This document shows, piece by piece, positions 1 through 64,000 of a DNA stretch of 64,000 nt. The notes beneath the pieces were generated by a model. It was not told the origin of the DNA. It made no database searches and worked only from the letters and a program-made list of their open reading frames with translations. Source of the DNA: Nitrospirota bacterium (GTDB lineage: Bacteria > Nitrospirota > Thermodesulfovibrionia > Thermodesulfovibrionales > Dissulfurispiraceae). Position numbers and translations under genes: made by a program. Within the stretch, counting starts at the first letter, position 1, and every line of letters begins with the position of its first letter. The stretch is from contig JAJYVD010000001.1 of NCBI GenBank assembly GCA_021792185.1, positions 97,189-161,188 of the forward strand. Direction: 5' to 3'.

Positions 1-175
1 CGGATGAAGGCTTATCTGTGTTCTTGGATAGAGTCTCATCAGGTGTTCCGGATGAAGGCTTATCTGTGTTCTTGGATAGAGTCTCATCAGGTGTTCCGGA
101 TGAAGGCTTATCTGTGTTCTTGGATAGAGTCTCATCAGGTGTTCCGGATGAAGGCTTATCTGTGTTCTTGGATAG
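1..175 (-). repeat. 48-bp perfect tandem repeat (3.6 copies visible)
   Basis: Bases 1-48, 49-96 and 97-144 are identical, and 145-175 is a partial fourth copy. The unit is 48 bp, a multiple of three, so copy-number changes keep the frame of the minus-strand membrane protein and add or remove 16 residues. There are no spacers between units. The array continues beyond the left edge, so the true copy number is unknown. Confidence 0.95.
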
Positions 176-1024
176 TAAAGATAGGTTCTCGCCAAGATTG
201 ACTTCGCGTATTATGTTTCTGGAATTGGAATCATTCAAAATCTCTTTTATAGCAACAGTGGTATAGGGATAAATAACAAAAAAAATAATCCCTATCGCAA
301 ACAATCTTAACAGTTCTTGTTTATAGGGAGCTTGTTTTTTTTGAATCTTTTTCAATGAAAATAAAACTAAAAAAACAGCATTACTTAAATAAATAAATTT
401 TGTCACAGTAACAAGATAAGGTCTCATGATGAAGACTACTACTATTCCCAGAGTGACAAATATAAAAAATGCAATACATATCTTGCCTTTAAAGTCATTT
501 TTAGTCAACAATAGAATCCCATAAATCAGAAAAAATGTTCCGGCTATTGCAAAACCATCTTTAAGAATTTGTGTGTACCATGTCATTGCAGTTGGATAAA
601 ACAAAAAAGGCAAGACACATAATAACGCTTTTTTTTTGCTATCTATCAGGTTATTTACAACGAGGAATAGAAGCAATGTTGATGTCGCATGAAGGGCAGA
701 ATTAATAGGAATCAATGTCCATGGCTTGGGAAAAGATAGTGCATATACCGCTCCCACTATTCCAGACGTTGGATTGTTATGGTACAGGAGTTCCCAAGCA
801 TGCCAGCCTTCTTTCCTGATTTTTTCGGCTAACTCAATGCCTGCCATGTGAAGCCCGATTGAATCCAATGCACCGTTTAGCAGCCCGTCACCATAATGCA
901 ATGATGGGAAAATGTAGGGAAGAATAACTAATTGAATGGAGGCAGATACCATGCCTGTATAAAGAAAAGAAAAAATCCATATTTTAAAAAGAGACAGGTC
1001 TTGTTCTAAAATATTTATTTTCAT
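1..1024 (-). CDS. Multi-pass membrane protein with C-terminal 16-residue tandem repeats (partial, runs off left edge)
   Basis: The frame opens at an ATG that overlaps the asnB stop (ATGA, 1024-1021) and stays open for 341 codons to base 1, so the 3' end is missing. Hydrophobic segments are visible at about residues 16-38, 102-125, 133-150, 156-175, 181-200, 208-223 and 240-260. A polar stretch follows, then from residue 285 three perfect copies plus nine residues of the repeat SKNTDKPSSGTPDETL. The layout (a polar loop around residues 40-100 with NNPTSG and FPKPW, then clustered helices with an ILKD motif near 153-156) resembles GT-C-type or EpsG/Wzy-type glycan membrane enzymes, but I do not recognise a specific family. 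Being last in the visible operon and translationally coupled to asnB supports a glycan role. The repeat is probably a flexible, length-variable tail. Confidence 0.75.
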   Translation of the reverse strand, partial: MKINILEQDLSLFKIWIFSFLYTGMVSASIQLVILPYIFPSLHYGDGLLNGALDSIGLHMAGIELAEKIRKEGWHAWELLYHNNPTSGIVGAVYALSFPKPWTLIPINSALHATSTLLLFLVVNNLIDSKKKALLCVLPFLFYPTAMTWYTQILKDGFAIAGTFFLIYGILLLTKNDFKGKICIAFFIFVTLGIVVVFIMRPYLVTVTKFIYLSNAVFLVLFSLKKIQKKQAPYKQELLRLFAIGIIFFVIYPYTTVAIKEILNDSNSRNIIREVNLGENLSLLSKNTDKPSSGTPDETLSKNTDKPSSGTPDETLSKNTDKPSSGTPDETLSKNTDKPSS

Positions 1025-2973
1025 GCTACCTTATATTTATCCAGCCATGCCTGAAACATTAAAATATTCCATATTTGATTATGACTGTGCATTCCGTTTA
1101 GATGCATCTGCCATCTTTGTCTTATTGCATCCGCATTAAAATGCCCTTCTTGTTTCAGTCTCTTTTCATTGATTAGTGACTCAGCCCAATCTCTAAGAGG
1201 GCCGCAAAGCCATATATCTATAGGAACTCCAAACCCCATCTTGGGCCGCTCAATAAATTGTTCGGGGATGTACTTGCAAAGAACTTTCCTTAACAACCAC
1301 TTGCACTTATCGCCTCTTATCTTAACATTTAAAGGCAATTTCAATGAAAACTCTGCCACACGATAATCAAGTAAAGGCGCCCTTATTTCAAGGCTCACGG
1401 CCATGCTTGCCCTATCGACTTTCACCAGTATATCATCAGGCAAATAAATAAGCATGTCCATAATTTGCATATATTCGATAGGTTCAGGGAATCTTTCCGA
1501 TATACCTTTGCTCCATATAAGAGTTTCAGGTTCCGAAGAATTTAATACTATATCTTCAGGCTTATCCCACATGCTTATCAAACGTCTATATATTTCAACA
1601 CGGTCATTTAAAAGCAGAATGTTGCCTAGTTTATGTATTTTTTGTCCTATCAGTGCAATGTTGTTTTTGACAGGCAATAAAGCAAATAATTTATCCCAAT
1701 ATGATGGTCTTATGAATAACAACACCTTAGATAATTTCGTTCTTAAAGAAATAGGCAAAATCTTTAATTGGTTGCATAGTTTCTCTCCCCAAAAATAGCG
1801 ATTATAGCCTGCAAAAAGTTCGTCCCCTCCGTCACCAGATAAAGCTACCGTGACATATTTTTTTGTCATTTCAGAAATAAGATAAGTAGGAATCTGAGAA
1901 GGATCGCTAAACGGCTCATCATAATATTCCGGAATCTTGGGTATTACTGAAAGTGCATGGGAAGATGTAACATAGAGTTCCGTATGTTCAGTGCCAAGAT
2001 GCATTGCAACTTTTTTTGCAAAATCAGCTTCATTGTAGGCATCTTCATGGAAACCTATAGAAAAAGTTTTAATTTTTTTTGCGCTCTGAGCCTGCATTAA
2101 GGCTGCAACTGTTGAGGAATCAATACCGCCTGATAAAAAAGCTCCTAATGGAACATCCGATTCCATTCTTATTTTAACTGCATCAAGCAATAAGGTTTCC
2201 AGATTTTCAGTCAATACATCGTCTGACAATTTAAATTTTTCAGTCGCATATTCCCCGGCAATATCCGGCAATGGCCAGTAGCAAACCGGCGCAACTTTAT
2301 TCCTATCGCCATTAGGCTTAATTGCAAGAAAGGATGCCTGTGGAAGCTTTTCTATTCCCTCAAAAATCGAATAAGGCGAAGGAATATAGCCGAATCTGGC
2401 ATATAATGTCAGCGCGCCCCGGTTTATCTTATTTTCAAAATCCGGATGACAGATCAATGCTTTCAGCTCGGAACCGAATAAAAAGCTTTTACCCATCCAT
2501 CCATAGTACAATGGCTTTTTACCAAATCTATCCCGCGCAAGATAAAGAATTTTATCCTGCCTGTCCCAAAGCGCAAAAGCAAACATGCCGTTAAATCTCT
2601 CTAATGATTTTTCAAACCCCCATGTTTCAAAGGCTGCAAGCATCACTTCGGTATCTGAATGGCCTTGCCAATCAACAGCCCCGGCAGAAAATTCCAACTC
2701 TTTCTTCAAAGAACGAAAATTGTAAATCTCCCCGTTGAAAACAATAACATATCTGCCGGTTGCGGAAATCATCGGCTGGCGCCCTTGCTCCGACAAATCA
2801 ATAATTGAGAGACGTCTATGTCCTAATGCAATGCCTAATTTTTCATCTGCCCACACCCCTTCGTCATCAGGGCCACGGTGTATAAGCGTCTGTATCATTT
2901 TTCCGATGATATTCTCCAAAGATATTCTATTTAAGTTAGTATTATATTGAATGAAACCGCTAATGCCGCACAT
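1021..2973 (-). CDS. asnB: Asparagine synthetase-type glutamine-dependent amidotransferase
   Basis: The 650-residue protein begins MCGISGF, which places the catalytic glutaminase cysteine at residue 2. This fixes the start at 2973 although the frame is open five codons further. The class II glutaminase domain (HRGPDDEG near 32-39, FNGEIYN) is followed by the synthetase domain with the ATP-pyrophosphatase loop SGGIDSS. Family activity is ATP-dependent transfer of ammonia from glutamine to a carboxylate. Free asparagine is the classical product, but AsnB homologues inside glycan clusters are often credited with amidating uronic acids. Here the nearby WbpB/WbpD/WbpE-like trio would supply such a carboxylated sugar, so sugar amidation is my inference. 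It lies 24 bases downstream of a GT4 gene and overlaps the next gene by ATGA. Confidence 0.9.
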   Translation of the reverse strand: MCGISGFIQYNTNLNRISLENIIGKMIQTLIHRGPDDEGVWADEKLGIALGHRRLSIIDLSEQGRQPMISATGRYVIVFNGEIYNFRSLKKELEFSAGAVDWQGHSDTEVMLAAFETWGFEKSLERFNGMFAFALWDRQDKILYLARDRFGKKPLYYGWMGKSFLFGSELKALICHPDFENKINRGALTLYARFGYIPSPYSIFEGIEKLPQASFLAIKPNGDRNKVAPVCYWPLPDIAGEYATEKFKLSDDVLTENLETLLLDAVKIRMESDVPLGAFLSGGIDSSTVAALMQAQSAKKIKTFSIGFHEDAYNEADFAKKVAMHLGTEHTELYVTSSHALSVIPKIPEYYDEPFSDPSQIPTYLISEMTKKYVTVALSGDGGDELFAGYNRYFWGEKLCNQLKILPISLRTKLSKVLLFIRPSYWDKLFALLPVKNNIALIGQKIHKLGNILLLNDRVEIYRRLISMWDKPEDIVLNSSEPETLIWSKGISERFPEPIEYMQIMDMLIYLPDDILVKVDRASMAVSLEIRAPLLDYRVAEFSLKLPLNVKIRGDKCKWLLRKVLCKYIPEQFIERPKMGFGVPIDIWLCGPLRDWAESLINEKRLKQEGHFNADAIRQRWQMHLNGMHSHNQIWNILMFQAWLDKYKVA

Positions 2974-2997
2974 GCTGTTAATCCACACAAAAAATTA

Positions 2998-4134
2998 TCA
3001 TCTGTTTTCACTTAGTAATGCATTGTACAACTCGATCAGTTCTTTGACTACGACGGAAATTGAGTATTCTCTCTCTATAAATGCCTGCCCTGCCTCTCTT
3101 ATTTCCTTTGATAATTCTTTATTTTCCAAGAGGAGCAGTATTGCGCTTGCAAGTTCATCGGTATCACATTTAGGCACAATAATGCCCGTAACTCCATGCT
3201 CGATAACAAGCCGTACATCTTTAGTATCAAAAGCGACGACAGGAACTCCCATGCTTTGAGCTTCCATTACCGTAATGCCAGCAAACCCTTCTACAATTCC
3301 CGGCTTAACATAAATATCCGATACTGCTAAGAGGCGCAAAATATCTTGTCTTATGCCCAGAAGGTGCACATTATTTGCGATATTGTATTGATGAATTCGA
3401 CCCTCATAATAGTTTCGCAGTTTGCCTTCTCCTACAATAAAAAAATGCACATCACTTCTTTGTTTAATAATCTTATAAGCAGTCTCAATAAAAAATTCAT
3501 GGCTCTTACGAGGAGCTAATGCCCCTATTGTAATAACAATTCTTTCACGATCATCAACTCCCAATTCTTTTCGGATTCCAACCTTCTCCCGACTCTCCAA
3601 CGGGGATGGTATGCGAACACCAACTACTTTTCTCTCAATAAACCTTGCTTTACTAACAGGTAGCTTTTTCATTAGCTCATAAATTGCCGGTGCAATAATA
3701 ATTATTTTTTTCATCCCCAATGTTAGAAGAAAATTTCTTAATTGTGTTTTAATCAACAATTCATCAGGTGAGTTTTGAAGCCCCATTACACTGCTAATTA
3801 CTATAGGTTTTTTTTCGAGTCGATTTTTTAAAGCATATATTTTCAAAGCAAACCACAAATATAGAGATGCGTATGCTGCAAAAACATGAATTACATCAGG
3901 CTTCCATGATTGTATAGTGTCTGCCAATTCTAAAATAGAACCAATAGGGTTGGAATGAGGAATTTTAATATTAGAAATTTTGCCGCCATTCCTGCACACT
4001 TCTCGTTCGATAATCCCCCCAGAAGAGACAACGAGAACGTCATGGCCTTTATTAATAAACTCTTTGGTCAAAAGGCTGATGTTCGTTTCTATTCCTCCAA
4101 GCATTAAGCTATTTGTAAGCAGTAAGATTTTCAT
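2998..4134 (-). CDS. Glycosyltransferase family 4 (GT-B)
   Basis: A 378-residue protein with the GT-B, family 4 layout. An N-terminal acceptor domain opens with a glycine-rich LGGIET motif near residue 13. A C-terminal donor domain starts around residue 190 with the GALAPRKSHEF segment, and the donor-site E-x7-E region is EGFAGITVMEAQSMGVPVV around 284-302. It would transfer a nucleotide-activated sugar to a lipid-linked glycan at the cytoplasmic membrane face; donor and acceptor cannot be predicted. Its start overlaps the stop of the aminotransferase gene by four bases (4131-4134), indicating coupled translation. Confidence 0.88.
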   Translation of the reverse strand: MKILLLTNSLMLGGIETNISLLTKEFINKGHDVLVVSSGGIIEREVCRNGGKISNIKIPHSNPIGSILELADTIQSWKPDVIHVFAAYASLYLWFALKIYALKNRLEKKPIVISSVMGLQNSPDELLIKTQLRNFLLTLGMKKIIIIAPAIYELMKKLPVSKARFIERKVVGVRIPSPLESREKVGIRKELGVDDRERIVITIGALAPRKSHEFFIETAYKIIKQRSDVHFFIVGEGKLRNYYEGRIHQYNIANNVHLLGIRQDILRLLAVSDIYVKPGIVEGFAGITVMEAQSMGVPVVAFDTKDVRLVIEHGVTGIIVPKCDTDELASAILLLLENKELSKEIREAGQAFIEREYSISVVVKELIELYNALLSENR

Positions 4135-5252
4135 TTGCCCTCAACAAAAAATCTTACAGCCTCTGACACCTTCTTCGCCTGCGATATGGTAAGATGCGGA
4201 CCGATTGGCAAGCTAAGGGTTGACTTGCATTTTTTCTCAGCATTTGGAAATGAATTGTGATTTTTGCCTAAGAATGAAAATGGTTTCATTAAGTGGATTG
4301 GCAAAGGATAATGAAATCCGGTTTCTATGCCGTTTTTATTGAGTTCTTGAGCCAATTCGTCTCTTTTCTCATAATGCACCACGAATAAGTGATAACACGC
4401 TTCGGCATTAAGACTTTCTTTAGGAAACCAAATGCCTTTAATATCAGCGAGATTATCTGTATAATATTGCGCTATTTCCCGCCTCCTTTTATTCCAATCG
4501 TCTAATTTTGTCAGCTTCTTCCGCAAAATGCATGCTTGAATAACATCCATCCTTTCGGTAGAACCGATTAAATGATGCTCATATTTTTTAATCGAGCCGT
4601 GATTCCTCAGCATACGAAGATCGGATGCTAAAATATCATCATTAGTAACAATTGCACCGGCATCTCCGCAAGCGCCTAAATTTTTGCTCGGATAAAAACT
4701 AAACGCCGCGGCATCACAATCTTTGCCGATAATCCTGCCATTTATTTTTGCTCCATGCGCCTGACAAGCGTCTTCAAGAATTCGTATGTTTTTATTTTTT
4801 ATAAATTCATACAGTCCTGTTAAATCCATAGGAAATCCATACAGGTGAACAGGGATTAAAGCTTTTGTTTTTTCGGTTATTGCATGTATAAAATTTTCTA
4901 CCGATGGGTGTATTCCGTCATCGGTTATATCAACCAATACGGGCGTAGCTCCTGCAAGTACTATTGCCTCAGCGGTCGCAATAAAAGTATTTGCAGCCGT
5001 AATAACTTCGTCTCCATTTCCTACGCCCATTGCTCTTAAGGCATAATGCAAAGCGGCAGTTCCGCTACTCAAGGCAATGCAATGTTTTGCTCCTATATAA
5101 TTTGCAAATTCTTCTTCAAAACTATAAACTTCATATCCTCCGATAAGTTCGCCTCGTTGCAGAAGTTTCCTTACCATTGGAAGCGCTTCTTCTTCGATCT
5201 CAGCCCACTGCGATTTCAAATCAACAAATGGAACAATATCAGATATATACAT
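4131..5252 (-). CDS. DegT/DnrJ/EryC1/StrS-family sugar aminotransferase (WbpE-like)
   Basis: A PLP-dependent aminotransferase of 373 residues, the normal family length. Visible motifs are SSGTAALHYALRA (62-74, PLP phosphate binding), EDACQAHGA (160-168) and SFYPSKNLGA with the Schiff-base lysine at about residue 190. These enzymes move an amino group from glutamate to a keto-sugar nucleotide. The next two genes upstream are an acyltransferase of the left-handed beta-helix type and a Gfo/Idh dehydrogenase. That is the WbpE-WbpD-WbpB set which makes a 3-acetamido sugar from a UDP-hexuronic acid, so a 3-keto sugar is the likely substrate. No UDP-sugar 6-dehydrogenase (WbpA) lies in the window, so the uronic-acid link is inferred. 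Confidence 0.88.
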   Translation of the reverse strand: MYISDIVPFVDLKSQWAEIEEEALPMVRKLLQRGELIGGYEVYSFEEEFANYIGAKHCIALSSGTAALHYALRAMGVGNGDEVITAANTFIATAEAIVLAGATPVLVDITDDGIHPSVENFIHAITEKTKALIPVHLYGFPMDLTGLYEFIKNKNIRILEDACQAHGAKINGRIIGKDCDAAAFSFYPSKNLGACGDAGAIVTNDDILASDLRMLRNHGSIKKYEHHLIGSTERMDVIQACILRKKLTKLDDWNKRRREIAQYYTDNLADIKGIWFPKESLNAEACYHLFVVHYEKRDELAQELNKNGIETGFHYPLPIHLMKPFSFLGKNHNSFPNAEKKCKSTLSLPIGPHLTISQAKKVSEAVRFFVEGK

Positions 5253-5724
5253 TTTTCGCCTTTTTTAGCAATTTTGCCGGATTGCCCGCTACAATTGTGC
5301 CTGGAGCAACATTCTTAGTAACCGTCGATCCCGCCCCAATAAGCGCCCCCTCTCCTATCTCAACACCGCATAGGATAGTTGCATTGCTTCCAATCGAGGC
5401 TCCCTTCCGCACAATGGTCTGGACTACCTGCCATTCTCCATCCTCGATCATTTTACCATCTGTAAAAGAAGCAGGGTACCTGTCATTAATGAAGGTTACA
5501 CCGTGTCCGATAAAAACATTATCTTCTATAATAACGCCCTCGCAAATAAAGGTATGGCTGGACACCTTTACATTATTCCCAATTACAGCTCCCTTTTGAA
5601 TCTCGACAAATGCACCTATTTTAGTATTGTCTCCAATAGAGCACTCATAAAGATTGACAAAGGCAAAAAGTTTAACGTTTGAGCCAAATTTTACGTTGAC
5701 AATTCTGCAATAATCGCATTTCAC
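5239..5724 (-). CDS. Hexapeptide-repeat sugar N-acetyltransferase (WbpD-like)
   Basis: A 161-residue protein made almost wholly of hexapeptide repeats ([IV]-G-x4), starting near residue 25 (CSIGDNTKIGAF). It has the NDRYPAS loop near residue 80, a final coil IGAGSTVTKNVAPGTIVAGNPAK, and the usual proline-glycine-NPAK exit. This is the trimeric left-handed beta-helix acyltransferase fold that uses acetyl-CoA. Length and motif order match WbpD/WlbB-type enzymes, which acetylate the 3-amino group produced by a DegT aminotransferase. It overlaps the aminotransferase gene (14 bases) and the Gfo/Idh gene (ATGA), fitting a single pathway. Confidence 0.85.
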   Translation of the reverse strand: MKCDYCRIVNVKFGSNVKLFAFVNLYECSIGDNTKIGAFVEIQKGAVIGNNVKVSSHTFICEGVIIEDNVFIGHGVTFINDRYPASFTDGKMIEDGEWQVVQTIVRKGASIGSNATILCGVEIGEGALIGAGSTVTKNVAPGTIVAGNPAKLLKKAKNVYI

Positions 5725-6734
5725 AAAATTATCTCCTTTCCTTTCCTCTTAATGCTCTTTTCAGCAGCTTCTAATAATTTTACAACCCGCAATCCTTCCT
5801 CAGCTCCGGAGATAGGCTTTGCTTTATGACGAACAACCTGAGCAAAATGTTCAATCTCTGTGTTTAACGCTTCTATATTATCAATCTGGGGCGCATACAT
5901 ATTACCGACTCTGTACTGCACTAATCGTTTGTAAATATTATCCTTAGTTGCCGCGACATCAACTCCTTTGTCATATATTTTTAGTTTTTCGGAAGGTTCC
6001 ATATCGTTAAACACAAGCATTTTTTGTGATCCACCGACAATTGTCATTCTTATTTTTACCGGAGCCAACCAGTTGAATGTAAAATGAGCGATCATGTTAT
6101 TATCAAACCGAAGAATCATATATGCAATATTCTCGATGTTATCAGAAAAATGAGCTACTCCAAAGGTCTGAACGCTTATCGGCTTATGCGCGAGAATATA
6201 ATCCAGCATTGCAAGATCATGCGGAGCAAGATCCCACACAACATTCACGTCATGTTGAAAAAGACCGAGATTTATTCTAACAGAATCCCAATAAAGTATT
6301 TCTCCCAACTCTCCGGATAATATAATTTCTTTTATTTTTCTCACAGCGCTCGTATAATTAAAGGTGTGCCCCACAGTTAAGGTAACATTCTTTTTTTCTG
6401 CGAGTTCGATTAATATCTCTGCCTGCTTCACAGTACGGGTCATTGGTTTTTCAAGCAAAACATGCTTCCCTGCAGCAAGGCTTGCTTTTGCAAGCTCAAA
6501 ATGTGTATCAACAGGTGTAGCGATAACTACCGCTTCTATGGATTCATCGCTGATTACTTCAAAAATATCTGTTGTTTTCTTAACAGATTGGTATGACGAA
6601 CCAACTTTTTTAAGTCTATTGATATTATAATCGCACAAACAGCATAACTCCGTCGAACTGCACGAAACGATATTTCTTGCCAAGTTAGGCCCCCAATATC
6701 CAAGCCCTACAACAGCCACGTTAACCGGTTTCAT
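5721..6734 (-). CDS. Gfo/Idh/MocA-family sugar-nucleotide oxidoreductase (WbpB-like)
   Basis: A 337-residue protein with an N-terminal Rossmann motif (VGLGYWGPN, 9-17), the family EKP motif at 95-97 and the catalytic-region pattern DLAPHD around 168-173, followed by the alpha/beta C-terminal domain. Gfo/Idh enzymes oxidise or reduce a sugar carbon with NAD(P). Beside an aminotransferase and a hexapeptide acetyltransferase the best-known role is 3-oxidation of a UDP-N-acetyl-uronic acid (WbpB/WlbA). Its start overlaps the preceding GT4 gene by ATGA (6731-6734). The exact sugar is not shown by the sequence. Confidence 0.85.
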   Translation of the reverse strand: MKPVNVAVVGLGYWGPNLARNIVSCSSTELCCLCDYNINRLKKVGSSYQSVKKTTDIFEVISDESIEAVVIATPVDTHFELAKASLAAGKHVLLEKPMTRTVKQAEILIELAEKKNVTLTVGHTFNYTSAVRKIKEIILSGELGEILYWDSVRINLGLFQHDVNVVWDLAPHDLAMLDYILAHKPISVQTFGVAHFSDNIENIAYMILRFDNNMIAHFTFNWLAPVKIRMTIVGGSQKMLVFNDMEPSEKLKIYDKGVDVAATKDNIYKRLVQYRVGNMYAPQIDNIEALNTEIEHFAQVVRHKAKPISGAEEGLRVVKLLEAAEKSIKRKGKEIIL

Positions 6735-8008
6735 ATAGTTTCTCCATCTCCTTTTTGCTTATAATATCGTACAAATACTTTTTCGTATTCATTTCTTTCA
6801 TGTTCATAAAGCTTTTCCGGATTCATCATTTCTAATGCCCTTGCCCTCACGTTTTCACCCATACGTTTGGCGTAATCAGGATTATCTAAATATTTTATCA
6901 CTGCATCAACCATTCCATGCACATCATTATTTTCGACTAATTCTCCTGTCTCATCCGTCTTTATTAATTCTGATTGCCATTCGAAATCATAAGCAACTAT
7001 AGGAACACCTGCCAATGCAGCCTCGCTTAGTGCCCTGCCGGAATGTGGTGATAGCACTGCAACGGCATGTGGAAGAATTGTTGCAATCCACTTTTGATCC
7101 TTATTGCCGACAAAAATAATTTCGTTACCGATATGCATATCTTTGGCAAGTTCGATAAGAAAACTTTTCATGCTTCCATCGCCGACAAGAACAGCTTTTA
7201 GCTTCTTGCCTCTCTTATTAATTTCGGCAATGGCTTTCAAAACATGATCCTGACGTTTAATAGCCTCTAATCGTGCAATCGAGATTACAAAAGGAGTATC
7301 GGTCAGTCCCAATTCTCTTAAGAATAAATCCGCAAAGGGACGCTCATCTGGAGATACTCTATGTGCCGGATGTATGAGATTTCCATAACGAAATACGGTT
7401 GTATATTCTTTCCGTGCACCGCTTTTTATCGCAAAATCACGACTGTCTTCATTTGCACCTGCAGTAAGATCAGTTCTCTTAAGGACAAAATTCTCAACGC
7501 ACTTTTCTATCCACCTTTTTCTGAATAAGCGAGGCATTGTAGGCCTGCCGGTAGCCTCATAAAATTTATCGTGATTAGCAGTAACACGTACAACCAAGGG
7601 TATCCTATGTAGTCTTGATAGCAAAAGACCAAGGAAGCCAACATAATTAGAATCTGTCGCCCTGATTACCAGAATTTTCTCCTTCTTAATCAGTCTATAT
7701 AAGGTTATTAACACATCAATTTGCGAGAGAATAAAGTTAATGAATGCAGCTTTTTTCAGCAAACGAAACCGGCCAATCTTCCCCTCCATAATCGTATGCC
7801 TCTCCGAAAACTGTGTTGTAACGATCTCACCATATGTCTCTGATTCATTCTTTGGCGGTATTACCGTGGCATATGGATGCACAGACCATACATGGTCAAA
7901 ATAGCCATTAAGGTCTCTAGATAAGACCGGTTCATACAATTGCCTTTCTTTAATTATTTCCAAAGTATAGGATGTATCAAGTACTAAGAGTTTTTTTCCA
8001 TTGCTCAT
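6731..8008 (-). CDS. Glycosyltransferase family 4-like protein
   Basis: A 425-residue GT-B transferase. The C-terminal donor domain shows ISIARLEAIKRQDHV and the sugar-nucleotide site HSGRALSEAALAGVPIVAYD, which carries the conserved glutamate and small-residue run of GT4 enzymes. The N-terminal half begins with a hydrophobic strand (KKLLVLDTSYT) and contains a basic helix near 100-125 that could contact the membrane. No donor can be assigned. It sits between a B12-type radical SAM gene (about 50 bases away) and the WbpB-like dehydrogenase (4-base overlap). Confidence 0.82.
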   Translation of the reverse strand: MSNGKKLLVLDTSYTLEIIKERQLYEPVLSRDLNGYFDHVWSVHPYATVIPPKNESETYGEIVTTQFSERHTIMEGKIGRFRLLKKAAFINFILSQIDVLITLYRLIKKEKILVIRATDSNYVGFLGLLLSRLHRIPLVVRVTANHDKFYEATGRPTMPRLFRKRWIEKCVENFVLKRTDLTAGANEDSRDFAIKSGARKEYTTVFRYGNLIHPAHRVSPDERPFADLFLRELGLTDTPFVISIARLEAIKRQDHVLKAIAEINKRGKKLKAVLVGDGSMKSFLIELAKDMHIGNEIIFVGNKDQKWIATILPHAVAVLSPHSGRALSEAALAGVPIVAYDFEWQSELIKTDETGELVENNDVHGMVDAVIKYLDNPDYAKRMGENVRARALEMMNPEKLYEHERNEYEKVFVRYYKQKGDGETI

Positions 8009-8060
8009 TGTTCATCTCAAGTCAGGAATTCATTTCGGATAGTGTGACCTTAATGTTTTT

Positions 8061-9551
8061 TTAAAATCGATAGGTTTTCAAAATATTTTTGATCCGTGAG
8101 ATCAGTAGGGCAACAAAATCACTTAATAATACTTTTAAATACTGCGTCTTTCTCATGCTCTTCACTATTATTTTCCAATATAACGGGTTAAGTGTATAAT
8201 CGATAATACTACGCAGTTTATTGGCTCTTGCCGTTGCATTTATCCTGAGTTTGGTTAAATCCAAATGGTGCTCTGCCATGTAAAAGCGTGGATCTGCAAC
8301 CTTAAAATAAAGATTTGGAGTATTGTATATCTTATACTCCTCCTTTGACAGAATCGGTCGCACATAATCCTTGTAAACAGCCGTTCCAGGAAAGGGTACC
8401 GTCAGACATATTGCAACTCTGGTTGGGCGAGTCCGCCGCATCATATCTGTAGTCTTCTGAACATCCTCTGTTGTTTCTCCGGGAGTATTGAACATAAAAT
8501 TAGCGTAAGTTCTCAGCTTATATTTCCTGCAGACTTCGAATGCCTTCACGATCTGATCCTCGGTAATGCCCTTTTTCATCCTCCTCAATGCCTCGTTTGA
8601 GCCTGACTCTACTCCAAAATCTACCTGTATACATCCTCCCTCGCTGATTAGTTTGGCCATTTCTTCATCAATCAGGTTTACCCTTGTCTCCATTGCCCAG
8701 ACCATATTAAGATTTCTCATCTTTAATCCATCCACAAACTCACGCACTCTTTCCTTTTTAAGCAGAAAGGTATCATCAAGGATATAAAAAGAATCGATAT
8801 TATAATTGTTTTTCAGGCATTCTATTTCATCAAGAACCTTTTCAATAGGCCGGAAGTTAACCTTTCTGTTACTGTTAGCACAAAAGGTGCACGAGAAAGG
8901 ACATCCGATAGTGGTAAAAACATGCAGACCTGATATAATGATGTTCCTTATTATTCCTGTATGAGGCTTTGTATAAAAATCCATGTTCAGTTGTGAATAG
9001 TCAGGTTGAGGCATCGCATCCCACTCTTTAAAGCTTGAGGCGCCATACCGCACAATGCTGTCGCCCTCTCTTGGAGTTACTATAACACCTTCGATTTCTT
9101 CTAAGCTCCTACCGGAATTCACACGCGTTATGATCTCAACAAGAGGATACTGACCGTCCCCTTCGACAGCTATATCGATAGGAGTTCCCTTAAAAAAGAA
9201 GTCCTCCGCTTTAATGCTGACATGCAGCCCTCCAACTATTATTGTGCAGCTATGAGCCTGTTTAATCCTACTGCAAAGATCGATTACATCCCAAAACTCA
9301 GAGGTGTAGCAAGGAATTCCCACAAACTTGGGAGCCAGCTCTTTAATTCGTTCGATAATCCTGCTTTTACCGAACTCAATCTGTTCGCTTGTTAAATTTA
9401 TGCCCGGCTGTCCGAATTTTATATCGACAATTTTAGTTTTAATATCACTTTTCGTAAGCCATGCGTGGAGATAGAGCAATGCAGCCGGAACAGTTGCAGA
9501 AGCGCTTCTGTTTGGTGGCGACACGAGACATATATCAGTACCTTTATTCAT
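8061..9551 (-). CDS. B12-binding-domain radical SAM enzyme
   Basis: A 496-residue protein. An N-terminal cobalamin-binding-type domain (about 1-150, with VGGLHVS and the VEGDGQ segment near 129-134) is followed by a radical SAM core with CxxxCxxC cysteines at 217, 221 and 224. A [4Fe-4S] cluster there would cleave S-adenosylmethionine. The C-terminal region carries a basic amphipathic tail. Class B (cobalamin) radical SAM enzymes usually methylate unactivated carbons or phosphorus, but some do ring contractions or C-S chemistry. Within a glycan cluster the substrate is probably a sugar or sugar-lipid; that is inference. One of five enzymes of this architecture in the window. Confidence 0.88.
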   Translation of the reverse strand: MNKGTDICLVSPPNRSASATVPAALLYLHAWLTKSDIKTKIVDIKFGQPGINLTSEQIEFGKSRIIERIKELAPKFVGIPCYTSEFWDVIDLCSRIKQAHSCTIIVGGLHVSIKAEDFFFKGTPIDIAVEGDGQYPLVEIITRVNSGRSLEEIEGVIVTPREGDSIVRYGASSFKEWDAMPQPDYSQLNMDFYTKPHTGIIRNIIISGLHVFTTIGCPFSCTFCANSNRKVNFRPIEKVLDEIECLKNNYNIDSFYILDDTFLLKKERVREFVDGLKMRNLNMVWAMETRVNLIDEEMAKLISEGGCIQVDFGVESGSNEALRRMKKGITEDQIVKAFEVCRKYKLRTYANFMFNTPGETTEDVQKTTDMMRRTRPTRVAICLTVPFPGTAVYKDYVRPILSKEEYKIYNTPNLYFKVADPRFYMAEHHLDLTKLRINATARANKLRSIIDYTLNPLYWKIIVKSMRKTQYLKVLLSDFVALLISRIKNILKTYRF

Positions 9552-9573
9552 AACCTTTGTAACTCTCTTATTT

Positions 9574-10284
9574 TTATTTCTTATACGCCTTAAAATAAAT
9601 ATACGGGTTAACGATGGATTCTCCTAAACGTCCGAGAGCATATCGCATCAGTGATTTGACAAAAGATTTGATGCCTTTCTGATCCCAGTCTGGAAAGGCA
9701 CAGGTAATAGCAGATATTTTTTTAAAACCCGCACTCCATATCAATTTCTTAATATCTCCTTTTTCGAAAGATTGGACATGCCCCCACCTGTGGAATTTAG
9801 ACTCACAGTAAGGGCAGAAAATCATATCCACCTTAAGGTCCTGTCTATATGGAACAGTGCCAATAAATACGCCCCCTTTTGCAAGAACACGATATGCCTC
9901 GGACAGCGACAAAGATAAAACATCATCATTAAAATGCTCGAGAACTTCTGTCATTATAACAATATCAAAAAAATTGTCATCGAAAGGAATGCTACTACAG
10001 TGCCCAACACGTGCACGGTCCCCCATAAACAGTCTATCTTGAACCATATTTATAACTTCTTCGGAGGGGTCAAGTGAATATACTTCAAACCGGCGATTCA
10101 TAAGTTGTTCCTCTAAAAATCCCGTTCCTACTCCAATATTCAGTATTCTTTTGCCGTGATCGCACTGCTTTGCCAAATATAATAGACGAGGATAGCTCTT
10201 ATTAAAACATGACGTATTTTCGATCTGATAAAATCTCCACATTCTATCCTGATAAAACTGTTCAAAACAATGTTTTGCAGCCAT
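9574..10284 (-). CDS. Class I SAM-dependent methyltransferase
   Basis: A 236-residue protein with the SAM motif I at ILNIGVGTGFLEE (about 48-60), an acidic end of strand 2 (SLDPSEE), and the motif around TEVLEHF followed by YRVLAKGGVFIGTVP. A CPYC pair and WGHVQSF motif follow, typical of glycan-cluster methyltransferases of the Methyltransf_11/23 type. It would methylate a sugar hydroxyl or acid on a nucleotide- or lipid-linked substrate. It lies between a GT2 gene and a B12-type radical SAM gene with gaps of only 15-22 bases. Confidence 0.85.
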   Translation of the reverse strand: MAAKHCFEQFYQDRMWRFYQIENTSCFNKSYPRLLYLAKQCDHGKRILNIGVGTGFLEEQLMNRRFEVYSLDPSEEVINMVQDRLFMGDRARVGHCSSIPFDDNFFDIVIMTEVLEHFNDDVLSLSLSEAYRVLAKGGVFIGTVPYRQDLKVDMIFCPYCESKFHRWGHVQSFEKGDIKKLIWSAGFKKISAITCAFPDWDQKGIKSFVKSLMRYALGRLGESIVNPYIYFKAYKK

Positions 10285-10299
10285 TTTTAAATACCTTTC

Positions 10300-11322
10300 C
10301 TATCCCGTCCAATTCTTGAGCTGGATCTGCCTTACCCTTGAATCATAGAGATATTCATCAAGAATTCTTATGTTTTTATTATCCAAATATTCTTTAACAA
10401 TATATTTCAATATTACTTCCGGACATTTTTCGTTATTCAAAAAAGTCGTTAATCTGCATATGATTTTAAGCGTGACAGTTTTAACATTAATAGCCACTGT
10501 TAAAGCTGTCAGGCTTGTTTTTATTTTCAACGATAGAGGAGATCGTATAATTCTCTTGATTTGCTCGATCATCAATATAATAAAAGGCCAGTAAATTTTC
10601 GGCATTTTTCTCTCGGGATGGAATGCGTGATATTCTTGCTCCATAGTGCTCCATTTCTCTCTGCCGTAATATGTGAACAGCACTTCAGACACCTGGATAA
10701 ACTTGCCGTATAATAAAAGTTCAAAAAGAAAAGCGACATCCGCTGCTGCATGTTTCTGCCATAATAACGTTTTCTTCATAGCTTCGGATCTCATTATACC
10801 GTAAAGGGCAGTGGCAGGAAGTATTCTAATCGCAAGGCTATACCGGTCGAGAATATCCTGCTTATTTTCGAGGTCATTAAACGTCGCTATATACATAATG
10901 CTATTATTGCCTTCTATTGTAACTTGTGTATAGGCCTGACATAAAACGGCATCGGGATTTGCTTCAAGTTTTTCTACACATTTGGAAATAAACTGAGGCG
11001 AGCGCGTATCATCGTGAGCCGCCCACATGAAATATTTTCCTTGTGACAACTCAAAAACGCGATTAAAATTATATACTATTCCTAAATTTACATCGTTTCT
11101 GAAATATTTTATCCGCTTGTCCTGCGCTGCAAATTCTTTACATATTGCCTCGGTTTCATCGGTAGAGCCGTTATCGGATATAATTATTTCAATATTTTCA
11201 TAATTCTGGTTAAGCAAAGACTCGATAGCTTTAGACATTCTTAGCATCTTTGCGGCATTATACAACGGCATTCCCACGCTTACAAGCGGCTTTTTATTTT
11301 CATTCATTTTTATAGCGTCCAT
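10300..11322 (-). CDS. Glycosyltransferase family 2
   Basis: A 340-residue GT-A transferase. It begins with the GT2 strand VSVGMPLYN and the nucleotide-binding ISDNGSTDETE segment near 50-60, with an acidic WAAHDD (DxD-like) motif around 100. The C-terminal part after about residue 230 contains hydrophobic stretches near 250-285. A second in-frame ATG lies five codons in; neither has a strong ribosome binding site, so the start is uncertain. Neighbours are the Wzx-type flippase upstream and a methyltransferase downstream. Confidence 0.85.
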   Translation of the reverse strand: MDAIKMNENKKPLVSVGMPLYNAAKMLRMSKAIESLLNQNYENIEIIISDNGSTDETEAICKEFAAQDKRIKYFRNDVNLGIVYNFNRVFELSQGKYFMWAAHDDTRSPQFISKCVEKLEANPDAVLCQAYTQVTIEGNNSIMYIATFNDLENKQDILDRYSLAIRILPATALYGIMRSEAMKKTLLWQKHAAADVAFLFELLLYGKFIQVSEVLFTYYGREKWSTMEQEYHAFHPERKMPKIYWPFIILMIEQIKRIIRSPLSLKIKTSLTALTVAINVKTVTLKIICRLTTFLNNEKCPEVILKYIVKEYLDNKNIRILDEYLYDSRVRQIQLKNWTG

Positions 11323-11349
11323 CCCAATTACTTGCTAAGCAAAGTCGTA

Positions 11350-12858
11350 TTATGCCTGTGGAGATTTTAATTGTAAATTCGATTTATTTTTTAAAAGGTA
11401 ATTTCTTGTTACGGGCACGGATAAAGCTGTTGCTGCAAGCGAGAATAATGCAATTATCGACAATATTGCCGAATTTGTAAATAAATTGTAATCAACTCTG
11501 ATAGTAGCTCTTGCTATTCCTAAAAAAACAAGGGAGACCATAAAGGGTATGCCGACGTCCTTAATATACCATTTTGTTTTTTCATTTTGCAGTATAGACC
11601 TATGCATAGTTCGAACTATTAATGCGGCATAAATTATATTTGATGCCATCAGAGCAACAGTTACGGCAAGAGCTCCGATATGCATAGCTGTCAGCACAAT
11701 TATCGGCACCATAATTAATCCGACTATAATATTTATATGCAATATGGCAGAAGTTTTTCCAAGAGAATAATGCATGCTCAATGGTAGATGTGATAATCCA
11801 TAAAAAAGCGTGCTTATGCTTAAGAAAAAAACAAACATGGACGCATTTTGCGAGATATTATGATTGCGCGTCCAGATAAAAAGCAGTTCTTCCGCAAAAA
11901 AGGCAAGAAATAATGCGGCCGGTATTATTAATACCGACATTATTTGGCATCCTGCATGATATAGATGTTTTAGGCCGGTCATATCGCCTATGGTTATGAG
12001 CTGTGTAAAACGAGGAGATACTGCCGAAACTACAGGGCCGATTAAACGACTAAAACTGGTAGCAACAACTCCGGCTAATGCGTAATAACCGAACATCTCC
12101 AAAGTAAGGGTTTTGCTTAATATTAATTTATCTATTTGCGATGCAATGAAACCGACTATGGTTATCATGGCAACGCCGCCTCCAAATTTATACAGAGGTT
12201 TTACTACCGACCACTGAAATATTTTTTTATCTGTCGGTGAAATTTTTATCCACAAAAAATTCCTGAGCATTAAAGTTTGCATTATGTTTGCTGCAATTTG
12301 CCAGATCAGAAAATTTTCTATGCTCGGATAAACGAATATGAAAATGGCTATGGTCCCTCCTGCCCTTAACAGCGCCATAGTTACATTGATTAAATTAAAT
12401 AACAACTGATGCTGCAATCCGGTAAGTCCCCCGGTATATAGGGTTAACGGCCACTGAAAACTTATGGCAATGCCCATCAATATAATCGATCTATTAATGC
12501 TCTCTATCGGTAAATTTACTGACTGCAACCAGTTATTTGAAATAATTGATGATAGGATTATGATAACAGTTCCAATCGATAAAGCTGTAATCCAACCAAT
12601 TATTTCCATCGAGTAAAGAATAGCGGTCATTTCTCTTCTTGCATTCGGCAGTATGGACAATCTGGCAATTTCACGATTTATAGAAGTTCCTATGCCCATG
12701 TCAAGCAAAGCCGAAATATTTTGCAATACTGTAAAAAAACCGATAAGTCCATACGCTTCTATTCCCAGATAACGAATATATAATGGAATAAAAACAAGAG
12801 ATATAATAAGGACTAAAACATTGCCTACGATATTCGATATAATATTTTTTTTAACCAT
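11350..12858 (-). CDS. wzx: Wzx-type polysaccharide flippase (MOP superfamily)
   Basis: A 502-residue, very hydrophobic protein with about 12-14 membrane segments spread along its whole length, starting at residue 8. The typical Wzx N-terminal pattern is present: a long first helix, then YLGIEAYGLIGFF, a membrane turn and MDMGIG-like LLDMGIGTSIN. It would move undecaprenyl-linked oligosaccharide units across the inner membrane. It is followed 27 bases later by a GT2 gene. The same operon also carries an ABC-type exporter at 43885-45696, so two transport routes may exist or one may be decaying. Confidence 0.87.
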   Translation of the reverse strand: MVKKNIISNIVGNVLVLIISLVFIPLYIRYLGIEAYGLIGFFTVLQNISALLDMGIGTSINREIARLSILPNARREMTAILYSMEIIGWITALSIGTVIIILSSIISNNWLQSVNLPIESINRSIILMGIAISFQWPLTLYTGGLTGLQHQLLFNLINVTMALLRAGGTIAIFIFVYPSIENFLIWQIAANIMQTLMLRNFLWIKISPTDKKIFQWSVVKPLYKFGGGVAMITIVGFIASQIDKLILSKTLTLEMFGYYALAGVVATSFSRLIGPVVSAVSPRFTQLITIGDMTGLKHLYHAGCQIMSVLIIPAALFLAFFAEELLFIWTRNHNISQNASMFVFFLSISTLFYGLSHLPLSMHYSLGKTSAILHINIIVGLIMVPIIVLTAMHIGALAVTVALMASNIIYAALIVRTMHRSILQNEKTKWYIKDVGIPFMVSLVFLGIARATIRVDYNLFTNSAILSIIALFSLAATALSVPVTRNYLLKNKSNLQLKSPQA

Positions 12859-12881
12859 GCGGCTTCACGGTAATAACAGGT

Positions 12882-13835
12882 CTATACATAAACACGGGAG
12901 GCCTCGCTATACAAAACCGTACATTCTTTGCAGGGATTAATACTGACCTTATTGCCGCTGATATGCACCTCTCTAATTCTGTTAAACTTCTCAGAATTAT
13001 AGATTTCCATGATATCGTTATTGCTTATATTTCCAAAACCATACTGTGCCTTCAGGAAATCTTCGCTGCAGAGCGGCATAGAGCCGTCTGAAAGTATAAT
13101 CATATTATAGAAAATATGGTGACAGGGTCTCTTTTCGGTTTCAATATTTAGGCTTAGTTCTCCCAATATTTGATCCTTGCTCGCAACCTCCCCTCCCCAT
13201 GAATGCATATTATAAACAGCAATGAGATCACCCTTAGATTTACTGATCTTGGAGGCCCAAAACATCTTCCATGACTCCAGTTCATGCATATTTATCGGCT
13301 GCTTGATAAATCGCACAATAAAACGCGTTGGGAACCCGCCATCATCTCGCATCCTGATAATGCTCTGTATGTTGTCTACAACACGCTCGTAAGAGACCCC
13401 ATGCCGTATGCTTTCGTGAGTAGCTTTCGAGATACCATCAATACTGAATAGAACCGTCTCGATTCCCGTATCTAAAAGAGCCATTTGCTTGTCAGCATCG
13501 AGGAGGTCCGCATTGGTTGAAATTGCCAGTCTACGGAAACCTTTACCCTTAACATATCCTATCCGTTCAAAGATATACGGATCGAGAAGCGGCTCGCCTA
13601 ATCCGAATAAATCGAACATTTCAATATGGTCTTTATATTCTGTAAGATTGTCTACGATCCTATAGAATAGAGCAGGCTGCATTATTCTTTTTTTCCTATC
13701 CGTAGGATGGTCGATAACGCACATTACGCATTTTGCATTGCATCCGAAAATCGTTTCTATGGTAACCCTCTTGGGTATGAGCCGCTCGCCCTGCCACTGT
13801 AAAATATCGCTTGAGCTTTTTTCTTTTGAATTCAT
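12882..13835 (-). CDS. Radical SAM/SPASM enzyme (tandem copy 2)
   Basis: A 317-residue protein from the ATG at 13835. A GTG 16 codons earlier would overlap the upstream gene and lacks a better binding site, while GATGATGGA sits just before the ATG. The radical SAM cysteines are at 32, 36 and 39 (GCNAKCVMC). The partial barrel contains DLFGLGEPLLDP, and the C-terminal auxiliary region has cysteines in PCHH, PLCSED and CKECTV, consistent with a second iron-sulfur cluster. It is clearly homologous along its full length to the next gene upstream (13852-14769), sharing IETIFGCNAKC, DLFGLGEPLLDP and LAISTNADLLD. SPASM enzymes include sugar and alcohol dehydrogenases and peptide modifiers. A sugar substrate is inferred from context only. 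Confidence 0.85.
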   Translation of the reverse strand: MNSKEKSSSDILQWQGERLIPKRVTIETIFGCNAKCVMCVIDHPTDRKKRIMQPALFYRIVDNLTEYKDHIEMFDLFGLGEPLLDPYIFERIGYVKGKGFRRLAISTNADLLDADKQMALLDTGIETVLFSIDGISKATHESIRHGVSYERVVDNIQSIIRMRDDGGFPTRFIVRFIKQPINMHELESWKMFWASKISKSKGDLIAVYNMHSWGGEVASKDQILGELSLNIETEKRPCHHIFYNMIILSDGSMPLCSEDFLKAQYGFGNISNNDIMEIYNSEKFNRIREVHISGNKVSINPCKECTVLYSEASRVYV

Positions 13836-13851
13836 TTTTTGTCCATCATCC

Positions 13852-14769
13852 TCACGCAGTATATCTCTGCATCTTGTTCTCACTGTAGAGGAGCGTGCAT
13901 TCTCTGCAAATAGTCAGAGTGGTTTTTTTATGATCGGTGTGAAGGCGCCGCATACGTTGAAAATTTGTCCCATTAAAAATATCTATAGGAAGTGTTTCTT
14001 TAACATCACCCATCATATATTTAGCGTGAGGAGTGTCTTCGCAGCAAAGCGGCACTATCCCGTTATTTAAAATAATTAATCTATCAAATACTTGATGACA
14101 CGGCAGCGCTTCGATAGATTCGTCAAGAGGACCGTCGCCCAATAGCTCTTGCTTGCTTATTACTTCCCCTCCCATTGTGTTTACATCATATGCTATCAAT
14201 AGGTCATTTCTTCCTGGTGAGATTTTGGGGTTCCAGTAAGCTAAAAACTGTTCCCATTCGGTCTTGTTGGAATTTTGACGGATGAAACGAATCACAAATC
14301 TGGTCTTATAATTATGTTCATTCCGCATACGGATAATGCTTTCACAATTTTCTATAACCCGCTCAAAAACTACTCCCCTCCGAATATTCTCATGGGTTTC
14401 TTTATTTACCCCATCGATGCTGAATATTACAGTTTCTATGCCGGTTTCTAAAAGGGCATTCTGTTTATGTACATCAAGCAGGTCTGCATTGGTGGAGATA
14501 GCAAGATTTTGAAAGCCCTTTTCTTTTGCATAGCGTATTCTTTCTATTATATGCGGATCGAGAAGAGGCTCGCCCAATCCAAAGAGATCGACCTTTTCTA
14601 TTTGTTCGTTATATGGCTTCATGAAATCAATAATGTGCTTGAACAATTCGATAGACATAATTCCCTTTAATCTTGTGGCAGGAAGACTGACTGCACACAT
14701 AATGCACTTTGCGTTGCAGCCGAAAATGGTCTCTATCTGTAGACGTTTAGGAATCAAAAAGCCCGACAT
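13852..14769 (-). CDS. Radical SAM/SPASM enzyme (tandem copy 1)
   Basis: A 305-residue protein with the CxxxCxxC cluster at Cys 18, 22 and 25, the barrel motif FGLGEPLLDP and C-terminal auxiliary cysteines (PCHQ, PLCCED, CRECTL). It is a diverged paralogue of the gene immediately downstream, with roughly half the residues shared by eye and identical blocks at the cluster and the GEPLLDP strand. The tandem arrangement suggests two successive or heterodimeric radical steps on one substrate. The C terminus ends MQRYTA, and the gap to the next gene is only 16 bases. Confidence 0.87.
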   Translation of the reverse strand: MSGFLIPKRLQIETIFGCNAKCIMCAVSLPATRLKGIMSIELFKHIIDFMKPYNEQIEKVDLFGLGEPLLDPHIIERIRYAKEKGFQNLAISTNADLLDVHKQNALLETGIETVIFSIDGVNKETHENIRRGVVFERVIENCESIIRMRNEHNYKTRFVIRFIRQNSNKTEWEQFLAYWNPKISPGRNDLLIAYDVNTMGGEVISKQELLGDGPLDESIEALPCHQVFDRLIILNNGIVPLCCEDTPHAKYMMGDVKETLPIDIFNGTNFQRMRRLHTDHKKTTLTICRECTLLYSENKMQRYTA

Positions 14770-14794
14770 TATTAAATTATATGAAAACGATTTT

Positions 14795-16165
14795 CTAATA
14801 TAATGCGCTTAACTTCTCAATATATATTTCCGACTTCGGATAAGTAACAGGACGTTGTATTAAAGATGCAATCTCATTGTAGTAGTAATCCAATACTTCG
14901 TCGGGAAGGGTCGTAAAATTAATCATTCGCTCGAAAAATAAATTGCCCAATTTTTTAATGAACTCCCATTCGTCCTCTATCTGGCCATTACTGACGCATT
15001 CCTTCCATAATCTTGTGCCGGGTGACGGCGTCAAATAAGATACCTTCCCTTGTTTTTCAAGACTGTTTTTCTTGATAAAGTTAATCATATCGATATAATC
15101 CTGCTCGGTATCCCATGGAAATCCGACAATAAAATTAACCGAAAATCCAATGCCGTATTTGCGCAGCATATCGAGCTTTTCTTCGACCTCGCTTATTTTA
15201 ATACCTTTATTGATACGATTAAGTGTCTGCTGATTTACAGATTCGATTCCCATAGATGCAACTGCGAGACCGTTATCCTTGCCTAATATGCAAATGTCCT
15301 CATCTATTGCATCTATCCGGCATTGCCCTCTATACGTCAAATCAATCCCCCGCTCCCGCTTTTTTCGAACAAACTCTCTGTAAACCGATTTCAATTCGAG
15401 AAAATTCTCATCCACGAAATAAAACCTGTTGAGATCATACTTATGAATAATCTCGGACATTTCATCCAAAACAATGTCAGGGCTTTTTACGCCGATCCCT
15501 TGCACCAGCTTATGACAAAAAGAACAGTTTCCCTTACAGCCGCGAGATCCCATTATTTCGAACGACTGATTGGTCTCTTTTAGGTAATTTATATAAAACT
15601 CCAAATCAATCGAATCATAATCGGGCATCGAAAACTCGGTGAGCTGATACATATTGTTAACCCGCGCTCCAACAATCATTCTTCCCGGCTTGCTGCCGAC
15701 AATTGCATTCCCTTTCTTGAAAAAAAGGCCTGGAATATTATCCGGATAGAAATTCCCATTTCGTATTGAATGTATAAACGCGGGAAAGCTTTTTTCCCCT
15801 TCGCCGGCCAAAACATAAGAGCACTTACAATTGTTAAGCAACAGTTCCGGCATGGAAGAAGGAAGCGAGCCGCCATAAATGATTATGTGCTCTGGATTTA
15901 TATCCAAGGCCATTTGGGCATATTTTTCCACATGGTTTATATGATCGTTTCCAGCCATAATATTAAAACCGATGATAGCCGGTCTTGACTGAATATTCTC
16001 TCTAAAGAATTTCTCACGGTTCTCGACAGTTACCGGAACGAGATCGACGACATTGAATTCTATACTATGCAGTTTAAGAGCATTAGACAGGACAGACAGC
16101 CATATAGGCAACTGCACTTGCGTGCTTTTTCGCGAGACATTCACTAAAAACACATCATATGCCAT
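14795..16165 (-). CDS. B12-binding-domain radical SAM enzyme
   Basis: A 456-residue protein with an N-terminal cobalamin-type domain (IIYGGSLPSSMPE near 95-107 and LAGEGEKSF near 119-127) and the radical SAM cysteines at 210, 214 and 217 (GCKGNCSFC). Downstream barrel motifs include GIESVNQQTLNRINKG and NFIVGFPWDTEQD, typical of cobalamin radical SAM enzymes. It lies between the tandem SPASM pair and the split thiamine-diphosphate enzyme, separated from the latter by three bases. This makes a joint pathway likely. Reaction unknown; carbon methylation is the commonest activity of this architecture. Confidence 0.88.
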   Translation of the reverse strand: MAYDVFLVNVSRKSTQVQLPIWLSVLSNALKLHSIEFNVVDLVPVTVENREKFFRENIQSRPAIIGFNIMAGNDHINHVEKYAQMALDINPEHIIIYGGSLPSSMPELLLNNCKCSYVLAGEGEKSFPAFIHSIRNGNFYPDNIPGLFFKKGNAIVGSKPGRMIVGARVNNMYQLTEFSMPDYDSIDLEFYINYLKETNQSFEIMGSRGCKGNCSFCHKLVQGIGVKSPDIVLDEMSEIIHKYDLNRFYFVDENFLELKSVYREFVRKKRERGIDLTYRGQCRIDAIDEDICILGKDNGLAVASMGIESVNQQTLNRINKGIKISEVEEKLDMLRKYGIGFSVNFIVGFPWDTEQDYIDMINFIKKNSLEKQGKVSYLTPSPGTRLWKECVSNGQIEDEWEFIKKLGNLFFERMINFTTLPDEVLDYYYNEIASLIQRPVTYPKSEIYIEKLSALY

Positions 16166-16168
16166 ATC

Positions 16169-17104
16169 TTATTGCCTCAAGGTTTTCATTATCGAATTCG
16201 TGTCAATGGAAAATTCTTCAGAGCAGGGGCGCAAGCATTCATCGGTAACATCACGGGTCAGCGTCAAAACGCGGTCTATGCTGCATTCCCGGTAAACCTC
16301 AGTGGTCAAGTGGTAGCATGAACGATTTACGCTTTTACTGTCATCTATAACAATAAGTTTTTTTGTGCGGCTTACGTCTCTTAATATATGAAGCCAATCA
16401 ATAGGGGTCATTACATTTACAGAGAAGAGCGATGAACTCAGTCCCAGAGTTGCAAGTTCTTCTCGAAGCTTCATACCCTGCGGAAATGAGAAATTAAAAC
16501 ATACGATGGTAATATCAGCGCCCTCATAATATTGAAATATCTCGCCATTGTTATAAACCGTTGGGTCGTTTTCGCATGATAGTATTTCTGTTTGAAATAG
16601 ACGCTGGCTGACGCCTATAATACGAAATCCTGGTGATACGAGGTGCGTCCTGACAATATGGTCGGCGTCATGACGGTTTGTGATCGCATAACCGGCAATC
16701 CGTGCAATCGAACAAAAATCGCTGAAATTGTTAAGGCTGGATTGTATCCCTTCATAACCGGAATCAACTACTACAGGCACAATAGTAAATGAAGCGGAAG
16801 GTTCGTTTATTCTTACGAAATTATAGGTATTGACCAGATGGTCGATCCCAAGGAGCAGAAAATCCTGCTGCTTCATAAAAAAAACGGATGAAACGCCGCT
16901 AAGCATAAGCCCGAAACCAATCCCGACTTGTGTACTTTCTATATTAGGCGTATTTATAACGAGTCGCTTTTCGCCATTTTTAAGTCCTCTCGTCAGTCCG
17001 GAAATACAAGATCCTGCAGAAATATTTTGCCCGTAAAGGACAATTGGGTTTGAATTATCTATAGTCGTTCTGATAAGTTCATTTATATGCTGGACGTATT
17101 TCAT
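16169..17104 (-). CDS. Thiamine-diphosphate enzyme, E1-beta/transketolase C-half-like subunit
   Basis: A 311-residue protein with the pyrimidine-binding domain and transketolase C-terminal fold seen in E1-beta chains. Visible are the NTPNIESTQVGIGFGLMLSG segment (about 50-71, the E1-beta region with the glutamate that activates the thiazolium), a MKQQDF stretch where E1-beta has its membrane of loop residues, and a C-terminal alpha/beta domain with DITIVCFNFS and KKLIVIDDS. The start overlaps the alpha-chain stop by four bases, so the two are expected to be made in equal amounts. No E2 or E3 dehydrogenase component lies nearby, so this is not an ordinary 2-oxoacid dehydrogenase. Confidence 0.78.
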   Translation of the reverse strand: MKYVQHINELIRTTIDNSNPIVLYGQNISAGSCISGLTRGLKNGEKRLVINTPNIESTQVGIGFGLMLSGVSSVFFMKQQDFLLLGIDHLVNTYNFVRINEPSASFTIVPVVVDSGYEGIQSSLNNFSDFCSIARIAGYAITNRHDADHIVRTHLVSPGFRIIGVSQRLFQTEILSCENDPTVYNNGEIFQYYEGADITIVCFNFSFPQGMKLREELATLGLSSSLFSVNVMTPIDWLHILRDVSRTKKLIVIDDSKSVNRSCYHLTTEVYRECSIDRVLTLTRDVTDECLRPCSEEFSIDTNSIMKTLRQ

Positions 17105-18021
17105 TGGATTTCACCTGTTAACCTGTTTAACATATCGCAGGATATGTTTCTTAACTGTCCTATCTCGAAGTATCTCGACAAAACAAATACAGGATCGCTG
17201 TCGTCTTCACGAATCAAAGGCCATTCGGAAACTTCTATACTTGGAGATGCGCCTGCGTGATAATTTATAAACTTACCGTCCGGGTATTCTTCTGTTTTCA
17301 GTCGCCAGTCGCCCAACGTTCTCAACTTCACTTCTATAATAACCGGCGCATTTCTTTCAATCGCTTCTCTGCGTGCCTGCTTAAGAGCGGTGATATACGC
17401 GTAGACGTCATTACCTGTTAGTAAAACATAGTCCACATCCAAGGAAGACGCAAAGCGGTCCAAATGAATAGGACAACGGCGTTCCTGTATCCGGGTCGCT
17501 AATGACCATTCATTATTCTCCACTATAACAATGGCATTAAGATTACAGGTCTTTAAAAATGTTACTCCCTCATAAAATGCCCCCTCTTCCATCGCCCCAT
17601 CACCTGTCACCACGATAACAATCCCATCTTCTTCTTTTACCTTTTTACCGAGAGCCATGCCTGCCGCTACGCTGAGATTATTTCCAAGAATACTGGAGGT
17701 GTAAACAATTCCCCTCCTTTCATTTGCTAAATTCATTGCGCCCAGACGCCCACCGGCCAATCCTTCGCTTTTAAGCAGATATTCGTCTATCTCTGCTTTA
17801 AAACAAGGATTGCGTGCTAAATTGTAATGAATATTCCGGTGGGTAAGAACCAACCTGTCATCTTCTTCCATAACAGCGCTTACAGCAACTGCTATAGATT
17901 CATGCCCGAGAGCCAGATGTATCGGAATTTTAAATTCTTTCTTTTTGCACATTTCGTTAATAATCATCTGGCTGAGACGGTTTCGAATGATCTCTTCGGA
18001 AACCTTAATATCTGCTTTCAT
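17101..18021 (-). CDS. Thiamine-diphosphate enzyme, E1-alpha-like subunit
   Basis: A 306-residue protein from the ATG at 18021, chosen because AGGAAGGG stands about eight bases before it. An ATG eight codons upstream has a weaker site. The thiamine-diphosphate motif is GDGAMEEGAFYEG ending in ENNEW (about 140-170). Other E1-alpha features are LALGHESIAVAV near 36-47, GLAGGRLGAMNLA near 82-94 and SSILGNNLSVAAGMALGKK. This fold decarboxylates a 2-oxo acid or cleaves a ketose and passes the acyl carbanion on. Placed among sugar-modifying genes and without E2/E3, it may add a two-carbon branch to a keto-sugar; that is inference. The gene overlaps nothing with this start and couples to the beta chain. 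Confidence 0.82.
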   Translation of the reverse strand: MKADIKVSEEIIRNRLSQMIINEMCKKKEFKIPIHLALGHESIAVAVSAVMEEDDRLVLTHRNIHYNLARNPCFKAEIDEYLLKSEGLAGGRLGAMNLANERRGIVYTSSILGNNLSVAAGMALGKKVKEEDGIVIVVTGDGAMEEGAFYEGVTFLKTCNLNAIVIVENNEWSLATRIQERRCPIHLDRFASSLDVDYVLLTGNDVYAYITALKQARREAIERNAPVIIEVKLRTLGDWRLKTEEYPDGKFINYHAGASPSIEVSEWPLIREDDSDPVFVLSRYFEIGQLRNISCDMLNRLTGEIQ

Positions 18022-18037
18022 ATTAACCGTCCCTTCC

Positions 18038-18610
18038 TTAAACATCTACCCCGCCATATTTGGCCTTAAATGACTTAAAGCTTGGATATGCCCTGTGCTC
18101 ATCTGAGATTATAAGTTGCTTCATATCGTTAAAAGGCCAATTGATAGCCAGTTCAGGGTCATTCCATACGATACCGGTTCCATGCTCTTTTGAATAATAA
18201 TTATCGGAATTGATTACAAGGCAACAATTATCCGTCAAAGAAAGACATCCGTGCGCAAAGCCCCGTAAGACCAATAACCCGTTCGTATTATTAGGAGATA
18301 ATACAAAGCCGTCCCATTGTCCGAATGTCGGGCTTGCCCTGCGAAGATCCACTACAACCCAGTATATCTCGCCGCTGATAATCGTAATAAGCTTTGCCTC
18401 GGTGAATGGAGAACACTGCACATGCATGCCTCTTAAAACATTTTTCGGGACGGTTTGCGAGAAACTTTGCTGCACCCAGCGTATGTCCTCAACATATTCA
18501 TGAAAAACCCTTGCGTCGAAAATGCGAACTAAAGAGCCTCTTTTATCGGTGTAGGCTGGGGGAGCGCTAATTGTATAAACGCCATGCATATGCCCTTTGG
18601 AGATATTCAT
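18038..18610 (-). CDS. RmlC-like sugar 3,5-epimerase family protein
   Basis: A 190-residue cupin close to the usual RmlC length. It keeps the signature segments: RGSLVRIFD near 24-32, VLRGMHVQ with the catalytic histidine near 63, VVVDLRRASPTFGQW, LLVLRGFAHGCLSL and the tyrosine-containing SDNYYSKEH. RmlC enzymes epimerise carbons 3 and/or 5 of 4-keto-6-deoxy sugar nucleotides; single-site variants are common. Its stop overlaps the longer alternative start of the E1-alpha-like gene. A second RmlC-like protein is encoded at 23817-24287. Confidence 0.85.
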   Translation of the reverse strand: MNISKGHMHGVYTISAPPAYTDKRGSLVRIFDARVFHEYVEDIRWVQQSFSQTVPKNVLRGMHVQCSPFTEAKLITIISGEIYWVVVDLRRASPTFGQWDGFVLSPNNTNGLLVLRGFAHGCLSLTDNCCLVINSDNYYSKEHGTGIVWNDPELAINWPFNDMKQLIISDEHRAYPSFKSFKAKYGGVDV

Positions 18611-19458
18611 TTAATTCCGGAAAGCGACATAAGAGAGTAATGGCCTCGAATTGTTTTAGTTCTCTGCAAGTTGAATATCTCGAACCCGCAGATATCAAGA
18701 AGTCTGGATAGCGTTACAGGAGAGAACATCCACAGATGACACGAGTTAAAAATATCATCATCCGAAGGCTTATGCTTAAAGCATAGGGCATCCGGTAATT
18801 CAATATAAAGGAGCGAGTCTTTCTTCATATCCATCCTAACCTGCTGCAATAGAGAAACGGGATCACAATAATGTTCGAGAACAAAAATAAGCGCAATCAG
18901 ATCGAATCTTTCTTCAAACCCTCCCGGCTTGTAATATTGCTGTTTATAAGGGATGCCGTATTTTGATTGTATAAAGCTCCCATCTATGCTGGGATCAATT
19001 ATATACGGCAACCATTCAGCATCGCGAAACTCAAAAGCGAAAACTCCGGTTGCACCGCCTATATCAAGAATACGATATGGAGGGGTGCCTTTTTTTATTA
19101 TTCCTCCTCTCCAAACATTATCTATCTGCGATTTTATCCAATTAACCCGTTGTTTCGTTTCAGATTGGTGGGGGGGCAAGGCAACTACATTATTAAATAT
19201 TTCTTCCGTTGTACTATTGCGCCAGCAAGAGGTCCCTGACCTATAGTCGGCAATATATATACGATCCAGCGCATCCGGCTGCCTGGAGTATTTGGAATAA
19301 TACAATCCGCACCCGGCACATTGCACCCATTTTCTCTTGTAACCCTCCAAAGCTATTCCGACTGCTCTCTCATACTTGTCCGGTTCCGAATAAGAGCATA
19401 TAGTTTCATACTCTTTCGCCCCGCATAACATACACAATTGATTATTCCCGGATATCAT
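18607..19458 (-). CDS. Class I SAM-dependent methyltransferase with N-terminal zinc ribbon
   Basis: A 283-residue protein. The N terminus has two cysteine pairs (CMLC near 9-12 and CAGC near 47-50) that probably bind zinc. The SAM-binding motif is RILDIGGATGVFAFEF (about 128-143), followed by IDPSIDGS and FVLEHYCDP. This zinc-ribbon plus methyltransferase layout is common in glycan clusters and acts on sugar nucleotides or lipid-linked sugars. It overlaps both the RmlC-like gene (ATGA) and the epimerase gene upstream (ATGA). Confidence 0.85.
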   Translation of the reverse strand: MISGNNQLCMLCGAKEYETICSYSEPDKYERAVGIALEGYKRKWVQCAGCGLYYSKYSRQPDALDRIYIADYRSGTSCWRNSTTEEIFNNVVALPPHQSETKQRVNWIKSQIDNVWRGGIIKKGTPPYRILDIGGATGVFAFEFRDAEWLPYIIDPSIDGSFIQSKYGIPYKQQYYKPGGFEERFDLIALIFVLEHYCDPVSLLQQVRMDMKKDSLLYIELPDALCFKHKPSDDDIFNSCHLWMFSPVTLSRLLDICGFEIFNLQRTKTIRGHYSLMSLSGIK

Positions 19459-20339
19459 GCCAAAAATTTCCTAAACGTTTGAAGTCCCTTTTCTAAATCA
19501 AAAACCGGCGCCCAATCCAGCATTTCTTTAGCTTTCTTGTTCGAAATCCTTCTTACGCTCGGTTTGTCCGGAGAACTTTCATGCACAAGTGGATTTTTTC
19601 CTGTAATTTTCTTGCTTGATTCGATAATATCGCCCAACGTGATCAGTCGGTCTCCTTGTATATTCAAAATCTCGAATCCTTTCACCCCTACGGACTTAAT
19701 AATTGCGGAAGCAATATCCGATACATGTATAAAATGCCTTGCAGTCCTCAACGAGCCGACAGTTAATTTCTCGCTGGTAGCCACGGAATTAAATAGAGAT
19801 TCGGCTGCCGACCAGTTGTCCTTACGCGGTCCATAAATAATTCCAAAACGGAGTATCGTTACGGAGCAAAACCCTTGCAAATACTTTTGACGCAGATTAA
19901 CTTCGCTCACTATCTTGGAAAGCGCATATTCCGAAGTTAAATTGGCGATATTTATGACGCTTTCTTCGGTCTTAGGCGGTTCGCCTTCATTAAAACTGTC
20001 ATAAACCCATTCTGTCGAGGCAAAAATAAACTGCTTAACCCCTCTGTTCTTGGCAGCCTCCATTAAATTCAATGTGCCCATTACATTTGCATCGAAACAG
20101 GAATACGCATTATTCTTACAATCCGAATCTCTCGAAAGCGCTGCCAAATGCACAATTGCGTCTGTTCCTTCAGGAATCTGATCAGCCACGGATGCATCCC
20201 TGATATCGCCGATCAAAAAACGCGAGAAATCGGTTATGAACAGATCGTTACCGGCAACTGTAACGCCTTGCTCGTCGCATTGCCTAATCAATTCCCTTCC
20301 TATAAAACTTGAAACTCCCGTAATAAATATCCTCATCAA
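19455..20339 (-). CDS. NAD-dependent epimerase/dehydratase (extended SDR)
   Basis: A 294-residue extended short-chain dehydrogenase. The nucleotide site is ITGVSSFIGRELI near 6-18, the serine strand ASTEWVYD, and the active-site pair YALSK (about 138-142). The C-terminal region carries RHFIHVSDIASAII. The protein is a little shorter than typical GalE-type enzymes. It probably epimerises, dehydrates or reduces a nucleotide sugar that the adjacent methyltransferase and RmlC-like enzyme also act on. The exact reaction cannot be read from the sequence. Confidence 0.82.
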   Translation of the reverse strand: MMRIFITGVSSFIGRELIRQCDEQGVTVAGNDLFITDFSRFLIGDIRDASVADQIPEGTDAIVHLAALSRDSDCKNNAYSCFDANVMGTLNLMEAAKNRGVKQFIFASTEWVYDSFNEGEPPKTEESVINIANLTSEYALSKIVSEVNLRQKYLQGFCSVTILRFGIIYGPRKDNWSAAESLFNSVATSEKLTVGSLRTARHFIHVSDIASAIIKSVGVKGFEILNIQGDRLITLGDIIESSKKITGKNPLVHESSPDKPSVRRISNKKAKEMLDWAPVFDLEKGLQTFRKFLA

Positions 20340-20377
20340 AATCCTCTTTAATTTTTATACGTCGAGATAACAGACGG

Positions 20378-21160
20378 TCAGTCGCCTCCGGAAACAGAGA
20401 ATATCTGCCCCGTAATAAAATCACCGCACTCTGATAGCAGAAAAATTGCCATTCGCGCTATGTCATCAGGTGTTCCGGCTCGCTGCAGCGGGATAAGATT
20501 AAGCCTTTGTTTAAACAGTTTTTCAGTGTATCCTGGAATTTTTTTTTGCATGCCGGTTTCAATAAGGCCGCAACGAATCGAGTTCGCTAAGATTTTATGC
20601 TTTGCCCCTTCACGGGCGAATCCGATTGTAAGAGTGTCCAGAGCCGACTTGGAAGCGGCATAATGAAGATTGTGAGAGCTTCCACCGTATTTTGCAGAGA
20701 CAGTAGTTATATTAACTATCTTTCCTCCTCCGTTCTTCTTCATATGCGGAAATGCCTCTTTGATTAGAAAAAAGGGCGCCTTTACATTGAGATTAAATGT
20801 GTTATCCCATGATTTTTCATTAAGCTCTGAAAAGTGAACGTAATCGTAAATACCACCTGCATTATTGACCAATATCTCAATGCCTCCACACGCATCGACG
20901 AAATTTCTGATAAGATTTTGCTGAACCGTTATATCCAAAAGGTCACCCTGAAAAAGTTCTCCCCATCCTGATAGGCTGCGCACACGATCCACTACCGCTT
21001 GAGCGTCTTTAAGATTGCTCCTGTAATGAACACCAACTTGCGCTCCATGCATCGCCAACTGTTCGGCTATGGCTGCACCTATGCCGGTACTTGCTCCTGT
21101 TACAAGCGCCCTCTTCCCCTTAAGAGAATTAAACATCGACTTGCGTTTTTCCTCCCTCAT
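20378..21160 (-). CDS. Classical short-chain dehydrogenase/reductase (FabG-like)
   Basis: A 260-residue classical SDR: GASTGIGAAIAE (TGxxxGxG, about 18-29), NNAGG near 99-103, catalytic serine in NITTVSAKYGG, YAASK with the catalytic Tyr and Lys, and a C-terminal SGGD. It reduces or oxidises a small carbonyl or alcohol with NAD(P). The start ATG overlaps the preceding stop (TAATG); an internal ATG eight codons later is possible. In this setting a keto-sugar or an acyl side chain is the likely substrate. Confidence 0.85.
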   Translation of the reverse strand: MREEKRKSMFNSLKGKRALVTGASTGIGAAIAEQLAMHGAQVGVHYRSNLKDAQAVVDRVRSLSGWGELFQGDLLDITVQQNLIRNFVDACGGIEILVNNAGGIYDYVHFSELNEKSWDNTFNLNVKAPFFLIKEAFPHMKKNGGGKIVNITTVSAKYGGSSHNLHYAASKSALDTLTIGFAREGAKHKILANSIRCGLIETGMQKKIPGYTEKLFKQRLNLIPLQRAGTPDDIARMAIFLLSECGDFITGQIFSVSGGD

Positions 21161-21882
21161 TAAACAGCACGCCTGCGCAAAAAACCGGTCGGGTTAGAGG
21201 TAATATGCATGCGCGTATAATACGAATCCGCCTCCCACTCCGGATGTTTCGACAGAAAATTATTTATCGCCTTCAGCGGATTATCCTCTTTCCACTCCGG
21301 CTTCCCATTAGGGATATCCCAAACCAGTCCCTGCGCTCCATCCATAACAACCATATAACTATCCTGAGACACCATTTTTGAGTAAAGTTCCATTTCTTTT
21401 AATACATGATCATATGAATGGTTGGAGTCAAGTACAACAAGCACTTTGTCATCTTTGCCTATTCTCTCTCTTGTTTCAGCAACGATATTCTCAGCAACAG
21501 AACTGCCCTCGATAAGTGCAATTCTTTTTGACAAAGGATGGCTATTAATGGCGATCCTATTATATTTCCTGATCTCAACATCAACTCCGATTACCCTTCC
21601 TCTCCCGATAAGCTCCAAGATTGATGCATACAAAACAGCAGAACCGCCGTGTGCAACTCCGGTTTCCACAATAACATCAGGCCTGACCTTCCAGATCAGC
21701 TCTTGCATCATTACGATATCTTCAGGAAACTGAATTATCGGTATTCCAAGCCATGTCGGCTCGTACATCAGTCTATTGTGACACGAGACCTTAGTCCAGA
21801 GATCAGACATTAATGAAAGGCCTTCGGCGCTGTAAATATCAATTTCTTTTTCCATGTCGCCTTGAATTAATTTGATTTTCAT
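21160..21882 (-). CDS. Cephalosporin hydroxylase/CmcI-like methyltransferase
   Basis: About 240 residues from the ATG at 21882, preceded by GGTGG; a GTG five codons upstream is the alternative. The protein matches the CmcI (rhamnosyl O-methyltransferase/cephalosporin hydroxylase, Pfam 04989) family: VIVETGVAHGGSAVLYASIL is the SAM site, followed by IGVDVEIR, VVLDSNHSYDHVLKEME and the family end PTGFLRR. Members in glycan and glycolipid clusters O-methylate sugars with SAM and a divalent metal. It follows hddA by 18 bases and may methylate the heptose-derived sugar. Confidence 0.84.
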   Translation of the reverse strand: MKIKLIQGDMEKEIDIYSAEGLSLMSDLWTKVSCHNRLMYEPTWLGIPIIQFPEDIVMMQELIWKVRPDVIVETGVAHGGSAVLYASILELIGRGRVIGVDVEIRKYNRIAINSHPLSKRIALIEGSSVAENIVAETRERIGKDDKVLVVLDSNHSYDHVLKEMELYSKMVSQDSYMVVMDGAQGLVWDIPNGKPEWKEDNPLKAINNFLSKHPEWEADSYYTRMHITSNPTGFLRRRAV

Positions 21883-21900
21883 ATAACCACCGGTCACTTA

Positions 21901-22878
21901 TTAATGTATGTAGATAATTTTACTGCCTTGCGGCTCAAAAACAAATGGCGTCTCTTTCAGAGAAGTAAGTTCTTCTCTAACGTTATCCTGCCTGTCTTCA
22001 GGACAATAAAAAAGCAAAAATCCTCCTCCCCCGGCGCCTAATATCTTGCCGCCGACAGCCCCTGCCTTAAGTGCTTTCTCATAATATTCATCGATTCTGC
22101 TGCTGCTGATTCCGCCGGCAAGTTTCTTTTTATAAAGCCATCCCTCATGCAGAATTTCTCCAAATGTATGCAGCTCATTTTTTATTAAACACTTTTTAGC
22201 CTCCTCTGCAAGCTTTACCATCTTATCGAGAAACGCTAAATTGTATTTTGTATTTTGCTTTTGTTCTTCAAGAATTTCAGATGAATACCGCTCTATGCCG
22301 GTATAAAAAAGAAGCAAATTTTCATTCAAAGCAGTTTTTGTTCCGTTTTTGCAGATAATAGGATCAACATATACGCTCTCATCCTGATTAAACTGGATGA
22401 AATTCAAACCGCCGTATGCGGCTATAAATTGATCCTGCTTTCCAATAGGATGCCCAAGAATATCAATTTCTATTTTACATGCTTCTTCGGCAAGCCTATG
22501 GGCCGAAACATGCTGTCCTTTATAAGCATATAAGGCATTTAAAACACCGACTGCGAGACTGCTGGAGGAACCCAAACCGATTCCCGCAGATCCGAGAGGT
22601 ATATCACCCATGTAGATTACCTCTATCCCTTTCTCGATGCCGACTATTTTCAATGCCTCTCTGATTATATTATGTTGAATCTTATCGACAGACTCGACAA
22701 GTTCGGTTTGAGAATAACTGACCCGTATGAGATCGTCAAACTTTTTATTAACTGTTATGTATATGTATTTGTCTATTGCCGTACTTATTACCGCTCCATA
22801 TCCTTTGTTATAATATGCAGAAAGGTCGGAACCGCCTCCCGCAAAACTTATTCTCATAGGGGTGCGAGAAATAATCAT
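21901..22878 (-). CDS. hddA: D-glycero-D-manno-heptose 7-phosphate 1-kinase (GHMP kinase)
   Basis: A 325-residue GHMP kinase. It starts IISRTPMRISFAGGGSDLSAYY, the HddA-type N terminus, carries the ATP-binding PLGSAGIGLGSSSSLAVG motif near 93-110 and ends with GAGGGGFLLFYC near 275-290. In the GDP-heptose pathway HddA phosphorylates the anomeric carbon of D-glycero-D-manno-heptose 7-phosphate to the alpha-1,7-bisphosphate. gmhA and an hddC-gmhB fusion within 5 kb support this role over the related fucokinase or galactokinase activities. Confidence 0.87.
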   Translation of the reverse strand: MIISRTPMRISFAGGGSDLSAYYNKGYGAVISTAIDKYIYITVNKKFDDLIRVSYSQTELVESVDKIQHNIIREALKIVGIEKGIEVIYMGDIPLGSAGIGLGSSSSLAVGVLNALYAYKGQHVSAHRLAEEACKIEIDILGHPIGKQDQFIAAYGGLNFIQFNQDESVYVDPIICKNGTKTALNENLLLFYTGIERYSSEILEEQKQNTKYNLAFLDKMVKLAEEAKKCLIKNELHTFGEILHEGWLYKKKLAGGISSSRIDEYYEKALKAGAVGGKILGAGGGGFLLFYCPEDRQDNVREELTSLKETPFVFEPQGSKIIYIH

Positions 22879-23804
22879 TTTACAACTCCACTTTTTTCTA
22901 AATCAGCAAAATAATGCACTGTATTTTTTATACCGTCCGTCAAGCTAAAATTAGGTGTCCACCCGACATCTTTCCTGATATTTGCAGTATCAGCCCAAAA
23001 ATCATCTTTCATACTGTTGTCGACTGCCTTAATCTCGCGAATATAGTTTTTCTTGTATCCCATCGTTTCATAAACTAAAGACAATACATCCAAAACAGCC
23101 GTTGAGAAACCGGAGCCGATATTATAAATGATTCCATCAGGTTTTTTTTGAATTATTTTCACAAGCGCAGCAGCAACATCTTCCACATAAATAAAATCGT
23201 TTTTGTTGGCATAATTTTTTATGTTAGGCGTTTCTCCCAGAGAAACAGCTCTGATAATTGAAGGAATCAATGATGCTTCCCTCTGCCCCGGACCGTAAAC
23301 AAAAAAAAGGCGCGGCCAGTAGAACCTTATCTTATATTCCCTTGCAATCGCTTCTCCTGTAATTCTCAATGCATTTTTAAAAGCGGGAAATGCCTTTGTA
23401 GAGTCGATTGTTGAATTTTCGTGCAAAGCGCCTTTTTTCTCTCGATACTCCCAACAACTGCCTATAGACATAATAGTGCCGCATCCTGCTTTTGCAGCCA
23501 TAAGAAATAAATTCAATCCATGATTAAAATTCAATCTGCACATCTCAATACCGTAATTTGGCAGCCCTTCCCATGCAATATGAAGCAATGCGTCAGGCTT
23601 GAATTCAATAAAGAACTTTCTCCAACCTTCAATGTCGGAAAGGTCGCCGTAAACAACACTGATCTGTTTGTTGTCGGCTGCGGTAATAAATGGATTTTGT
23701 CCGTGCCGCCTTATGAGAAGCATCAAATCATGATTATTTTGTGTAAGCAAGCTTACTGCATGTCTTCCGATGAATCCGGTGGCTCCTGTTATGAATATCT
23801 TCAT
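22875..23804 (-). CDS. NAD-dependent epimerase/reductase with Tyr-to-Phe at the YxxxK site
   Basis: A 309-residue extended SDR with GATGFIGRHAV near 7-17 and the serine strand SIGSCWEYREK. Where the family normally has YxxxK, this protein reads FPAFK (about residues 140-144), so the catalytic tyrosine seems to be phenylalanine unless a nearby residue substitutes. The C-terminal part has FIYVEDVAAALV. It overlaps hddA by four bases and follows the 3,5-epimerase-like gene by 12 bases. Position suggests it is the 4-reductase or an epimerase for the C-methylated keto-sugar; the altered residue leaves activity open. Confidence 0.8.
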   Translation of the reverse strand: MKIFITGATGFIGRHAVSLLTQNNHDLMLLIRRHGQNPFITAADNKQISVVYGDLSDIEGWRKFFIEFKPDALLHIAWEGLPNYGIEMCRLNFNHGLNLFLMAAKAGCGTIMSIGSCWEYREKKGALHENSTIDSTKAFPAFKNALRITGEAIAREYKIRFYWPRLFFVYGPGQREASLIPSIIRAVSLGETPNIKNYANKNDFIYVEDVAAALVKIIQKKPDGIIYNIGSGFSTAVLDVLSLVYETMGYKKNYIREIKAVDNSMKDDFWADTANIRKDVGWTPNFSLTDGIKNTVHYFADLEKSGVVK

Positions 23805-23816
23805 AGAAATGTATTG

Positions 23817-24287
23817 CTAAAAGTCTTTTCTTTCCCAATTGTATGGAATTGTATTTGAATGCGGGCCAATTCTCAAATATTTAATGCATGGATCGTGCGG
23901 TTCTGAGGCAACATTTGCCAAAATCGAATATGGAGACCAGATTCCTTTAGAGGCGTTTGCCACCCCAGAAGGTATGTGCGCAAGACAGTAATTGTCATCG
24001 CCGAAGAAAATTTCTTGAAGATTTCCTTTAGTAGGAGAATCCTCTCTCATATCGTAAAGAACAAGCTTAATCATCCCGGAGATGCATATATAATTTAAGA
24101 TCAGTCTTTCATGCACATGCCAGCCGTTAATGACCCCAAAATATAGCTTTTTGAAATAGACTTCGCCAAAATCGTTTAAAATATTATCTCTTCTGACACC
24201 ATGCATTATCGTGCCGCGTTCGTCGGGTATTCTTTTTAACGGTTTTATAACGACTCCATCTATTTCACCTTTTATAATATCCATCAA
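23817..24287 (-). CDS. RmlC/cupin-type sugar 3,5-epimerase family protein
   Basis: A 156-residue cupin, shorter than classical RmlC. It shows PDERGTIMHGVR near 20-31, VYFKKLYFGVINGWHVHERL with histidines in the cupin position, LVLYDMREDSPTKG and HIPSGVANASKG. These match dTDP-4-dehydrorhamnose 3,5-epimerase-related proteins found beside sugar C-methyltransferases. It overlaps the C-methyltransferase gene by 23 bases. It probably epimerises the 4-keto sugar made in the same block. Confidence 0.82.
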   Translation of the reverse strand: MMDIIKGEIDGVVIKPLKRIPDERGTIMHGVRRDNILNDFGEVYFKKLYFGVINGWHVHERLILNYICISGMIKLVLYDMREDSPTKGNLQEIFFGDDNYCLAHIPSGVANASKGIWSPYSILANVASEPHDPCIKYLRIGPHSNTIPYNWERKDF

Positions 24288-25524
24288 GAACCTCCTCTAT
24301 CGTCATGATTTTAGGCGGATGGGGAAACGGTATAATCAGCCGTCCTTTAAATCTATAATCATTTTTAAGTATCAAAGCTATCTCTTCAAGGAAATTCCAT
24401 GCCATGATGAAAACAGTATCAGGCTTGCTATTCATTACATCATCTGGAGCCTCTATGGGAATGCATGTTCCTGGTGTAAAGCGCTTATGTTTCAGATGGC
24501 TCTGATCGGCTATAACAGAAATCTGTCCTGTATCTATGCCGCAAAAATTAAGCAGCGTTGAACTCCTTGCAGATGCCCCATAACCTACAATATGCCTATG
24601 GCTCTTTACTTCCTCATCGATGATATTCAGCAACTGTTGCCTATGCTGGAAGGCTCTGTTTGCAAATGATTGCCAGCTTGACAACTCGTTGGTCATCCCG
24701 ACATTTTCTATGTCTCTATATCTCTGCACAGTTTCTTCTTCGCGCACTTTCACTTTTTTCGCGTATAAAACGATAGACCCTCCGCTTATGGGACTCTCGG
24801 CAATATCATATACAAAGAGCGAAAATGCATTAAGCAATTTCTCTACGCTTTTCAGAGAGAAATAACATAAATGCTCATGATATATGGAATCATAATGCAA
24901 TTCTTCAAGAATAACTTTAGCGTAATGTATCTCCAACGCCAAAACGCTATCGTCATCCATACATAAACTAAGTCCCTCTATAAAGTCATGCAAGTTAGCA
25001 ACATGCGGAAGAACGTTGCGGGCAATAACAATTTGCGGATAGCCGTGTTTATCAATAATTTCCCGGGCAAGTCCCCGACCAAAGAAACCGCATATGGTCG
25101 GCATACCTGAAGCATTAGCAATCCTGACAATATTTTGAGCAGGATCGATGCCCAACACATTGAATCCTTTGTTTAAAAAAGGCTGAAGAAATGTCCCGTC
25201 ATTACTCGCTACCTCGAGTATATATCTATTTTCGTTAGCTTCCGATCTTTTGAGAACCTCCGAGCAAAAAACCTGTGAATACATCTTCGCTGTAGATGAC
25301 GTTCCTGTAACCCAAACATATTCCGAAAAAAGCTCTTTCGGGTCGGCAGTATGATTGAGCTGGACAAGATTACAATCCTCGCACCAGCTTAAAGATAACG
25401 GATAACTTTTTTCAAATTCGTTCGGATTTTTTAAAAGAGAATTAGCAAGAGGTTGAATCCCAAAATCAAAAAATAGTTTTAATTTTTTGCCCTCGCATGC
25501 TCTACATTTTTCTATAGGCTGCAT
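24265..25524 (-). CDS. Sugar C-methyltransferase (TylC3/NovU-type three-domain)
   Basis: About 419 residues from the ATG at 25524, which has AAGGAG ten bases before it; an upstream ATG eight codons earlier has none. The N-terminal zinc domain has cysteines at 7, 10, 48 and 51. The central SAM domain includes ILEVASNDGTFLQPF, and the C-terminal half carries the histidine-glutamate pair EIHYAKVILEELHYDSIYHEHLC region and GYGASARSSTLLNF. That is the Methyltransf_13/Methyltransf_14 layout of 3-C-methyltransferases acting on 4-keto-6-deoxy nucleotide sugars. The product would be a branched sugar. Epimerase-like genes on both sides support this. Confidence 0.88.
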   Translation of the reverse strand: MQPIEKCRACEGKKLKLFFDFGIQPLANSLLKNPNEFEKSYPLSLSWCEDCNLVQLNHTADPKELFSEYVWVTGTSSTAKMYSQVFCSEVLKRSEANENRYILEVASNDGTFLQPFLNKGFNVLGIDPAQNIVRIANASGMPTICGFFGRGLAREIIDKHGYPQIVIARNVLPHVANLHDFIEGLSLCMDDDSVLALEIHYAKVILEELHYDSIYHEHLCYFSLKSVEKLLNAFSLFVYDIAESPISGGSIVLYAKKVKVREEETVQRYRDIENVGMTNELSSWQSFANRAFQHRQQLLNIIDEEVKSHRHIVGYGASARSSTLLNFCGIDTGQISVIADQSHLKHKRFTPGTCIPIEAPDDVMNSKPDTVFIMAWNFLEEIALILKNDYRFKGRLIIPFPHPPKIMTIEEVLDGYYKR

Positions 25525-25538
25525 ATCGAATTTTCTCC

Positions 25539-26570
25539 TTATATCCATCTCAGTTCTGAATTCAACTGCCTATGTTCCACCAGGTACTTTAGCTGAGCCA
25601 ACCTTACACACCTTCGTCCCCTGAAGTCCTCCTCGGAAAAGTTTATATCTTTAAACATTTTCACCAGTTCTTCACCTCCGCGTTCCAAATCCCACTGAGG
25701 CTTATAGTAATCTTTCAGGACGGTCAATATCTTATTAAAACCTACTCTATAGGTTCTGGAATCGCTTCCATGTTCTCCGGTAAAAACAAGAGTGCTTCCC
25801 TTCACAGCCTTCTGTGCCGCCAAGGCAATATCGCGAACGGTAAAATTTCCGTTTTTAAATCCGACATTGAATGCTTGTCCCTGTATCAGCGATATCGGAG
25901 CCTCCAACCCCGCAATAAATGCGGAACAAACATCCTGTATATGGACTACCGGCCTCCATGGAGTTCCATCGCTTTTAATCTCGATATTTCCTGTTGTGTA
26001 GGCGCATGCTACGAGATTATTAAACACAATATCGCATCTCAATCTTGGACTAACACCGAATACCGTTGATGGGCGGAAACTGACAACCGAAAATGTATTA
26101 GAGCTCATTTTTCGCAATTCACATTCCGCGTTCCATTTTGTCTTTGCATAGGCAGTTATGGAATTTTTCTCACTATTATCTTCATCCAGTTCACTGTCTA
26201 CATCTGCTATGCCGTACATGCTCTGTGATGATGCATAGACGAATCTCTTTACGCCGGCTCTCTTTGCACAATGAGCAAGTTTCATCGTTCCATGGTAATT
26301 AATTGCTTCCGTCAGCTTTGGATCAAACTCACCTAAAGGATCGTTTGAAAGCCCAGCCAGATGGATTACATAATCAATTCCCTCCAAATCCTCCATAGTA
26401 ACGTCACGAATATCTTTCTTGATCTGTTGCCTTCCTTTATCGAACTCCCATAATTCAGAGCCATCATAGTAATCAGCGTCATATCCGATTACGTTATAAG
26501 CTCGTTCCATGAGCATCGCTTCTAATATTGGACCTATGTATCCCCTGTTACCTGTTACTAAAACGTTCAT
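25539..26570 (-). CDS. NAD-dependent sugar epimerase/dehydratase (extended SDR)
   Basis: A 343-residue extended SDR beginning MNVLVTGNRGYIG, with HLAGLSNDPLGEF, the SSQSMYG strand and the YAKTK catalytic pair near 143-147. The C-terminal region holds WRPVVHIQDV. The protein family with this TGNRGYIGP start commonly accompanies sugar C-methyltransferases and nucleotidyltransferases. It may be the dehydratase or epimerase acting on GDP-heptose or a related nucleotide sugar; the specific step is not fixed by visible motifs. It follows the hddC-gmhB fusion by 40 bases. Confidence 0.83.
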   Translation of the reverse strand: MNVLVTGNRGYIGPILEAMLMERAYNVIGYDADYYDGSELWEFDKGRQQIKKDIRDVTMEDLEGIDYVIHLAGLSNDPLGEFDPKLTEAINYHGTMKLAHCAKRAGVKRFVYASSQSMYGIADVDSELDEDNSEKNSITAYAKTKWNAECELRKMSSNTFSVVSFRPSTVFGVSPRLRCDIVFNNLVACAYTTGNIEIKSDGTPWRPVVHIQDVCSAFIAGLEAPISLIQGQAFNVGFKNGNFTVRDIALAAQKAVKGSTLVFTGEHGSDSRTYRVGFNKILTVLKDYYKPQWDLERGGEELVKMFKDINFSEEDFRGRRCVRLAQLKYLVEHRQLNSELRWI

Positions 26571-26610
26571 TTATTTTCTCCATTTTATCAAGTTCAGTAA
26601 TAATCAAGAT

Positions 26611-27807
26611 TTATATCAAAAGATCCTTTACAGTTTCAAACAGCGATTCTCCCTGAGATACCAGTATTGTCCTACAGCCGGCCGCATCTCCAGCCTCCTT
26701 ATCTCTATAGTCATCGCCGATAAATACTGTTTTTGTTAAATTTAAATTATAATCTTGCTGCGCCTTATAGAGCATTCCAGGCTTCGGCTTGCGGCAATCA
26801 CAACCGTCATCCCATCCATGAGGGCAATAATAGAACCTATCAATTTGGGCGTTATATCGAAGCAGATCAGTATTCATTTTTGCATGAATATCTTCCAAAT
26901 CATCTTCGCTCATTATTCCTCTGGCAATCCCCGCTTGATTTGTAATAACAATAACTTGATACCCGCTTTCTTTCAAAAGCCTGATCGCTTCCCTGCTTCC
27001 TTCGAGCCATTCGAATTCATCCCACGTTTTAACATAGTCAGCCTTAGCGGGCTTCCTGTTAATCACTCCGTCACGATCGAGAATAATCGCCTTTTTGTCC
27101 TTTAGGAAAGCCTCGGTGATTCCCAATCTCTCATGCGAGCCTACGCTGTAATAACGATGATCTGTAACATAAGCAGCAAGTTGGTTCCTCTGGGTAAGCA
27201 GTGGATATACCGCCCCTTCAAAATTGATATTTTCGTCTGGTATCAAATCAATAACTTCTTTTTTAAAGATGCAATATCCGATATCAACGCCATTAAGACC
27301 TACTCCCCTCCTGCTTTTGTCATAACATACAACTTTTGAGTTATCAAATTGCACATTGCTTTTTGTATAATTATCGCTGTTTCTATAAACAGTTGTTTGA
27401 GCTATCACTCTCTGTTTTACAAAATGCATCCACATCCTATCGAAATCCATAGGCCAATAATTATCGCAGTACATCAAAAAGAAATAATCATCTATTTTCT
27501 CCGACGCAAGCTTTAACCTGCGGCCGGTTTCATTAGAAACTTCCGTCACAGAATAGTCAATATCAATCCCGAATGCCTTTCCATCTTCAAAATAGTCAAT
27601 TATTACCTCCGGCAAATAGCCGAGCAGGAGCAGTATCCTCGCAAAGCCCTGCTCCCTTAAAAGTTCGATCAAATACTGCAGAAATGGTTTATTATTAAAC
27701 TCAATCATAGGCTTAGGGCGAGTATTGGTAAGTGGCCTCAAGCGCGTCCCCATCCCGCCGGCTAAAATCACCGCCTGTTCAGGCTTTTTGATAATGGTGC
27801 CCAACAT
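26611..27807 (-). CDS. HddC-GmhB fusion: heptose-1-phosphate guanylyltransferase plus heptose-bisphosphate 7-phosphatase
   Basis: About 398 residues from the ATG at 27807, immediately after AAGGAG. Residues 10-235 are a sugar nucleotidyltransferase: LAGGMGTRLRPLT at 15-27, KPMIEF, and YCDNYW as metal site. Residues 238-398 are a HAD phosphatase of the GmhB type: DRDGV at 244-248, ITNQAGIARG, zinc-site cysteines in CPH and CDCRKPKPGM (328-345), and GDDYRDKEAG. In separate-protein systems GmhB removes the 7-phosphate from the bisphosphate made by HddA and HddC then attaches GMP. The fusion joins these consecutive steps, in reversed order along the chain. GDP specificity rests on the heptose context. 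Confidence 0.87.
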   Translation of the reverse strand: MLGTIIKKPEQAVILAGGMGTRLRPLTNTRPKPMIEFNNKPFLQYLIELLREQGFARILLLLGYLPEVIIDYFEDGKAFGIDIDYSVTEVSNETGRRLKLASEKIDDYFFLMYCDNYWPMDFDRMWMHFVKQRVIAQTTVYRNSDNYTKSNVQFDNSKVVCYDKSRRGVGLNGVDIGYCIFKKEVIDLIPDENINFEGAVYPLLTQRNQLAAYVTDHRYYSVGSHERLGITEAFLKDKKAIILDRDGVINRKPAKADYVKTWDEFEWLEGSREAIRLLKESGYQVIVITNQAGIARGIMSEDDLEDIHAKMNTDLLRYNAQIDRFYYCPHGWDDGCDCRKPKPGMLYKAQQDYNLNLTKTVFIGDDYRDKEAGDAAGCRTILVSQGESLFETVKDLLI

Positions 27808-27821
27808 CTGCTCCTTGATAA

Positions 27822-28409
27822 TTATGATAGATATATGCCTTGCGCACTTACAACCAAATCGAGAACACAGTGGCATATCGAATGATGAATAATTTCAACA
27901 GGACCGTATGCCTGTGCAGAAACATAAAAGTTTATATCTCCCATCTCTGACAATGGATTAGCCGCATCAAAACCTGATAGAGTTATAACCCTACATTTTT
28001 TTTGACGCGCAGCAGCAACCCCGCATAAGATATTTTCTGATCTTCCGGAACTGCTAATTGCAACAAGGGCATCACCCTCATCCGCAAACATTTGAATGGG
28101 CTTCTCAAAGACATGCTTATACCCGTAATCATTGCTAATGCATGTTAGAAGCGCCCCGTCATTGAATGATATCGCCTTTATTCCGCCGGTTTTCCAATAA
28201 TCTACGGACATATGACTTGATATAGACGAACTGGCGCCGTTGCCTATAAACATAACCTTATTGCCCGACTGCTTCAGCCTTATGATATCTACTGCAAGAT
28301 CATCCACAGCCTGATTAAAACTTATCGCTTTATTGCTTCCGTCGGTCACCCTGACATTCCGCATGAGATTTATAATATCCTCGTAATATTTCTTGCTTCC
28401 TAAAGACAT
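27822..28409 (-). CDS. gmhA: Sedoheptulose 7-phosphate isomerase (SIS domain)
   Basis: A 195-residue SIS-domain protein of the usual GmhA length. It has KVMFIGNGASSSISSHMSVD near 60-79 and AISSSGRSENILCG near 117-130, the two phosphosugar-binding loops, and a C-terminal histidine-rich helix (EIIHHSICHCVLD) matching the GmhA active site. It converts sedoheptulose 7-phosphate into D-glycero-D-manno-heptose 7-phosphate. It lies 14 bases before the hddC-gmhB fusion, giving the first steps of the heptose pathway in order. Confidence 0.88.
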   Translation of the reverse strand: MSLGSKKYYEDIINLMRNVRVTDGSNKAISFNQAVDDLAVDIIRLKQSGNKVMFIGNGASSSISSHMSVDYWKTGGIKAISFNDGALLTCISNDYGYKHVFEKPIQMFADEGDALVAISSSGRSENILCGVAAARQKKCRVITLSGFDAANPLSEMGDINFYVSAQAYGPVEIIHHSICHCVLDLVVSAQGIYLS

Positions 28410-28428
28410 TTAACGCTCCTTTCCTGTT

Positions 28429-29538
28429 TTAATTCATATTTTCTCTTATCATATTTTTCAGGTGTCTTGCTATTGCAAGAGAGGCCGTAAGACCGGGAGA
28501 CTCTATTCCTATCAAATTATAAAAACCTTCCAGCCCGATATCTGATTCATGAGTTATTATAAAATCTCTGATGCCATCTCCTTTAATTTTAGGACGGATG
28601 CTGGCCATGTCGGGCGAAAAGGACTCACGCTCCAGCCCCCTAATAATCCTGCAAGCGTTCTGATAAAATATATCCCTTTTATTAAAGTCGACTCTATAAT
28701 CCACGCTATCAAAATGTTCTACGTCCGGTCCGAAACGAAGCCTATTGCTCATATCAAGTGTTGCGTGCACACCAAGTCCGCTTAAATTCTTATGCGGCAT
28801 GGGATATATAAGTCTACTGACAGGAGATTTCTTTGTATAGGAGAAATATGAGCCTTTCACATAAGCAAGTCTATATCCTGCCTTATCAGTATCGATTCCT
28901 GCCATAGATGCTATTTTATCGCTCATTAATCCTGCGGAATTAATTACAATCTTAGACTTGAGCTTATATTTATCGCCTCTGATTCCAATAACATAAACGG
29001 TATTTTGTCTCTCTATCGAAACAACCTCGCTGTTCAAGGAAAAAATCACCCCTGATGTGGAGGCCAGACGATAAAGACTATTTAAATATTTGTGCACATC
29101 AATAATTCCGGTTTTTGAAGAATAAATTGCGGCTAAAGCATTCACCTTGGGTTCCATAGATAAAATTTGACTTTTATCGATTATTTTAAGATCTGAAACA
29201 CCATTCTGCTCGGCAGTGTCTTTTAGGGAGGCTATCCTATTGATTTCTGATTGCTCAACAGCAACAATTAATTTGCCGATTTCCCTGTGAGGGATGGCAT
29301 ATGATCTGCAGTACTCATATAAGAGGCCGGCGCCCTCAACGCATAATCGTGCCTTTAACGATCCCGGAGGATAATAAATACCTGTATGAATAACCTCGCT
29401 GTTGCGACTGCTTGTCTCCATTCCAAATCTGTCATGCCTTTCCAGTAAAACAATATCATCATATTCTTTTGACAACTCATACGCAATAGCAAGCCCGATG
29501 ACGCCTCCGCCGATTATTGTTATTTTAGCCTCGTCCAT
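28429..29538 (-). CDS. lhgO: FAD-dependent L-2-hydroxyglutarate oxidase-like protein
   Basis: About 369 residues from the ATG at 29538 (a TTG three codons earlier is the alternative). The FAD site is ITIIGGGVIGLAIAYEL at the N terminus. The family-typical block SSRNSEVIHTGIYYPPGSLKA (about 44-64) and GKLIVA match LhgO-type dehydrogenases. The end GIESPGLTASLAIARHL is also typical. LhgO oxidises L-2-hydroxyglutarate to 2-oxoglutarate and normally sits in metabolic operons. Here, between gmhA and a methyltransferase remnant, it may instead oxidise a 2-hydroxy-acid group on a sugar or its substituent. That role is inference. Confidence 0.8.
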   Translation of the reverse strand: MDEAKITIIGGGVIGLAIAYELSKEYDDIVLLERHDRFGMETSSRNSEVIHTGIYYPPGSLKARLCVEGAGLLYEYCRSYAIPHREIGKLIVAVEQSEINRIASLKDTAEQNGVSDLKIIDKSQILSMEPKVNALAAIYSSKTGIIDVHKYLNSLYRLASTSGVIFSLNSEVVSIERQNTVYVIGIRGDKYKLKSKIVINSAGLMSDKIASMAGIDTDKAGYRLAYVKGSYFSYTKKSPVSRLIYPMPHKNLSGLGVHATLDMSNRLRFGPDVEHFDSVDYRVDFNKRDIFYQNACRIIRGLERESFSPDMASIRPKIKGDGIRDFIITHESDIGLEGFYNLIGIESPGLTASLAIARHLKNMIRENMN

Positions 29539-29632
29539 TAAATACAAAAACCCTTAAAAAACTATGTTAATAATAACCATCGCTCATATAAATTACATTC
29601 GTTAATTCAGCCTTAGGTTTATCGACTTTCAC

Positions 29633-30710
29633 CTATAGTTTTGCTTTAAATCCCCACCCTAAATGTCCTGCCCTGTCTGGAATTTTTGTGACAACTATAT
29701 TTTCCATCCGATTTTTTAAGAAAAATGCTTTAAATTCTTCAACCGTATATCGGTAGTTTATAGAGGCTCCAAATCTGTCTAAAAGATCGCCTATTATACT
29801 TTTAGGTGTAGTTCCATGATGCAAAGGGAATTTTAACCCGATTTTTCTGGTATATCCAAATCTTTTTAGAATCTGCCCGGGATAAGAAGAAAACAATAAC
29901 ACAAACGGACTGAGGAGATAACAGAATAATTTTAATTTTCTATAGGATAATTTTCTTGTTATAGAATGCAACCCTTCAAATATTTGAAGCGGAATGCGTT
30001 TTATCATGTTATCTTCATGCTTTTCATATAAAAATACGTGTATAATGCTCCACCTGGTTTTAAAACCCTCACGGCTTCTGCAAAAGCCAAATCAGGATTA
30101 GGCGTATGATGAAAGACACCGTAAGAATAAGCAATGTCAAAGCTATTATCGCAAAAAGGAAGGTTCAGAGCGCTCGCTCTTATAAAACGCTGATTTTGCT
30201 TTCTATATTTCGATTTATTACAAAAATAAACAGAATATCCAATATCAATCCCGTAATATTGCGCTTCCGGATTTTTCATTGCCAATTTTCTGCCGTCTAT
30301 TCCACCGCCCGTCCCGATTTCTAAAATTGCCCTCCCTGTTGATATATTATGAGGCACTATTTTTGCACTGCATCGAAGTGATATATGAAGTCGACATCCT
30401 TGTCAAAGTGCGCCTTATCACAATCGAGGAAAATATTTGACCAATTATAAACGGCGTTATTTAAGATGCTTTCAGATGACAAACCCGTCTCTCTATGCCG
30501 ATCGTTTTTTAATATTGAAATTGTTTGGCTGTCGAAAAAAGTCGGCACATTTTCTACGCTATAATAGAGAGCATTGCAGTCATTATTTTTACAAACCCAT
30601 GTTACATTAGCATTTGCAATATTCCTGCTAATTGTATTTTGTCTACAATTAGGGCATTGCAATATTTTTTCATCAATTAAAAGCATGTTATTCCCTGAAC
30701 TCGTATCCAT
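29633..30710 (-). pseudogene. SAM-dependent methyltransferase broken by two frameshifts
   Basis: Three consecutive pieces make one methyltransferase of about 355 residues. Piece 1 (30710-30357) has a zinc-ribbon start (CPNC, CKNNDC). Piece 2 (30357-30004) carries the SAM motif ILEIGTGGGIDGRKLA and FHHTPNPD. Piece 3 (30007-29633) is the C-terminal part. Restoring one A in the AAAAA run at about 30361-30365 joins pieces 1 and 2 (VQKIVPHN). Removing one AT pair from the TATAT at about 30025-30030 joins pieces 2 and 3 as FYEKHEDNMIKR, a plausible family sequence. Two separate lesions argue for real decay, although homopolymer read errors cannot be excluded for the first. Gene start 30710 touches the GT2 stop. 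Confidence 0.8.
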
Positions 30711-31750
30711 TATATTCCTTCTTTATGATATTCTCCCAAAGAGGCTTTCTTATAACCTACGGCACACCAAAAAACAGAACTGCAGAATGATATATTTTTT
30801 AGCCTGGCATCTTCCATCATCTGTACAATCTCTCTTTTGGTGAACCTTTTTTCTATCCTCGTTCCGAATCGGTCCAACGCATCAGTCCGCATGGTGTAGA
30901 AGCTTAGTCGCCGGTAACTCGAGAGAGGAAATACTTCGACAGATACTCCAACCTTCTCCAGAATAAGCGCAGTCAATATGAAAGCAATCATACAACTAGG
31001 AACAAACAGAAAAAAAGCAAGCATACCGAAAATGCGAAGCGGTTTTGTAACATAATTCAAGTAAAAATACAAAAAAAGCAGATCGAGGATAACACCATAA
31101 GTTCTTGAAAGGCCATAGCTTGATTTGCCCGAAGGCCTTTCAATATTTTGAATGGGAATCTCTATAATTTTGCCGCCCAAACGGGAAGCCAGCGCAGGAA
31201 TAAAGCGGTGCATTTCTCCGAATAACTCTATTTTTGCAAGAAGTCCTTTTCTATAAGCACGAAAAGTCGTTCCAAAATCATGTATATCAGTGCCGCTAAT
31301 ATTGCGGATAAAATAATTTGCTATCCGAGACGGCCATCGTCTTATTATCCCTTCTTTTCTGTCCTTTCTCCATCCGCAGACTAAATCATAACCCTCAGCT
31401 ATTTTTTCCAGAAAAAGAGGAATCTCCTCAGGAAAATGCTGAAGATCGGAATCCATAGTTATTATCACTTCGCCCTTCGCGCTTTCGATCCCGGACAACA
31501 AGGCGGATGTCTGTCCATAATTCCTCATGAGTTCTATAATCCTAACATGTGTATCTTGACTAACATATTTTTTCATGACTTTAAGCGAGAAATCATTGCT
31601 GCCGTCATCCACTAAAATCAACTCATAATCGTAGGATTTAAGCAGCGACATTGTTTGTGAGATTCTCTCGATAAACTGGCCTATAACTGCTTCTTCGTTA
31701 TACACCGGAGCGACGATAGAAATAAATGTTATATCATTGCATTGCATCAT
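30710..31750 (-). CDS. GT2 polyprenyl-phosphate glycosyltransferase fused to a methyltransferase tail (chimera)
   Basis: A 346-residue frame. Residues 1-240 are a DPM1/ArnC-type GT2: SIVAPVYNEE, LVDDGSND near 47-54, DSDLQHFPEE with the metal-binding aspartates, and RPSGKSSYG. One membrane helix follows at about 240-265, where such enzymes normally have two. From about residue 270 the sequence changes to FPLSSYRRLSFYTMRTDALD, GTRIEKRFTKREI and FWCAVGYKK. I recognise this as the C-terminal end of a class I methyltransferase, not of a GT2. A deletion probably joined two genes; the protein may or may not be active. The junction lies near base 30945. Confidence 0.78.
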   Translation of the reverse strand: MMQCNDITFISIVAPVYNEEAVIGQFIERISQTMSLLKSYDYELILVDDGSNDFSLKVMKKYVSQDTHVRIIELMRNYGQTSALLSGIESAKGEVIITMDSDLQHFPEEIPLFLEKIAEGYDLVCGWRKDRKEGIIRRWPSRIANYFIRNISGTDIHDFGTTFRAYRKGLLAKIELFGEMHRFIPALASRLGGKIIEIPIQNIERPSGKSSYGLSRTYGVILDLLFLYFYLNYVTKPLRIFGMLAFFLFVPSCMIAFILTALILEKVGVSVEVFPLSSYRRLSFYTMRTDALDRFGTRIEKRFTKREIVQMMEDARLKNISFCSSVFWCAVGYKKASLGEYHKEGI

Positions 31751-31820
31751 AAATTCTCCTTAATATTATAAGTTTTCCTGGATATTTGCAAAAAATTTTT
31801 TTGCTGCAGGCGGGCATTAT

Positions 31821-32780
31821 CTATCCACGTTTCGATATCATGTTAAATATGTATTTGACAGCGCCCTTCAAATATCCTGTCAATTTCCCGGCGTCTATTG
31901 TCAACCCGACAACCGGCAAAACGAGCAGCGACAGCGGATATTCGTAAAAGAGCCTCCCACCTCCGGACTTGAAAACAGGAATAAGATATCCTCTTGAAAA
32001 AAAATATAGGGCAACAAAAGGAAGCGCGGCAGTTCCGTAAAACAAAATGCCAAGTACGGCGAGCAACGCTAAAAACAGGTAATAATACGGATAATAGTAT
32101 TTATACAATCCTATAGTAGGTTGGGAATATGCCATATTTTTTAGAAATATCTCTTTTAAGGACTTCCCGTAGTTTATTCCATTATAACGGATAACCGCAT
32201 CAAAATTGATGCCTCGTATTATATCGAGCGCCTTCAACTTATTAGCCCAATCAACATCATATCCTGCGCGCCTTCCTTCCAAAAAGTGTCCAGTTTTTTC
32301 AAAAACCAATTTTTTGACAAGCGACGATGGCACTGTCGGACAAAAACGCTTATATCCGTAAGTCTGGGCAATGGCGGATTTGTCTATAAGCGTAACTCCT
32401 TCAAAATAACAAACGCCCGATACAATATCGAGACGTGAGGCTTTCAAAAACTCCATCTGTTTCTGGAGCCAGTCGCGACCGAAGGACAGTCCGCAGTCCA
32501 TAAATGCCAGGATATCGTAACGAGCATTCCTGATGCCAACATTTTTTGAAGAACTGGGGACATTTGTGCCTTCCCGAATGTTGCGGAACGCCGTATCATA
32601 TCTGTTGCCGTTTTTGCTTATCCACTCCTGTATTATGTCAAAGCTATTGTCTGTAGAATTTGAATCTACAAACAAAACTTCACATGGCGGAAGTGTTTGC
32701 TGAGCCACAAGTTCTATGGTTGTGGAAATGGTCTCAGCCTCGTTGAAGTAAGGAATAATAACCGAAATTTTTTCTGTCAT
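31821..32780 (-). CDS. Glycosyltransferase family 2 with C-terminal membrane segment
   Basis: A 319-residue GT-A protein. N-terminal motifs are VIIPYFNEAETI and VDSNSTDNS near 37-45. The DxD-like position reads FMDCGLSF near 93-100, and the ED/DW region GYDVDWANKL follows near 168-177. Hydrophobic stretches at about 230-275 suggest two helices. It probably adds one sugar of the repeat unit at the membrane. It overlaps the dehydratase gene by one base. Confidence 0.85.
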   Translation of the reverse strand: MTEKISVIIPYFNEAETISTTIELVAQQTLPPCEVLFVDSNSTDNSFDIIQEWISKNGNRYDTAFRNIREGTNVPSSSKNVGIRNARYDILAFMDCGLSFGRDWLQKQMEFLKASRLDIVSGVCYFEGVTLIDKSAIAQTYGYKRFCPTVPSSLVKKLVFEKTGHFLEGRRAGYDVDWANKLKALDIIRGINFDAVIRYNGINYGKSLKEIFLKNMAYSQPTIGLYKYYYPYYYLFLALLAVLGILFYGTAALPFVALYFFSRGYLIPVFKSGGGRLFYEYPLSLLVLPVVGLTIDAGKLTGYLKGAVKYIFNMISKRG

Positions 32781-33802
32781 CAGTTGCCGTATCTCATCAA
32801 AAAATACTTCTTAAACCATTCTATAGTCTTATATAGTCCGGTATCGAAGTCGATCTGCGGCTTCCAGCCGAAATATCTATTCAATTTGTCATAACTCATA
32901 TACTGGGAACTTATCTCTCCGACAGTCTGTCTGTCAGCCCACAACTTTTCGACCTCCGCATATAAAATGTCTTTCCCAAGCATCCCGTATATTTTTTTAA
33001 CTATATCTTTTACTGTCATAGGCTGATTGGTGCCGACATTGAAGATTTCTCCTTTAAGCTTACTATCGGCTGATAGTCTTTCAGCAAACAACATATAAAG
33101 GTCAACCACATCATCGATATAAATGTAATCTCGAATATGGAGTCCGTTACCTCTCGGAATGAATGTAGAATAGCCGAGGGCCGACCTGATGGCATCTGGT
33201 ATCAAAGCTGAAAAATTTAATTGTCCCGGCCCGTAAATATTGCAGAAACGAGTAATAATTATGGGCAGATCATAAAGGTCCGACGCATATGACCTTGAGA
33301 TCATATCTGCGCAAGCTTTCGAGACATCGTATGGATATATCGGAATTAACGGATAATCCTCGACATAAGGCAGTTTGTCCCTGTCATAGCTTCCATATGC
33401 CTTATCAGACGATGCCGTAATAACCGCCTGAACCTTTTCCCGGTTCTCGCGCACCGCTTCAAGAAGGGCATATGTACCTCTGACATTGGTTTCCCAAGTA
33501 AGATAGGGATAGTCCCGGGCAACGCCTACTTCCACCTGAGCAGCCAGGTGAAAACAGCAATTAATCTGCTCCTCAACTATAATCCTGCGCATCAAATCCT
33601 TGTCGGTAATATCGCCTTGAATTATATTGACTTTATCAGCCATCCCCCCGTAAAAGAGAATGGTGTTCTTTTTGATATTCCTGATTATACCTGTAATATT
33701 GGCGCCCTTGCGAAGACAAGCCATAGCAAGATTGCCGCCTATGAAGCCGTTTATGCCGGTTATCAGCACATTCTTACCGGTCCAGTAGTTTGTTTGAGAC
33801 AC
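32780..33802 (-). CDS. NDP-sugar 4,6-dehydratase (RfbG-like extended SDR)
   Basis: A 340-residue extended SDR. It has LITGINGFIGGNLA near 13-26, HLAAQVEV, the ASSDKAYG strand with the aspartate-lysine pair of 4,6-dehydratases, and YPYDVSKACAD with catalytic Tyr and Lys near 166-170. The ASSDKAYG and RFCNIYGPGQLNFSALIPD blocks resemble CDP-glucose 4,6-dehydratase (RfbG) and related enzymes. The gene just upstream encodes an RfbF-like nucleotidyltransferase, so the pair should activate a sugar and make its 4-keto-6-deoxy form, which would feed the C-methyltransferase and RmlC-like enzymes further on. Confidence 0.83.
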   Translation of the reverse strand: MSQTNYWTGKNVLITGINGFIGGNLAMACLRKGANITGIIRNIKKNTILFYGGMADKVNIIQGDITDKDLMRRIIVEEQINCCFHLAAQVEVGVARDYPYLTWETNVRGTYALLEAVRENREKVQAVITASSDKAYGSYDRDKLPYVEDYPLIPIYPYDVSKACADMISRSYASDLYDLPIIITRFCNIYGPGQLNFSALIPDAIRSALGYSTFIPRGNGLHIRDYIYIDDVVDLYMLFAERLSADSKLKGEIFNVGTNQPMTVKDIVKKIYGMLGKDILYAEVEKLWADRQTVGEISSQYMSYDKLNRYFGWKPQIDFDTGLYKTIEWFKKYFLMRYGN

Positions 33803-33808
33803 GCCTAT

Positions 33809-34522
33809 CTACCTCCTCAATATTTCGTCGAATTTCGTTATGCTTTTTTCCGCCTCTTGCAGTTCCGTAATGGTATTGACAGTAATGTGAAGTCCTGTGT
33901 GCTTAAACCCGAACATTTCGTTTTTTTTAACAGTGCGCTGCAGAAAGTTCACAAAAGAGCGACTCTGCGCAATATCATCTCTGCTTTTTCCGCTGAAGTA
34001 AAAATAGCCGATATTGATCCATTTGTCCAATGTAGGTTTTTCCTCGAAGGAAACCACCTTCCCTGATCCGTCCAGATCCAAAATTCCAAACTGGCTCTGC
34101 AGCGGATATAATGTGATAGAAACCTTCCGCTTATGCCGTTTATGAAACGCTATCAACCCGTGAAGATCGACATTAGCAAGGGTATCGCCATAACACATTA
34201 TGAAGTCTCCGGGAATATGCTGAATGGCGTCCTGTATCCTTTTCTGGATATCGGCATCTCCTGAATCGACGATCCTGATATCCAGATTGCTATGATTTTT
34301 TTTGAAATAACCGGCAATCTCTTCCGACTTATATCCCACGGCTACAACAAATTTCTTGAGGCCATAGGTTTCAAAATATGAGATCAAGTAATTAAGCATA
34401 GGTTTGCCTTTGATTTGAATCAAAGGCTTAGGCACCTTGTGCGTAAGAGGTTTGAGGCGCTCACCTTTGCCGCCGCAGAGGATAAGCACTTTCAGATTTG
34501 GGTCTATTTTCTTAAATGACAT
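33809..34522 (-). CDS. Sugar-1-phosphate nucleotidyltransferase (RfbF-like)
   Basis: A 237-residue nucleotidyltransferase with the signature LILCGGKGERLKPLTHKVPK near 13-32, the metal site MCYGDTLANVD near 108-118 and FEEKP near 154-158. The QFGILDLD and WINIGYF segments resemble glucose-1-phosphate cytidylyltransferase (RfbF). It would couple a sugar 1-phosphate to CTP or another nucleotide; base preference is not proven. It precedes the RfbG-like dehydratase by six bases. Confidence 0.83.
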   Translation of the reverse strand: MSFKKIDPNLKVLILCGGKGERLKPLTHKVPKPLIQIKGKPMLNYLISYFETYGLKKFVVAVGYKSEEIAGYFKKNHSNLDIRIVDSGDADIQKRIQDAIQHIPGDFIMCYGDTLANVDLHGLIAFHKRHKRKVSITLYPLQSQFGILDLDGSGKVVSFEEKPTLDKWINIGYFYFSGKSRDDIAQSRSFVNFLQRTVKKNEMFGFKHTGLHITVNTITELQEAEKSITKFDEILRR

Positions 34523-34532
34523 CTGATATCCT

Positions 34533-35483
34533 CTACGTTATAGAACTCGGGCTTATCGAATACAAATTCGACTTTACCTGTCTTTCTACACGATGTAGTC
34601 CGCAAGAAAATCGTCTGCAAACAGCCCATAGATGGCCTATTCCACGCTGTATATAATTTTTATCTCGAAGCAAAATTCCATATGCTATGCATTTAAGACC
34701 TTCAATAAAAAAACTCTTGGCACATGACAATTGTGAGAATGCTCTGTGCTTGGATGAAAAATACATATTGTTCATTGTAATCACATATGCCCATAGAAAT
34801 TGATTTTTCTTAGGAAGTTCTATATGCTTCACCTGTGCATCTGCTACTATTGCTAAACTGTATTGTCTGCTTACGCGATAACTAAAATCTATATCCTCCA
34901 CAATACCGTAAGTCGCAAACCATTCGTCATATTCAAATTCTTTAAATACTTTCTTCCTCCAGATAGTTGCTCCGCCACATAACCATTCCGTCTCACTTGT
35001 CGTGGAGGCAGGGCAGTAGGGAATATTACGCCCGTTTCTAAGTAGTGAACCGGGCTTTTTATTCCGAAAATATCTACGCATCAGATATTCTGCCCATCGT
35101 GGCTTTTGTGCTGGTATTGCATCAATAATATTAAAACCTGCTCCGCCAATTTTATTCTCGGCAGATTTCCAAAAAATCAGCATATTTTTCAGACAATCGG
35201 GCTCAAGCACAATATCATCATCTAAAAAACCAACAAGGTCAATCTCGTCTCTAACGACACGCAACCCTGCATTCCTTTGCCGTGTTAATCCTGGCGGCAA
35301 AACCTGCAAATAATCAATTGATAGCTCGGGGAAATTGTTTACAAGGCACCTGACACCCGGCTCCCCGCCATCAACAACGATTATCTGTACAGGACGTATG
35401 CTCTGGGTCTTGATACTATTAAATAAACGCTCTAATTCAAAGGGACGATCTTTAGTCGGAATTATCAAACAGAGATTATGCAT
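34533..35483 (-). CDS. Glycosyltransferase family 2
   Basis: A 316-residue GT-A transferase with LIIPTKDRPFELERLF at the N terminus, VDGGEPGVR near 35-43, and a DxD-type metal site GFLDDDIVLEPD near 88-99. The GGATIWRKKVF and EDIDFSYR segments near 170-200 match the GT2 acceptor region. The C terminus is basic and soluble apart from one short hydrophobic patch. It overlaps the preceding gene by eight bases. Confidence 0.85.
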   Translation of the reverse strand: MHNLCLIIPTKDRPFELERLFNSIKTQSIRPVQIIVVDGGEPGVRCLVNNFPELSIDYLQVLPPGLTRQRNAGLRVVRDEIDLVGFLDDDIVLEPDCLKNMLIFWKSAENKIGGAGFNIIDAIPAQKPRWAEYLMRRYFRNKKPGSLLRNGRNIPYCPASTTSETEWLCGGATIWRKKVFKEFEYDEWFATYGIVEDIDFSYRVSRQYSLAIVADAQVKHIELPKKNQFLWAYVITMNNMYFSSKHRAFSQLSCAKSFFIEGLKCIAYGILLRDKNYIQRGIGHLWAVCRRFSCGLHRVERQVKSNLYSISPSSIT

Positions 35484-37293
35484 ATTTCAGCCACCTTTTA
35501 ATGTCGAACGGCTCATAACAGAAATAATCTGAAACGAACCTTTTTGTATTCTCCATTCTTTGCCCAAATTCATCACATGATAATTGTTCAATTGTTGTTA
35601 TGACATGATTCCATCCCTCCGCGGAATCAAGCTTCCATTGCAGGACATCGTCTTTATTAATGGGATCGGCTCCCCAGAAATCTAGAAGATCCATCCATAT
35701 CACCGGAATTCCCATCATCATCGCTTGAACCGCAACTGATGTGGAAGCATATAAAACTACATCGGCCCAGTAAAGAGCCTCCAACAGAGATGGATTCGTG
35801 TCCTTTGTGCATCTTAGCCCCTTCATTATTTTTTCATTTTCGAGTGGATCATAGGGGACACCCGGATGCAACCGGACACGAAAATTATAATCCTGCGTCC
35901 TATCATTAGTTTGAATATTTCGCATAAATTCTATTGCCTTATCGTATTCCTCCTTGCCTTCTGCAAGAGCCATTAAAACTTTTATTACCTTTTTCGGTGG
36001 TTTTGCTTTTATGAACTTTCCTGGTATTAATGAAGTTTGCCGTAAAGCCGTGCCGGCAACTATTATTCCTTCCGGATAGTTGCCGTATTCATGCAATAGG
36101 TTAGCCGTATACCGGCCATTCGTCACGATCTTAGTTGGAAGGGGTAATGTATCTGATTCACCTTCGGCAAGAAACATATGAATATGTTTTGCAGTCAGCA
36201 CAGCATGCTGATACCCTATAGTTTTTGTAACTGGAGAAACCTCTTGTATGGCCATTAAAAGCATATGTTCAATACATTTATTTTCATAAGGATAAATAAA
36301 TAGGCGAGGTTGTATTTGTTCTAAACACATCTTTGCCGCCCTATAATTCAACAAATTGTCTGCATAACAGGATTGCAATTCCCACTTGAGATTTGCATTA
36401 AGCACTCCTCTCACATCAAAGCCTGCAAAATAGGATTGAGGCCAATAGGGAGGCTTGCTGAAATAAGCCCTTAACGCATCTTTAGTAACGATGTATAAAT
36501 CCCTTAATGACCAGAAATGGTCAAGGAGGGCAAAGGATTGTTCGCTCATATTTCTAATATTAAAAGATAAAGACCTTGATGGATTGTCATGCAATTGGCC
36601 CATGGTAAAAGTATCATATTTTTCTGCTTTAAAATAACTTGAGAGATCTCCTAAATAGACGTCTCTAAAAGTACCCTTTTTTACAAAATTATTCTTGTCT
36701 ATCAATGTAAACAGAACAAATGAGGGATTTATATCGTTCATTTTTATCGTCCTGGAACCTATCATAATTTTTATGACAATCTTCCTAATCAGCCACAAAA
36801 GCATGCTTGCCGGCAAAATCCTCTTTATCCGGTATTTCCAATCATCAGCTATTGAAAACCTGGTTTGGATATTAACACGTATCTGATGCGTTATATCCTT
36901 AATATAATCCCATGGAGATATAGAATTATCAAGCACTATAAGGGTATCCCACTTGCCCATATCTATAATCCTTCGCATAACGAAAAGTTTTGCCATACCG
37001 TCAAAAAACGGATACATTGCAATTCTTCTTGAAAGTCCCAAGGCCCACCAGTTACGATGAGGAGCTTGATGATTCAAGTTGCCACTAAATTCTACTACTG
37101 TTTTCCGCAGCTCAGAGCGCAACGCAACAATAATCTCCCTAAGGTCAACACGTTCGAATCCGTGCAGTTCAAGGGTTTTAGAGAGAGTTTCTGTGTTCTC
37201 AACATCTTTACTGAAAGATATAAAACCCCTTCGTCCTTTTGCATACTTCTTGATTTCATGCTCTGATAATTTATTTGCAGCAATAATATCCAT
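35476..37293 (-). CDS. Large surface-carbohydrate biosynthesis protein, GT-B-like
   Basis: A 605-residue protein I cannot place confidently. The N-terminal 150 residues look like a phosphosugar- or nucleotide-domain fold. The middle has FIYPYENKCIEHMLLMAIQE, with GYQHAV shortly after, near 338-370. The C-terminal half has VIKVLMALAEGKEEYDKA, RLHPGVPYD, and ASTSVAVQAMMMGIPVIWMD near 530-550, which reads like the donor-binding site of capsule-type GT-B transferases. Length and motifs recall uncharacterised families annotated as surface carbohydrate biosynthesis proteins. A role in adding sugar to the glycan is inferred. Confidence 0.72.
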   Translation of the reverse strand: MDIIAANKLSEHEIKKYAKGRRGFISFSKDVENTETLSKTLELHGFERVDLREIIVALRSELRKTVVEFSGNLNHQAPHRNWWALGLSRRIAMYPFFDGMAKLFVMRRIIDMGKWDTLIVLDNSISPWDYIKDITHQIRVNIQTRFSIADDWKYRIKRILPASMLLWLIRKIVIKIMIGSRTIKMNDINPSFVLFTLIDKNNFVKKGTFRDVYLGDLSSYFKAEKYDTFTMGQLHDNPSRSLSFNIRNMSEQSFALLDHFWSLRDLYIVTKDALRAYFSKPPYWPQSYFAGFDVRGVLNANLKWELQSCYADNLLNYRAAKMCLEQIQPRLFIYPYENKCIEHMLLMAIQEVSPVTKTIGYQHAVLTAKHIHMFLAEGESDTLPLPTKIVTNGRYTANLLHEYGNYPEGIIVAGTALRQTSLIPGKFIKAKPPKKVIKVLMALAEGKEEYDKAIEFMRNIQTNDRTQDYNFRVRLHPGVPYDPLENEKIMKGLRCTKDTNPSLLEALYWADVVLYASTSVAVQAMMMGIPVIWMDLLDFWGADPINKDDVLQWKLDSAEGWNHVITTIEQLSCDEFGQRMENTKRFVSDYFCYEPFDIKRWLKYA

Positions 37294-37327
37294 ATCTTAA
37301 CAATTAAGCAATAAATCGCAACGACAT

Positions 37328-38470
37328 CTATAATTTTTTTCTCGCAAGCACAGTCATTCCGTTAGGGGTGTTCCCTGTTATTTCATCAACAGGCCAAGCA
37401 TATTTTGCCGGGTTAAAGATTACTCTATCCGGAGTAGATCTAATTATCTCTATAGCGTCTATATTCGATTCATTAAGAATATACTGAATTCCTTTGGGTG
37501 TAAATGCCGAAATATGATCATTAGCAAGTGCATCAAACCAAGCAAATGATTTTTCTTTTGAAAGTTCATATTTTATGTTATCAAAAAAATAATAAGGAGG
37601 ATTGAAAATGGCAAAGATATTCCCTTTCATGCTTTTCCTTAAAATTTCGAGCTGTGAGGTCAAATCAGGCACTTGTATAAAAAGAATGCCATCGCTTTTG
37701 AGAAGCACAGAGAGCGTTCTTATATAACCAATGGGGTCAGGGATATGTTCCAAAACGTGATGGAGATAAATTGCATCAAACACATTTTCTCCGGTATTGA
37801 TATTATCAATACATTTAAGATTATAGCTCCTTCCCAGTTTTCCTTTAAACTCGCCACTGGGCTCGAAAACAAAAACCTCATGCCCTTCACGTGCAAGATA
37901 TTCGGCGGTGAATCCTTCAGCAGCACCTATTTCGAGGACTTTACTCGTTTCTCTTAAAAATGACGAAAGGTACTTTCCATGAAGCTCTTTTGTACTACGT
38001 CTATTAGGCTGATTTCCATATTTTCTATAGTAATATTTAAAATAATATTCGAGGAGATGCTCCTCACTGAAAGAGACACCTATGCTAGCATTCTTACATT
38101 TATTGCAAAAGTTCCATGGAACCGACAAAAAGAAGCCTAATGTACCATCCAGAATGTCTTTTCTTTTCAGCAATGCGTCCATATCTACTTTTTTGTAATC
38201 AAAATAAAGCAAGGAATGATTCTGGTCTCCAGGAGCACCAAGAGGCAGTTTTACAAATGAATGTATATCCTCGCTCTGGCATATGGGACAGCGCTTTGCT
38301 AAATAATTCTTCATAGTCTCTTTGGAAAGCACTGATAGCTGACTTATTTCTTTGATCTCCTTGTAGTCTTTAAGAGTCAAAATTACTCTATAGATATCGT
38401 ACAACGCTGTTTTTATTTTTCTCTTTATACGAGATAGCATTTTATTGAAAAGTCCGCATATATTAGACAA
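37328..38470 (-). CDS. Class I SAM-dependent methyltransferase with zinc-ribbon N terminus
   Basis: A 380-residue protein. Two cysteine pairs (CPIC near 61-64 and CNKC near 122-125) probably bind zinc. The SAM site is VLEIGAAEGFTAEYLA, followed by VFEPSGEF and HHVLEHIPDP. The basic first 30 residues (MLSRIKRKIK) could associate with the membrane. It probably O-methylates a sugar on a large acceptor. It overlaps the upstream radical SAM gene by eight bases. Confidence 0.84.
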   Translation of the reverse strand: MSNICGLFNKMLSRIKRKIKTALYDIYRVILTLKDYKEIKEISQLSVLSKETMKNYLAKRCPICQSEDIHSFVKLPLGAPGDQNHSLLYFDYKKVDMDALLKRKDILDGTLGFFLSVPWNFCNKCKNASIGVSFSEEHLLEYYFKYYYRKYGNQPNRRSTKELHGKYLSSFLRETSKVLEIGAAEGFTAEYLAREGHEVFVFEPSGEFKGKLGRSYNLKCIDNINTGENVFDAIYLHHVLEHIPDPIGYIRTLSVLLKSDGILFIQVPDLTSQLEILRKSMKGNIFAIFNPPYYFFDNIKYELSKEKSFAWFDALANDHISAFTPKGIQYILNESNIDAIEIIRSTPDRVIFNPAKYAWPVDEITGNTPNGMTVLARKKL

Positions 38471-39392
38471 CGTCCATGTAAGTTGTCGATACTTTTTTTA
38501 CCCGTTCCTCGATATCAAACTTGGAGTTATATACCATTACATCAGATTTATCAACGTTCCTCTGGTCGCAATTTTCGCAAATAAGACCGCTATTCTCGAA
38601 ATCTCCTGTAAGATGACACTGTTCGATTTTCTTAAACATTGGAGACTCAAATATTTCTTCAAGTGACTGCATCTTTAAATCTCCTAATAACAACTTTCCA
38701 TCAAAATCAAAACAACACATATTTACTGTACCATCCACCTGCATCTGAAGCGGCGTTTTAAACGGTCTGCCGCATGTCTTTAATTTATTATGCTGCACAT
38801 CCCTGTAAGACTTACTGTCCACCCAGTTATGCGGACGCCATACCTCAAGCAAATCAGATCTATCTCTCCAGTAATCTATCCACTCCTGAAGAGTTGAATC
38901 ATTGACGCCATCGACGATATTATAGGTAAACAGCAATTTTGTAGTTGTCCTGATTTTCGATATTTCTGTCAGACTATCTTTAACCTTATTGAACAGACCG
39001 CTTTCCTTAATGCCATGCACGGAGGCATATGATTCAGGAGTATTGCCATACATACTTATGCGTATCGAATCAACCCCGCTGTCCTGAAGTTGTTTAAACT
39101 TATCCACACTGAGCAATGAACCATTTGTCAGAACCAAAACAGTAAAACCCTTCTTTTTCGCATATGCAACCTTTTCGCTCAAGCCACCATCCAGCAACGG
39201 CTCACCCATACCCGGGAAAGTCAAAGTGTTATACTGATCAGTTTCAGCGGTAATTTTATTAAATAGGAAGTTAAATAGTTCGAAGTCCATTGTCTCTTTG
39301 TTTCGCGTCAGTTTCTCCCGCGGGCAAATAACACAATTATAATTGCATTTTGTAGTCACTTCAATTCTAATCTCATTACTCTCTGGAATCAT
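38463..39392 (-). CDS. Radical SAM/SPASM enzyme
   Basis: A 309-residue protein with radical SAM cysteines at 16, 20 and 23 (KCNYNCVIC), the GMGEPLLDGG motif near 61-70, and C-terminal cysteines in TCGRPF, MCCFDFDG and CENCDQ that fit a SPASM auxiliary cluster. It may oxidise or epimerise a sugar carbon, as SPASM members do in aminoglycoside pathways; this is inference. It overlaps the Wzy-like gene by 17 bases and the next methyltransferase by eight. Confidence 0.86.
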   Translation of the reverse strand: MIPESNEIRIEVTTKCNYNCVICPREKLTRNKETMDFELFNFLFNKITAETDQYNTLTFPGMGEPLLDGGLSEKVAYAKKKGFTVLVLTNGSLLSVDKFKQLQDSGVDSIRISMYGNTPESYASVHGIKESGLFNKVKDSLTEISKIRTTTKLLFTYNIVDGVNDSTLQEWIDYWRDRSDLLEVWRPHNWVDSKSYRDVQHNKLKTCGRPFKTPLQMQVDGTVNMCCFDFDGKLLLGDLKMQSLEEIFESPMFKKIEQCHLTGDFENSGLICENCDQRNVDKSDVMVYNSKFDIEERVKKVSTTYMDVV

Positions 39393-40857
39393 TGTATTCT
39401 CCTATTCTTTCATTAAATCTCAAGGCAATTGCACCAAAACCAAAAAGCAGCCAGAGAAAGCGGAAATTCATAATATCAATATCCGACCCTTGAACAAAAA
39501 AGCCCACGGTTGCTGCGTAGAAAGCAAGAATTAAATGAAAGTCAGGCTGCATGACGGAACTTTTAAGCCTATTTTTCAAGGGAACCATTATTGAAAACCA
39601 TAAGTACATCAGGGCTATAAATCCAATAATTCCAATCTCGGCCAAAGCTCCAAAAAACGTTGAATGCGGATCGAATAGGAGATAGTCCCTTGGTGCCTTC
39701 CCGTCACGACTGTAGTTTTTCATTTGTTCTATAAAGGCTCCGCCTCCGACACCCATAAGAGGGCGTTCAGCGAGCATCTTCAATGCGTACTGTTTCAGCA
39801 ACAGGTAGTAAGTATAATTGTAATGGAGAGTTATTTCCGTCTGTTTAATTCCGATGTCAGGCCTATAGTAAAATGGCTCTTTCATATTTTCCGGCAGGTC
39901 GAACAATGCCATCGTATTTGAGGACATGTCGATGAGTTGAACATATGAGAAGAACAATACAAGTACCCATACAGCTATAATAAAGGCGGCCCCCAACCTC
40001 TTAGAAACTTTTACGAATCTCTTTTTTGATTGTTCAGATACTACTCGGCTTCCGAAAATAACCATATATGCAGCAAGAAGTATCCCTACGATACTTCTTG
40101 AATAGGTAAAGAAAACATTAATAGAAAACAATAATACAATACCCAATAAAAATATTCTTTTGCTTCGATTCTTCTCATGCAAGGCAAGAGAAAGAGTTAA
40201 TGCAATAGATATAAGCAGATAGCTGGAAAAAAACTTCTCGTTTTGAAAAAAGGTTGAACAAACCCGATAAATATCCTCAACATACGGATGTTTGCCGAAA
40301 TATTTAACAAAAATATTGTTTATACCAAAGCCGTATGCGAGAATAACGCCTGAAAGGCCTATGATACTCACTGCAACGCTTACAATTATCCACCATCGGA
40401 CAGCATAATTGAGCAACTCTTTAGTATCCACAATATTGATCCAAAGCAGAAAGAAGACTACAAGATATAAAAGACCTATAAATTCAATCAAACTATTTCT
40501 GGGGCTCACCGAGATGGTTATGCTGAATGCTACTATTGATAAATACACAATCATGGGTTTTATGAACGGAGACCAGTAGATACGCCTTTTTTCAATTATA
40601 AACCTAATAAGCGCACAAATAAAAATTATCAAAAATATAATCTCCGATAGTTGGAGTTTTTCTGAAATACCAGAAAGAGAGTTTTGTAAGAGTTTAGTGT
40701 TTTTCGAGATTCCAAGATCCCCAAGGGGAGAAAATACTCCATGTGTAAACATGACAGTTATTGAAATGAGAATTAAGGGAATCGCAATTTTTGCGAATGA
40801 CATTTTAGATATTATAAACATAATTAAGTTAAATGCCTGTCTTAATGACTTCGGCAA
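39376..40857 (-). CDS. O-antigen polymerase/ligase-type membrane protein (Wzy/WaaL superfamily)
   Basis: A 493-residue protein with roughly 10-12 membrane helices across its length and a large extracytoplasmic loop at about residues 305-400. The loop ends with GVGGGAFIEQ, and PHSTFFGALAEIGIIGFIAL follows near 402-422, the Wzy_C pattern (histidine, then small residues and a G-I-I-G turn) shared by O-antigen polymerases and ligases. It would polymerise repeat units or attach glycan to lipid A core or protein in the periplasm. Which of these cannot be told from sequence. Confidence 0.84.
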   Translation of the reverse strand: MPKSLRQAFNLIMFIISKMSFAKIAIPLILISITVMFTHGVFSPLGDLGISKNTKLLQNSLSGISEKLQLSEIIFLIIFICALIRFIIEKRRIYWSPFIKPMIVYLSIVAFSITISVSPRNSLIEFIGLLYLVVFFLLWINIVDTKELLNYAVRWWIIVSVAVSIIGLSGVILAYGFGINNIFVKYFGKHPYVEDIYRVCSTFFQNEKFFSSYLLISIALTLSLALHEKNRSKRIFLLGIVLLFSINVFFTYSRSIVGILLAAYMVIFGSRVVSEQSKKRFVKVSKRLGAAFIIAVWVLVLFFSYVQLIDMSSNTMALFDLPENMKEPFYYRPDIGIKQTEITLHYNYTYYLLLKQYALKMLAERPLMGVGGGAFIEQMKNYSRDGKAPRDYLLFDPHSTFFGALAEIGIIGFIALMYLWFSIMVPLKNRLKSSVMQPDFHLILAFYAATVGFFVQGSDIDIMNFRFLWLLFGFGAIALRFNERIGEYNDSRE

Positions 40858-40876
40858 GATGGATTGTTACGGCACA

Positions 40877-42307
40877 TTATTTACTTACGAATGAAAATCG
40901 TATGAATGCAATAAGAGAGGCTATAAGCTTTCTAAATACACGCATATTTTTTATTTTTTTTGCAAAGTAGAGGATTACTTCAGGCTTTAGGTAATGCGCC
41001 CTGTAACATTTCCTGAAGAATTCTTTCATTCTTTCTTCTGTAAGCCCGTGCGGAATAAAACTTTTTGGTGAATAAAGATTCATTTTTTTCCATGTTTTAT
41101 CAAATTTTCCATATTGTTCCGCAATATGATACGCAGGAGACCCTGGGAAAGGAACAAAATAGCACATATGGAAATCGGTAAGCGGGAGTTCACGTATAAA
41201 GTTCATGGTTTCCTTCACTGTACCCTCTGTTTCCAGAAAGTTTCCAAGCATAAAGAAGCCCTTTACTGAAAGCCCTGCTCGTCTCGTCTTAGCTATACAC
41301 TCTCTGATATCATCCAAACGAGTATCTTTCTGTATTATATCAAGAATCTTCTGGGAGCCGCTTTCAACGCCATAGCATATCTGCCAACAACCTGCCCTCT
41401 TCATAAGATGCAAAAGATCAGCATCGATGCTTGAGGAGATTCTCCCAGTGCAAGTCCATGTAAGGTCGTAATCCGCCTCTATAAGGCCGTTGCAGATTTC
41501 TATTAATCTCTTTTTTGAGGCCATGAAATAGTCGTCCTGGAAATATATCTCCTTCACTCCATATCTATCCACAAGATCCTTTACCAGCGCAAGCACATAA
41601 GAAGCGCTGTGAGGTCTGAATTTTCTACCAAAGGTGATTTTGTCGCAAAAAATACATCGGCCAGGGCATCCACGGGAGGTAACCATGCCTATGGCTGGCA
41701 TTCTGTTAATGGAATCACCCGGCGGCCTGTAAAACTTGTCGATGGGGGGAAGAAGATCCCATGCGGGCAAAGGCAGGACATCTATATCGCTCATTACCTC
41801 TCTTCTTGAAGTAATTACAATTTTACCGTTAATGCCCCGGAAAGCTATTCCGGTAACATCAGCAATCAATCCATTTGAATCCATACAACTCAAAAGCTGA
41901 ATAATGGTTTCCTCCCCCTCTCCTATCACGCCTACATCTATTGCAGGAAATCTCTCAAGTGTTTCTTCGGGAAGAGCAGTGATATGGGCGCCTCCCGCTA
42001 TAACCTTCACGTCGGGAAAACTTTTTTTAATCTCTGTGGCTACGAAACCTGCATTTTCCATCGTAATAGTGGTAGCCGTAATACCAATATAATCAGGAGA
42101 AAAGCTTGAAACGCTTCTTAAAAGAGCAGGCATATCCATTTTCATTGCGGCACAATCCGTTATTGCGGTATCATACCCGTATTGTCTTGTAGTCGCAGCG
42201 AGGCCGGCAAGGGTTTGCGGTGGAAGTTCATTTCCGCTTTCAGCCAGATCTCCATAAAGGTCCTTGAGAGAGTAGCCAGGGTTTATAAAAAGTATCTTCC
42301 TTTTCAA
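40877..42307 (-). CDS. B12-binding-domain radical SAM enzyme
   Basis: A 476-residue protein. The N-terminal cobalamin-type domain shows VIAGGAHITALPEE near 102-115 and VIGEGEETI near 127-135. The radical SAM cysteines are at 214, 218 and 221 (GCPGRCIFC). The sequence YGVESGSQKILDIIQKD and FMLGNFLETEGT follow, as in cobalamin radical SAM enzymes. The basic C terminus could bind membrane. It precedes the Wzy-like gene by 20 bases. Confidence 0.88.
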   Translation of the reverse strand: MKRKILFINPGYSLKDLYGDLAESGNELPPQTLAGLAATTRQYGYDTAITDCAAMKMDMPALLRSVSSFSPDYIGITATTITMENAGFVATEIKKSFPDVKVIAGGAHITALPEETLERFPAIDVGVIGEGEETIIQLLSCMDSNGLIADVTGIAFRGINGKIVITSRREVMSDIDVLPLPAWDLLPPIDKFYRPPGDSINRMPAIGMVTSRGCPGRCIFCDKITFGRKFRPHSASYVLALVKDLVDRYGVKEIYFQDDYFMASKKRLIEICNGLIEADYDLTWTCTGRISSSIDADLLHLMKRAGCWQICYGVESGSQKILDIIQKDTRLDDIRECIAKTRRAGLSVKGFFMLGNFLETEGTVKETMNFIRELPLTDFHMCYFVPFPGSPAYHIAEQYGKFDKTWKKMNLYSPKSFIPHGLTEERMKEFFRKCYRAHYLKPEVILYFAKKIKNMRVFRKLIASLIAFIRFSFVSK

Positions 42308-42316
42308 AATATCACC

Positions 42317-43000
42317 TCAATTTATTTTTCTGCATCGAGCAGCAATATTAAGCATCAAAGGAGAATAGAAATGTGCAAATGAATCCAGCTTATCCAGAAG
42401 GGGGTTGAGAGACTGAAACACGAAAGGAAAAAAATGGAAGCCAAACACTTCCTCAACCTCGAAGCCCAAATCCTCAAACCATTTTTGGAGTTGGTAGTAG
42501 CCTACCCAATTCTCATATCCGTCATATCTTCTTATATTCAATATCCTTGCGATGTGAATAGTAAAATGCCATACTCGATTAGGCACTGTCATTATCAATA
42601 TGCCATTATCGTTTAATACTCTATGCATTTCAGCAAGGGCGCCCTTTGGATTCGGAGTATGTTCAATTACCTCTGTTGCCAGAATGTAATCAAAAGATCG
42701 ATCTTTAACGCCAAGCGAGACGGCATCGGATACAGCCTTTTGGGTTTCGCATTTCTCAGATACTTTCCTTAATAAATTAGTTCCAATATCCATGGAGAAT
42801 ACATATGCTCCTTCTTGTGCCGCCTTTCTGGAAAACCAGCCAGTCCCGCATCCTATGTCCAAAAACTTTTTCCCTGCTATTTCTTTGGGGCTGAGTAGTT
42901 TTTCAAAAACAATGGAAAGTCTTTTATTAAGATCATATTTATTCATTTCTCCATCAAATTCTTCAGCAAATTTATCATAAAAATATTTTTTGTTATTCAT
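42317..43000 (-). CDS. Class I SAM-dependent methyltransferase (UbiG-like)
   Basis: A 227-residue methyltransferase. The SAM motif is FLDIGCGTGWFSRKAA near 45-60, then SMDIG, ATEVIEHTPNPK and MHRVLNDNGILIMTVP. It lacks a zinc ribbon. C-terminal residues from about 185 form a hydrophobic helix (FGFHFFPFVFQ). O-methylation of a sugar or an acid is probable. It overlaps the GT2 gene by eight bases. Confidence 0.84.
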   Translation of the reverse strand: MNNKKYFYDKFAEEFDGEMNKYDLNKRLSIVFEKLLSPKEIAGKKFLDIGCGTGWFSRKAAQEGAYVFSMDIGTNLLRKVSEKCETQKAVSDAVSLGVKDRSFDYILATEVIEHTPNPKGALAEMHRVLNDNGILIMTVPNRVWHFTIHIARILNIRRYDGYENWVGYYQLQKWFEDLGFEVEEVFGFHFFPFVFQSLNPLLDKLDSFAHFYSPLMLNIAARCRKIN

Positions 43001-43901
43001 TTCTATCGCTCTCCATTCTCATAATCTCCTGCAGTTCTCTGACCGTGGCAAGCGGTATTTCAGTTACAAAGCTAATCTCATTAGGCGTTAGTCTGTCTCC
43101 AAGAATTTTTATTTTTTGATATGTCTTAAGCAGGCTTATATCTTTAAGTGACTGCTGTTCATATCGTGGAGCATTTAAGGTTATCACCGGCTTAAACTGG
43201 AGTGCAATGTAGAGCCTGAACAGATCACGCGCTGTTGACGGTATTCTCCGCAAAAGCTTAAGTCTTGGCATTCGAATTTCCTGAATAGTAACTGGAAGTT
43301 CATATATTAATAGCTTTGCTCTATCAGCCCTAAGCAGAAGTTCGGTATCAAATATTTCACGATCAGTAAGACATTGCATTGATACCGGATATATGGAAGA
43401 TCTTCTAAATCCCTTTATGCCGTGCGTATCCGTTCCTTTAAATCCATATATTAATCTTAAAAACAAATTAAATCCCTTTGTAATGAGCCGGCGCAATAAC
43501 GGCCTGCCATCGACAGCACCTTCGATTACCTTAGAACCCACGATACAATCGTATTCGTCAAGGAGAACCATGGTCTTTTTAAGAAACTCCATATCCCAAA
43601 AATCGATATTAAAAATAATTATCTTCTCGTGAACGGCAGCACTGATTCCTAGTTTCATGGCCTCCCCATAACTTGGGTATTTCAGATGCTCAACACGAAT
43701 CGCGGGAAGCTCTTCCGTCAATTGCTTTGCAATCTGATGGGTATTATCGTAGCTTCCATTTTCGCATATTATGATCTCATACTCCAAATCAAATTCAGTT
43801 ATGGCGCTTACGTTCTTCACGAGAGCTTCTATCGACTCTCTCAGAATACCCTCTTCGTTATAGACGGGAATCACAACCGAAAACTTATGCTTCTCTTTCA
43901 T
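42993..43901 (-). CDS. Glycosyltransferase family 2
   Basis: A 302-residue GT-A transferase of the polyprenyl-phosphate-sugar type: FSVVIPVYNEEGILRES, EIIICENGSYDNTHQ near 44-58, and an acidic IIFNIDFWD segment around 95-103. GFKGTDTHGIKGFRRS (about 160) is typical of DPM-like enzymes. No transmembrane region follows, unlike full DPM/ArnC-type proteins. It overlaps the ABC exporter gene by 17 bases. Confidence 0.83.
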   Translation of the reverse strand: MKEKHKFSVVIPVYNEEGILRESIEALVKNVSAITEFDLEYEIIICENGSYDNTHQIAKQLTEELPAIRVEHLKYPSYGEAMKLGISAAVHEKIIIFNIDFWDMEFLKKTMVLLDEYDCIVGSKVIEGAVDGRPLLRRLITKGFNLFLRLIYGFKGTDTHGIKGFRRSSIYPVSMQCLTDREIFDTELLLRADRAKLLIYELPVTIQEIRMPRLKLLRRIPSTARDLFRLYIALQFKPVITLNAPRYEQQSLKDISLLKTYQKIKILGDRLTPNEISFVTEIPLATVRELQEIMRMESDRNE

Positions 43902-45696
43902 GGGATAGTCCTTGCCTTTTATATAAATTCCAGTAATATCCTTTTCTATTTAACAACTCTGAATGCGTCCCTTCTTCCGCTATCTTGCCGTTATCGAGCA
44001 TAACGATCTTGTCTGCATTTTTCACAGTGGATAGACGGTGCGCCACTACTATAACAGTAAGGTTTTCAGAAATATTCCCTATAGCTTCCTGCACCTGGCT
44101 TTCGGAGATATTGTCCAGAGAGCTTGTGGCCTCATCAAGTATCAATATTTCGGGCTTTCTCAGAATGGCCCTCGCAAGCGCGATCCTTTGCTGCTGCCCA
44201 CCCGACAGCTTCATCCCTCGTTCACCGACAATTGTATTATACCCTTCCGGAAAACTCTGAACAAAATCATGGACATGCGCTATTGTAGCAGCATTTATTA
44301 TGTTTTTCATTGAATATTTTTCAGAACCAAAGGATATGTTATCGGCAATGGTAGAATGAAAAATGAAAGTATCCTGACTGACAAAACCAATCTTTTCTAG
44401 CCATGTCTCTATTTTATAATCTCTCAAATCGACTCCATCAAGTTCTACAGAGCCTGTCGATGGGGAAAACAATCCAAGGACCAAGTTAATAATGGTCGTT
44501 TTACCCACACCTGATGGGCCGACGATGGCAGTCAGCTTTCCTTTTTCAATAGTCACATTAATGTTTCTCAATAAATTATCTCTGCCCATATAAAAAAAAG
44601 AAACATCTTTAAAATCAATCGATCTATATAATGACTTAAACTCTTTAAGATTATCTTTTTGAACATTTGAGGCTTCTGTCGTATCATTCAAAGTATTAAA
44701 GCATATCTGTGCATTCGGCAATGCATCCATTATAATCATATGCAATTTGCTAAATTGGGAAACATTGGGCAATAACCTTTGAAGAGCGACTACATAGATC
44801 CCAAAGGTGGGAATCTGGCTTACGAAGCCATGGGGATAGTTCTCTTTCAAAATTAAAGCCATGGCTGCCGCAGTGCTGAACATGAACAATTCTAAAGCAT
44901 TTTCTGGAACAACAAGCAGCGTTGATGATTTAACGTAAAGCTTTCGATACCTTTCATTCAACGCGTTGAAATGAGCCAGCCATTTCTTCTTAGCACAGAA
45001 AACTGCAATCTGTTTTACCCCATTAAGGAACTCATTAGTTATAACTTGTTTTAAAACGAGGTTTTCCCTCTTCTCCTTGCCGATCGGATAAGATACACGC
45101 TTTGATAGAAGATTTGTAATTCCATAAAAGATTAAAACAAAAACAAAGATAAGGAGAGTCATCTTAACACTGATAGACAGCAATATTATAGTAAAGCAGA
45201 TAATATTAAAGGATTTCGTTGTCAGTTTTGGTAAAAGTATTAATAGATCTCTAACCTTTTCCGGAGCGGTATGAACATTATAGATCAGTTCACCTTGTTT
45301 GTTGTCCAAAAAGAATTGGTACGGCGCACTGGCATATCTCTCGAAGATGCGGTTCTTCATATCATAGACGACTTTTGCTCCGCTATATCCCGTCAGAAAT
45401 TCCAGGAACACAGAAGCAGCATTTTTGAGCATAATCGCCAGGATCATAAAAAAACTTGCTGCTATAACTTTATCATCAAAAGGAATCAGATTAACAATAT
45501 TTTGCATTAATGATAATATACGCCCCTGTTCTTGTAATTGGTTTATATTAAGTAATGTATTGAGGAGAGGAAACAATGCAGCTATACTTATACCGGACAA
45601 AATCCCAACCATTAAACTTAATATCGTTACTGGTATATACAAGTGCAGATACGGTTTTATTAAATAGAGCAGTAATTTGTACTTATTGTTGCTCAT
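43885..45696 (-). CDS. ABC transporter half-size exporter (MsbA/PglK-like flippase)
   Basis: A 603-residue fused permease-ATPase. About six helices lie in residues 15-340. The ATPase has Walker A GPSGVGKTT at 393-401, the Q-loop FVSQDTF, signature LSGGQQQRIALARA and Walker B ILILDEATSSLD. This is the exporter type used for lipid A (MsbA) and for lipid-linked oligosaccharides (PglK). Inside a glycan cluster the second is more likely. The ATG overlaps a very short upstream reading frame by ATGA. An IS3 remnant starts about 100 bases upstream, so its expression may have been disturbed. Confidence 0.88.
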   Translation of the reverse strand: MSNNKYKLLLYLIKPYLHLYIPVTILSLMVGILSGISIAALFPLLNTLLNINQLQEQGRILSLMQNIVNLIPFDDKVIAASFFMILAIMLKNAASVFLEFLTGYSGAKVVYDMKNRIFERYASAPYQFFLDNKQGELIYNVHTAPEKVRDLLILLPKLTTKSFNIICFTIILLSISVKMTLLIFVFVLIFYGITNLLSKRVSYPIGKEKRENLVLKQVITNEFLNGVKQIAVFCAKKKWLAHFNALNERYRKLYVKSSTLLVVPENALELFMFSTAAAMALILKENYPHGFVSQIPTFGIYVVALQRLLPNVSQFSKLHMIIMDALPNAQICFNTLNDTTEASNVQKDNLKEFKSLYRSIDFKDVSFFYMGRDNLLRNINVTIEKGKLTAIVGPSGVGKTTIINLVLGLFSPSTGSVELDGVDLRDYKIETWLEKIGFVSQDTFIFHSTIADNISFGSEKYSMKNIINAATIAHVHDFVQSFPEGYNTIVGERGMKLSGGQQQRIALARAILRKPEILILDEATSSLDNISESQVQEAIGNISENLTVIVVAHRLSTVKNADKIVMLDNGKIAEEGTHSELLNRKGYYWNLYKRQGLSHEREA

Positions 45697-45749
45697 AGGT
45701 AACGCTCAAACGAATTTACTTTACTGCATTCCTGTTTTTTATCAATCAT
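45693..45749 (-). other. 18-codon open frame coupled to the ABC exporter gene (doubtful)
   Basis: An ATG at 45749 opens an 18-codon frame that ends in a TGA overlapping the exporter start (ATGA, 45696-45693). The ATG itself overlaps a TGA that closes another frame reading out of the IS flank (HPRSVLLRIRIWKIIR, ending at 45746). The product starts MIDKKQECSK and has no Shine-Dalgarno sequence. It might be a leader, the stub of a deleted gene, or chance. Confidence 0.25.
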
Positions 45750-45801
45750 CTAATTATTTTCCATATTCTTATTCGCAAAAGAACTGACCTCGGATGTCAA
45801 T

Positions 45802-45813
45802 AGTGGACACCAA
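45802..45813 (+). repeat. IS3 left terminal inverted repeat core
   Basis: AGTGGACACCAA at the left end of the element is the exact reverse complement of bases 47018-47029. Pairing extends imperfectly outward to about 45795. Confidence 0.75.
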
Positions 45814-45818
45814 TTGAC

Positions 45819-46672
45819 TCATGCCGCAATCCTCGTTTGATAAAACTTTTTCTCATAAGCAACCGGGGATAAATACTCAAGCCGTGCCTGTCTCCTCTGC
45901 CGATTGTAAAAGACTTCTATGTATTCGCTAATATCCCGCATTGCCTCCTTTCTGCTTCCGTATTTCCTATGGTGGACAAGTTCCTGCTTAAGAGTCCCCC
46001 AGAAACTTTCCATAGGGGCATTGTCATAACAATTGCCTTTTCTACTCATTGATGCCGTCATTCCGAATTGCTCAAGCAGTTTTCTGTATTGAAGCGCACA
46101 ATACTGACTCCCGCGATCTGAGTGGTGTATCAGCCCCTTTGCAGGTCTCTTTGCCGCCATCGCCCTGAACAATGATTCGCTGACAAGGTTTTTTGTTATC
46201 CTCTCTCCCATCGCATAACCGACTATCTCACCGTTGAAAATGTCCTTATGCCCGGCAAGATATAGCCATCCTTCTTCCGTAGGTATATATGTTATGTCCG
46301 TTACCCATACCTTATTCGGAGCTTCTGCCTTGAATTCTTGGTTCAATATATTTTCTGCTACAGGCAGCTTATGATCAGAGTCGGTTATTTCTTTGTCTGT
46401 TTGCAATAAAGCCCTTGCTCTCTCTTTATCCGCTTTATACGGCATATGCCAACATATGTGCCGCCCTCTGCCAACTCCTTCTGAAGCTTCTCTGCTCCAT
46501 ATACCCCTCTGGTTCGCTTATGTATAGCTTTTACCTCTACTGTCAGCCGGGCTTCTTCTTGTTCCCGCTTTGAAGGCTTCCTGTTAAGCCATGTGTAATA
46601 TCCGCTCTCTGATATTTTTAAATACCTGCATAATTCAGGCACTGAATACTTGAGCCGCAGTTCCTTTATCAT
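45819..46672 (-). pseudogene. IS3-family transposase orfB (DDE integrase), frameshifted
   Basis: The first part (46672-46385) begins MIKELRLKYSVPELCRYL and has the HTH_21-type region through CKQTKK. The second part (45819 up to about 46400) carries the DDE catalytic residues: WVTDITYIP, HHSDRGSQY and NAPMESFWGTLKQE. The parts are in different frames. Compared with the family pattern CKQTKKFKATT, about ten bases appear to be missing after CKQTKK near 46388-46395, which shifts the frame. The gene should not make an active integrase. Confidence 0.85.
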
Positions 46673-46982
46673 CGCGCACCTCGCTGCGACTCCTTCGCAA
46701 AGTACGCTGCCGCTTTTTTTAATATGTCACGCTCCATCCTTGTTTCTGCCAGTTCTTTTTTGAGCCTGTAGTTTTCCATCTCTACCTCTGTCAGCGGTCT
46801 CTGGTTTTTCCCTACCTCTCCCATCTTCCCTGCCTATATGCTTTGACCCAGTTGCTTAAGGTTGTCGAAGCCAAAGTTAAACGCTTGGCCGCCTCATGCG
46901 CCGATAACCCTTCCTCTACTACCTGCTTTACTGCCTCTTGCCGAAATTCCTTCGTGTACCTTCCATACGGTAACCTTTCCAT
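46669..46982 (-). pseudogene. IS3-family transposase orfA, frameshifted
   Basis: From the ATG at 46982 the frame reads MERLPYGRYTKEFRQEAVKQ with a helix-turn-helix (LSAHEAAKRL...LSNWVKAY), then stops at TAG (46814-46812). Adding one A in the GGGAAG run near 46826-46830 restores the family sequence QGKMGEVGKNQRPLTE and a coiled ERDILKKAAAYFAKES end, with the stop at 46669 overlapping the orfB ATG. A single-base loss has therefore inactivated it. Confidence 0.82.
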
Positions 46983-47017
46983 TCTGACACCTCCGTTAAG
47001 TTATTTTACCTCAACTC

Positions 47018-47029
47018 TTGGTGTCCACT
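47018..47029 (-). repeat. IS3 right terminal inverted repeat core
   Basis: The 12 bases are the exact reverse complement of the left core at 45802-45813. Pairing extends imperfectly to about 47036. Confidence 0.75.
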
Positions 47030-47140
47030 TTTTCTATCCTACCTCACAGTGGCTTAAGCCCATGGTCGCAAGGGTGCCGGTAAATTTCTGAATGGTATAA
47101 TGAAAATATGGTGGTGAATTTATTGGAAACCATCATGCAA

Positions 47141-47488
47141 TCAACATCCAGACTCTTGACCAACTCCCGCACAACCAACCTCCAACACTTTCCCGCTGGG
47201 CCTTCCGCCTAAATGCTTAATGATCCATCCCGCTCTGTATTCAGCGCAGGCGTCCTTTCCTATTAGATACCCTTCATCTGGGGCTCCGTCTCGAACTCCG
47301 GCGTACGTGCCGGAATACATTGCATCCAAGTCATCCCGATCTGCCTGGGGGTTAATATACACCAAGCCACATCTCTTGCAGATGACATTTCTTACTTCCA
47401 CACCCGGCTTGCAATATTTATCGTTATAATGCGAGTTCAATATTACGTAGTCATCAGCACCACATAAATTACATTTTACATAGTTCAT
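47141..47488 (-). pseudogene. Truncated zinc-ribbon SAM methyltransferase
   Basis: A 115-residue frame with two cysteine pairs (CNLC near 6-9 and CKRC near 37-40), the GLVYINPQ segment and the start of the SAM motif KVLEVGCAG near 99-107. There the family similarity breaks off and the frame ends within eight codons. The rest of the SAM domain (more than 100 residues expected) is absent. The IS3 element begins about 105 bases further on. Insertion or deletion linked to that element probably removed the 3' part. Bases 47037-47140 between them hold no recognisable coding sequence. Confidence 0.78.
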
Positions 47489-47533
47489 GAAATTTTCCTC
47501 CCTCCCCAGTTAATATCTCCCATTACTGCTCCT

Positions 47534-48568
47534 TCAGGCAAAATAAGTGTCTGATATGGGCTCATTTCTTTTCAAGTCCCTCAAGAGTCTCTTGCCGACC
47601 ACATGATCAATCCGGTTCGCAGGAAGGCCCTTTCCCGACACGAGCGGAATAAGCATGTCGTCGCTGATAATCGTGCCTGCGGGGATATCCTCTTTAGCGT
47701 GCAACGACCGTCTGAGGTGCTTCTTCGAAAATTCCTCGCAGTTCCGGCAACTCTTTTCTTCGGATCCCCGCATTTTCTCAAGGCGTCTGACCGCATCAAC
47801 AAGGAGGCGCAAGTCCTCCGGGTCGGCAGAGAGGGGATGATCTCCAAAATTCTGGGTCTTATCAAGGGTAAAATGTTTCTCGATGATACCGGCACCCAAA
47901 GCCACTGCCGCAATGCAGGCAAGAATGCCTATCGTATGATCGGAGTAGCCCACCGAAAGCTGATAGCGGGCTCTCAAAAATGGGATCGAGAGCAGGTTAG
48001 CCTGCTCATCGGGAGTCGGATAGGATGATACACAGTGGAGCAACGATACCTGGCCGGGTGCGAAGATCCCCACCGCCTCATCGATCTCCTCAACCGTCGC
48101 CTGCCCCGTCGAAAGCAAAACCGGCTTGCCCTTTGATGCTACATGCCGGAGAAGCTGCAGATTGATCATGTCCGCAGAGGCAATCTTGAAGGCCGGAACC
48201 AAAGGGTCAAGGAAATCGACCGTACTATTATCAAAGGGGGTAGAAAGAAAAACCACATTGTTTTTTCGCGCATGCTCGGCCAGTTCGATGATCTGCGCCT
48301 CGCTGAATTCAAGGTCATTAAACCTGTCGAACTGCGTGGTGTATCCGAGCTGCCGTGCCCGCGGAAAGGCGGGGATATCCCGGGTAAAGAACCGTTCTGT
48401 CACAAAGGTCTGGAACTTTACGGCATCAACGCCTGCCTCTGCGGCTCGCTCTATCATCTCCTTCGCGAGCGCATGGTTCCCGTTGTGGTTGCCGCCGATT
48501 TCGGCAATGATGACCACCCGGTCCCCATGGGGTTGTATACTACTGAGCTGTGGTGCTGGCCTTTCCAC
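47534..48568 (-). CDS. neuB: NeuB-family nonulosonic acid (sialic/legionaminic-type) synthase
   Basis: A 344-residue protein of normal NeuB length. The TIM-barrel part has IIAEIGGNHNGNHALAKEMI near 20-39, AGVDAVKFQTF, KIASADMINLQLL, LLSTGQATVEEI, YSDHT and IEKHFTLDK. The C-terminal SAF antifreeze-like domain begins near RRSLHAKEDIPAGT. It condenses phosphoenolpyruvate with an N-acetyl-mannosamine-type sugar to a nine-carbon acid. Whether the product is sialate, legionaminate or another is not resolved. The region is clearly richer in G+C than the genes left of the IS3 remnant. Confidence 0.9.
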   Translation of the reverse strand: MERPAPQLSSIQPHGDRVVIIAEIGGNHNGNHALAKEMIERAAEAGVDAVKFQTFVTERFFTRDIPAFPRARQLGYTTQFDRFNDLEFSEAQIIELAEHARKNNVVFLSTPFDNSTVDFLDPLVPAFKIASADMINLQLLRHVASKGKPVLLSTGQATVEEIDEAVGIFAPGQVSLLHCVSSYPTPDEQANLLSIPFLRARYQLSVGYSDHTIGILACIAAVALGAGIIEKHFTLDKTQNFGDHPLSADPEDLRLLVDAVRRLEKMRGSEEKSCRNCEEFSKKHLRRSLHAKEDIPAGTIISDDMLIPLVSGKGLPANRIDHVVGKRLLRDLKRNEPISDTYFA

Positions 48569-48571
48569 GCG

Positions 48572-49552
48572 TTATTTCCACCGGTAGCTGATCGGTGAAA
48601 AACACTCCCGGCAGGAAGATATTTTTTCGTGTTCCAGTCCTTTGATGCACTTTCTACCGAATGTTATCCGGGGACCATGCCATATATCTTTTATGGACGC
48701 CATCGAACAGTCGCCGACAATATACTTGCCGTCCCAGTCAACACAACACATAAGCGCCTTGCCTGCTGCGGTAACCGTCAATCTTCTCCATGGATGAGGA
48801 CAGTAAGATCTTCCTAAAGATTTTTTGTCGTCAACACCCTTGCTCTCCTGTTTCACCCGATTGGAATAATCTATAGAGACAAGTACATCGACTTTATCTC
48901 TCCATTGATTCTTAAATGTCTCGAATTCATGAATATTTTCTTTCATCTTGACGAACTGAAGCCGTATCATGGGTTTTTTCCGTCTCAATTCTCCCCGGTA
49001 ACGCACGAGAAATTCTATATTTCTCCTGACCGTCTCGTAATCGCTCCCGATCCTTATTGCCTCATAGGTCTCTTTGGTTGCTCCATCAACCGAGATAATA
49101 ATAAGGTCTATACCGGCCTCGACAAGACCCTTTGCCTTCTCCTCGGTCAGCAGCAAGCCGTTGGTATTGAACATTACATCCATTATTCCCCTCGTCTTCG
49201 CGGTCTCTACCATATCGATCAATTTCGGATGCATGAGCGCTTCTCCGCGTCCGCTCAGCTTTAAGGATGAAACCCCGATATCAGAGCATTCCTCTATGAT
49301 TTTTTTTGCCAGCCCAAACTCGATTATCCCCTTTTCCATTTTGTAATCAGCATCGCCATGAGGACACATTGTGCATCTGAGATTACAGGCACTTGCAGTC
49401 TCAATATCGACATGAGTAGGAACGCGCGTCAAGAACGAGGTCTTCCCGAGCAGATTCCATTTCAAACGGTAAGCGGCATACTTCGGATTTACCCCAACCG
49501 CTTTGAGTTTGTTGACCGTTGACCTGAAGAATCCTATTTCATGATAAGGCAT
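48572..49552 (-). CDS. Radical SAM/SPASM enzyme
   Basis: A 326-residue protein with a 45-residue N-terminal extension, the radical SAM cysteines at 56, 60 and 63 (ACNLRCTMC), SGRGEALMHPK (GGE-type motif) near 98-108, and C-terminal cysteines in YCPHPWRR, MCCVDWDG and CRECF. Cluster and C-terminal pattern fit a SPASM protein. It lies between the NeuB-type synthase (3 bases) and the SpsF-type cytidylyltransferase (7 bases), so the nonulosonate or its precursor may be its substrate. Confidence 0.87.
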   Translation of the reverse strand: MPYHEIGFFRSTVNKLKAVGVNPKYAAYRLKWNLLGKTSFLTRVPTHVDIETASACNLRCTMCPHGDADYKMEKGIIEFGLAKKIIEECSDIGVSSLKLSGRGEALMHPKLIDMVETAKTRGIMDVMFNTNGLLLTEEKAKGLVEAGIDLIIISVDGATKETYEAIRIGSDYETVRRNIEFLVRYRGELRRKKPMIRLQFVKMKENIHEFETFKNQWRDKVDVLVSIDYSNRVKQESKGVDDKKSLGRSYCPHPWRRLTVTAAGKALMCCVDWDGKYIVGDCSMASIKDIWHGPRITFGRKCIKGLEHEKISSCRECFSPISYRWK

Positions 49553-49559
49553 AATTTTA

Positions 49560-50414
49560 TCACCATTCCAAATTCCTAAGCACTTTTTCGAATTCGTTTC
49601 GTGATATAACCTCTCCCATACGATTCTTCACGATGACCTTGCCGTCTCTTCTCCTATAAACAGTCATGACCGGCATGTCTTCAAGCCCAGCCACATAAGT
49701 ATTAACCTGCTTTTCTTCTGAAAAGCGATTGATATTCGCCACTTCCGGATTGTCGTCCAGGTAACGGAAAACCTTCCTCAAATCTACCGGCACATGCGGA
49801 GTATAAAAAATGTCGTATAACGTACTGATAAGTTTGTAATCGTCTTCGGTATCGAGAGTCAACCGGAATTCAGGCCTTGAGAATTCGTCATCCACCTCTA
49901 TCCCCCGCATTTTAAATAAATGTGGATATTCATACATAACTTTTGAAATAGCAGGACCCCGATAGCGTTCATGAACCGTCCGCAAGGCGTTTAAGGAGAT
50001 GATTTCGCTGCCTATGCCTTTGCCAAGCGGAGTCGTAGCGTAGAGCAGGTCTTCTCCCTTATAGTTGTTCAGCAACACATTCACGATCTCAAAACTAAAA
50101 AGCGGCTTGTCGCACCCGCATCGAACAATAATATCAGCCCCCTCTCTTTCGGCAATTGCTATATACCGCTCCACCACATCCTCTTCCGAACCGGCGTAGA
50201 ACGGAACATACAGCTGCTCGGCCTCCTCTATAAGAGGATGATTATTTGAATTCTTCGAAGTGCCCAAAACAATCGCCTGCACTTTGGGACACTGCCGCAT
50301 CCGTTCTACATGATGAAAAAAGACCGTTTTGCCTGCAAGCGGCATCAGCACCTTTCCCGGCAGACGCGATGACGCCATTCTCCCGTGAATCACTGCAATT
50401 ATCTTAGGCGTCAC
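49560..50414 (-). CDS. SpsF-type cytidylyltransferase
   Basis: A 284-residue nucleotidyltransferase of the SpsF/NeuA superfamily: IAVIHGRMASSRLPGKVLMP near 5-24 is the CTP-binding loop, then LGTSKNSNNHP, VVERY and RCGCDKPL near 98-105. SpsF-like proteins activate acidic or amino sugars with CMP and often accompany NeuB-type synthases. The last 40 residues form an extra basic domain (VYRRRDGKVIVKNRMGE). It is a reasonable candidate for activating the NeuB product. Confidence 0.83.
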   Translation of the reverse strand: MTPKIIAVIHGRMASSRLPGKVLMPLAGKTVFFHHVERMRQCPKVQAIVLGTSKNSNNHPLIEEAEQLYVPFYAGSEEDVVERYIAIAEREGADIIVRCGCDKPLFSFEIVNVLLNNYKGEDLLYATTPLGKGIGSEIISLNALRTVHERYRGPAISKVMYEYPHLFKMRGIEVDDEFSRPEFRLTLDTEDDYKLISTLYDIFYTPHVPVDLRKVFRYLDDNPEVANINRFSEEKQVNTYVAGLEDMPVMTVYRRRDGKVIVKNRMGEVISRNEFEKVLRNLEW

Positions 50415-50423
50415 GCAGCTCCC

Positions 50424-51917
50424 TCATGTCTTCTTCCGCATTTCACGATATCTGTAATAACAGTATTTAAAAAGAGCGAATAAATACCTGTCTATGGGCA
50501 AACCAAAATAAAGCTCGTGGTTCCTGATCCTTGCGATATCCATAAAAAAGGCATTAATTCTCCTCGCCAATGAGTTATTGATCTGATGGGGTCTTAGCCA
50601 AAAGCCCGATTCAAGGTTCTGATAAAAACTGATCTTCGAAGAAAGCCTGTAGTTCTTCTGCCATTTTCTCTTGGCGTCGGCATATGTAAATTGTTTAATA
50701 TAATCCCCATCGCTCCATTCCTCGAGGCTCGAAGGCTGGCTGATTTCTCCTCTTTTCAACAAATCCTCGCAGAGTTCACTTCTCGGATACGGCCTATATG
50801 TGTGAACGCCGCATGTTGTCCGTGGCATCTTGCGTATCTCGTTAATGAGTTTTACCGTCTCAAAAATATCTTCAGGTCTCTCCCCCGGCATGTCAATAAT
50901 AAATGAGCACCTTGAGACAATCCCGTGATCTGCGCTTTTTCTGACAGCATTGAGAGACTGCTGTGGAGTAATGCCCTTTTTAATCATATCCAGGGTTTTC
51001 TGCGATCCGGATTCAATGCCGAAATTAAGCTCATTAAGGCCGCTCTTCACCAATAGTTCAAGACACTCGCTATTTACCTTGTTTTCTGTAAAGTAATCTA
51101 CACGGCACTCGGCGTCCCATGTAATGCCGAGCCTTTCATCTATGAGCCTTCTTGCAATCGCCTTGATCCAGTCTATGTTTACAAACAGATTATCGTCGAT
51201 TATTTTCAAGTGATTAATGCCATGCCTGCTTACAATTATTTTGATTTCGTCTACGACTTTGTCGGAGCTCTTATGTCGGTAGCGGCGATTCCCCGTTACC
51301 ACATTGATGCAAAATGAACATCGGCCGGGACAGCCCCGACTTGCCTGATAAGGGAGCCAACGGACATTTCGGGGATCATATTCAAGAAATTTATCAGGAA
51401 GAAAGGAATTAATATAGAGTTCAATATTGGAAACAAGCGAATAGTCCGGACAGGGGAGGTTTTCCATATCGAGTTTGTTATGCCCGGTGATTATTTTATC
51501 TTTATCGCCGGTTCGATGCCCGTGCGTCCGATAATATTTAGCGAGCCGGACTATGGCCTCGTCTCCTTCATCAACAACAACCTTATCTACCAGATGGCTC
51601 TGAGCCATTTGTTCGGGGAAAAGGGTTGCATGCCAGCCTCCCCACACTATAGGGATATCGAAGTTTTCTTTAATAGTACTCGCTATTTTTACGGCATTCG
51701 GAATCTCCGGTGTCAAAACACTCATGCCGACAAAAAGGGCATCCGTGCATTCCTGCAATATGCCGGGGAGATAGTTATTTTCGGTAGGACAGGTAAAAAT
51801 TCTCACTTCATGCCCGGCTGCCTTCAGCGCTGTGCCTATCTGTATAAGATTAAGCGGAGGATAGATATTCAATGATAGCGTGTTCTTAGGCTGTATTAAA
51901 ATTATCCTGTCTTTCAT
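50424..51917 (-). CDS. B12-binding-domain radical SAM enzyme
   Basis: A 497-residue protein with cobalamin-type N-terminal motifs (IVWGGWHATLFPEQ near 90-103, VVDEGDEAIV near 114-123) and radical SAM cysteines at 196, 200 and 203 (GCPGRCSFC). Following motifs include IIDDNLFVN, NFGIESGSQKTLDMIKKG and SFIIDMPGERPED. Its stop lies six bases before the SpsF-type gene. Cobalamin-dependent C-methylation of an amino or nonulosonic sugar is a possible role; the sequence does not prove it. Confidence 0.88.
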   Translation of the reverse strand: MKDRIILIQPKNTLSLNIYPPLNLIQIGTALKAAGHEVRIFTCPTENNYLPGILQECTDALFVGMSVLTPEIPNAVKIASTIKENFDIPIVWGGWHATLFPEQMAQSHLVDKVVVDEGDEAIVRLAKYYRTHGHRTGDKDKIITGHNKLDMENLPCPDYSLVSNIELYINSFLPDKFLEYDPRNVRWLPYQASRGCPGRCSFCINVVTGNRRYRHKSSDKVVDEIKIIVSRHGINHLKIIDDNLFVNIDWIKAIARRLIDERLGITWDAECRVDYFTENKVNSECLELLVKSGLNELNFGIESGSQKTLDMIKKGITPQQSLNAVRKSADHGIVSRCSFIIDMPGERPEDIFETVKLINEIRKMPRTTCGVHTYRPYPRSELCEDLLKRGEISQPSSLEEWSDGDYIKQFTYADAKRKWQKNYRLSSKISFYQNLESGFWLRPHQINNSLARRINAFFMDIARIRNHELYFGLPIDRYLFALFKYCYYRYREMRKKT

Positions 51918-53315
51918 TTATTTCATTTCCTGATTGTCGCGCCTAAGCATCATTACGTACTCGGCCACCCAGAATGAAAATTCATCCTCGATCTTCCATG
52001 CGTCCTGCATTGACATCTCTATATGCCCGACCGAGCTCCCGAGATACTCTGAGTTGAGATTATTCGTTTTTACAATATAAATGGATCCTGTTTCTTTGTA
52101 AATAGTCTCTTTATCTTCCCTCATTAGGCGGCGTTTGTATCCTACCATCTCGAGGCCATATTCCCCCGGCTTCCAGTGAAACGTCAGGTCGGTAACAACG
52201 CTTATAACAGCATCGGTTCCATACAACAGCATAGTATCTATCGCCTCAGTTATATGGCTCTCTTTAGTAAACGGCGTTATATAATGTAAAGTTGCTATAT
52301 AGTCAGGATTGTAACTTTCATTTGAGACCAGATAGTCCGCCAAATGTTTCAAAACCTTATCAAAGGAGACGTTTGTCCGTGCCAGCTCTATAGGCCTTAA
52401 GAATGGGACTTCTGCCCCTAACTTCACAGACAGCTCTGCTATTTCCCTGTCTTCGGTTGACACAAATACGCGGTCGATAAGATCTGTTTTCAATGCCTCT
52501 TCAATAATGTAAGATATCAATGGCTTTCCATTGAGTTCTTTGAGGGCGAGCTTTTCCTTATTTCTAAAAAGCCCCATTGCCGGGATTATAGCGATAATTT
52601 TCTTATTCTGACGATAGCCTTTTCCCTCCACAAAACGCTTTTTCACATACTGACGCGCCTTCATGCGGGCAGAAAAATTGTTCGACATGCCTGCCTCATG
52701 TTTCCGGTAATACATGAGCGGCAAATTAACATTATATACGTTGAACTTATCGATAAATCTTATCCAGAAATCGTAGTCCTCCTGATACCGGAGTTCTTCA
52801 TTATAGCCGCCTATCGCGTCATAGCACTCTCTTCGATACATGGCTCCGGCAGCAAGTGGACTGCGATCAAGCAACTTAATCTCATCGTTAACCTTAGGCA
52901 GACGATAAGAATCGAGAATTTCACCGTATTTGGAAATGCGGTAATAATCGCAGTAAACCATATGTATATTCGGGTCGTTGTCGAGGATATGAGACTCTAT
53001 CAGCAAAATGTTTTCATCGAAGTAGTCATCCGCATCAAGCCTGATTATATATTTACCCTGTGATGCCCTGATACCGGCATTGCATGCCTTTGCAAGTCCG
53101 AGGCCTTCAATCGTAATCACTTTCATCCTATCGGGAAAACTCTCGCAATAGCGCTCGAGTATTGCCGGAGTATCATCCGTGCTGCCGTCATTTACGACAA
53201 TCATTTCCCAGTCGGAGAACCTCTGTTTCAAAACGCTGTCCAGACACTGAGGAAGATATTTGCCGTAATTGTGCGCAGTAACGATAACGCTTACTTTCGG
53301 CTCAACGGCACTCAT
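51918..53315 (-). CDS. Fusion of GT2 glycosyltransferase and cytidylyltransferase-like domain
   Basis: A 465-residue protein. Residues 1-235 are a GT2 domain: VSVIVTAHNYGKYLPQ, VNDGSTDDTP near 41-50, DADD at 94-97 and QEDYDFW near 178-184. Residues 238-465 match CMP-sugar synthetases (CTP_transf_3): KIIAIIPAMG, LNGKPLISYIIEEAL, VFVSTEDREIA and YKETGSIYIV. The usual nucleotide loop (R-x-G-S-K) after IPA is replaced by MGLFRNKEK, so catalysis may be weakened or altered. Joining sugar activation and transfer in one chain is unusual. Start overlaps the epimerase stop by ATGA. Confidence 0.85.
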   Translation of the reverse strand: MSAVEPKVSVIVTAHNYGKYLPQCLDSVLKQRFSDWEMIVVNDGSTDDTPAILERYCESFPDRMKVITIEGLGLAKACNAGIRASQGKYIIRLDADDYFDENILLIESHILDNDPNIHMVYCDYYRISKYGEILDSYRLPKVNDEIKLLDRSPLAAGAMYRRECYDAIGGYNEELRYQEDYDFWIRFIDKFNVYNVNLPLMYYRKHEAGMSNNFSARMKARQYVKKRFVEGKGYRQNKKIIAIIPAMGLFRNKEKLALKELNGKPLISYIIEEALKTDLIDRVFVSTEDREIAELSVKLGAEVPFLRPIELARTNVSFDKVLKHLADYLVSNESYNPDYIATLHYITPFTKESHITEAIDTMLLYGTDAVISVVTDLTFHWKPGEYGLEMVGYKRRLMREDKETIYKETGSIYIVKTNNLNSEYLGSSVGHIEMSMQDAWKIEDEFSFWVAEYVMMLRRDNQEMK

Positions 53316-54307
53316 TCTTTTCCCGTTCCATTCAAAAAATAGTCGAATGTCTTCTCGATACCCGCTTCAAGATCATAAAGCGGCTTAAACCCAAGCATTT
53401 TCTCTGCCTTCGAAATATCGGAGTAATTTCTTCTCACATCACCCGCACGACACTGTCCATAAACGATCCGGGCTATTATTCCGGTCCTCCGTTCGACGAT
53501 ATCCTTTATTTTTTCCGCTATCTCATTAACGGTCGTCTCTTTATATGTGGCAATCTGAAATACTTCGCCGCCGACTTCAGATGCAGCAGCCAGCAAAACC
53601 GCCCGAACAAGGTCATCTATGAAGATAAAATCCCTTGTCTGGTTGCCGTCACCGTATATCTCGAGAGGCTCACCCTTAAGAGCAGACTTAAAGAACTTCG
53701 CTACGACACTGCTTTTATGTTTCGAGCGCGGGCCGTACACATTCCCAAATCTAAGTGAGACGGTCTTCAGCCCGAACGTCCTGAAATAAGCGCAACAGTA
53801 TCCCTCGCCGGCAAGTTTACTCGCGCCATAGGGAGAAACCGGTTTGGGGACTTTCCCTTCATGTATCGGAGGGTCAACCTCGCCGAGCGGAGCACCCGAG
53901 GATGCAAAAATAAATTTCGTGATGCCGTTCTGCTTTGCGGACTCAAGCATATTGAATGTCCCGATAATATTCGTCTCCATATCCGCTCTCGGATCGTCAA
54001 CCGAAGGAGCAACGCCGGTGTTCGCAGCCAGATGAATAACTATATCAATGCCCTTCGAAACGGCAAAGGCCGTTCCATAATCTTTTATATCCCCCACCAT
54101 AAGTTCGACGCCGACAGACCCGCCTTTTATTTCATCGCTTTTAACTTTTCGGAATTTGCATACTCCTCTCAGATCCTCTTCCGTTCCTACGGAGAGATTA
54201 TCGAGCACCCTGATGTTTGCCTGCGGGGCAATTCTTAAAATACGCTCAATAAGATTGACGCCTATAAAGCCGGCCCCGCCGGTAATAAGCCAGTTTTTAT
54301 ATCTCAT
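53312..54307 (-). CDS. NAD-dependent sugar epimerase (GalE-like extended SDR)
   Basis: About 331 residues from the ATG at 54307, which overlaps the sqdB-like stop (ATGA) and has AGGTGG just before it; a GTG two codons earlier is possible. The protein has ITGGAGFIGVNLIERIL, HLAANTGVAPS, the strand FASSGAPLGE and SPYGASK with catalytic Tyr and Lys near 160-166. It is probably a UDP-sugar 4-epimerase or a related enzyme. Confidence 0.84.
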   Translation of the reverse strand: MRYKNWLITGGAGFIGVNLIERILRIAPQANIRVLDNLSVGTEEDLRGVCKFRKVKSDEIKGGSVGVELMVGDIKDYGTAFAVSKGIDIVIHLAANTGVAPSVDDPRADMETNIIGTFNMLESAKQNGITKFIFASSGAPLGEVDPPIHEGKVPKPVSPYGASKLAGEGYCCAYFRTFGLKTVSLRFGNVYGPRSKHKSSVVAKFFKSALKGEPLEIYGDGNQTRDFIFIDDLVRAVLLAAASEVGGEVFQIATYKETTVNEIAEKIKDIVERRTGIIARIVYGQCRAGDVRRNYSDISKAEKMLGFKPLYDLEAGIEKTFDYFLNGTGKE

Positions 54308-55452
54308 TTCCACCTTATACCGCTGAAAATAGCATCGTGATTTATCCGGTGCTTATATTGTTCGACGACCTCGAACATTCCATCAAGGGTTTCTTCGTTT
54401 AGATGGTGCGGCTGCAGCCCGAGTTCGCGCAGCCCTGTATAGGTGGGGTTATAGTAATGGTCCTCTTTCTCCACCCTCGGATTCTCGTAGCGTCGAACCT
54501 CGACATTATAACCGAGACGGTTGCCTGTGCTGCTGACCTTTTCAGCCAATTGGTTCACGCTGAAGGTTTCGGTCACCTGGTTGAATACTTTGAGCTCACC
54601 CTTTTCCGGCGGGTTCGTTGCCGAAAGATAGACGCACTGCATTGTATCTTTGATATTAAGATACCCCCGCGTCTGACCTCCTTGTCCGTATATAGTCAAC
54701 GGATGACCAGCCACTGCCTGGACGATAAACCTGTTCAACACCGTGCCGAATATCTCATCGTAATGGAAATTGGGCATGAGCTTCGGATCAAGGTCCGCCT
54801 CCTCGGTGGAAATGCCGTACACCGGTCCCTGCATCAGGTCAGTCACTCTCAAGCCCCACGTCCTCACATAAAACCAGAGCATGTCTGTATCCTGGATCTT
54901 TGTCGTATGATAGAGAGAGCCGGCTTGTCTCGGAAAAAGAAACTTATCTTTTCTTCCCTTATGCTCTATCTCCAGCCACCCCTCCTCGATATCTATATCT
55001 GGGGTTCCGTATTCTCCCATGGTTCCGAGCTTGATCAGGTGGCAGTCAGGGTTACTCTCCTTTATGGCATAGATGGTGTTGAGCGTTCCTATGAGATTAT
55101 TCTTCAAGGTAAATGAAGCCGTTTCATAATTCAGCATCGAATAGGGAGCAGAAGGCTGTTCCGCATAATGAATGACGACATCAGGAGCAGAGCGGGCAAA
55201 CACTGACTGCAGAAAGTGGTAGTCGGTGATGTCTCCTATGTGTATCGAAATCTTCCGCTCCGTCAGAGCCTCCCATAGTCTCACTCGCTGTGCAAGATTC
55301 GGAGTCGGAACCAGAGGCTCGCAGTCAAACTGAGTCGCAGCGTTCCGCCGGAAATAATTATCGATGCCTGTCACCTCGTGCCCCCGCTCGGAAAGGTGCA
55401 TGCAGGTCGCCCAGCCGAGGTATCCATCTGCCCCGAGTACAAGAAATTTCAT
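54304..55452 (-). CDS. sqdB: UDP-sulfoquinovose synthase (SQD1/SqdB family)
   Basis: A 382-residue extended SDR that matches SQD1 along its whole length: GADGYLGWATCMHLS at the N terminus, HYAEQPSAPYSM near 95-106, KLGTMGEYGTPDIDIEEG near 141-158, GQGGQTRGYLNIKDTMQCV, VFNQVTETFSVNQLAEKV and NPRVEKEDHYYNP. Expected catalytic residues fall at Thr144, Tyr181 and Lys185, one position from the plant enzyme. SQD1 makes UDP-sulfoquinovose from UDP-glucose and sulfite. Here, without a nearby sulfolipid transferase, the sulfonated sugar is more likely for the surface glycan. Overlaps both neighbours by ATGA. Confidence 0.88.
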   Translation of the reverse strand: MKFLVLGADGYLGWATCMHLSERGHEVTGIDNYFRRNAATQFDCEPLVPTPNLAQRVRLWEALTERKISIHIGDITDYHFLQSVFARSAPDVVIHYAEQPSAPYSMLNYETASFTLKNNLIGTLNTIYAIKESNPDCHLIKLGTMGEYGTPDIDIEEGWLEIEHKGRKDKFLFPRQAGSLYHTTKIQDTDMLWFYVRTWGLRVTDLMQGPVYGISTEEADLDPKLMPNFHYDEIFGTVLNRFIVQAVAGHPLTIYGQGGQTRGYLNIKDTMQCVYLSATNPPEKGELKVFNQVTETFSVNQLAEKVSSTGNRLGYNVEVRRYENPRVEKEDHYYNPTYTGLRELGLQPHHLNEETLDGMFEVVEQYKHRINHDAIFSGIRWK

Positions 55453-56522
55453 ACTCTGTTCTCCCGCAAAGACTCGTCAATCTCTTCAAACACTCTGTTT
55501 TCGAGAAGGTATGTTTTCAACCTGTCTTTCCCCAGAGGCTCCTCTCCCGACGATATGTACGGTTTCTGAATAATCCCGGAGACAAACCCCTCGTATTCGT
55601 AGTGTATGGAGTTGTATATGTTCTTGAAGGCGGGTGTAATCACATACATCTCTCTCAACTCAACCGAACGGTGCGATTCTTCGTCACTCATGAGCTCCTC
55701 ATAGAGCTTCTCGCCCGGCTTGGCGCCTATATCCGTAATCTCAATATTTCCCGGTCTGTATCCATATTTGGGGGCAAGGATATCAATCATGACTTCTGCG
55801 AGGTCCTGAATACTGACGACCGGCATTTTTGTGACAAAAACCTCTCCTCCCCTCGCAAGCGTGAGAGACTGCAGCACCATATGCGCGGCCTCCCTTACGG
55901 TCATGATGAAGCGGGTCATCTGCCGATCGGTGATGGTGACCGGTCCTCCGCTCCGTATCTGTCTCATGAACAGAGGGACAACGGAGCCCCTCGATCCGAT
56001 CACATTGCCGAATCTCGTGCTCGCAAATACTGTCTTCCCGTTGCTCATCACCGCGTTGGCGGCGGTCATCAGCTTCTCCCCCATCAACTTCGAGGTTCCC
56101 ATCACATTCGTCGGATTGACGGCCTTATCACTACTGGTGAAGAGCACATATTTGACCTTATGCAAAGTGGCGGCCCTGATGATGTTTTCGACCCCCATAA
56201 TATTCGTCTGCACCACATCGAAGGGATTGTACTCTGAGAGGATGACATGTTTAAACGCAGCACAGTGGAATATAATGTCCACGCCGTTGGTGAGCTTTTC
56301 CACTTTGTCCCTGTCCCGCACATCACCAAGGAAGCAAAATGCACCGTTGTTTCTGTATTGCTCCATAAGAAAGAACATCCCTGTTTCGTTGTTGTCCATC
56401 AGGCGGAGTTCCCCGGCTCCGGCATGGTGGAGCTGCCGGCCAAGTTCCGCACCGACAGTACCCGCTGCGCCGGTGATAAGTATTTTCTTATCTTTGTAGA
56501 AGTCTCTCAGGTAATCGTCCAT
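55449..56522 (-). CDS. UDP-N-acetylhexosamine 4,6-dehydratase (PseB/LegB/FlaA1-like)
   Basis: About 357 residues from the ATG at 56522 (AGGA just upstream); a GTG 13 codons earlier would overlap the preceding gene. Motifs: KKILITGAAGTVGAELGRQL, AAFKHVILSEYNP, FTSSDKAVNPTNVMGTSK and RFGNVIGSRGSVVP. Methionine stands in the usual Tyr position (MGTSK), as in FlaA1/PseB-type dehydratases, where the altered triad is active. It removes water from UDP-GlcNAc or a relative to give a 4-keto-6-deoxy sugar, the entry step to pseudaminic, legionaminic and many 6-deoxy amino sugars. Confidence 0.88.
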   Translation of the reverse strand: MDDYLRDFYKDKKILITGAAGTVGAELGRQLHHAGAGELRLMDNNETGMFFLMEQYRNNGAFCFLGDVRDRDKVEKLTNGVDIIFHCAAFKHVILSEYNPFDVVQTNIMGVENIIRAATLHKVKYVLFTSSDKAVNPTNVMGTSKLMGEKLMTAANAVMSNGKTVFASTRFGNVIGSRGSVVPLFMRQIRSGGPVTITDRQMTRFIMTVREAAHMVLQSLTLARGGEVFVTKMPVVSIQDLAEVMIDILAPKYGYRPGNIEITDIGAKPGEKLYEELMSDEESHRSVELREMYVITPAFKNIYNSIHYEYEGFVSGIIQKPYISSGEEPLGKDRLKTYLLENRVFEEIDESLRENRV

Positions 56523-56547
56523 TTTCCTATCTTCCTCGCTCACCTTT

Positions 56548-58314
56548 TCAATTGCACACACTCACCCTTGGATCATTATCAGCACCAGCGGGGAGATGCC
56601 GGTTACCAATTTTTGAATACACAAAGTCACATATCCTGTTTGCCGTGTTCCCATCCAGCCGATAGTAAAAATCGTCGATGATCGATTGAGGTATTTCATA
56701 GGAATTGTTCTGCTTCATCATCATATTGCTGAACGTCCTTCCCAGATATGCGCGAAAATCCTCCAGGTTTTCAAAGAGAGGCACGATATCCCTGATATCC
56801 TTCCGATACATATAGCTTTTATCCACGTTCGTTGAGACATCCACCATAACGATCGGCTTCCTGCTCGGAAGGCATTCCATGACGGTACCGCTTATGCCGC
56901 AAATAATAATGATATCCTTATCATCGATGCACTTATATAATGATGCGCCGCGCTCCATGACAACTACCCTGCCGTCATATTTTTTCGTGAATCTCTTATA
57001 TGCGTCTCGATCGAAAGGATGGGGTTTTATAAACAGCCTGTAATTTATTCCACTTTTTTCTGTTACCGCAAAGACACTCTCAATGACAGAATCATTACTG
57101 ATTGTCTTATATGCTGGCTTGGTCAGCAGTAATATATCAATGTGTTCCTTCGGCGCTCTTTTCGTACTCTCCTTTTCGAATGAATAATCCACAAGTGTAG
57201 ACCCCACAATTTTAATTCTGCTTTCGGGAAAGCCCTTTCCTCGTAGCAGGCCAGCGAAATTTTTATTTGCTACCAACATCCAATTTGCCAGATAAGACCA
57301 TTGTATTATTCCATTACCCATGTTAAAGAGCGGATTGTAGGTGATCGTCGGAATATTTCTCTTTCGGACCAGCATCAGCAACGTCCTCTGGAGAGGAGAT
57401 CTCTCCGGCTGAACCTGTACGAAGCAGGGGCTCATTCCATCCAGCACATCGGTGAGAAAATGCTTATATGTGTAATATTCCTGCAATGCCCCGTCTAATC
57501 TCCTGATGATCCATTGCTTGTATACTGGTTCGATATCGGCGCTCATTATCCTCTTTACCAGACGCTCTCTGTCGGCGCGGTAGGTAGGACATGATCTGTT
57601 TTTCATCCTGCCAAGCGTCTTTACGATCCCCGGAAATTTAATGTTCCATACATAGCCCCAATCCTTTTTCTCCAACACATCGCGACCGGCGCCTCTGATG
57701 TAGAGCATTTCCGTGCGACTGTCGTTGAATGCCCTGAATATGGGCAAAAGGTAATTATACTGACTCTTTAAATTAACGCCAAATACTAATCCGAACCTTC
57801 TGTTCTTGTAGTAATCGAACACCGAGCGGCGATTTTCTCTGTGGGCGCGATGGACGATTTTATCCATCCCGCTCAGGCTTAGCGCCAGTTTGGCCACATC
57901 CTTCACAAGCTCAAGCATTCTCTTTGCATACACGGAGCATAAAAGTTTCGTGCAGTACGCAGCATGACGCTGCACATACGCTTCAGCGGCCTTGCCGATC
58001 TCCCCGCGCATATCCTTCCTGTATGCCTGCCGTACATACAGGTTGATCAGCTCGTCCATGAAGGTGACTTTTGAAATCAGGCCAAAATAATCCAGATCAT
58101 CGTCAAGAATGACCTTGTCGGAGGAGTACTCGGGAGAGAACAACGCTTTCCCGAACGCCTGCTCAATGAGGTCTATGACATCATTCTTTATCCATAGGGT
58201 TTCAGGATTGTTCTCCCGAATTCCAAGCACTCTGCTCTTAATGGTCGCATCGGCATGCAGCAATACGTTGCTCACACACCATGCGAATATCTTTGCCGAA
58301 ACCGTGCGACCCAT
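56548..58314 (-). CDS. Large glycosyltransferase-like protein (GT-B/capsule type), unrecognised family
   Basis: A 588-residue protein. The first 250 residues are helical without known motifs. From about residue 305 it shows VQPERSPLQR, a second domain with ILLLTKPAYKTIS near 400, FIKPHPFDRDAYKRF near 435-449 and IIICGISGTVMECLPSRKPIVMV near 470-492, the last two typical of donor sites in capsule-type GT-B enzymes. The C-terminal YRLDGNTANRICDF also recalls capsule synthesis proteins. I cannot name the family. Confidence 0.72.
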   Translation of the reverse strand: MGRTVSAKIFAWCVSNVLLHADATIKSRVLGIRENNPETLWIKNDVIDLIEQAFGKALFSPEYSSDKVILDDDLDYFGLISKVTFMDELINLYVRQAYRKDMRGEIGKAAEAYVQRHAAYCTKLLCSVYAKRMLELVKDVAKLALSLSGMDKIVHRAHRENRRSVFDYYKNRRFGLVFGVNLKSQYNYLLPIFRAFNDSRTEMLYIRGAGRDVLEKKDWGYVWNIKFPGIVKTLGRMKNRSCPTYRADRERLVKRIMSADIEPVYKQWIIRRLDGALQEYYTYKHFLTDVLDGMSPCFVQVQPERSPLQRTLLMLVRKRNIPTITYNPLFNMGNGIIQWSYLANWMLVANKNFAGLLRGKGFPESRIKIVGSTLVDYSFEKESTKRAPKEHIDILLLTKPAYKTISNDSVIESVFAVTEKSGINYRLFIKPHPFDRDAYKRFTKKYDGRVVVMERGASLYKCIDDKDIIIICGISGTVMECLPSRKPIVMVDVSTNVDKSYMYRKDIRDIVPLFENLEDFRAYLGRTFSNMMMKQNNSYEIPQSIIDDFYYRLDGNTANRICDFVYSKIGNRHLPAGADNDPRVSVCN

Positions 58315-58321
58315 GCGCGAT

Positions 58322-59353
58322 TTATTTCCTTTCGCCTATAAACTCAAAATACTGCGAGGAGAAAATAAGTTTTTCATAAAAAAACAAATTTTTCCTTGCA
58401 TAGGTATGTGAAAATACCGGACTTATGGCAAAATGCAATTTGCTAAAATCATGAAGGGGGTAATCTAAAATAGTCAAATCCGTATCATAGGTCGGCGCAG
58501 ATTGGAATCTGTTGGCAGTAAAAAAGTATTTTGTGCTTAAAAAAGGTTCGGACTTCAAATAGTAATCAAACCATTTTCTTTTCATCTCGCCAAGCGATGC
58601 AAAATTAGCTGTCAAATCCACGCTTTGGGGCGCAAGTTTTTCATAAAAGAACCAGGGCAACAATATGAAATCGTATTGTTCAATCAAATTTCTGTCTATT
58701 TTACCCATATCTGACAGTTCCTTGTATCCTGCAATTCTGGCATTGGGAAATGACATGCCGAGAAAGTAATATGCAAGCACGAGTTGCTCAGGAAAATCGA
58801 GCAAGATATGCGTGCTGTGGCCAAATTCCTTTTTTAATAAGTAGGAAAAAATTCCATAGCTGCTTCCTATATCAAGCGCGGTAAATCTATTTCCTAATCT
58901 ATTTTCCAAATATTTTTTGAATAACCCTAAGGAATGAATATGCTTTAACCATCTATATGTATACTCATGCCCATAATATCTGAAAACATGTGGATTCCCG
59001 CATAGATTAGAGGGGTACTTTTTAAGCAATGCGTCATGTCCCTGTTCCTTAATTATAGAAAGACTCTCCTTAAGGAGTCGAATTGCTCCCCGCCTCCCGC
59101 CGTAAAGCAGATTTCTTATATCCATAGTAGAGGGATTAAAAGAGGGGGCATCGGAAATGAAAATGGAATATTTTCTGAAATTTCTAAGGATATCCGCACG
59201 AATTGTCATATCATCGTTAATAAAACGCGTCGGCTCCTTTCTCACCAGCACGTCCCATTTGCCGTCCAAATTTTCAGGAGGAGCAATATGTCCGTCTTTT
59301 TTCTGGAGCTTTAAATCTTCTTCTATCCGTTTTATAAGATCATTTAATGCCAT
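58322..59353 (-). CDS. Putative sugar O-methyltransferase (NanM-type)
   Basis: About 343 residues from the ATG at 59353, which has GGGGAG six bases upstream; a GTG seven codons earlier overlaps the previous gene. The SAM site is ALDIGSSYGIFSYLL near 160-174, preceded by FRYYGHEYTYRWL and followed by LLDFPEQL and LLPWFFYE. This matches the family described as putative sugar O-methyltransferases (TIGR04371), often found with nonulosonate genes. It probably methylates a sugar of this glycan. Confidence 0.72.
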   Translation of the reverse strand: MALNDLIKRIEEDLKLQKKDGHIAPPENLDGKWDVLVRKEPTRFINDDMTIRADILRNFRKYSIFISDAPSFNPSTMDIRNLLYGGRRGAIRLLKESLSIIKEQGHDALLKKYPSNLCGNPHVFRYYGHEYTYRWLKHIHSLGLFKKYLENRLGNRFTALDIGSSYGIFSYLLKKEFGHSTHILLDFPEQLVLAYYFLGMSFPNARIAGYKELSDMGKIDRNLIEQYDFILLPWFFYEKLAPQSVDLTANFASLGEMKRKWFDYYLKSEPFLSTKYFFTANRFQSAPTYDTDLTILDYPLHDFSKLHFAISPVFSHTYARKNLFFYEKLIFSSQYFEFIGERK

Positions 59354-59363
59354 TCTTTCTCCC

Positions 59364-60923
59364 CTATGTTTCACGTTTTGCTGCTGGTTTAAATTGAAAG
59401 TATTCTTTGATGCACCGAACTATCGCTCTGGGTAATTTAAAAAGCAGAAATACCATAATGGAAAAATAATACTTCAGCATTCTCTCATTTAGATAATGCC
59501 GGTTTACTCCTATTAACGCAGATATCAAGTAGTGATATAGGCGCAAAACTACTGGATGCACATTGGAAAAGTTATATTTTCTGAGGAATTCATATTGTTC
59601 CTCTATAGTTGCTCCGTAGACACCATACCCTTTAAGGTGCGGATCTGGTACTATTTCTTCCCGCCTCAAACCATATTTCTCAATAGCCAACTTAAACAAT
59701 GTCGTACCAGGATATGGTGTTGCAAACGCAACTCCAGTTTCGACCACCTTGATATTCTTAATTAATCTTAGAGTATTGTTTAATGATGATATCGTCTCAC
59801 CAGGAAGGCCGATTAGGAATCCCCCGGAGGGATATATCTTGTATTTATTGCATAATTTAATGGATTCCTTAATCTGGCTCACCGTTATCTTCTTATTCAT
59901 TATATCTGTAAGCATCCCTTCATCTCCGGATTCGATGCCAAATTGGATAGAAAAGCACCCGCTTTCCTTCAACAACTCAAGCAATTCCTGATCTATAGAA
60001 TCAATTCTGCAAATACATTCATATAAAATGCCTGGGCTCTCTTTAATCAGCAAATTACAGAACTCATGGGCCCACTTATTATTGATAAAAGTCAACGCTT
60101 CCTTAAAAAGTATTACATCTACCTTATACTTTTCCTTCAAAAGGTTTATATGCTCGATAAGCAATTCCGGACTCTTTTTTCTGTAAACCTGATTCTCCCC
60201 GGTACAAAACATACACCTGCCAGTGCAGCCTCGGCCTGTTTGTGTTGCCATTGATAACAAGGGCTCATTTCTTTTTAACTTCTCTCTTATAGCACCCGGG
60301 ATCGTCTGCTTATCAATATAGGCTCTTTTAAGATCAAAAGGAACGACATATGATGACATATCAAACAGTTCATAGGAGGGATTGGGGAGCTCATCTAAAT
60401 TCTTAATCAGCGGCCGATCTTTGGTATGAATGATCTCGTTTTCTCTCTTAAATGAAATTCCGGCAATTTCATCCCAACAACCATCCTCCAATAGCGCATC
60501 ACATAGTTCAATAACAGTGTAATCTCCTTCACCTCTGACAACAAAATCAACTCCGGTGTTATTCAAGATAAAATCTGGTATGTGTGATGCCCAATGTCCT
60601 CCGGCAATTATGCAAAGCTCGCATTGCGACTTTATTGCTTCTGTAAAACTTTTAAGCCACAGATAATTATGTGATAGCCCTGTAAGTCCTATCGCAAAAG
60701 GCTTATATATTTTTATTTCCTTTATTACAGCATTAATAAGATCCAAAGAGGATTTCTTGTTCACAAAATCAATAATCTTAACCCGAAACCCCTTTTTATT
60801 CAGCATAGCTGCAATGTGTCCTATTCCTGCAGGGAATACTGCGGTAAATAAATCTGGAGGACTCACCAGTAGGATATTTTTAGAATATTTGTCATAACGT
60901 ATCACTTGAGAATTTTCCTCCAC
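59364..60923 (-). CDS. B12-binding-domain radical SAM enzyme
   Basis: A 519-residue protein with IIAGGHWASHIPDF near 105-118 and VVRGEGDYTVIEL near 128-140 in the cobalamin-type domain, and radical SAM cysteines at 233, 237 and 240 (GCTGRCMFC). FGIESGDEGMLTDIMNKK and GFLIGLPGETISS follow. The C terminus has basic hydrophobic stretches (FLLFKLPRAIVRCIK). The gene precedes the NanM-type methyltransferase gene with an 11-base gap. Confidence 0.88.
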   Translation of the reverse strand: MEENSQVIRYDKYSKNILLVSPPDLFTAVFPAGIGHIAAMLNKKGFRVKIIDFVNKKSSLDLINAVIKEIKIYKPFAIGLTGLSHNYLWLKSFTEAIKSQCELCIIAGGHWASHIPDFILNNTGVDFVVRGEGDYTVIELCDALLEDGCWDEIAGISFKRENEIIHTKDRPLIKNLDELPNPSYELFDMSSYVVPFDLKRAYIDKQTIPGAIREKLKRNEPLLSMATQTGRGCTGRCMFCTGENQVYRKKSPELLIEHINLLKEKYKVDVILFKEALTFINNKWAHEFCNLLIKESPGILYECICRIDSIDQELLELLKESGCFSIQFGIESGDEGMLTDIMNKKITVSQIKESIKLCNKYKIYPSGGFLIGLPGETISSLNNTLRLIKNIKVVETGVAFATPYPGTTLFKLAIEKYGLRREEIVPDPHLKGYGVYGATIEEQYEFLRKYNFSNVHPVVLRLYHYLISALIGVNRHYLNERMLKYYFSIMVFLLFKLPRAIVRCIKEYFQFKPAAKRET

Positions 60924-60937
60924 ATGGATATTTGCCT

Positions 60938-62842
60938 TTACAAGGAAACCAAGTATTCTCTGAATCTCTTGCTTGAGTTCGTTCCCGGATGTGTTCCGAC
61001 AAATTCTTTGAGCACAGGATTGTTTAAACTATCTTTGCGTAACGTCTTATTTTCAAATAACCAATAATTTACTTTTGACTTGAGTTCCTCATACCCGTGC
61101 GTTATAAGGTCTGCCACGGCATGGTACCGGTGATTGAAGACAATGTTTGCCGGGTCATGGAAAAGAGCCGGCTTGCCGTAGTGCAGAGAGGCGATAAAAG
61201 GAGACTCGAAAGGCATACTTATTGTCATATCGGCAGATGCAATTGGCAGCCATGGATTTATATTGTAGTCCAATATTTTTACTCTTGAACTTTTACTCAT
61301 ATCTTCGAATATCTCCATTGTTTCATTTGAGTATGAAAACTTACCACTTGTGAGACTTCTTTTGGGTTTATAGATCAGGCATATATTTTCAAAATCCGTT
61401 AACAATCTGAAAACATCTTTAATAAATGCACCATTATATTCTTCCGAGTTGGGGTCGGGATATACAGATTCTGAGCCTATAAATGTCATAGAGACAGGGG
61501 GCACATCAAATATGGCTACATACTTGCAACCTTTCCGGCTCTGAGAATCATGAAATCCAATATCCTTTCTTAACCGCCCAGGATTTCTGCCGCAAACGTC
61601 CTCATCGCCGCACATAAGAGGCCCTATAACAACTATCTCCAGATTATCCTGCCTATGACTCTCAATAAATCTTTTGAAGTGATTATTCCAAACAATAATT
61701 GTTGAGCTTAATATGTTGCAATAAACAACATTTCTGAAATCACACCCTTGAACATTTATAGTAAAAAGATAACTGTTTGTTCCATATGTCCACATAATAG
61801 TCCTTACCCCTGTCTTCTGGAAATAAATGACGGCAGGGTCTTCGGATCCAATATTGCTAAAACTATTTATATAAGCCTTCGGCTTAAGATGATCCATAAT
61901 GGGCAGCCATCTCAATATCCGAAGCGTATACTTGGTATTCATTATTTCTATAAGGTTAAGTTTAGGCAGTATTATATTTTTAATGAAAAGCTTTAAAGTT
62001 CTCCATAATGACAATAATAAAATCAGAGTGGAAGAGAGACAAACCATATTCGCATAATTGGCAATAAGCAACCCATTGTTTTTCACTTCATTCTCAGAAA
62101 ATTTTTTCATCTGAAAGTCGGGAGTGGGCAAAAGGAACAAAACATTCTCTTTTCTAACAAGGTTGTCATCGATGACCCATGAAAAGGTATTTCTTTCCTC
62201 GCCAACAGACAATTCACGAGGGGATATCCCATCCCAAATATACTTAATTGCCGACATATCCTGTTTTATGTGCTGGCTTCCCCATATTCCAGAGATTAAT
62301 TGAGCAATAAGTTTTATTGCCATAAGATGAGTAATGCTATTCAAAATCAAAATATTGAGCACAATATTAATCATTGATATGAAATGGGATACAGGATACG
62401 AAAATATATCATTGTTCTTGTCGATAGATTTAATAAAGCGGAAATATAAAGAATCTATTATGAAAGCATTTTTGTTATTTTGGGGATGCCCTGCAATATA
62501 TCTCAGAAAGAACATGCTCTCAAATTCCTGTTGAAGTTCTTGTTTGGCCTTCTTGTCCATGTTAATATCGGAATTCTTAATACGGACATTCCATTTCGAT
62601 TCCGGAAATTTTAAAAGAATATTCTCCCATGCCTTAACCGCATCGGCCCGCATTACCATGCATTCTTCCCATGTAAAATAATCATCCAATCGAATAATTT
62701 CAATCCTTTTTTTAAATAGATAAAAGCGAGGTGATCGAACCTTAAGGGTTTTAATTTTATATATAAAAGATAGAAAAAAAAATAACGGGAAATTTATAAA
62801 ATGGATTTCAGGCACTAAAAGAATTCGGGGAGCAATCATCAA
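60938..62842 (-). CDS. Large surface-carbohydrate biosynthesis protein, unrecognised
   Basis: A 634-residue protein. A hydrophobic N-terminal segment (about 14-31) and further hydrophobic stretches near 165-185 and 280-300 suggest membrane association. The C-terminal 150 residues include ICLIYKPKRSLTSGK, SADMTISMPFESPFIASLHYGKP near 545-567 and VFNHRYHAVADL, which resemble the donor-binding half of GT-B transferases. No N-terminal family is recognised. The start follows a CmoA-like gene by two bases. A glycosyltransferase role is likely but unproven. Confidence 0.68.
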   Translation of the reverse strand: MMIAPRILLVPEIHFINFPLFFFLSFIYKIKTLKVRSPRFYLFKKRIEIIRLDDYFTWEECMVMRADAVKAWENILLKFPESKWNVRIKNSDINMDKKAKQELQQEFESMFFLRYIAGHPQNNKNAFIIDSLYFRFIKSIDKNNDIFSYPVSHFISMINIVLNILILNSITHLMAIKLIAQLISGIWGSQHIKQDMSAIKYIWDGISPRELSVGEERNTFSWVIDDNLVRKENVLFLLPTPDFQMKKFSENEVKNNGLLIANYANMVCLSSTLILLLSLWRTLKLFIKNIILPKLNLIEIMNTKYTLRILRWLPIMDHLKPKAYINSFSNIGSEDPAVIYFQKTGVRTIMWTYGTNSYLFTINVQGCDFRNVVYCNILSSTIIVWNNHFKRFIESHRQDNLEIVVIGPLMCGDEDVCGRNPGRLRKDIGFHDSQSRKGCKYVAIFDVPPVSMTFIGSESVYPDPNSEEYNGAFIKDVFRLLTDFENICLIYKPKRSLTSGKFSYSNETMEIFEDMSKSSRVKILDYNINPWLPIASADMTISMPFESPFIASLHYGKPALFHDPANIVFNHRYHAVADLITHGYEELKSKVNYWLFENKTLRKDSLNNPVLKEFVGTHPGTNSSKRFREYLVSL

Positions 62843-62844
62843 CT

Positions 62845-63570
62845 TTATTTTATCGCTACCAATCCACAGAAGTTATACCATTTGTAAAAAACATCCAGAT
62901 ATGAGAATCCATTCCTGACTAAGAGGTCTTTATTTTCATCAAGCCTATAAGGTATAAGAACATTCTCGAGGGCCTCCCTCTTCTGGGATATTTCCATCTC
63001 TGAATAGCCATTACGCTTCTTCATATCGTAGTAGAATTTTATAAACAATCTATTAAAAGTAGAGTCATTGCCCAAAACCTTCTCCACAAGAATAAGGCAG
63101 CCCTTCTCATTGAGCCCTGTGTAAATGCTGCGCATGAGTATATCCCGGTACAGAGGGCGTACAAACTGAAGGGTAAGGTTCAAGACTACTACCGATGCAT
63201 TGCTTATTGCAACCCCTTTGTTTAAATCTGCACACCTAAGCTCGTATTCCCTGGGGAAGTTGCTACTGTCAAGTCTTTCCTTACACTTATCAAGCATAGC
63301 TTGCGAGTAATCTACTCCAATGAATTTAATATTCTTATCAATAGCATTATGGAGGGTATTGATAGTTATCCCTGTCGAGCAGCCGAGGTCGTATACATTG
63401 GTTCCTTCAACTGCAAATTCAGATGCGATCTCGCCCATCATTCTCTGGAGCTCTCTATATAGCGGGATGCTCCTGTCCAGCATATCATCAAATACCTCTG
63501 CGGTTTCCTTGCCGAAAGTGAAATCATTAACCTTTTTTTCTTTTTTTGAAAAAAGTTTATCTTTTTTCAT
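62845..63570 (-). CDS. cmoA: CmoA-like carboxy-S-adenosylmethionine synthase
   Basis: A 241-residue protein that follows E. coli CmoA over its whole length: FGKETAEVFDDMLDRSIPLY near 19-38, VYDLGCSTG near 58-66, VDYSQAMLDKCKERLD, VVVLNLTLQFV near 127-137, and the diagnostic GYSEMEISQKREALENVLIP. The arginine of SQKR corresponds to the CmoA residue that contacts the carboxylate of carboxy-SAM (Arg199 in E. coli, from memory). CmoA makes carboxy-SAM from SAM and prephenate for tRNA wobble uridine modification with CmoB. No CmoB is visible here; the glycan context suggests a different acceptor. Confidence 0.86.
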   Translation of the reverse strand: MKKDKLFSKKEKKVNDFTFGKETAEVFDDMLDRSIPLYRELQRMMGEIASEFAVEGTNVYDLGCSTGITINTLHNAIDKNIKFIGVDYSQAMLDKCKERLDSSNFPREYELRCADLNKGVAISNASVVVLNLTLQFVRPLYRDILMRSIYTGLNEKGCLILVEKVLGNDSTFNRLFIKFYYDMKKRNGYSEMEISQKREALENVLIPYRLDENKDLLVRNGFSYLDVFYKWYNFCGLVAIK

Positions 63571-63629
63571 CTTGTCAAACTCCCTTCAACTGAGATCCCT
63601 TAAATGTTATCAATGTAGTACCTAGCTGG

Positions 63630-64000
63630 CTACCCTGCAAGTTTCCAGCTCATTGGGGTTCCTCTTTTAATATCGCACAATGCCCTCTTGCCCAAAAGTA
63701 CATCGTAGTATCTTGGATGAAGCCCATTCCCAGGCCGGATAATCCTGAGATTCTTTGAATTAAACTCATCTCCCTTTTTCATATCCTCAACAACATAAAT
63801 CGAACGTCTGAACAATAAGGATGCCTTCTCCCTGTCTGTAGAACCATAAACTATACCCCCGAGAGACTGCCAAGCCCTAAAAGTTTCGTTAATCAGTAAC
63901 TTCATCTCATCGGGTTCCATAGAAAATGCTGCGTCAACTCCGCCTTCTGAGCGAGAAAGGATAGAATGTTTTTCAATAACTGTTGCTCCGAGGGCCACAC
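63630..64000 (-). CDS. pseI: Pseudaminic/nonulosonic acid synthase, C-terminal part (runs off right edge)
   Basis: About 123 residues of the C-terminal end are visible and the frame is open to the right edge. VALGATVIEKHSILSRSEGGVDAAFS matches PseI rather than NeuB in the pattern IEKH...GGVDAAFSMEP. A SAF-type domain follows (RRSIYVVEDMKKGDEF, IIRPGNGLHPRYYDVLLGKR). PseI condenses phosphoenolpyruvate with 2,4-diacetamido-2,4,6-trideoxy-L-altrose to form pseudaminic acid. It is distinct from the NeuB-type synthase at 47534-48568, so two nonulosonate routes may coexist. Confidence 0.82.
   Translation of the reverse strand, partial: VALGATVIEKHSILSRSEGGVDAAFSMEPDEMKLLINETFRAWQSLGGIVYGSTDREKASLLFRRSIYVVEDMKKGDEFNSKNLRIIRPGNGLHPRYYDVLLGKRALCDIKRGTPMSWKLAG

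Follow-up and report, generated by a model that had tools for sequence, protein, structure and literature searches.

Analysis of a 64,000-nucleotide stretch of a Nitrospirota genome (hereafter the window) confirmed the presence of six open reading frames between positions 12882 and 18610, all on the minus strand and at the coordinates listed for them in the initial annotation, with gaps of 25 and 3 bases and the remaining junctions overlapping (Table 1). The initial annotation had read these genes as a sugar-modification module; sugar modification is supported, but the module is larger than the five or six genes assigned to it, and the operon runs on beyond 18610, through heptose genes absent from that annotation, as far as about 29547.

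Table 1. Genes of the operon, with positions in the window. L numbers denote loci in other genomes.
Feature	Position	Strand	Evidence
Radical SAM/SPASM enzyme 2	12882..13883	-	Pfam Radical_SAM+SPASM; 52% identical to enzyme 1
Radical SAM/SPASM enzyme 1, accessory	13852..14769	-	Pfam Radical_SAM+SPASM; 51% homologue, L062 only
B12-binding radical SAM enzyme, accessory	14795..16165	-	Pfam B12-binding+Radical_SAM; 43% homologue, L062 only
E1-beta subunit, 311 aa	16169..17104	-	PDB E1-beta match 1um9_B, 2.8e-14
E1-alpha subunit of thiamine enzyme, 314 aa	17101..18045	-	Pfam E1_dh 109 bits
RmlC-like NDP-4-keto-sugar 3,5-epimerase	18038..18610	-	PF00908 (dTDP_sugar_isom) 156 bits; PDB RmlC matches 7e-36
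SAM methyltransferase (MT_b)	18607..19458	-	PF13489
NAD-dependent sugar epimerase/dehydratase (NADepi_b)	19455..20339	-	Pfam; 55-60% identity in L047, L048, L051, L062
Short-chain dehydrogenase, candidate ketoreductase	20378..21160	-	PF13561; homologue in L062 only
CmcI/rhamnosyl O-methyltransferase-like protein	21160..21897	-	PF04989 235 bits; 6/7 loci
HddA-type heptose-phosphate kinase	21901..22878	-	PDB 3k85 2.1e-47; NCBIfam HddA model 1.4e-47, below cut-off
NAD-dependent epimerase/reductase (NADepi_c)	22875..23804	-	PF01370
Second RmlC/FdtA-like cupin (RmlC2)	23817..24287	-	PF00908 30 bits; 71% in L051, 47% in L062
NDP-sugar 3-C-methyltransferase, TylC3 type	24265..25548	-	PF08421/PF08484; PDB D-mycarose 3-C-methyltransferase 1.3e-65
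Cj1427-like GDP-heptose 4-dehydrogenase (NADepi_d)	25539..26570	-	Best PDB match 6vo6, 1.4e-32
Fused heptose-1-phosphate nucleotidyltransferase + GmhB phosphatase	26611..27876	-	GmhB model above cut-off, HddC model below
GmhA-like sedoheptulose-7-phosphate isomerase	27822..28409	-	TIGR00441 1.2e-24, below cut-off
L-2-hydroxyglutarate oxidase-like (LhgO-like) protein	28429..29547	-	NF008726 235 bits vs cut-off 299

Regarding heptose metabolism, a GDP-heptose pathway set (isomerase, kinase, phosphatase, nucleotidyltransferase and 4-dehydrogenase) is present in the operon, several members scoring below curated cut-offs: the HddA, HddC and GmhA assignments rest on scores under the NCBIfam equivalog cut-offs, and the HddC model is one among several similar matches to the fused nucleotidyltransferase. 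The RmlC-like protein, with 145.6 bits, falls just short of its NCBIfam equivalog cut-off of 155.75. The early steps of the Campylobacter jejuni GDP-heptose pathway (GmhA, HddA, GmhB, HddC, Cj1427, Cj1430, Cj1428), its 4-dehydrogenase and its RmlC-type epimerases are matched in the operon, which adds a C-methyltransferase and the E1 pair to this scheme; neither thiamine nor branched sugars occur in the text of the paper on the Campylobacter pathway (PMC10680097).

The E1-alpha/E1-beta pair belongs to the E1 family by fold, thiamine diphosphate (ThDP)-binding motif and catalytic glutamate. E1-alpha matched Pfam E1_dh with 109 bits against 21 bits for Transketolase_N; E1-beta, for which the Pfam search gave no match, matched the NCBIfam PDH E1-beta model (2e-12, far under the model's cut-off) and solved E1-beta chains. 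In Foldseek comparisons, solved E1-alpha structures match the predicted model of E1-alpha (E about 1e-15) and E1-beta structures that of E1-beta, with E1 subunits ranked first for the pair. The ThDP motif GDG..NN is conserved in E1-alpha and the catalytic Glu56 of E1-beta is invariant; in the alignment, the canonical beta-histidine column is serine in all seven family members, and the E1-alpha loop carrying the canonical histidine is rebuilt, with the invariant His263 as a possible counterpart. The family sits on a long branch of the tree, which could mean other chemistry. Transketolases belong to the same superfamily, and a split transketolase-like enzyme might supply sedoheptulose-7-phosphate, the starting point of the operon, or, as has been suggested in the case of miharamycin and amipurimycin, hand a hydroxyacetyl (ketol) unit on to a keto-sugar; some related sugar clusters (L067, L071) do contain split transketolases. 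Both clusters, however, carry the two kinds of enzyme side by side, the home genome already has a split transketolase of its own, and neither Transketolase_N nor a transketolase fold is the best match of the window pair, which makes this role distinctly unlikely.

By fold and family, the pair could also be an ordinary 2-oxoacid dehydrogenase E1 with E2 and E3 encoded elsewhere, an objection that the initial annotation had raised against its own proposal. Its statement that no E2/E3 partner exists holds for the neighbourhood of the pair, where none was found, but not for the whole home genome, in which a single E2 gene was detected, at C51. That gene, however, adjoins a canonical E1-alpha/E1-beta pair of its own, the home genome having a canonical PDH apart from the window pair. 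Of the five other host genomes tested (several hosts being metagenome-assembled genomes, MAGs, which may be incomplete), four yielded no E2 gene, and the beta-histidine of lipoyl-acylating enzymes is gone from the window pair. On these grounds, membership of a dehydrogenase complex is rejected for the window pair; this strongly disfavoured reading is very improbable.

Conservation was counted over seven loci, each from a different genome (the home genome and six others, including an archaeal MAG); the origins of the seven differ widely. The heptose kinase HddA accompanies the E1 pair at all seven loci and is found around none of nine comparison E1 pairs, of which eight are E2-linked or presumed so and one is from a genome without an E2 (G306). 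An RmlC-type cupin is likewise present at every locus, the HddC-GmhB nucleotidyltransferase/phosphatase at six of seven, and a Cj1427 homologue (heptose 4-dehydrogenase) also at six, with 36-64% identity in five of the six other loci; a clear Cj1427-like gene was not found at L062. A TylC3-type sugar C-methyltransferase is usually present, NADepi_b usually lies near the E1 pair, and NADepi_c is recognisable in five of the six other loci (31-43% identity), with a three-part NADepi_c-NADepi_d-CmcI fusion in L048. The MT_b methyltransferase was not found in the six other loci. Relatives of the LhgO-like protein are located near E1 pairs in L050, L066, L067 and L093. It is the E1 pair together with the GDP-heptose genes that makes up the conserved unit. 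Several sugars are made per polysaccharide cluster, and the window has other epimerases and nucleotidyltransferases, so the pair might add its acyl unit to a different sugar of this polysaccharide or to an aldehyde in chain extension; given that the heptose kinase is missing from none of the seven loci, whose other polysaccharide genes vary, such acceptors are unlikely.

The radical SAM genes, on which the initial annotation had placed too much weight, are accessory and lie outside the conserved unit: of the six other loci, L062 alone has counterparts of the B12 enzyme and of one SPASM enzyme, and the five-gene neighbourhood with three radical SAM enzymes that was to be sought in other genomes is not conserved, while the E1 pair and heptose genes are. 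The second SPASM enzyme looks like a duplication, and enzyme 1 has weak PDB matches to the BlsE-type decarboxylase and to BtrN. Nevertheless, all three radical SAM enzymes might work with the thiamine pair as a dedicated module on a single sugar, as the initial annotation proposed, which would be a compatible addition to the best explanation. In favour are the tight gene packing in the window, the two homologues near the pair in L062 (43 and 51%; a different phylum) and the presence of radical SAM genes near many related E1 pairs; with these genes absent from five of the six other module loci and abundant elsewhere in the window too, we consider it possible but doubtful. Across 226 other Nitrospirota genomes, neither the first SPASM enzyme nor NADepi_b has a close relative (E <= 1e-45), a pattern that points to horizontal acquisition of these two genes.

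The single-chain YerE, cited by the initial annotation, is not the sole precedent: the biosynthesis of avilamycin, paulomycin, aldgamycin and kibdelomycin has known or proposed E1-type alpha/beta pairs by which keto-sugars acquire two-carbon branches (PMC4425429, PMC4753412, PMC12247030), a direct precedent which that annotation missed. AviB1/AviB2 (avilamycin), Pau11/Pau12 (paulomycin), KbDH-alpha/beta (kibdelomycin) and the aldgamycin pair resemble the window pair, by description, in their separate E1-type subunits, their position beside sugar-modification genes, the lack of an E2 and the predicted acyl addition to a keto-sugar. As described in these papers, they belong to antibiotic clusters with proposed hexose- or pentose-derived substrates, whereas the window family occurs in heptose surface-sugar clusters and, again compared by description, differs in having lost the beta-histidine motif. 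The plasmid matches inspected contained no cluster of the AviB/KbDH kind; in plasmids and phages, the matches examined proved to be complexes, genes of catabolism or polysaccharide clusters of other sorts, and viral contigs yielded no relative. A 2025 review assigns E1-type branching pairs to antibiotic pathways and surface sugars to YerE-like enzymes (PMC12247030); the latter (yersiniose and relatives) share the predicted kind of reaction and the surface-polysaccharide setting with the window pair, but are single-chain members of the decarboxylase/acetolactate-synthase superfamily, whereas the window enzyme has two subunits of the E1 family. Polysaccharide clusters also harbour a second set of E1 pairs, for example on Solidesulfovibrio magneticus pDMC1 and on Azospirillum plasmids, without E2 and next to a heptose kinase or isomerase and epimerases and often with an aminotransferase or radical SAM gene nearby; these pairs have about 17-25% identity to the window pair, keep the canonical histidines and form a separate branch of the tree. 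The Coxiella virenose cluster was rejected as a known home of the module, the passages found on it mentioning a C-methyltransferase and heptose-type genes and no E1 pair. Searches of the literature on branched nonoses, and on E1 genes in connection with heptose, O-antigen or capsule, brought up nothing relevant.

Taken together, we propose, with a probability of roughly 0.55, that this surface-polysaccharide operon makes a branched heptose and that the E1 pair adds a 2-oxoacid acyl unit to the keto group of a GDP-4-keto-heptose; the pair probably grafts a two-carbon branch onto a heptose sugar. GmhA, HddA and the fused HddC-GmhB would convert sedoheptulose-7-phosphate to a nucleotide-activated heptose, probably GDP-D-glycero-manno-heptose, in which the Cj1427-like dehydrogenase, using 2-oxoglutarate as oxidant, would oxidise C4 to a ketone; the by-product, L-2-hydroxyglutarate, could then be reoxidised by the LhgO-like protein. 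The 4-keto sugar would be epimerised and C-methylated by the RmlC-type epimerases and the TylC3-type enzyme. The E1-alpha/E1-beta pair would bind ThDP, decarboxylate a 2-oxoacid (pyruvate likeliest) and pass the acyl anion to the sugar ketone, presumably at C4, bypassing a lipoyl domain and giving an acyl-branched tertiary alcohol, and NAD-dependent reductases and methyltransferases would finish the sugar, the order of steps being the presumed one. The radical SAM enzymes of the home genome may act on this sugar or on a different one.

Acyl addition to a 4-keto-heptose is favoured by the association of the E1 pair with a heptose kinase in all seven distant loci as against none of the nine comparison pairs, by the 4-dehydrogenase homologue, which would supply the ketone, and by the TylC3-type and RmlC-type neighbours, which act on 4-keto sugars. 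The LhgO-like genes fit the 2-oxoglutarate chemistry reported for Cj1427 (PMC10680097), and the lack of E2 in four of five other hosts, the loss of the beta-histidine with retention of the ThDP residues and catalytic glutamate, the predicted E1 folds, the L048 fusion and the precedent of E1-type pairs branching keto-sugars argue in the same direction. More tentatively, and with clearly less than an even chance, the loci may represent a horizontally spread, previously unrecognised pathway, present in bacteria and in one or more archaeal MAGs, converting GDP-heptose to doubly branched surface sugars (a C-methyl and an acyl branch, nine or more carbons) by a new E1-derived family of C-C bond-forming enzymes without the lipoyl-acylating beta-histidine.

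If true, E1-type branching would reach beyond antibiotic pathways to the heptose surface sugars of several phyla, and a new family of enzymes making tertiary alcohols would be added. The predicted substrate is obtainable by published routes, making the prediction directly testable, and branched heptoses would be expected products for polysaccharide chemists to look for.

The order and spacing described in the initial annotation for two SPASM genes, a B12-type radical SAM gene, the E1-beta and E1-alpha genes of a thiamine diphosphate (ThDP) enzyme and an RmlC-like gene were borne out, all six being found in the window as stated, with matches to the families named. E1-beta, too divergent to be matched in Pfam, is clearly assigned by its NCBIfam hit, its matches among PDB sequences and its fold. 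The operon runs on upstream of these genes as far as approximately position 29547, through a series of genes of heptose metabolism (see table). The HddA-type kinase matched a solved heptose-phosphate kinase at 2e-47, and the epimerase/dehydrogenase had a single match below 1e-20 among solved structures, 6vo6, which we take to be the GDP-heptose 4-dehydrogenase Cj1427 of Campylobacter. In Cj1427, the subject of a structural study, the oxidant is 2-oxoglutarate, which is converted to L-2-hydroxyglutarate (PMC10680097), and the LhgO-like gene of the operon fits such chemistry. LhgO-like genes recur in heptose clusters (also at loci L050, L066, L067, and L093), as expected if a Cj1427-like enzyme there makes L-2-hydroxyglutarate.

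Genes and features of the window and of related loci (window positions unless a locus is named)
Feature	Position	Remark
LhgO-like (L-2-hydroxyglutarate oxidase-like) protein	28429-29547	start of 29547-18038 stretch
GmhA-like isomerase	within 29547-18038	
Fused nucleotidyltransferase-GmhB	within 29547-18038	
Epimerase/dehydrogenase	25539-26570	match to 6vo6
TylC3-type sugar C-methyltransferase	within 29547-18038	
RmlC-type cupins	within 29547-18038	two genes
NAD-dependent epimerases	within 29547-18038	two further genes
HddA-type kinase	within 29547-18038	match to solved heptose-phosphate kinase
CmcI-like methyltransferase	within 29547-18038	
SDR	within 29547-18038	
Methyltransferase	within 29547-18038	
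Further radical SAM genes	8061-9551, 38463-39392, 40877-42307, 48572-49552	two B12-type, two SPASM-like
605-residue protein	35476-37293	polysaccharide cluster; no Pfam match
ORF	45819-46445	resembles transposase fragment by eye; inside polysaccharide region
Fusion protein, 907 residues	L048:5426-8149	archaeal
Split transketolase-like genes	L067:12809-14526, L071:13546-15264	

Seven loci, including the window, carry the E1 pair together with heptose genes. In all seven, the alpha and beta genes are adjacent or overlapping, a gene for a heptose kinase is found no more than 10 kb away and an RmlC-type cupin is present; the nucleotidyltransferase-GmhB fusion, the 4-dehydrogenase homolog and the CmcI-like protein occur in six, and the C-methyltransferase and the epimerase NADepi_b in five, these counts being lower bounds because contig ends cut some loci. 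The archaeal fusion protein joins relatives of the epimerase NADepi_c, the 4-dehydrogenase and CmcI. Nine E1 pairs served for comparison, namely the second pair of genome G306 and others that are, or are presumed to be, linked to E2; no heptose kinase was found near any of them.

A single pass with short exact peptide patterns through 84,980 species genomes detected five E1-beta relatives (50-56% identity), in a Chloroflexi MAG, an archaeal MAG, an unclassified bacterium, Sulfuritalea and another Proteobacteria MAG. Profile searches added one relative (L062, genome G375) among 399 genomes of the Sulfuritalea phylum and none among 400 and 371 genomes of the phyla of the Chloroflexi and archaeal loci or among a further 295 from the phylum to which the window belongs, so that the family is rare and its occurrence patchy.

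Regarding E2, a canonical set of E1-alpha, E1-beta and E2 is encoded separately in the home genome. Of five other host genomes tested, four had no PF00198 match, these being MAGs and possibly incomplete. Alignment of 29 alpha/beta pairs showed that the family retains the catalytic glutamate and the GDG...NN motif for ThDP, that the histidine of the beta QHS motif is serine in all seven members, and that the alpha loop, on which the other histidine is located, contains an insertion and has been rebuilt; the invariant His263 might substitute for the alpha histidine. According to a PDB entry title, reductive acylation in human branched-chain ketoacid dehydrogenase involves the two corresponding histidines, these being, in our reading of the family motifs, the probable equivalents of the aligned columns. 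In the tree, a long branch parts the family from both E2-linked pairs and a second sugar-cluster group, and AlphaFold models (mean pLDDT 81 and 83) have E1-alpha and E1-beta as top matches.

Most likely, the predicted enzyme would decarboxylate a 2-oxoacid and add the acyl anion to the keto group of a nucleotide-linked 4-keto-heptose, a reading supported by ketone supply, neighbors acting on 4-keto sugars and E2 independence. Donor, attachment position and product are suggested by analogy with AviB1/AviB2, Pau11/Pau12 and KbDH (PMC4425429, PMC4753412, PMC12247030), the AviB-type pairs being likened to the window pair by their published description. As E1-type sugar-branching pairs already exist, the kind of enzyme is known; a review assigns them to specialized metabolites, and surface sugars to YerE-like enzymes (PMC12247030). 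A literature search, which missed most subscription papers, found none on an E1 pair within a heptose pathway.

Of the radical SAM trio initially included in the module, the B12 enzyme and a SPASM enzyme have relatives (43% and 51%) at L062, the sole one of six other loci to carry them, the remaining five having neither. This recurrence outweighs no recurrence, because the L062 genome belongs to another phylum, and the radical SAM genes are accessory to the module. The SPASM protein weakly matches cytosylglucuronate decarboxylase and BtrN, both of which act on sugar-derived substrates; these matches fit, without proving, a possible sugar role. Four further radical SAM genes lie elsewhere in the polysaccharide region of the window.

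The second group of E1 pairs, which is the larger one and has no E2 nearby (L063, L064, L065, L066, L067, L071, L072, L073, L077, L079, L052, L093, and L094), occurs in several phyla, in polysaccharide clusters that also encode a heptose kinase or isomerase, often beside aminotransferase or radical SAM genes, including on plasmid pDMC1 of Solidesulfovibrio magneticus and on Azospirillum plasmids. Split transketolase-like genes share polysaccharide clusters with E1 pairs. This second group appears to be an extensive and so far unstudied set of enzymes for sugar branching.
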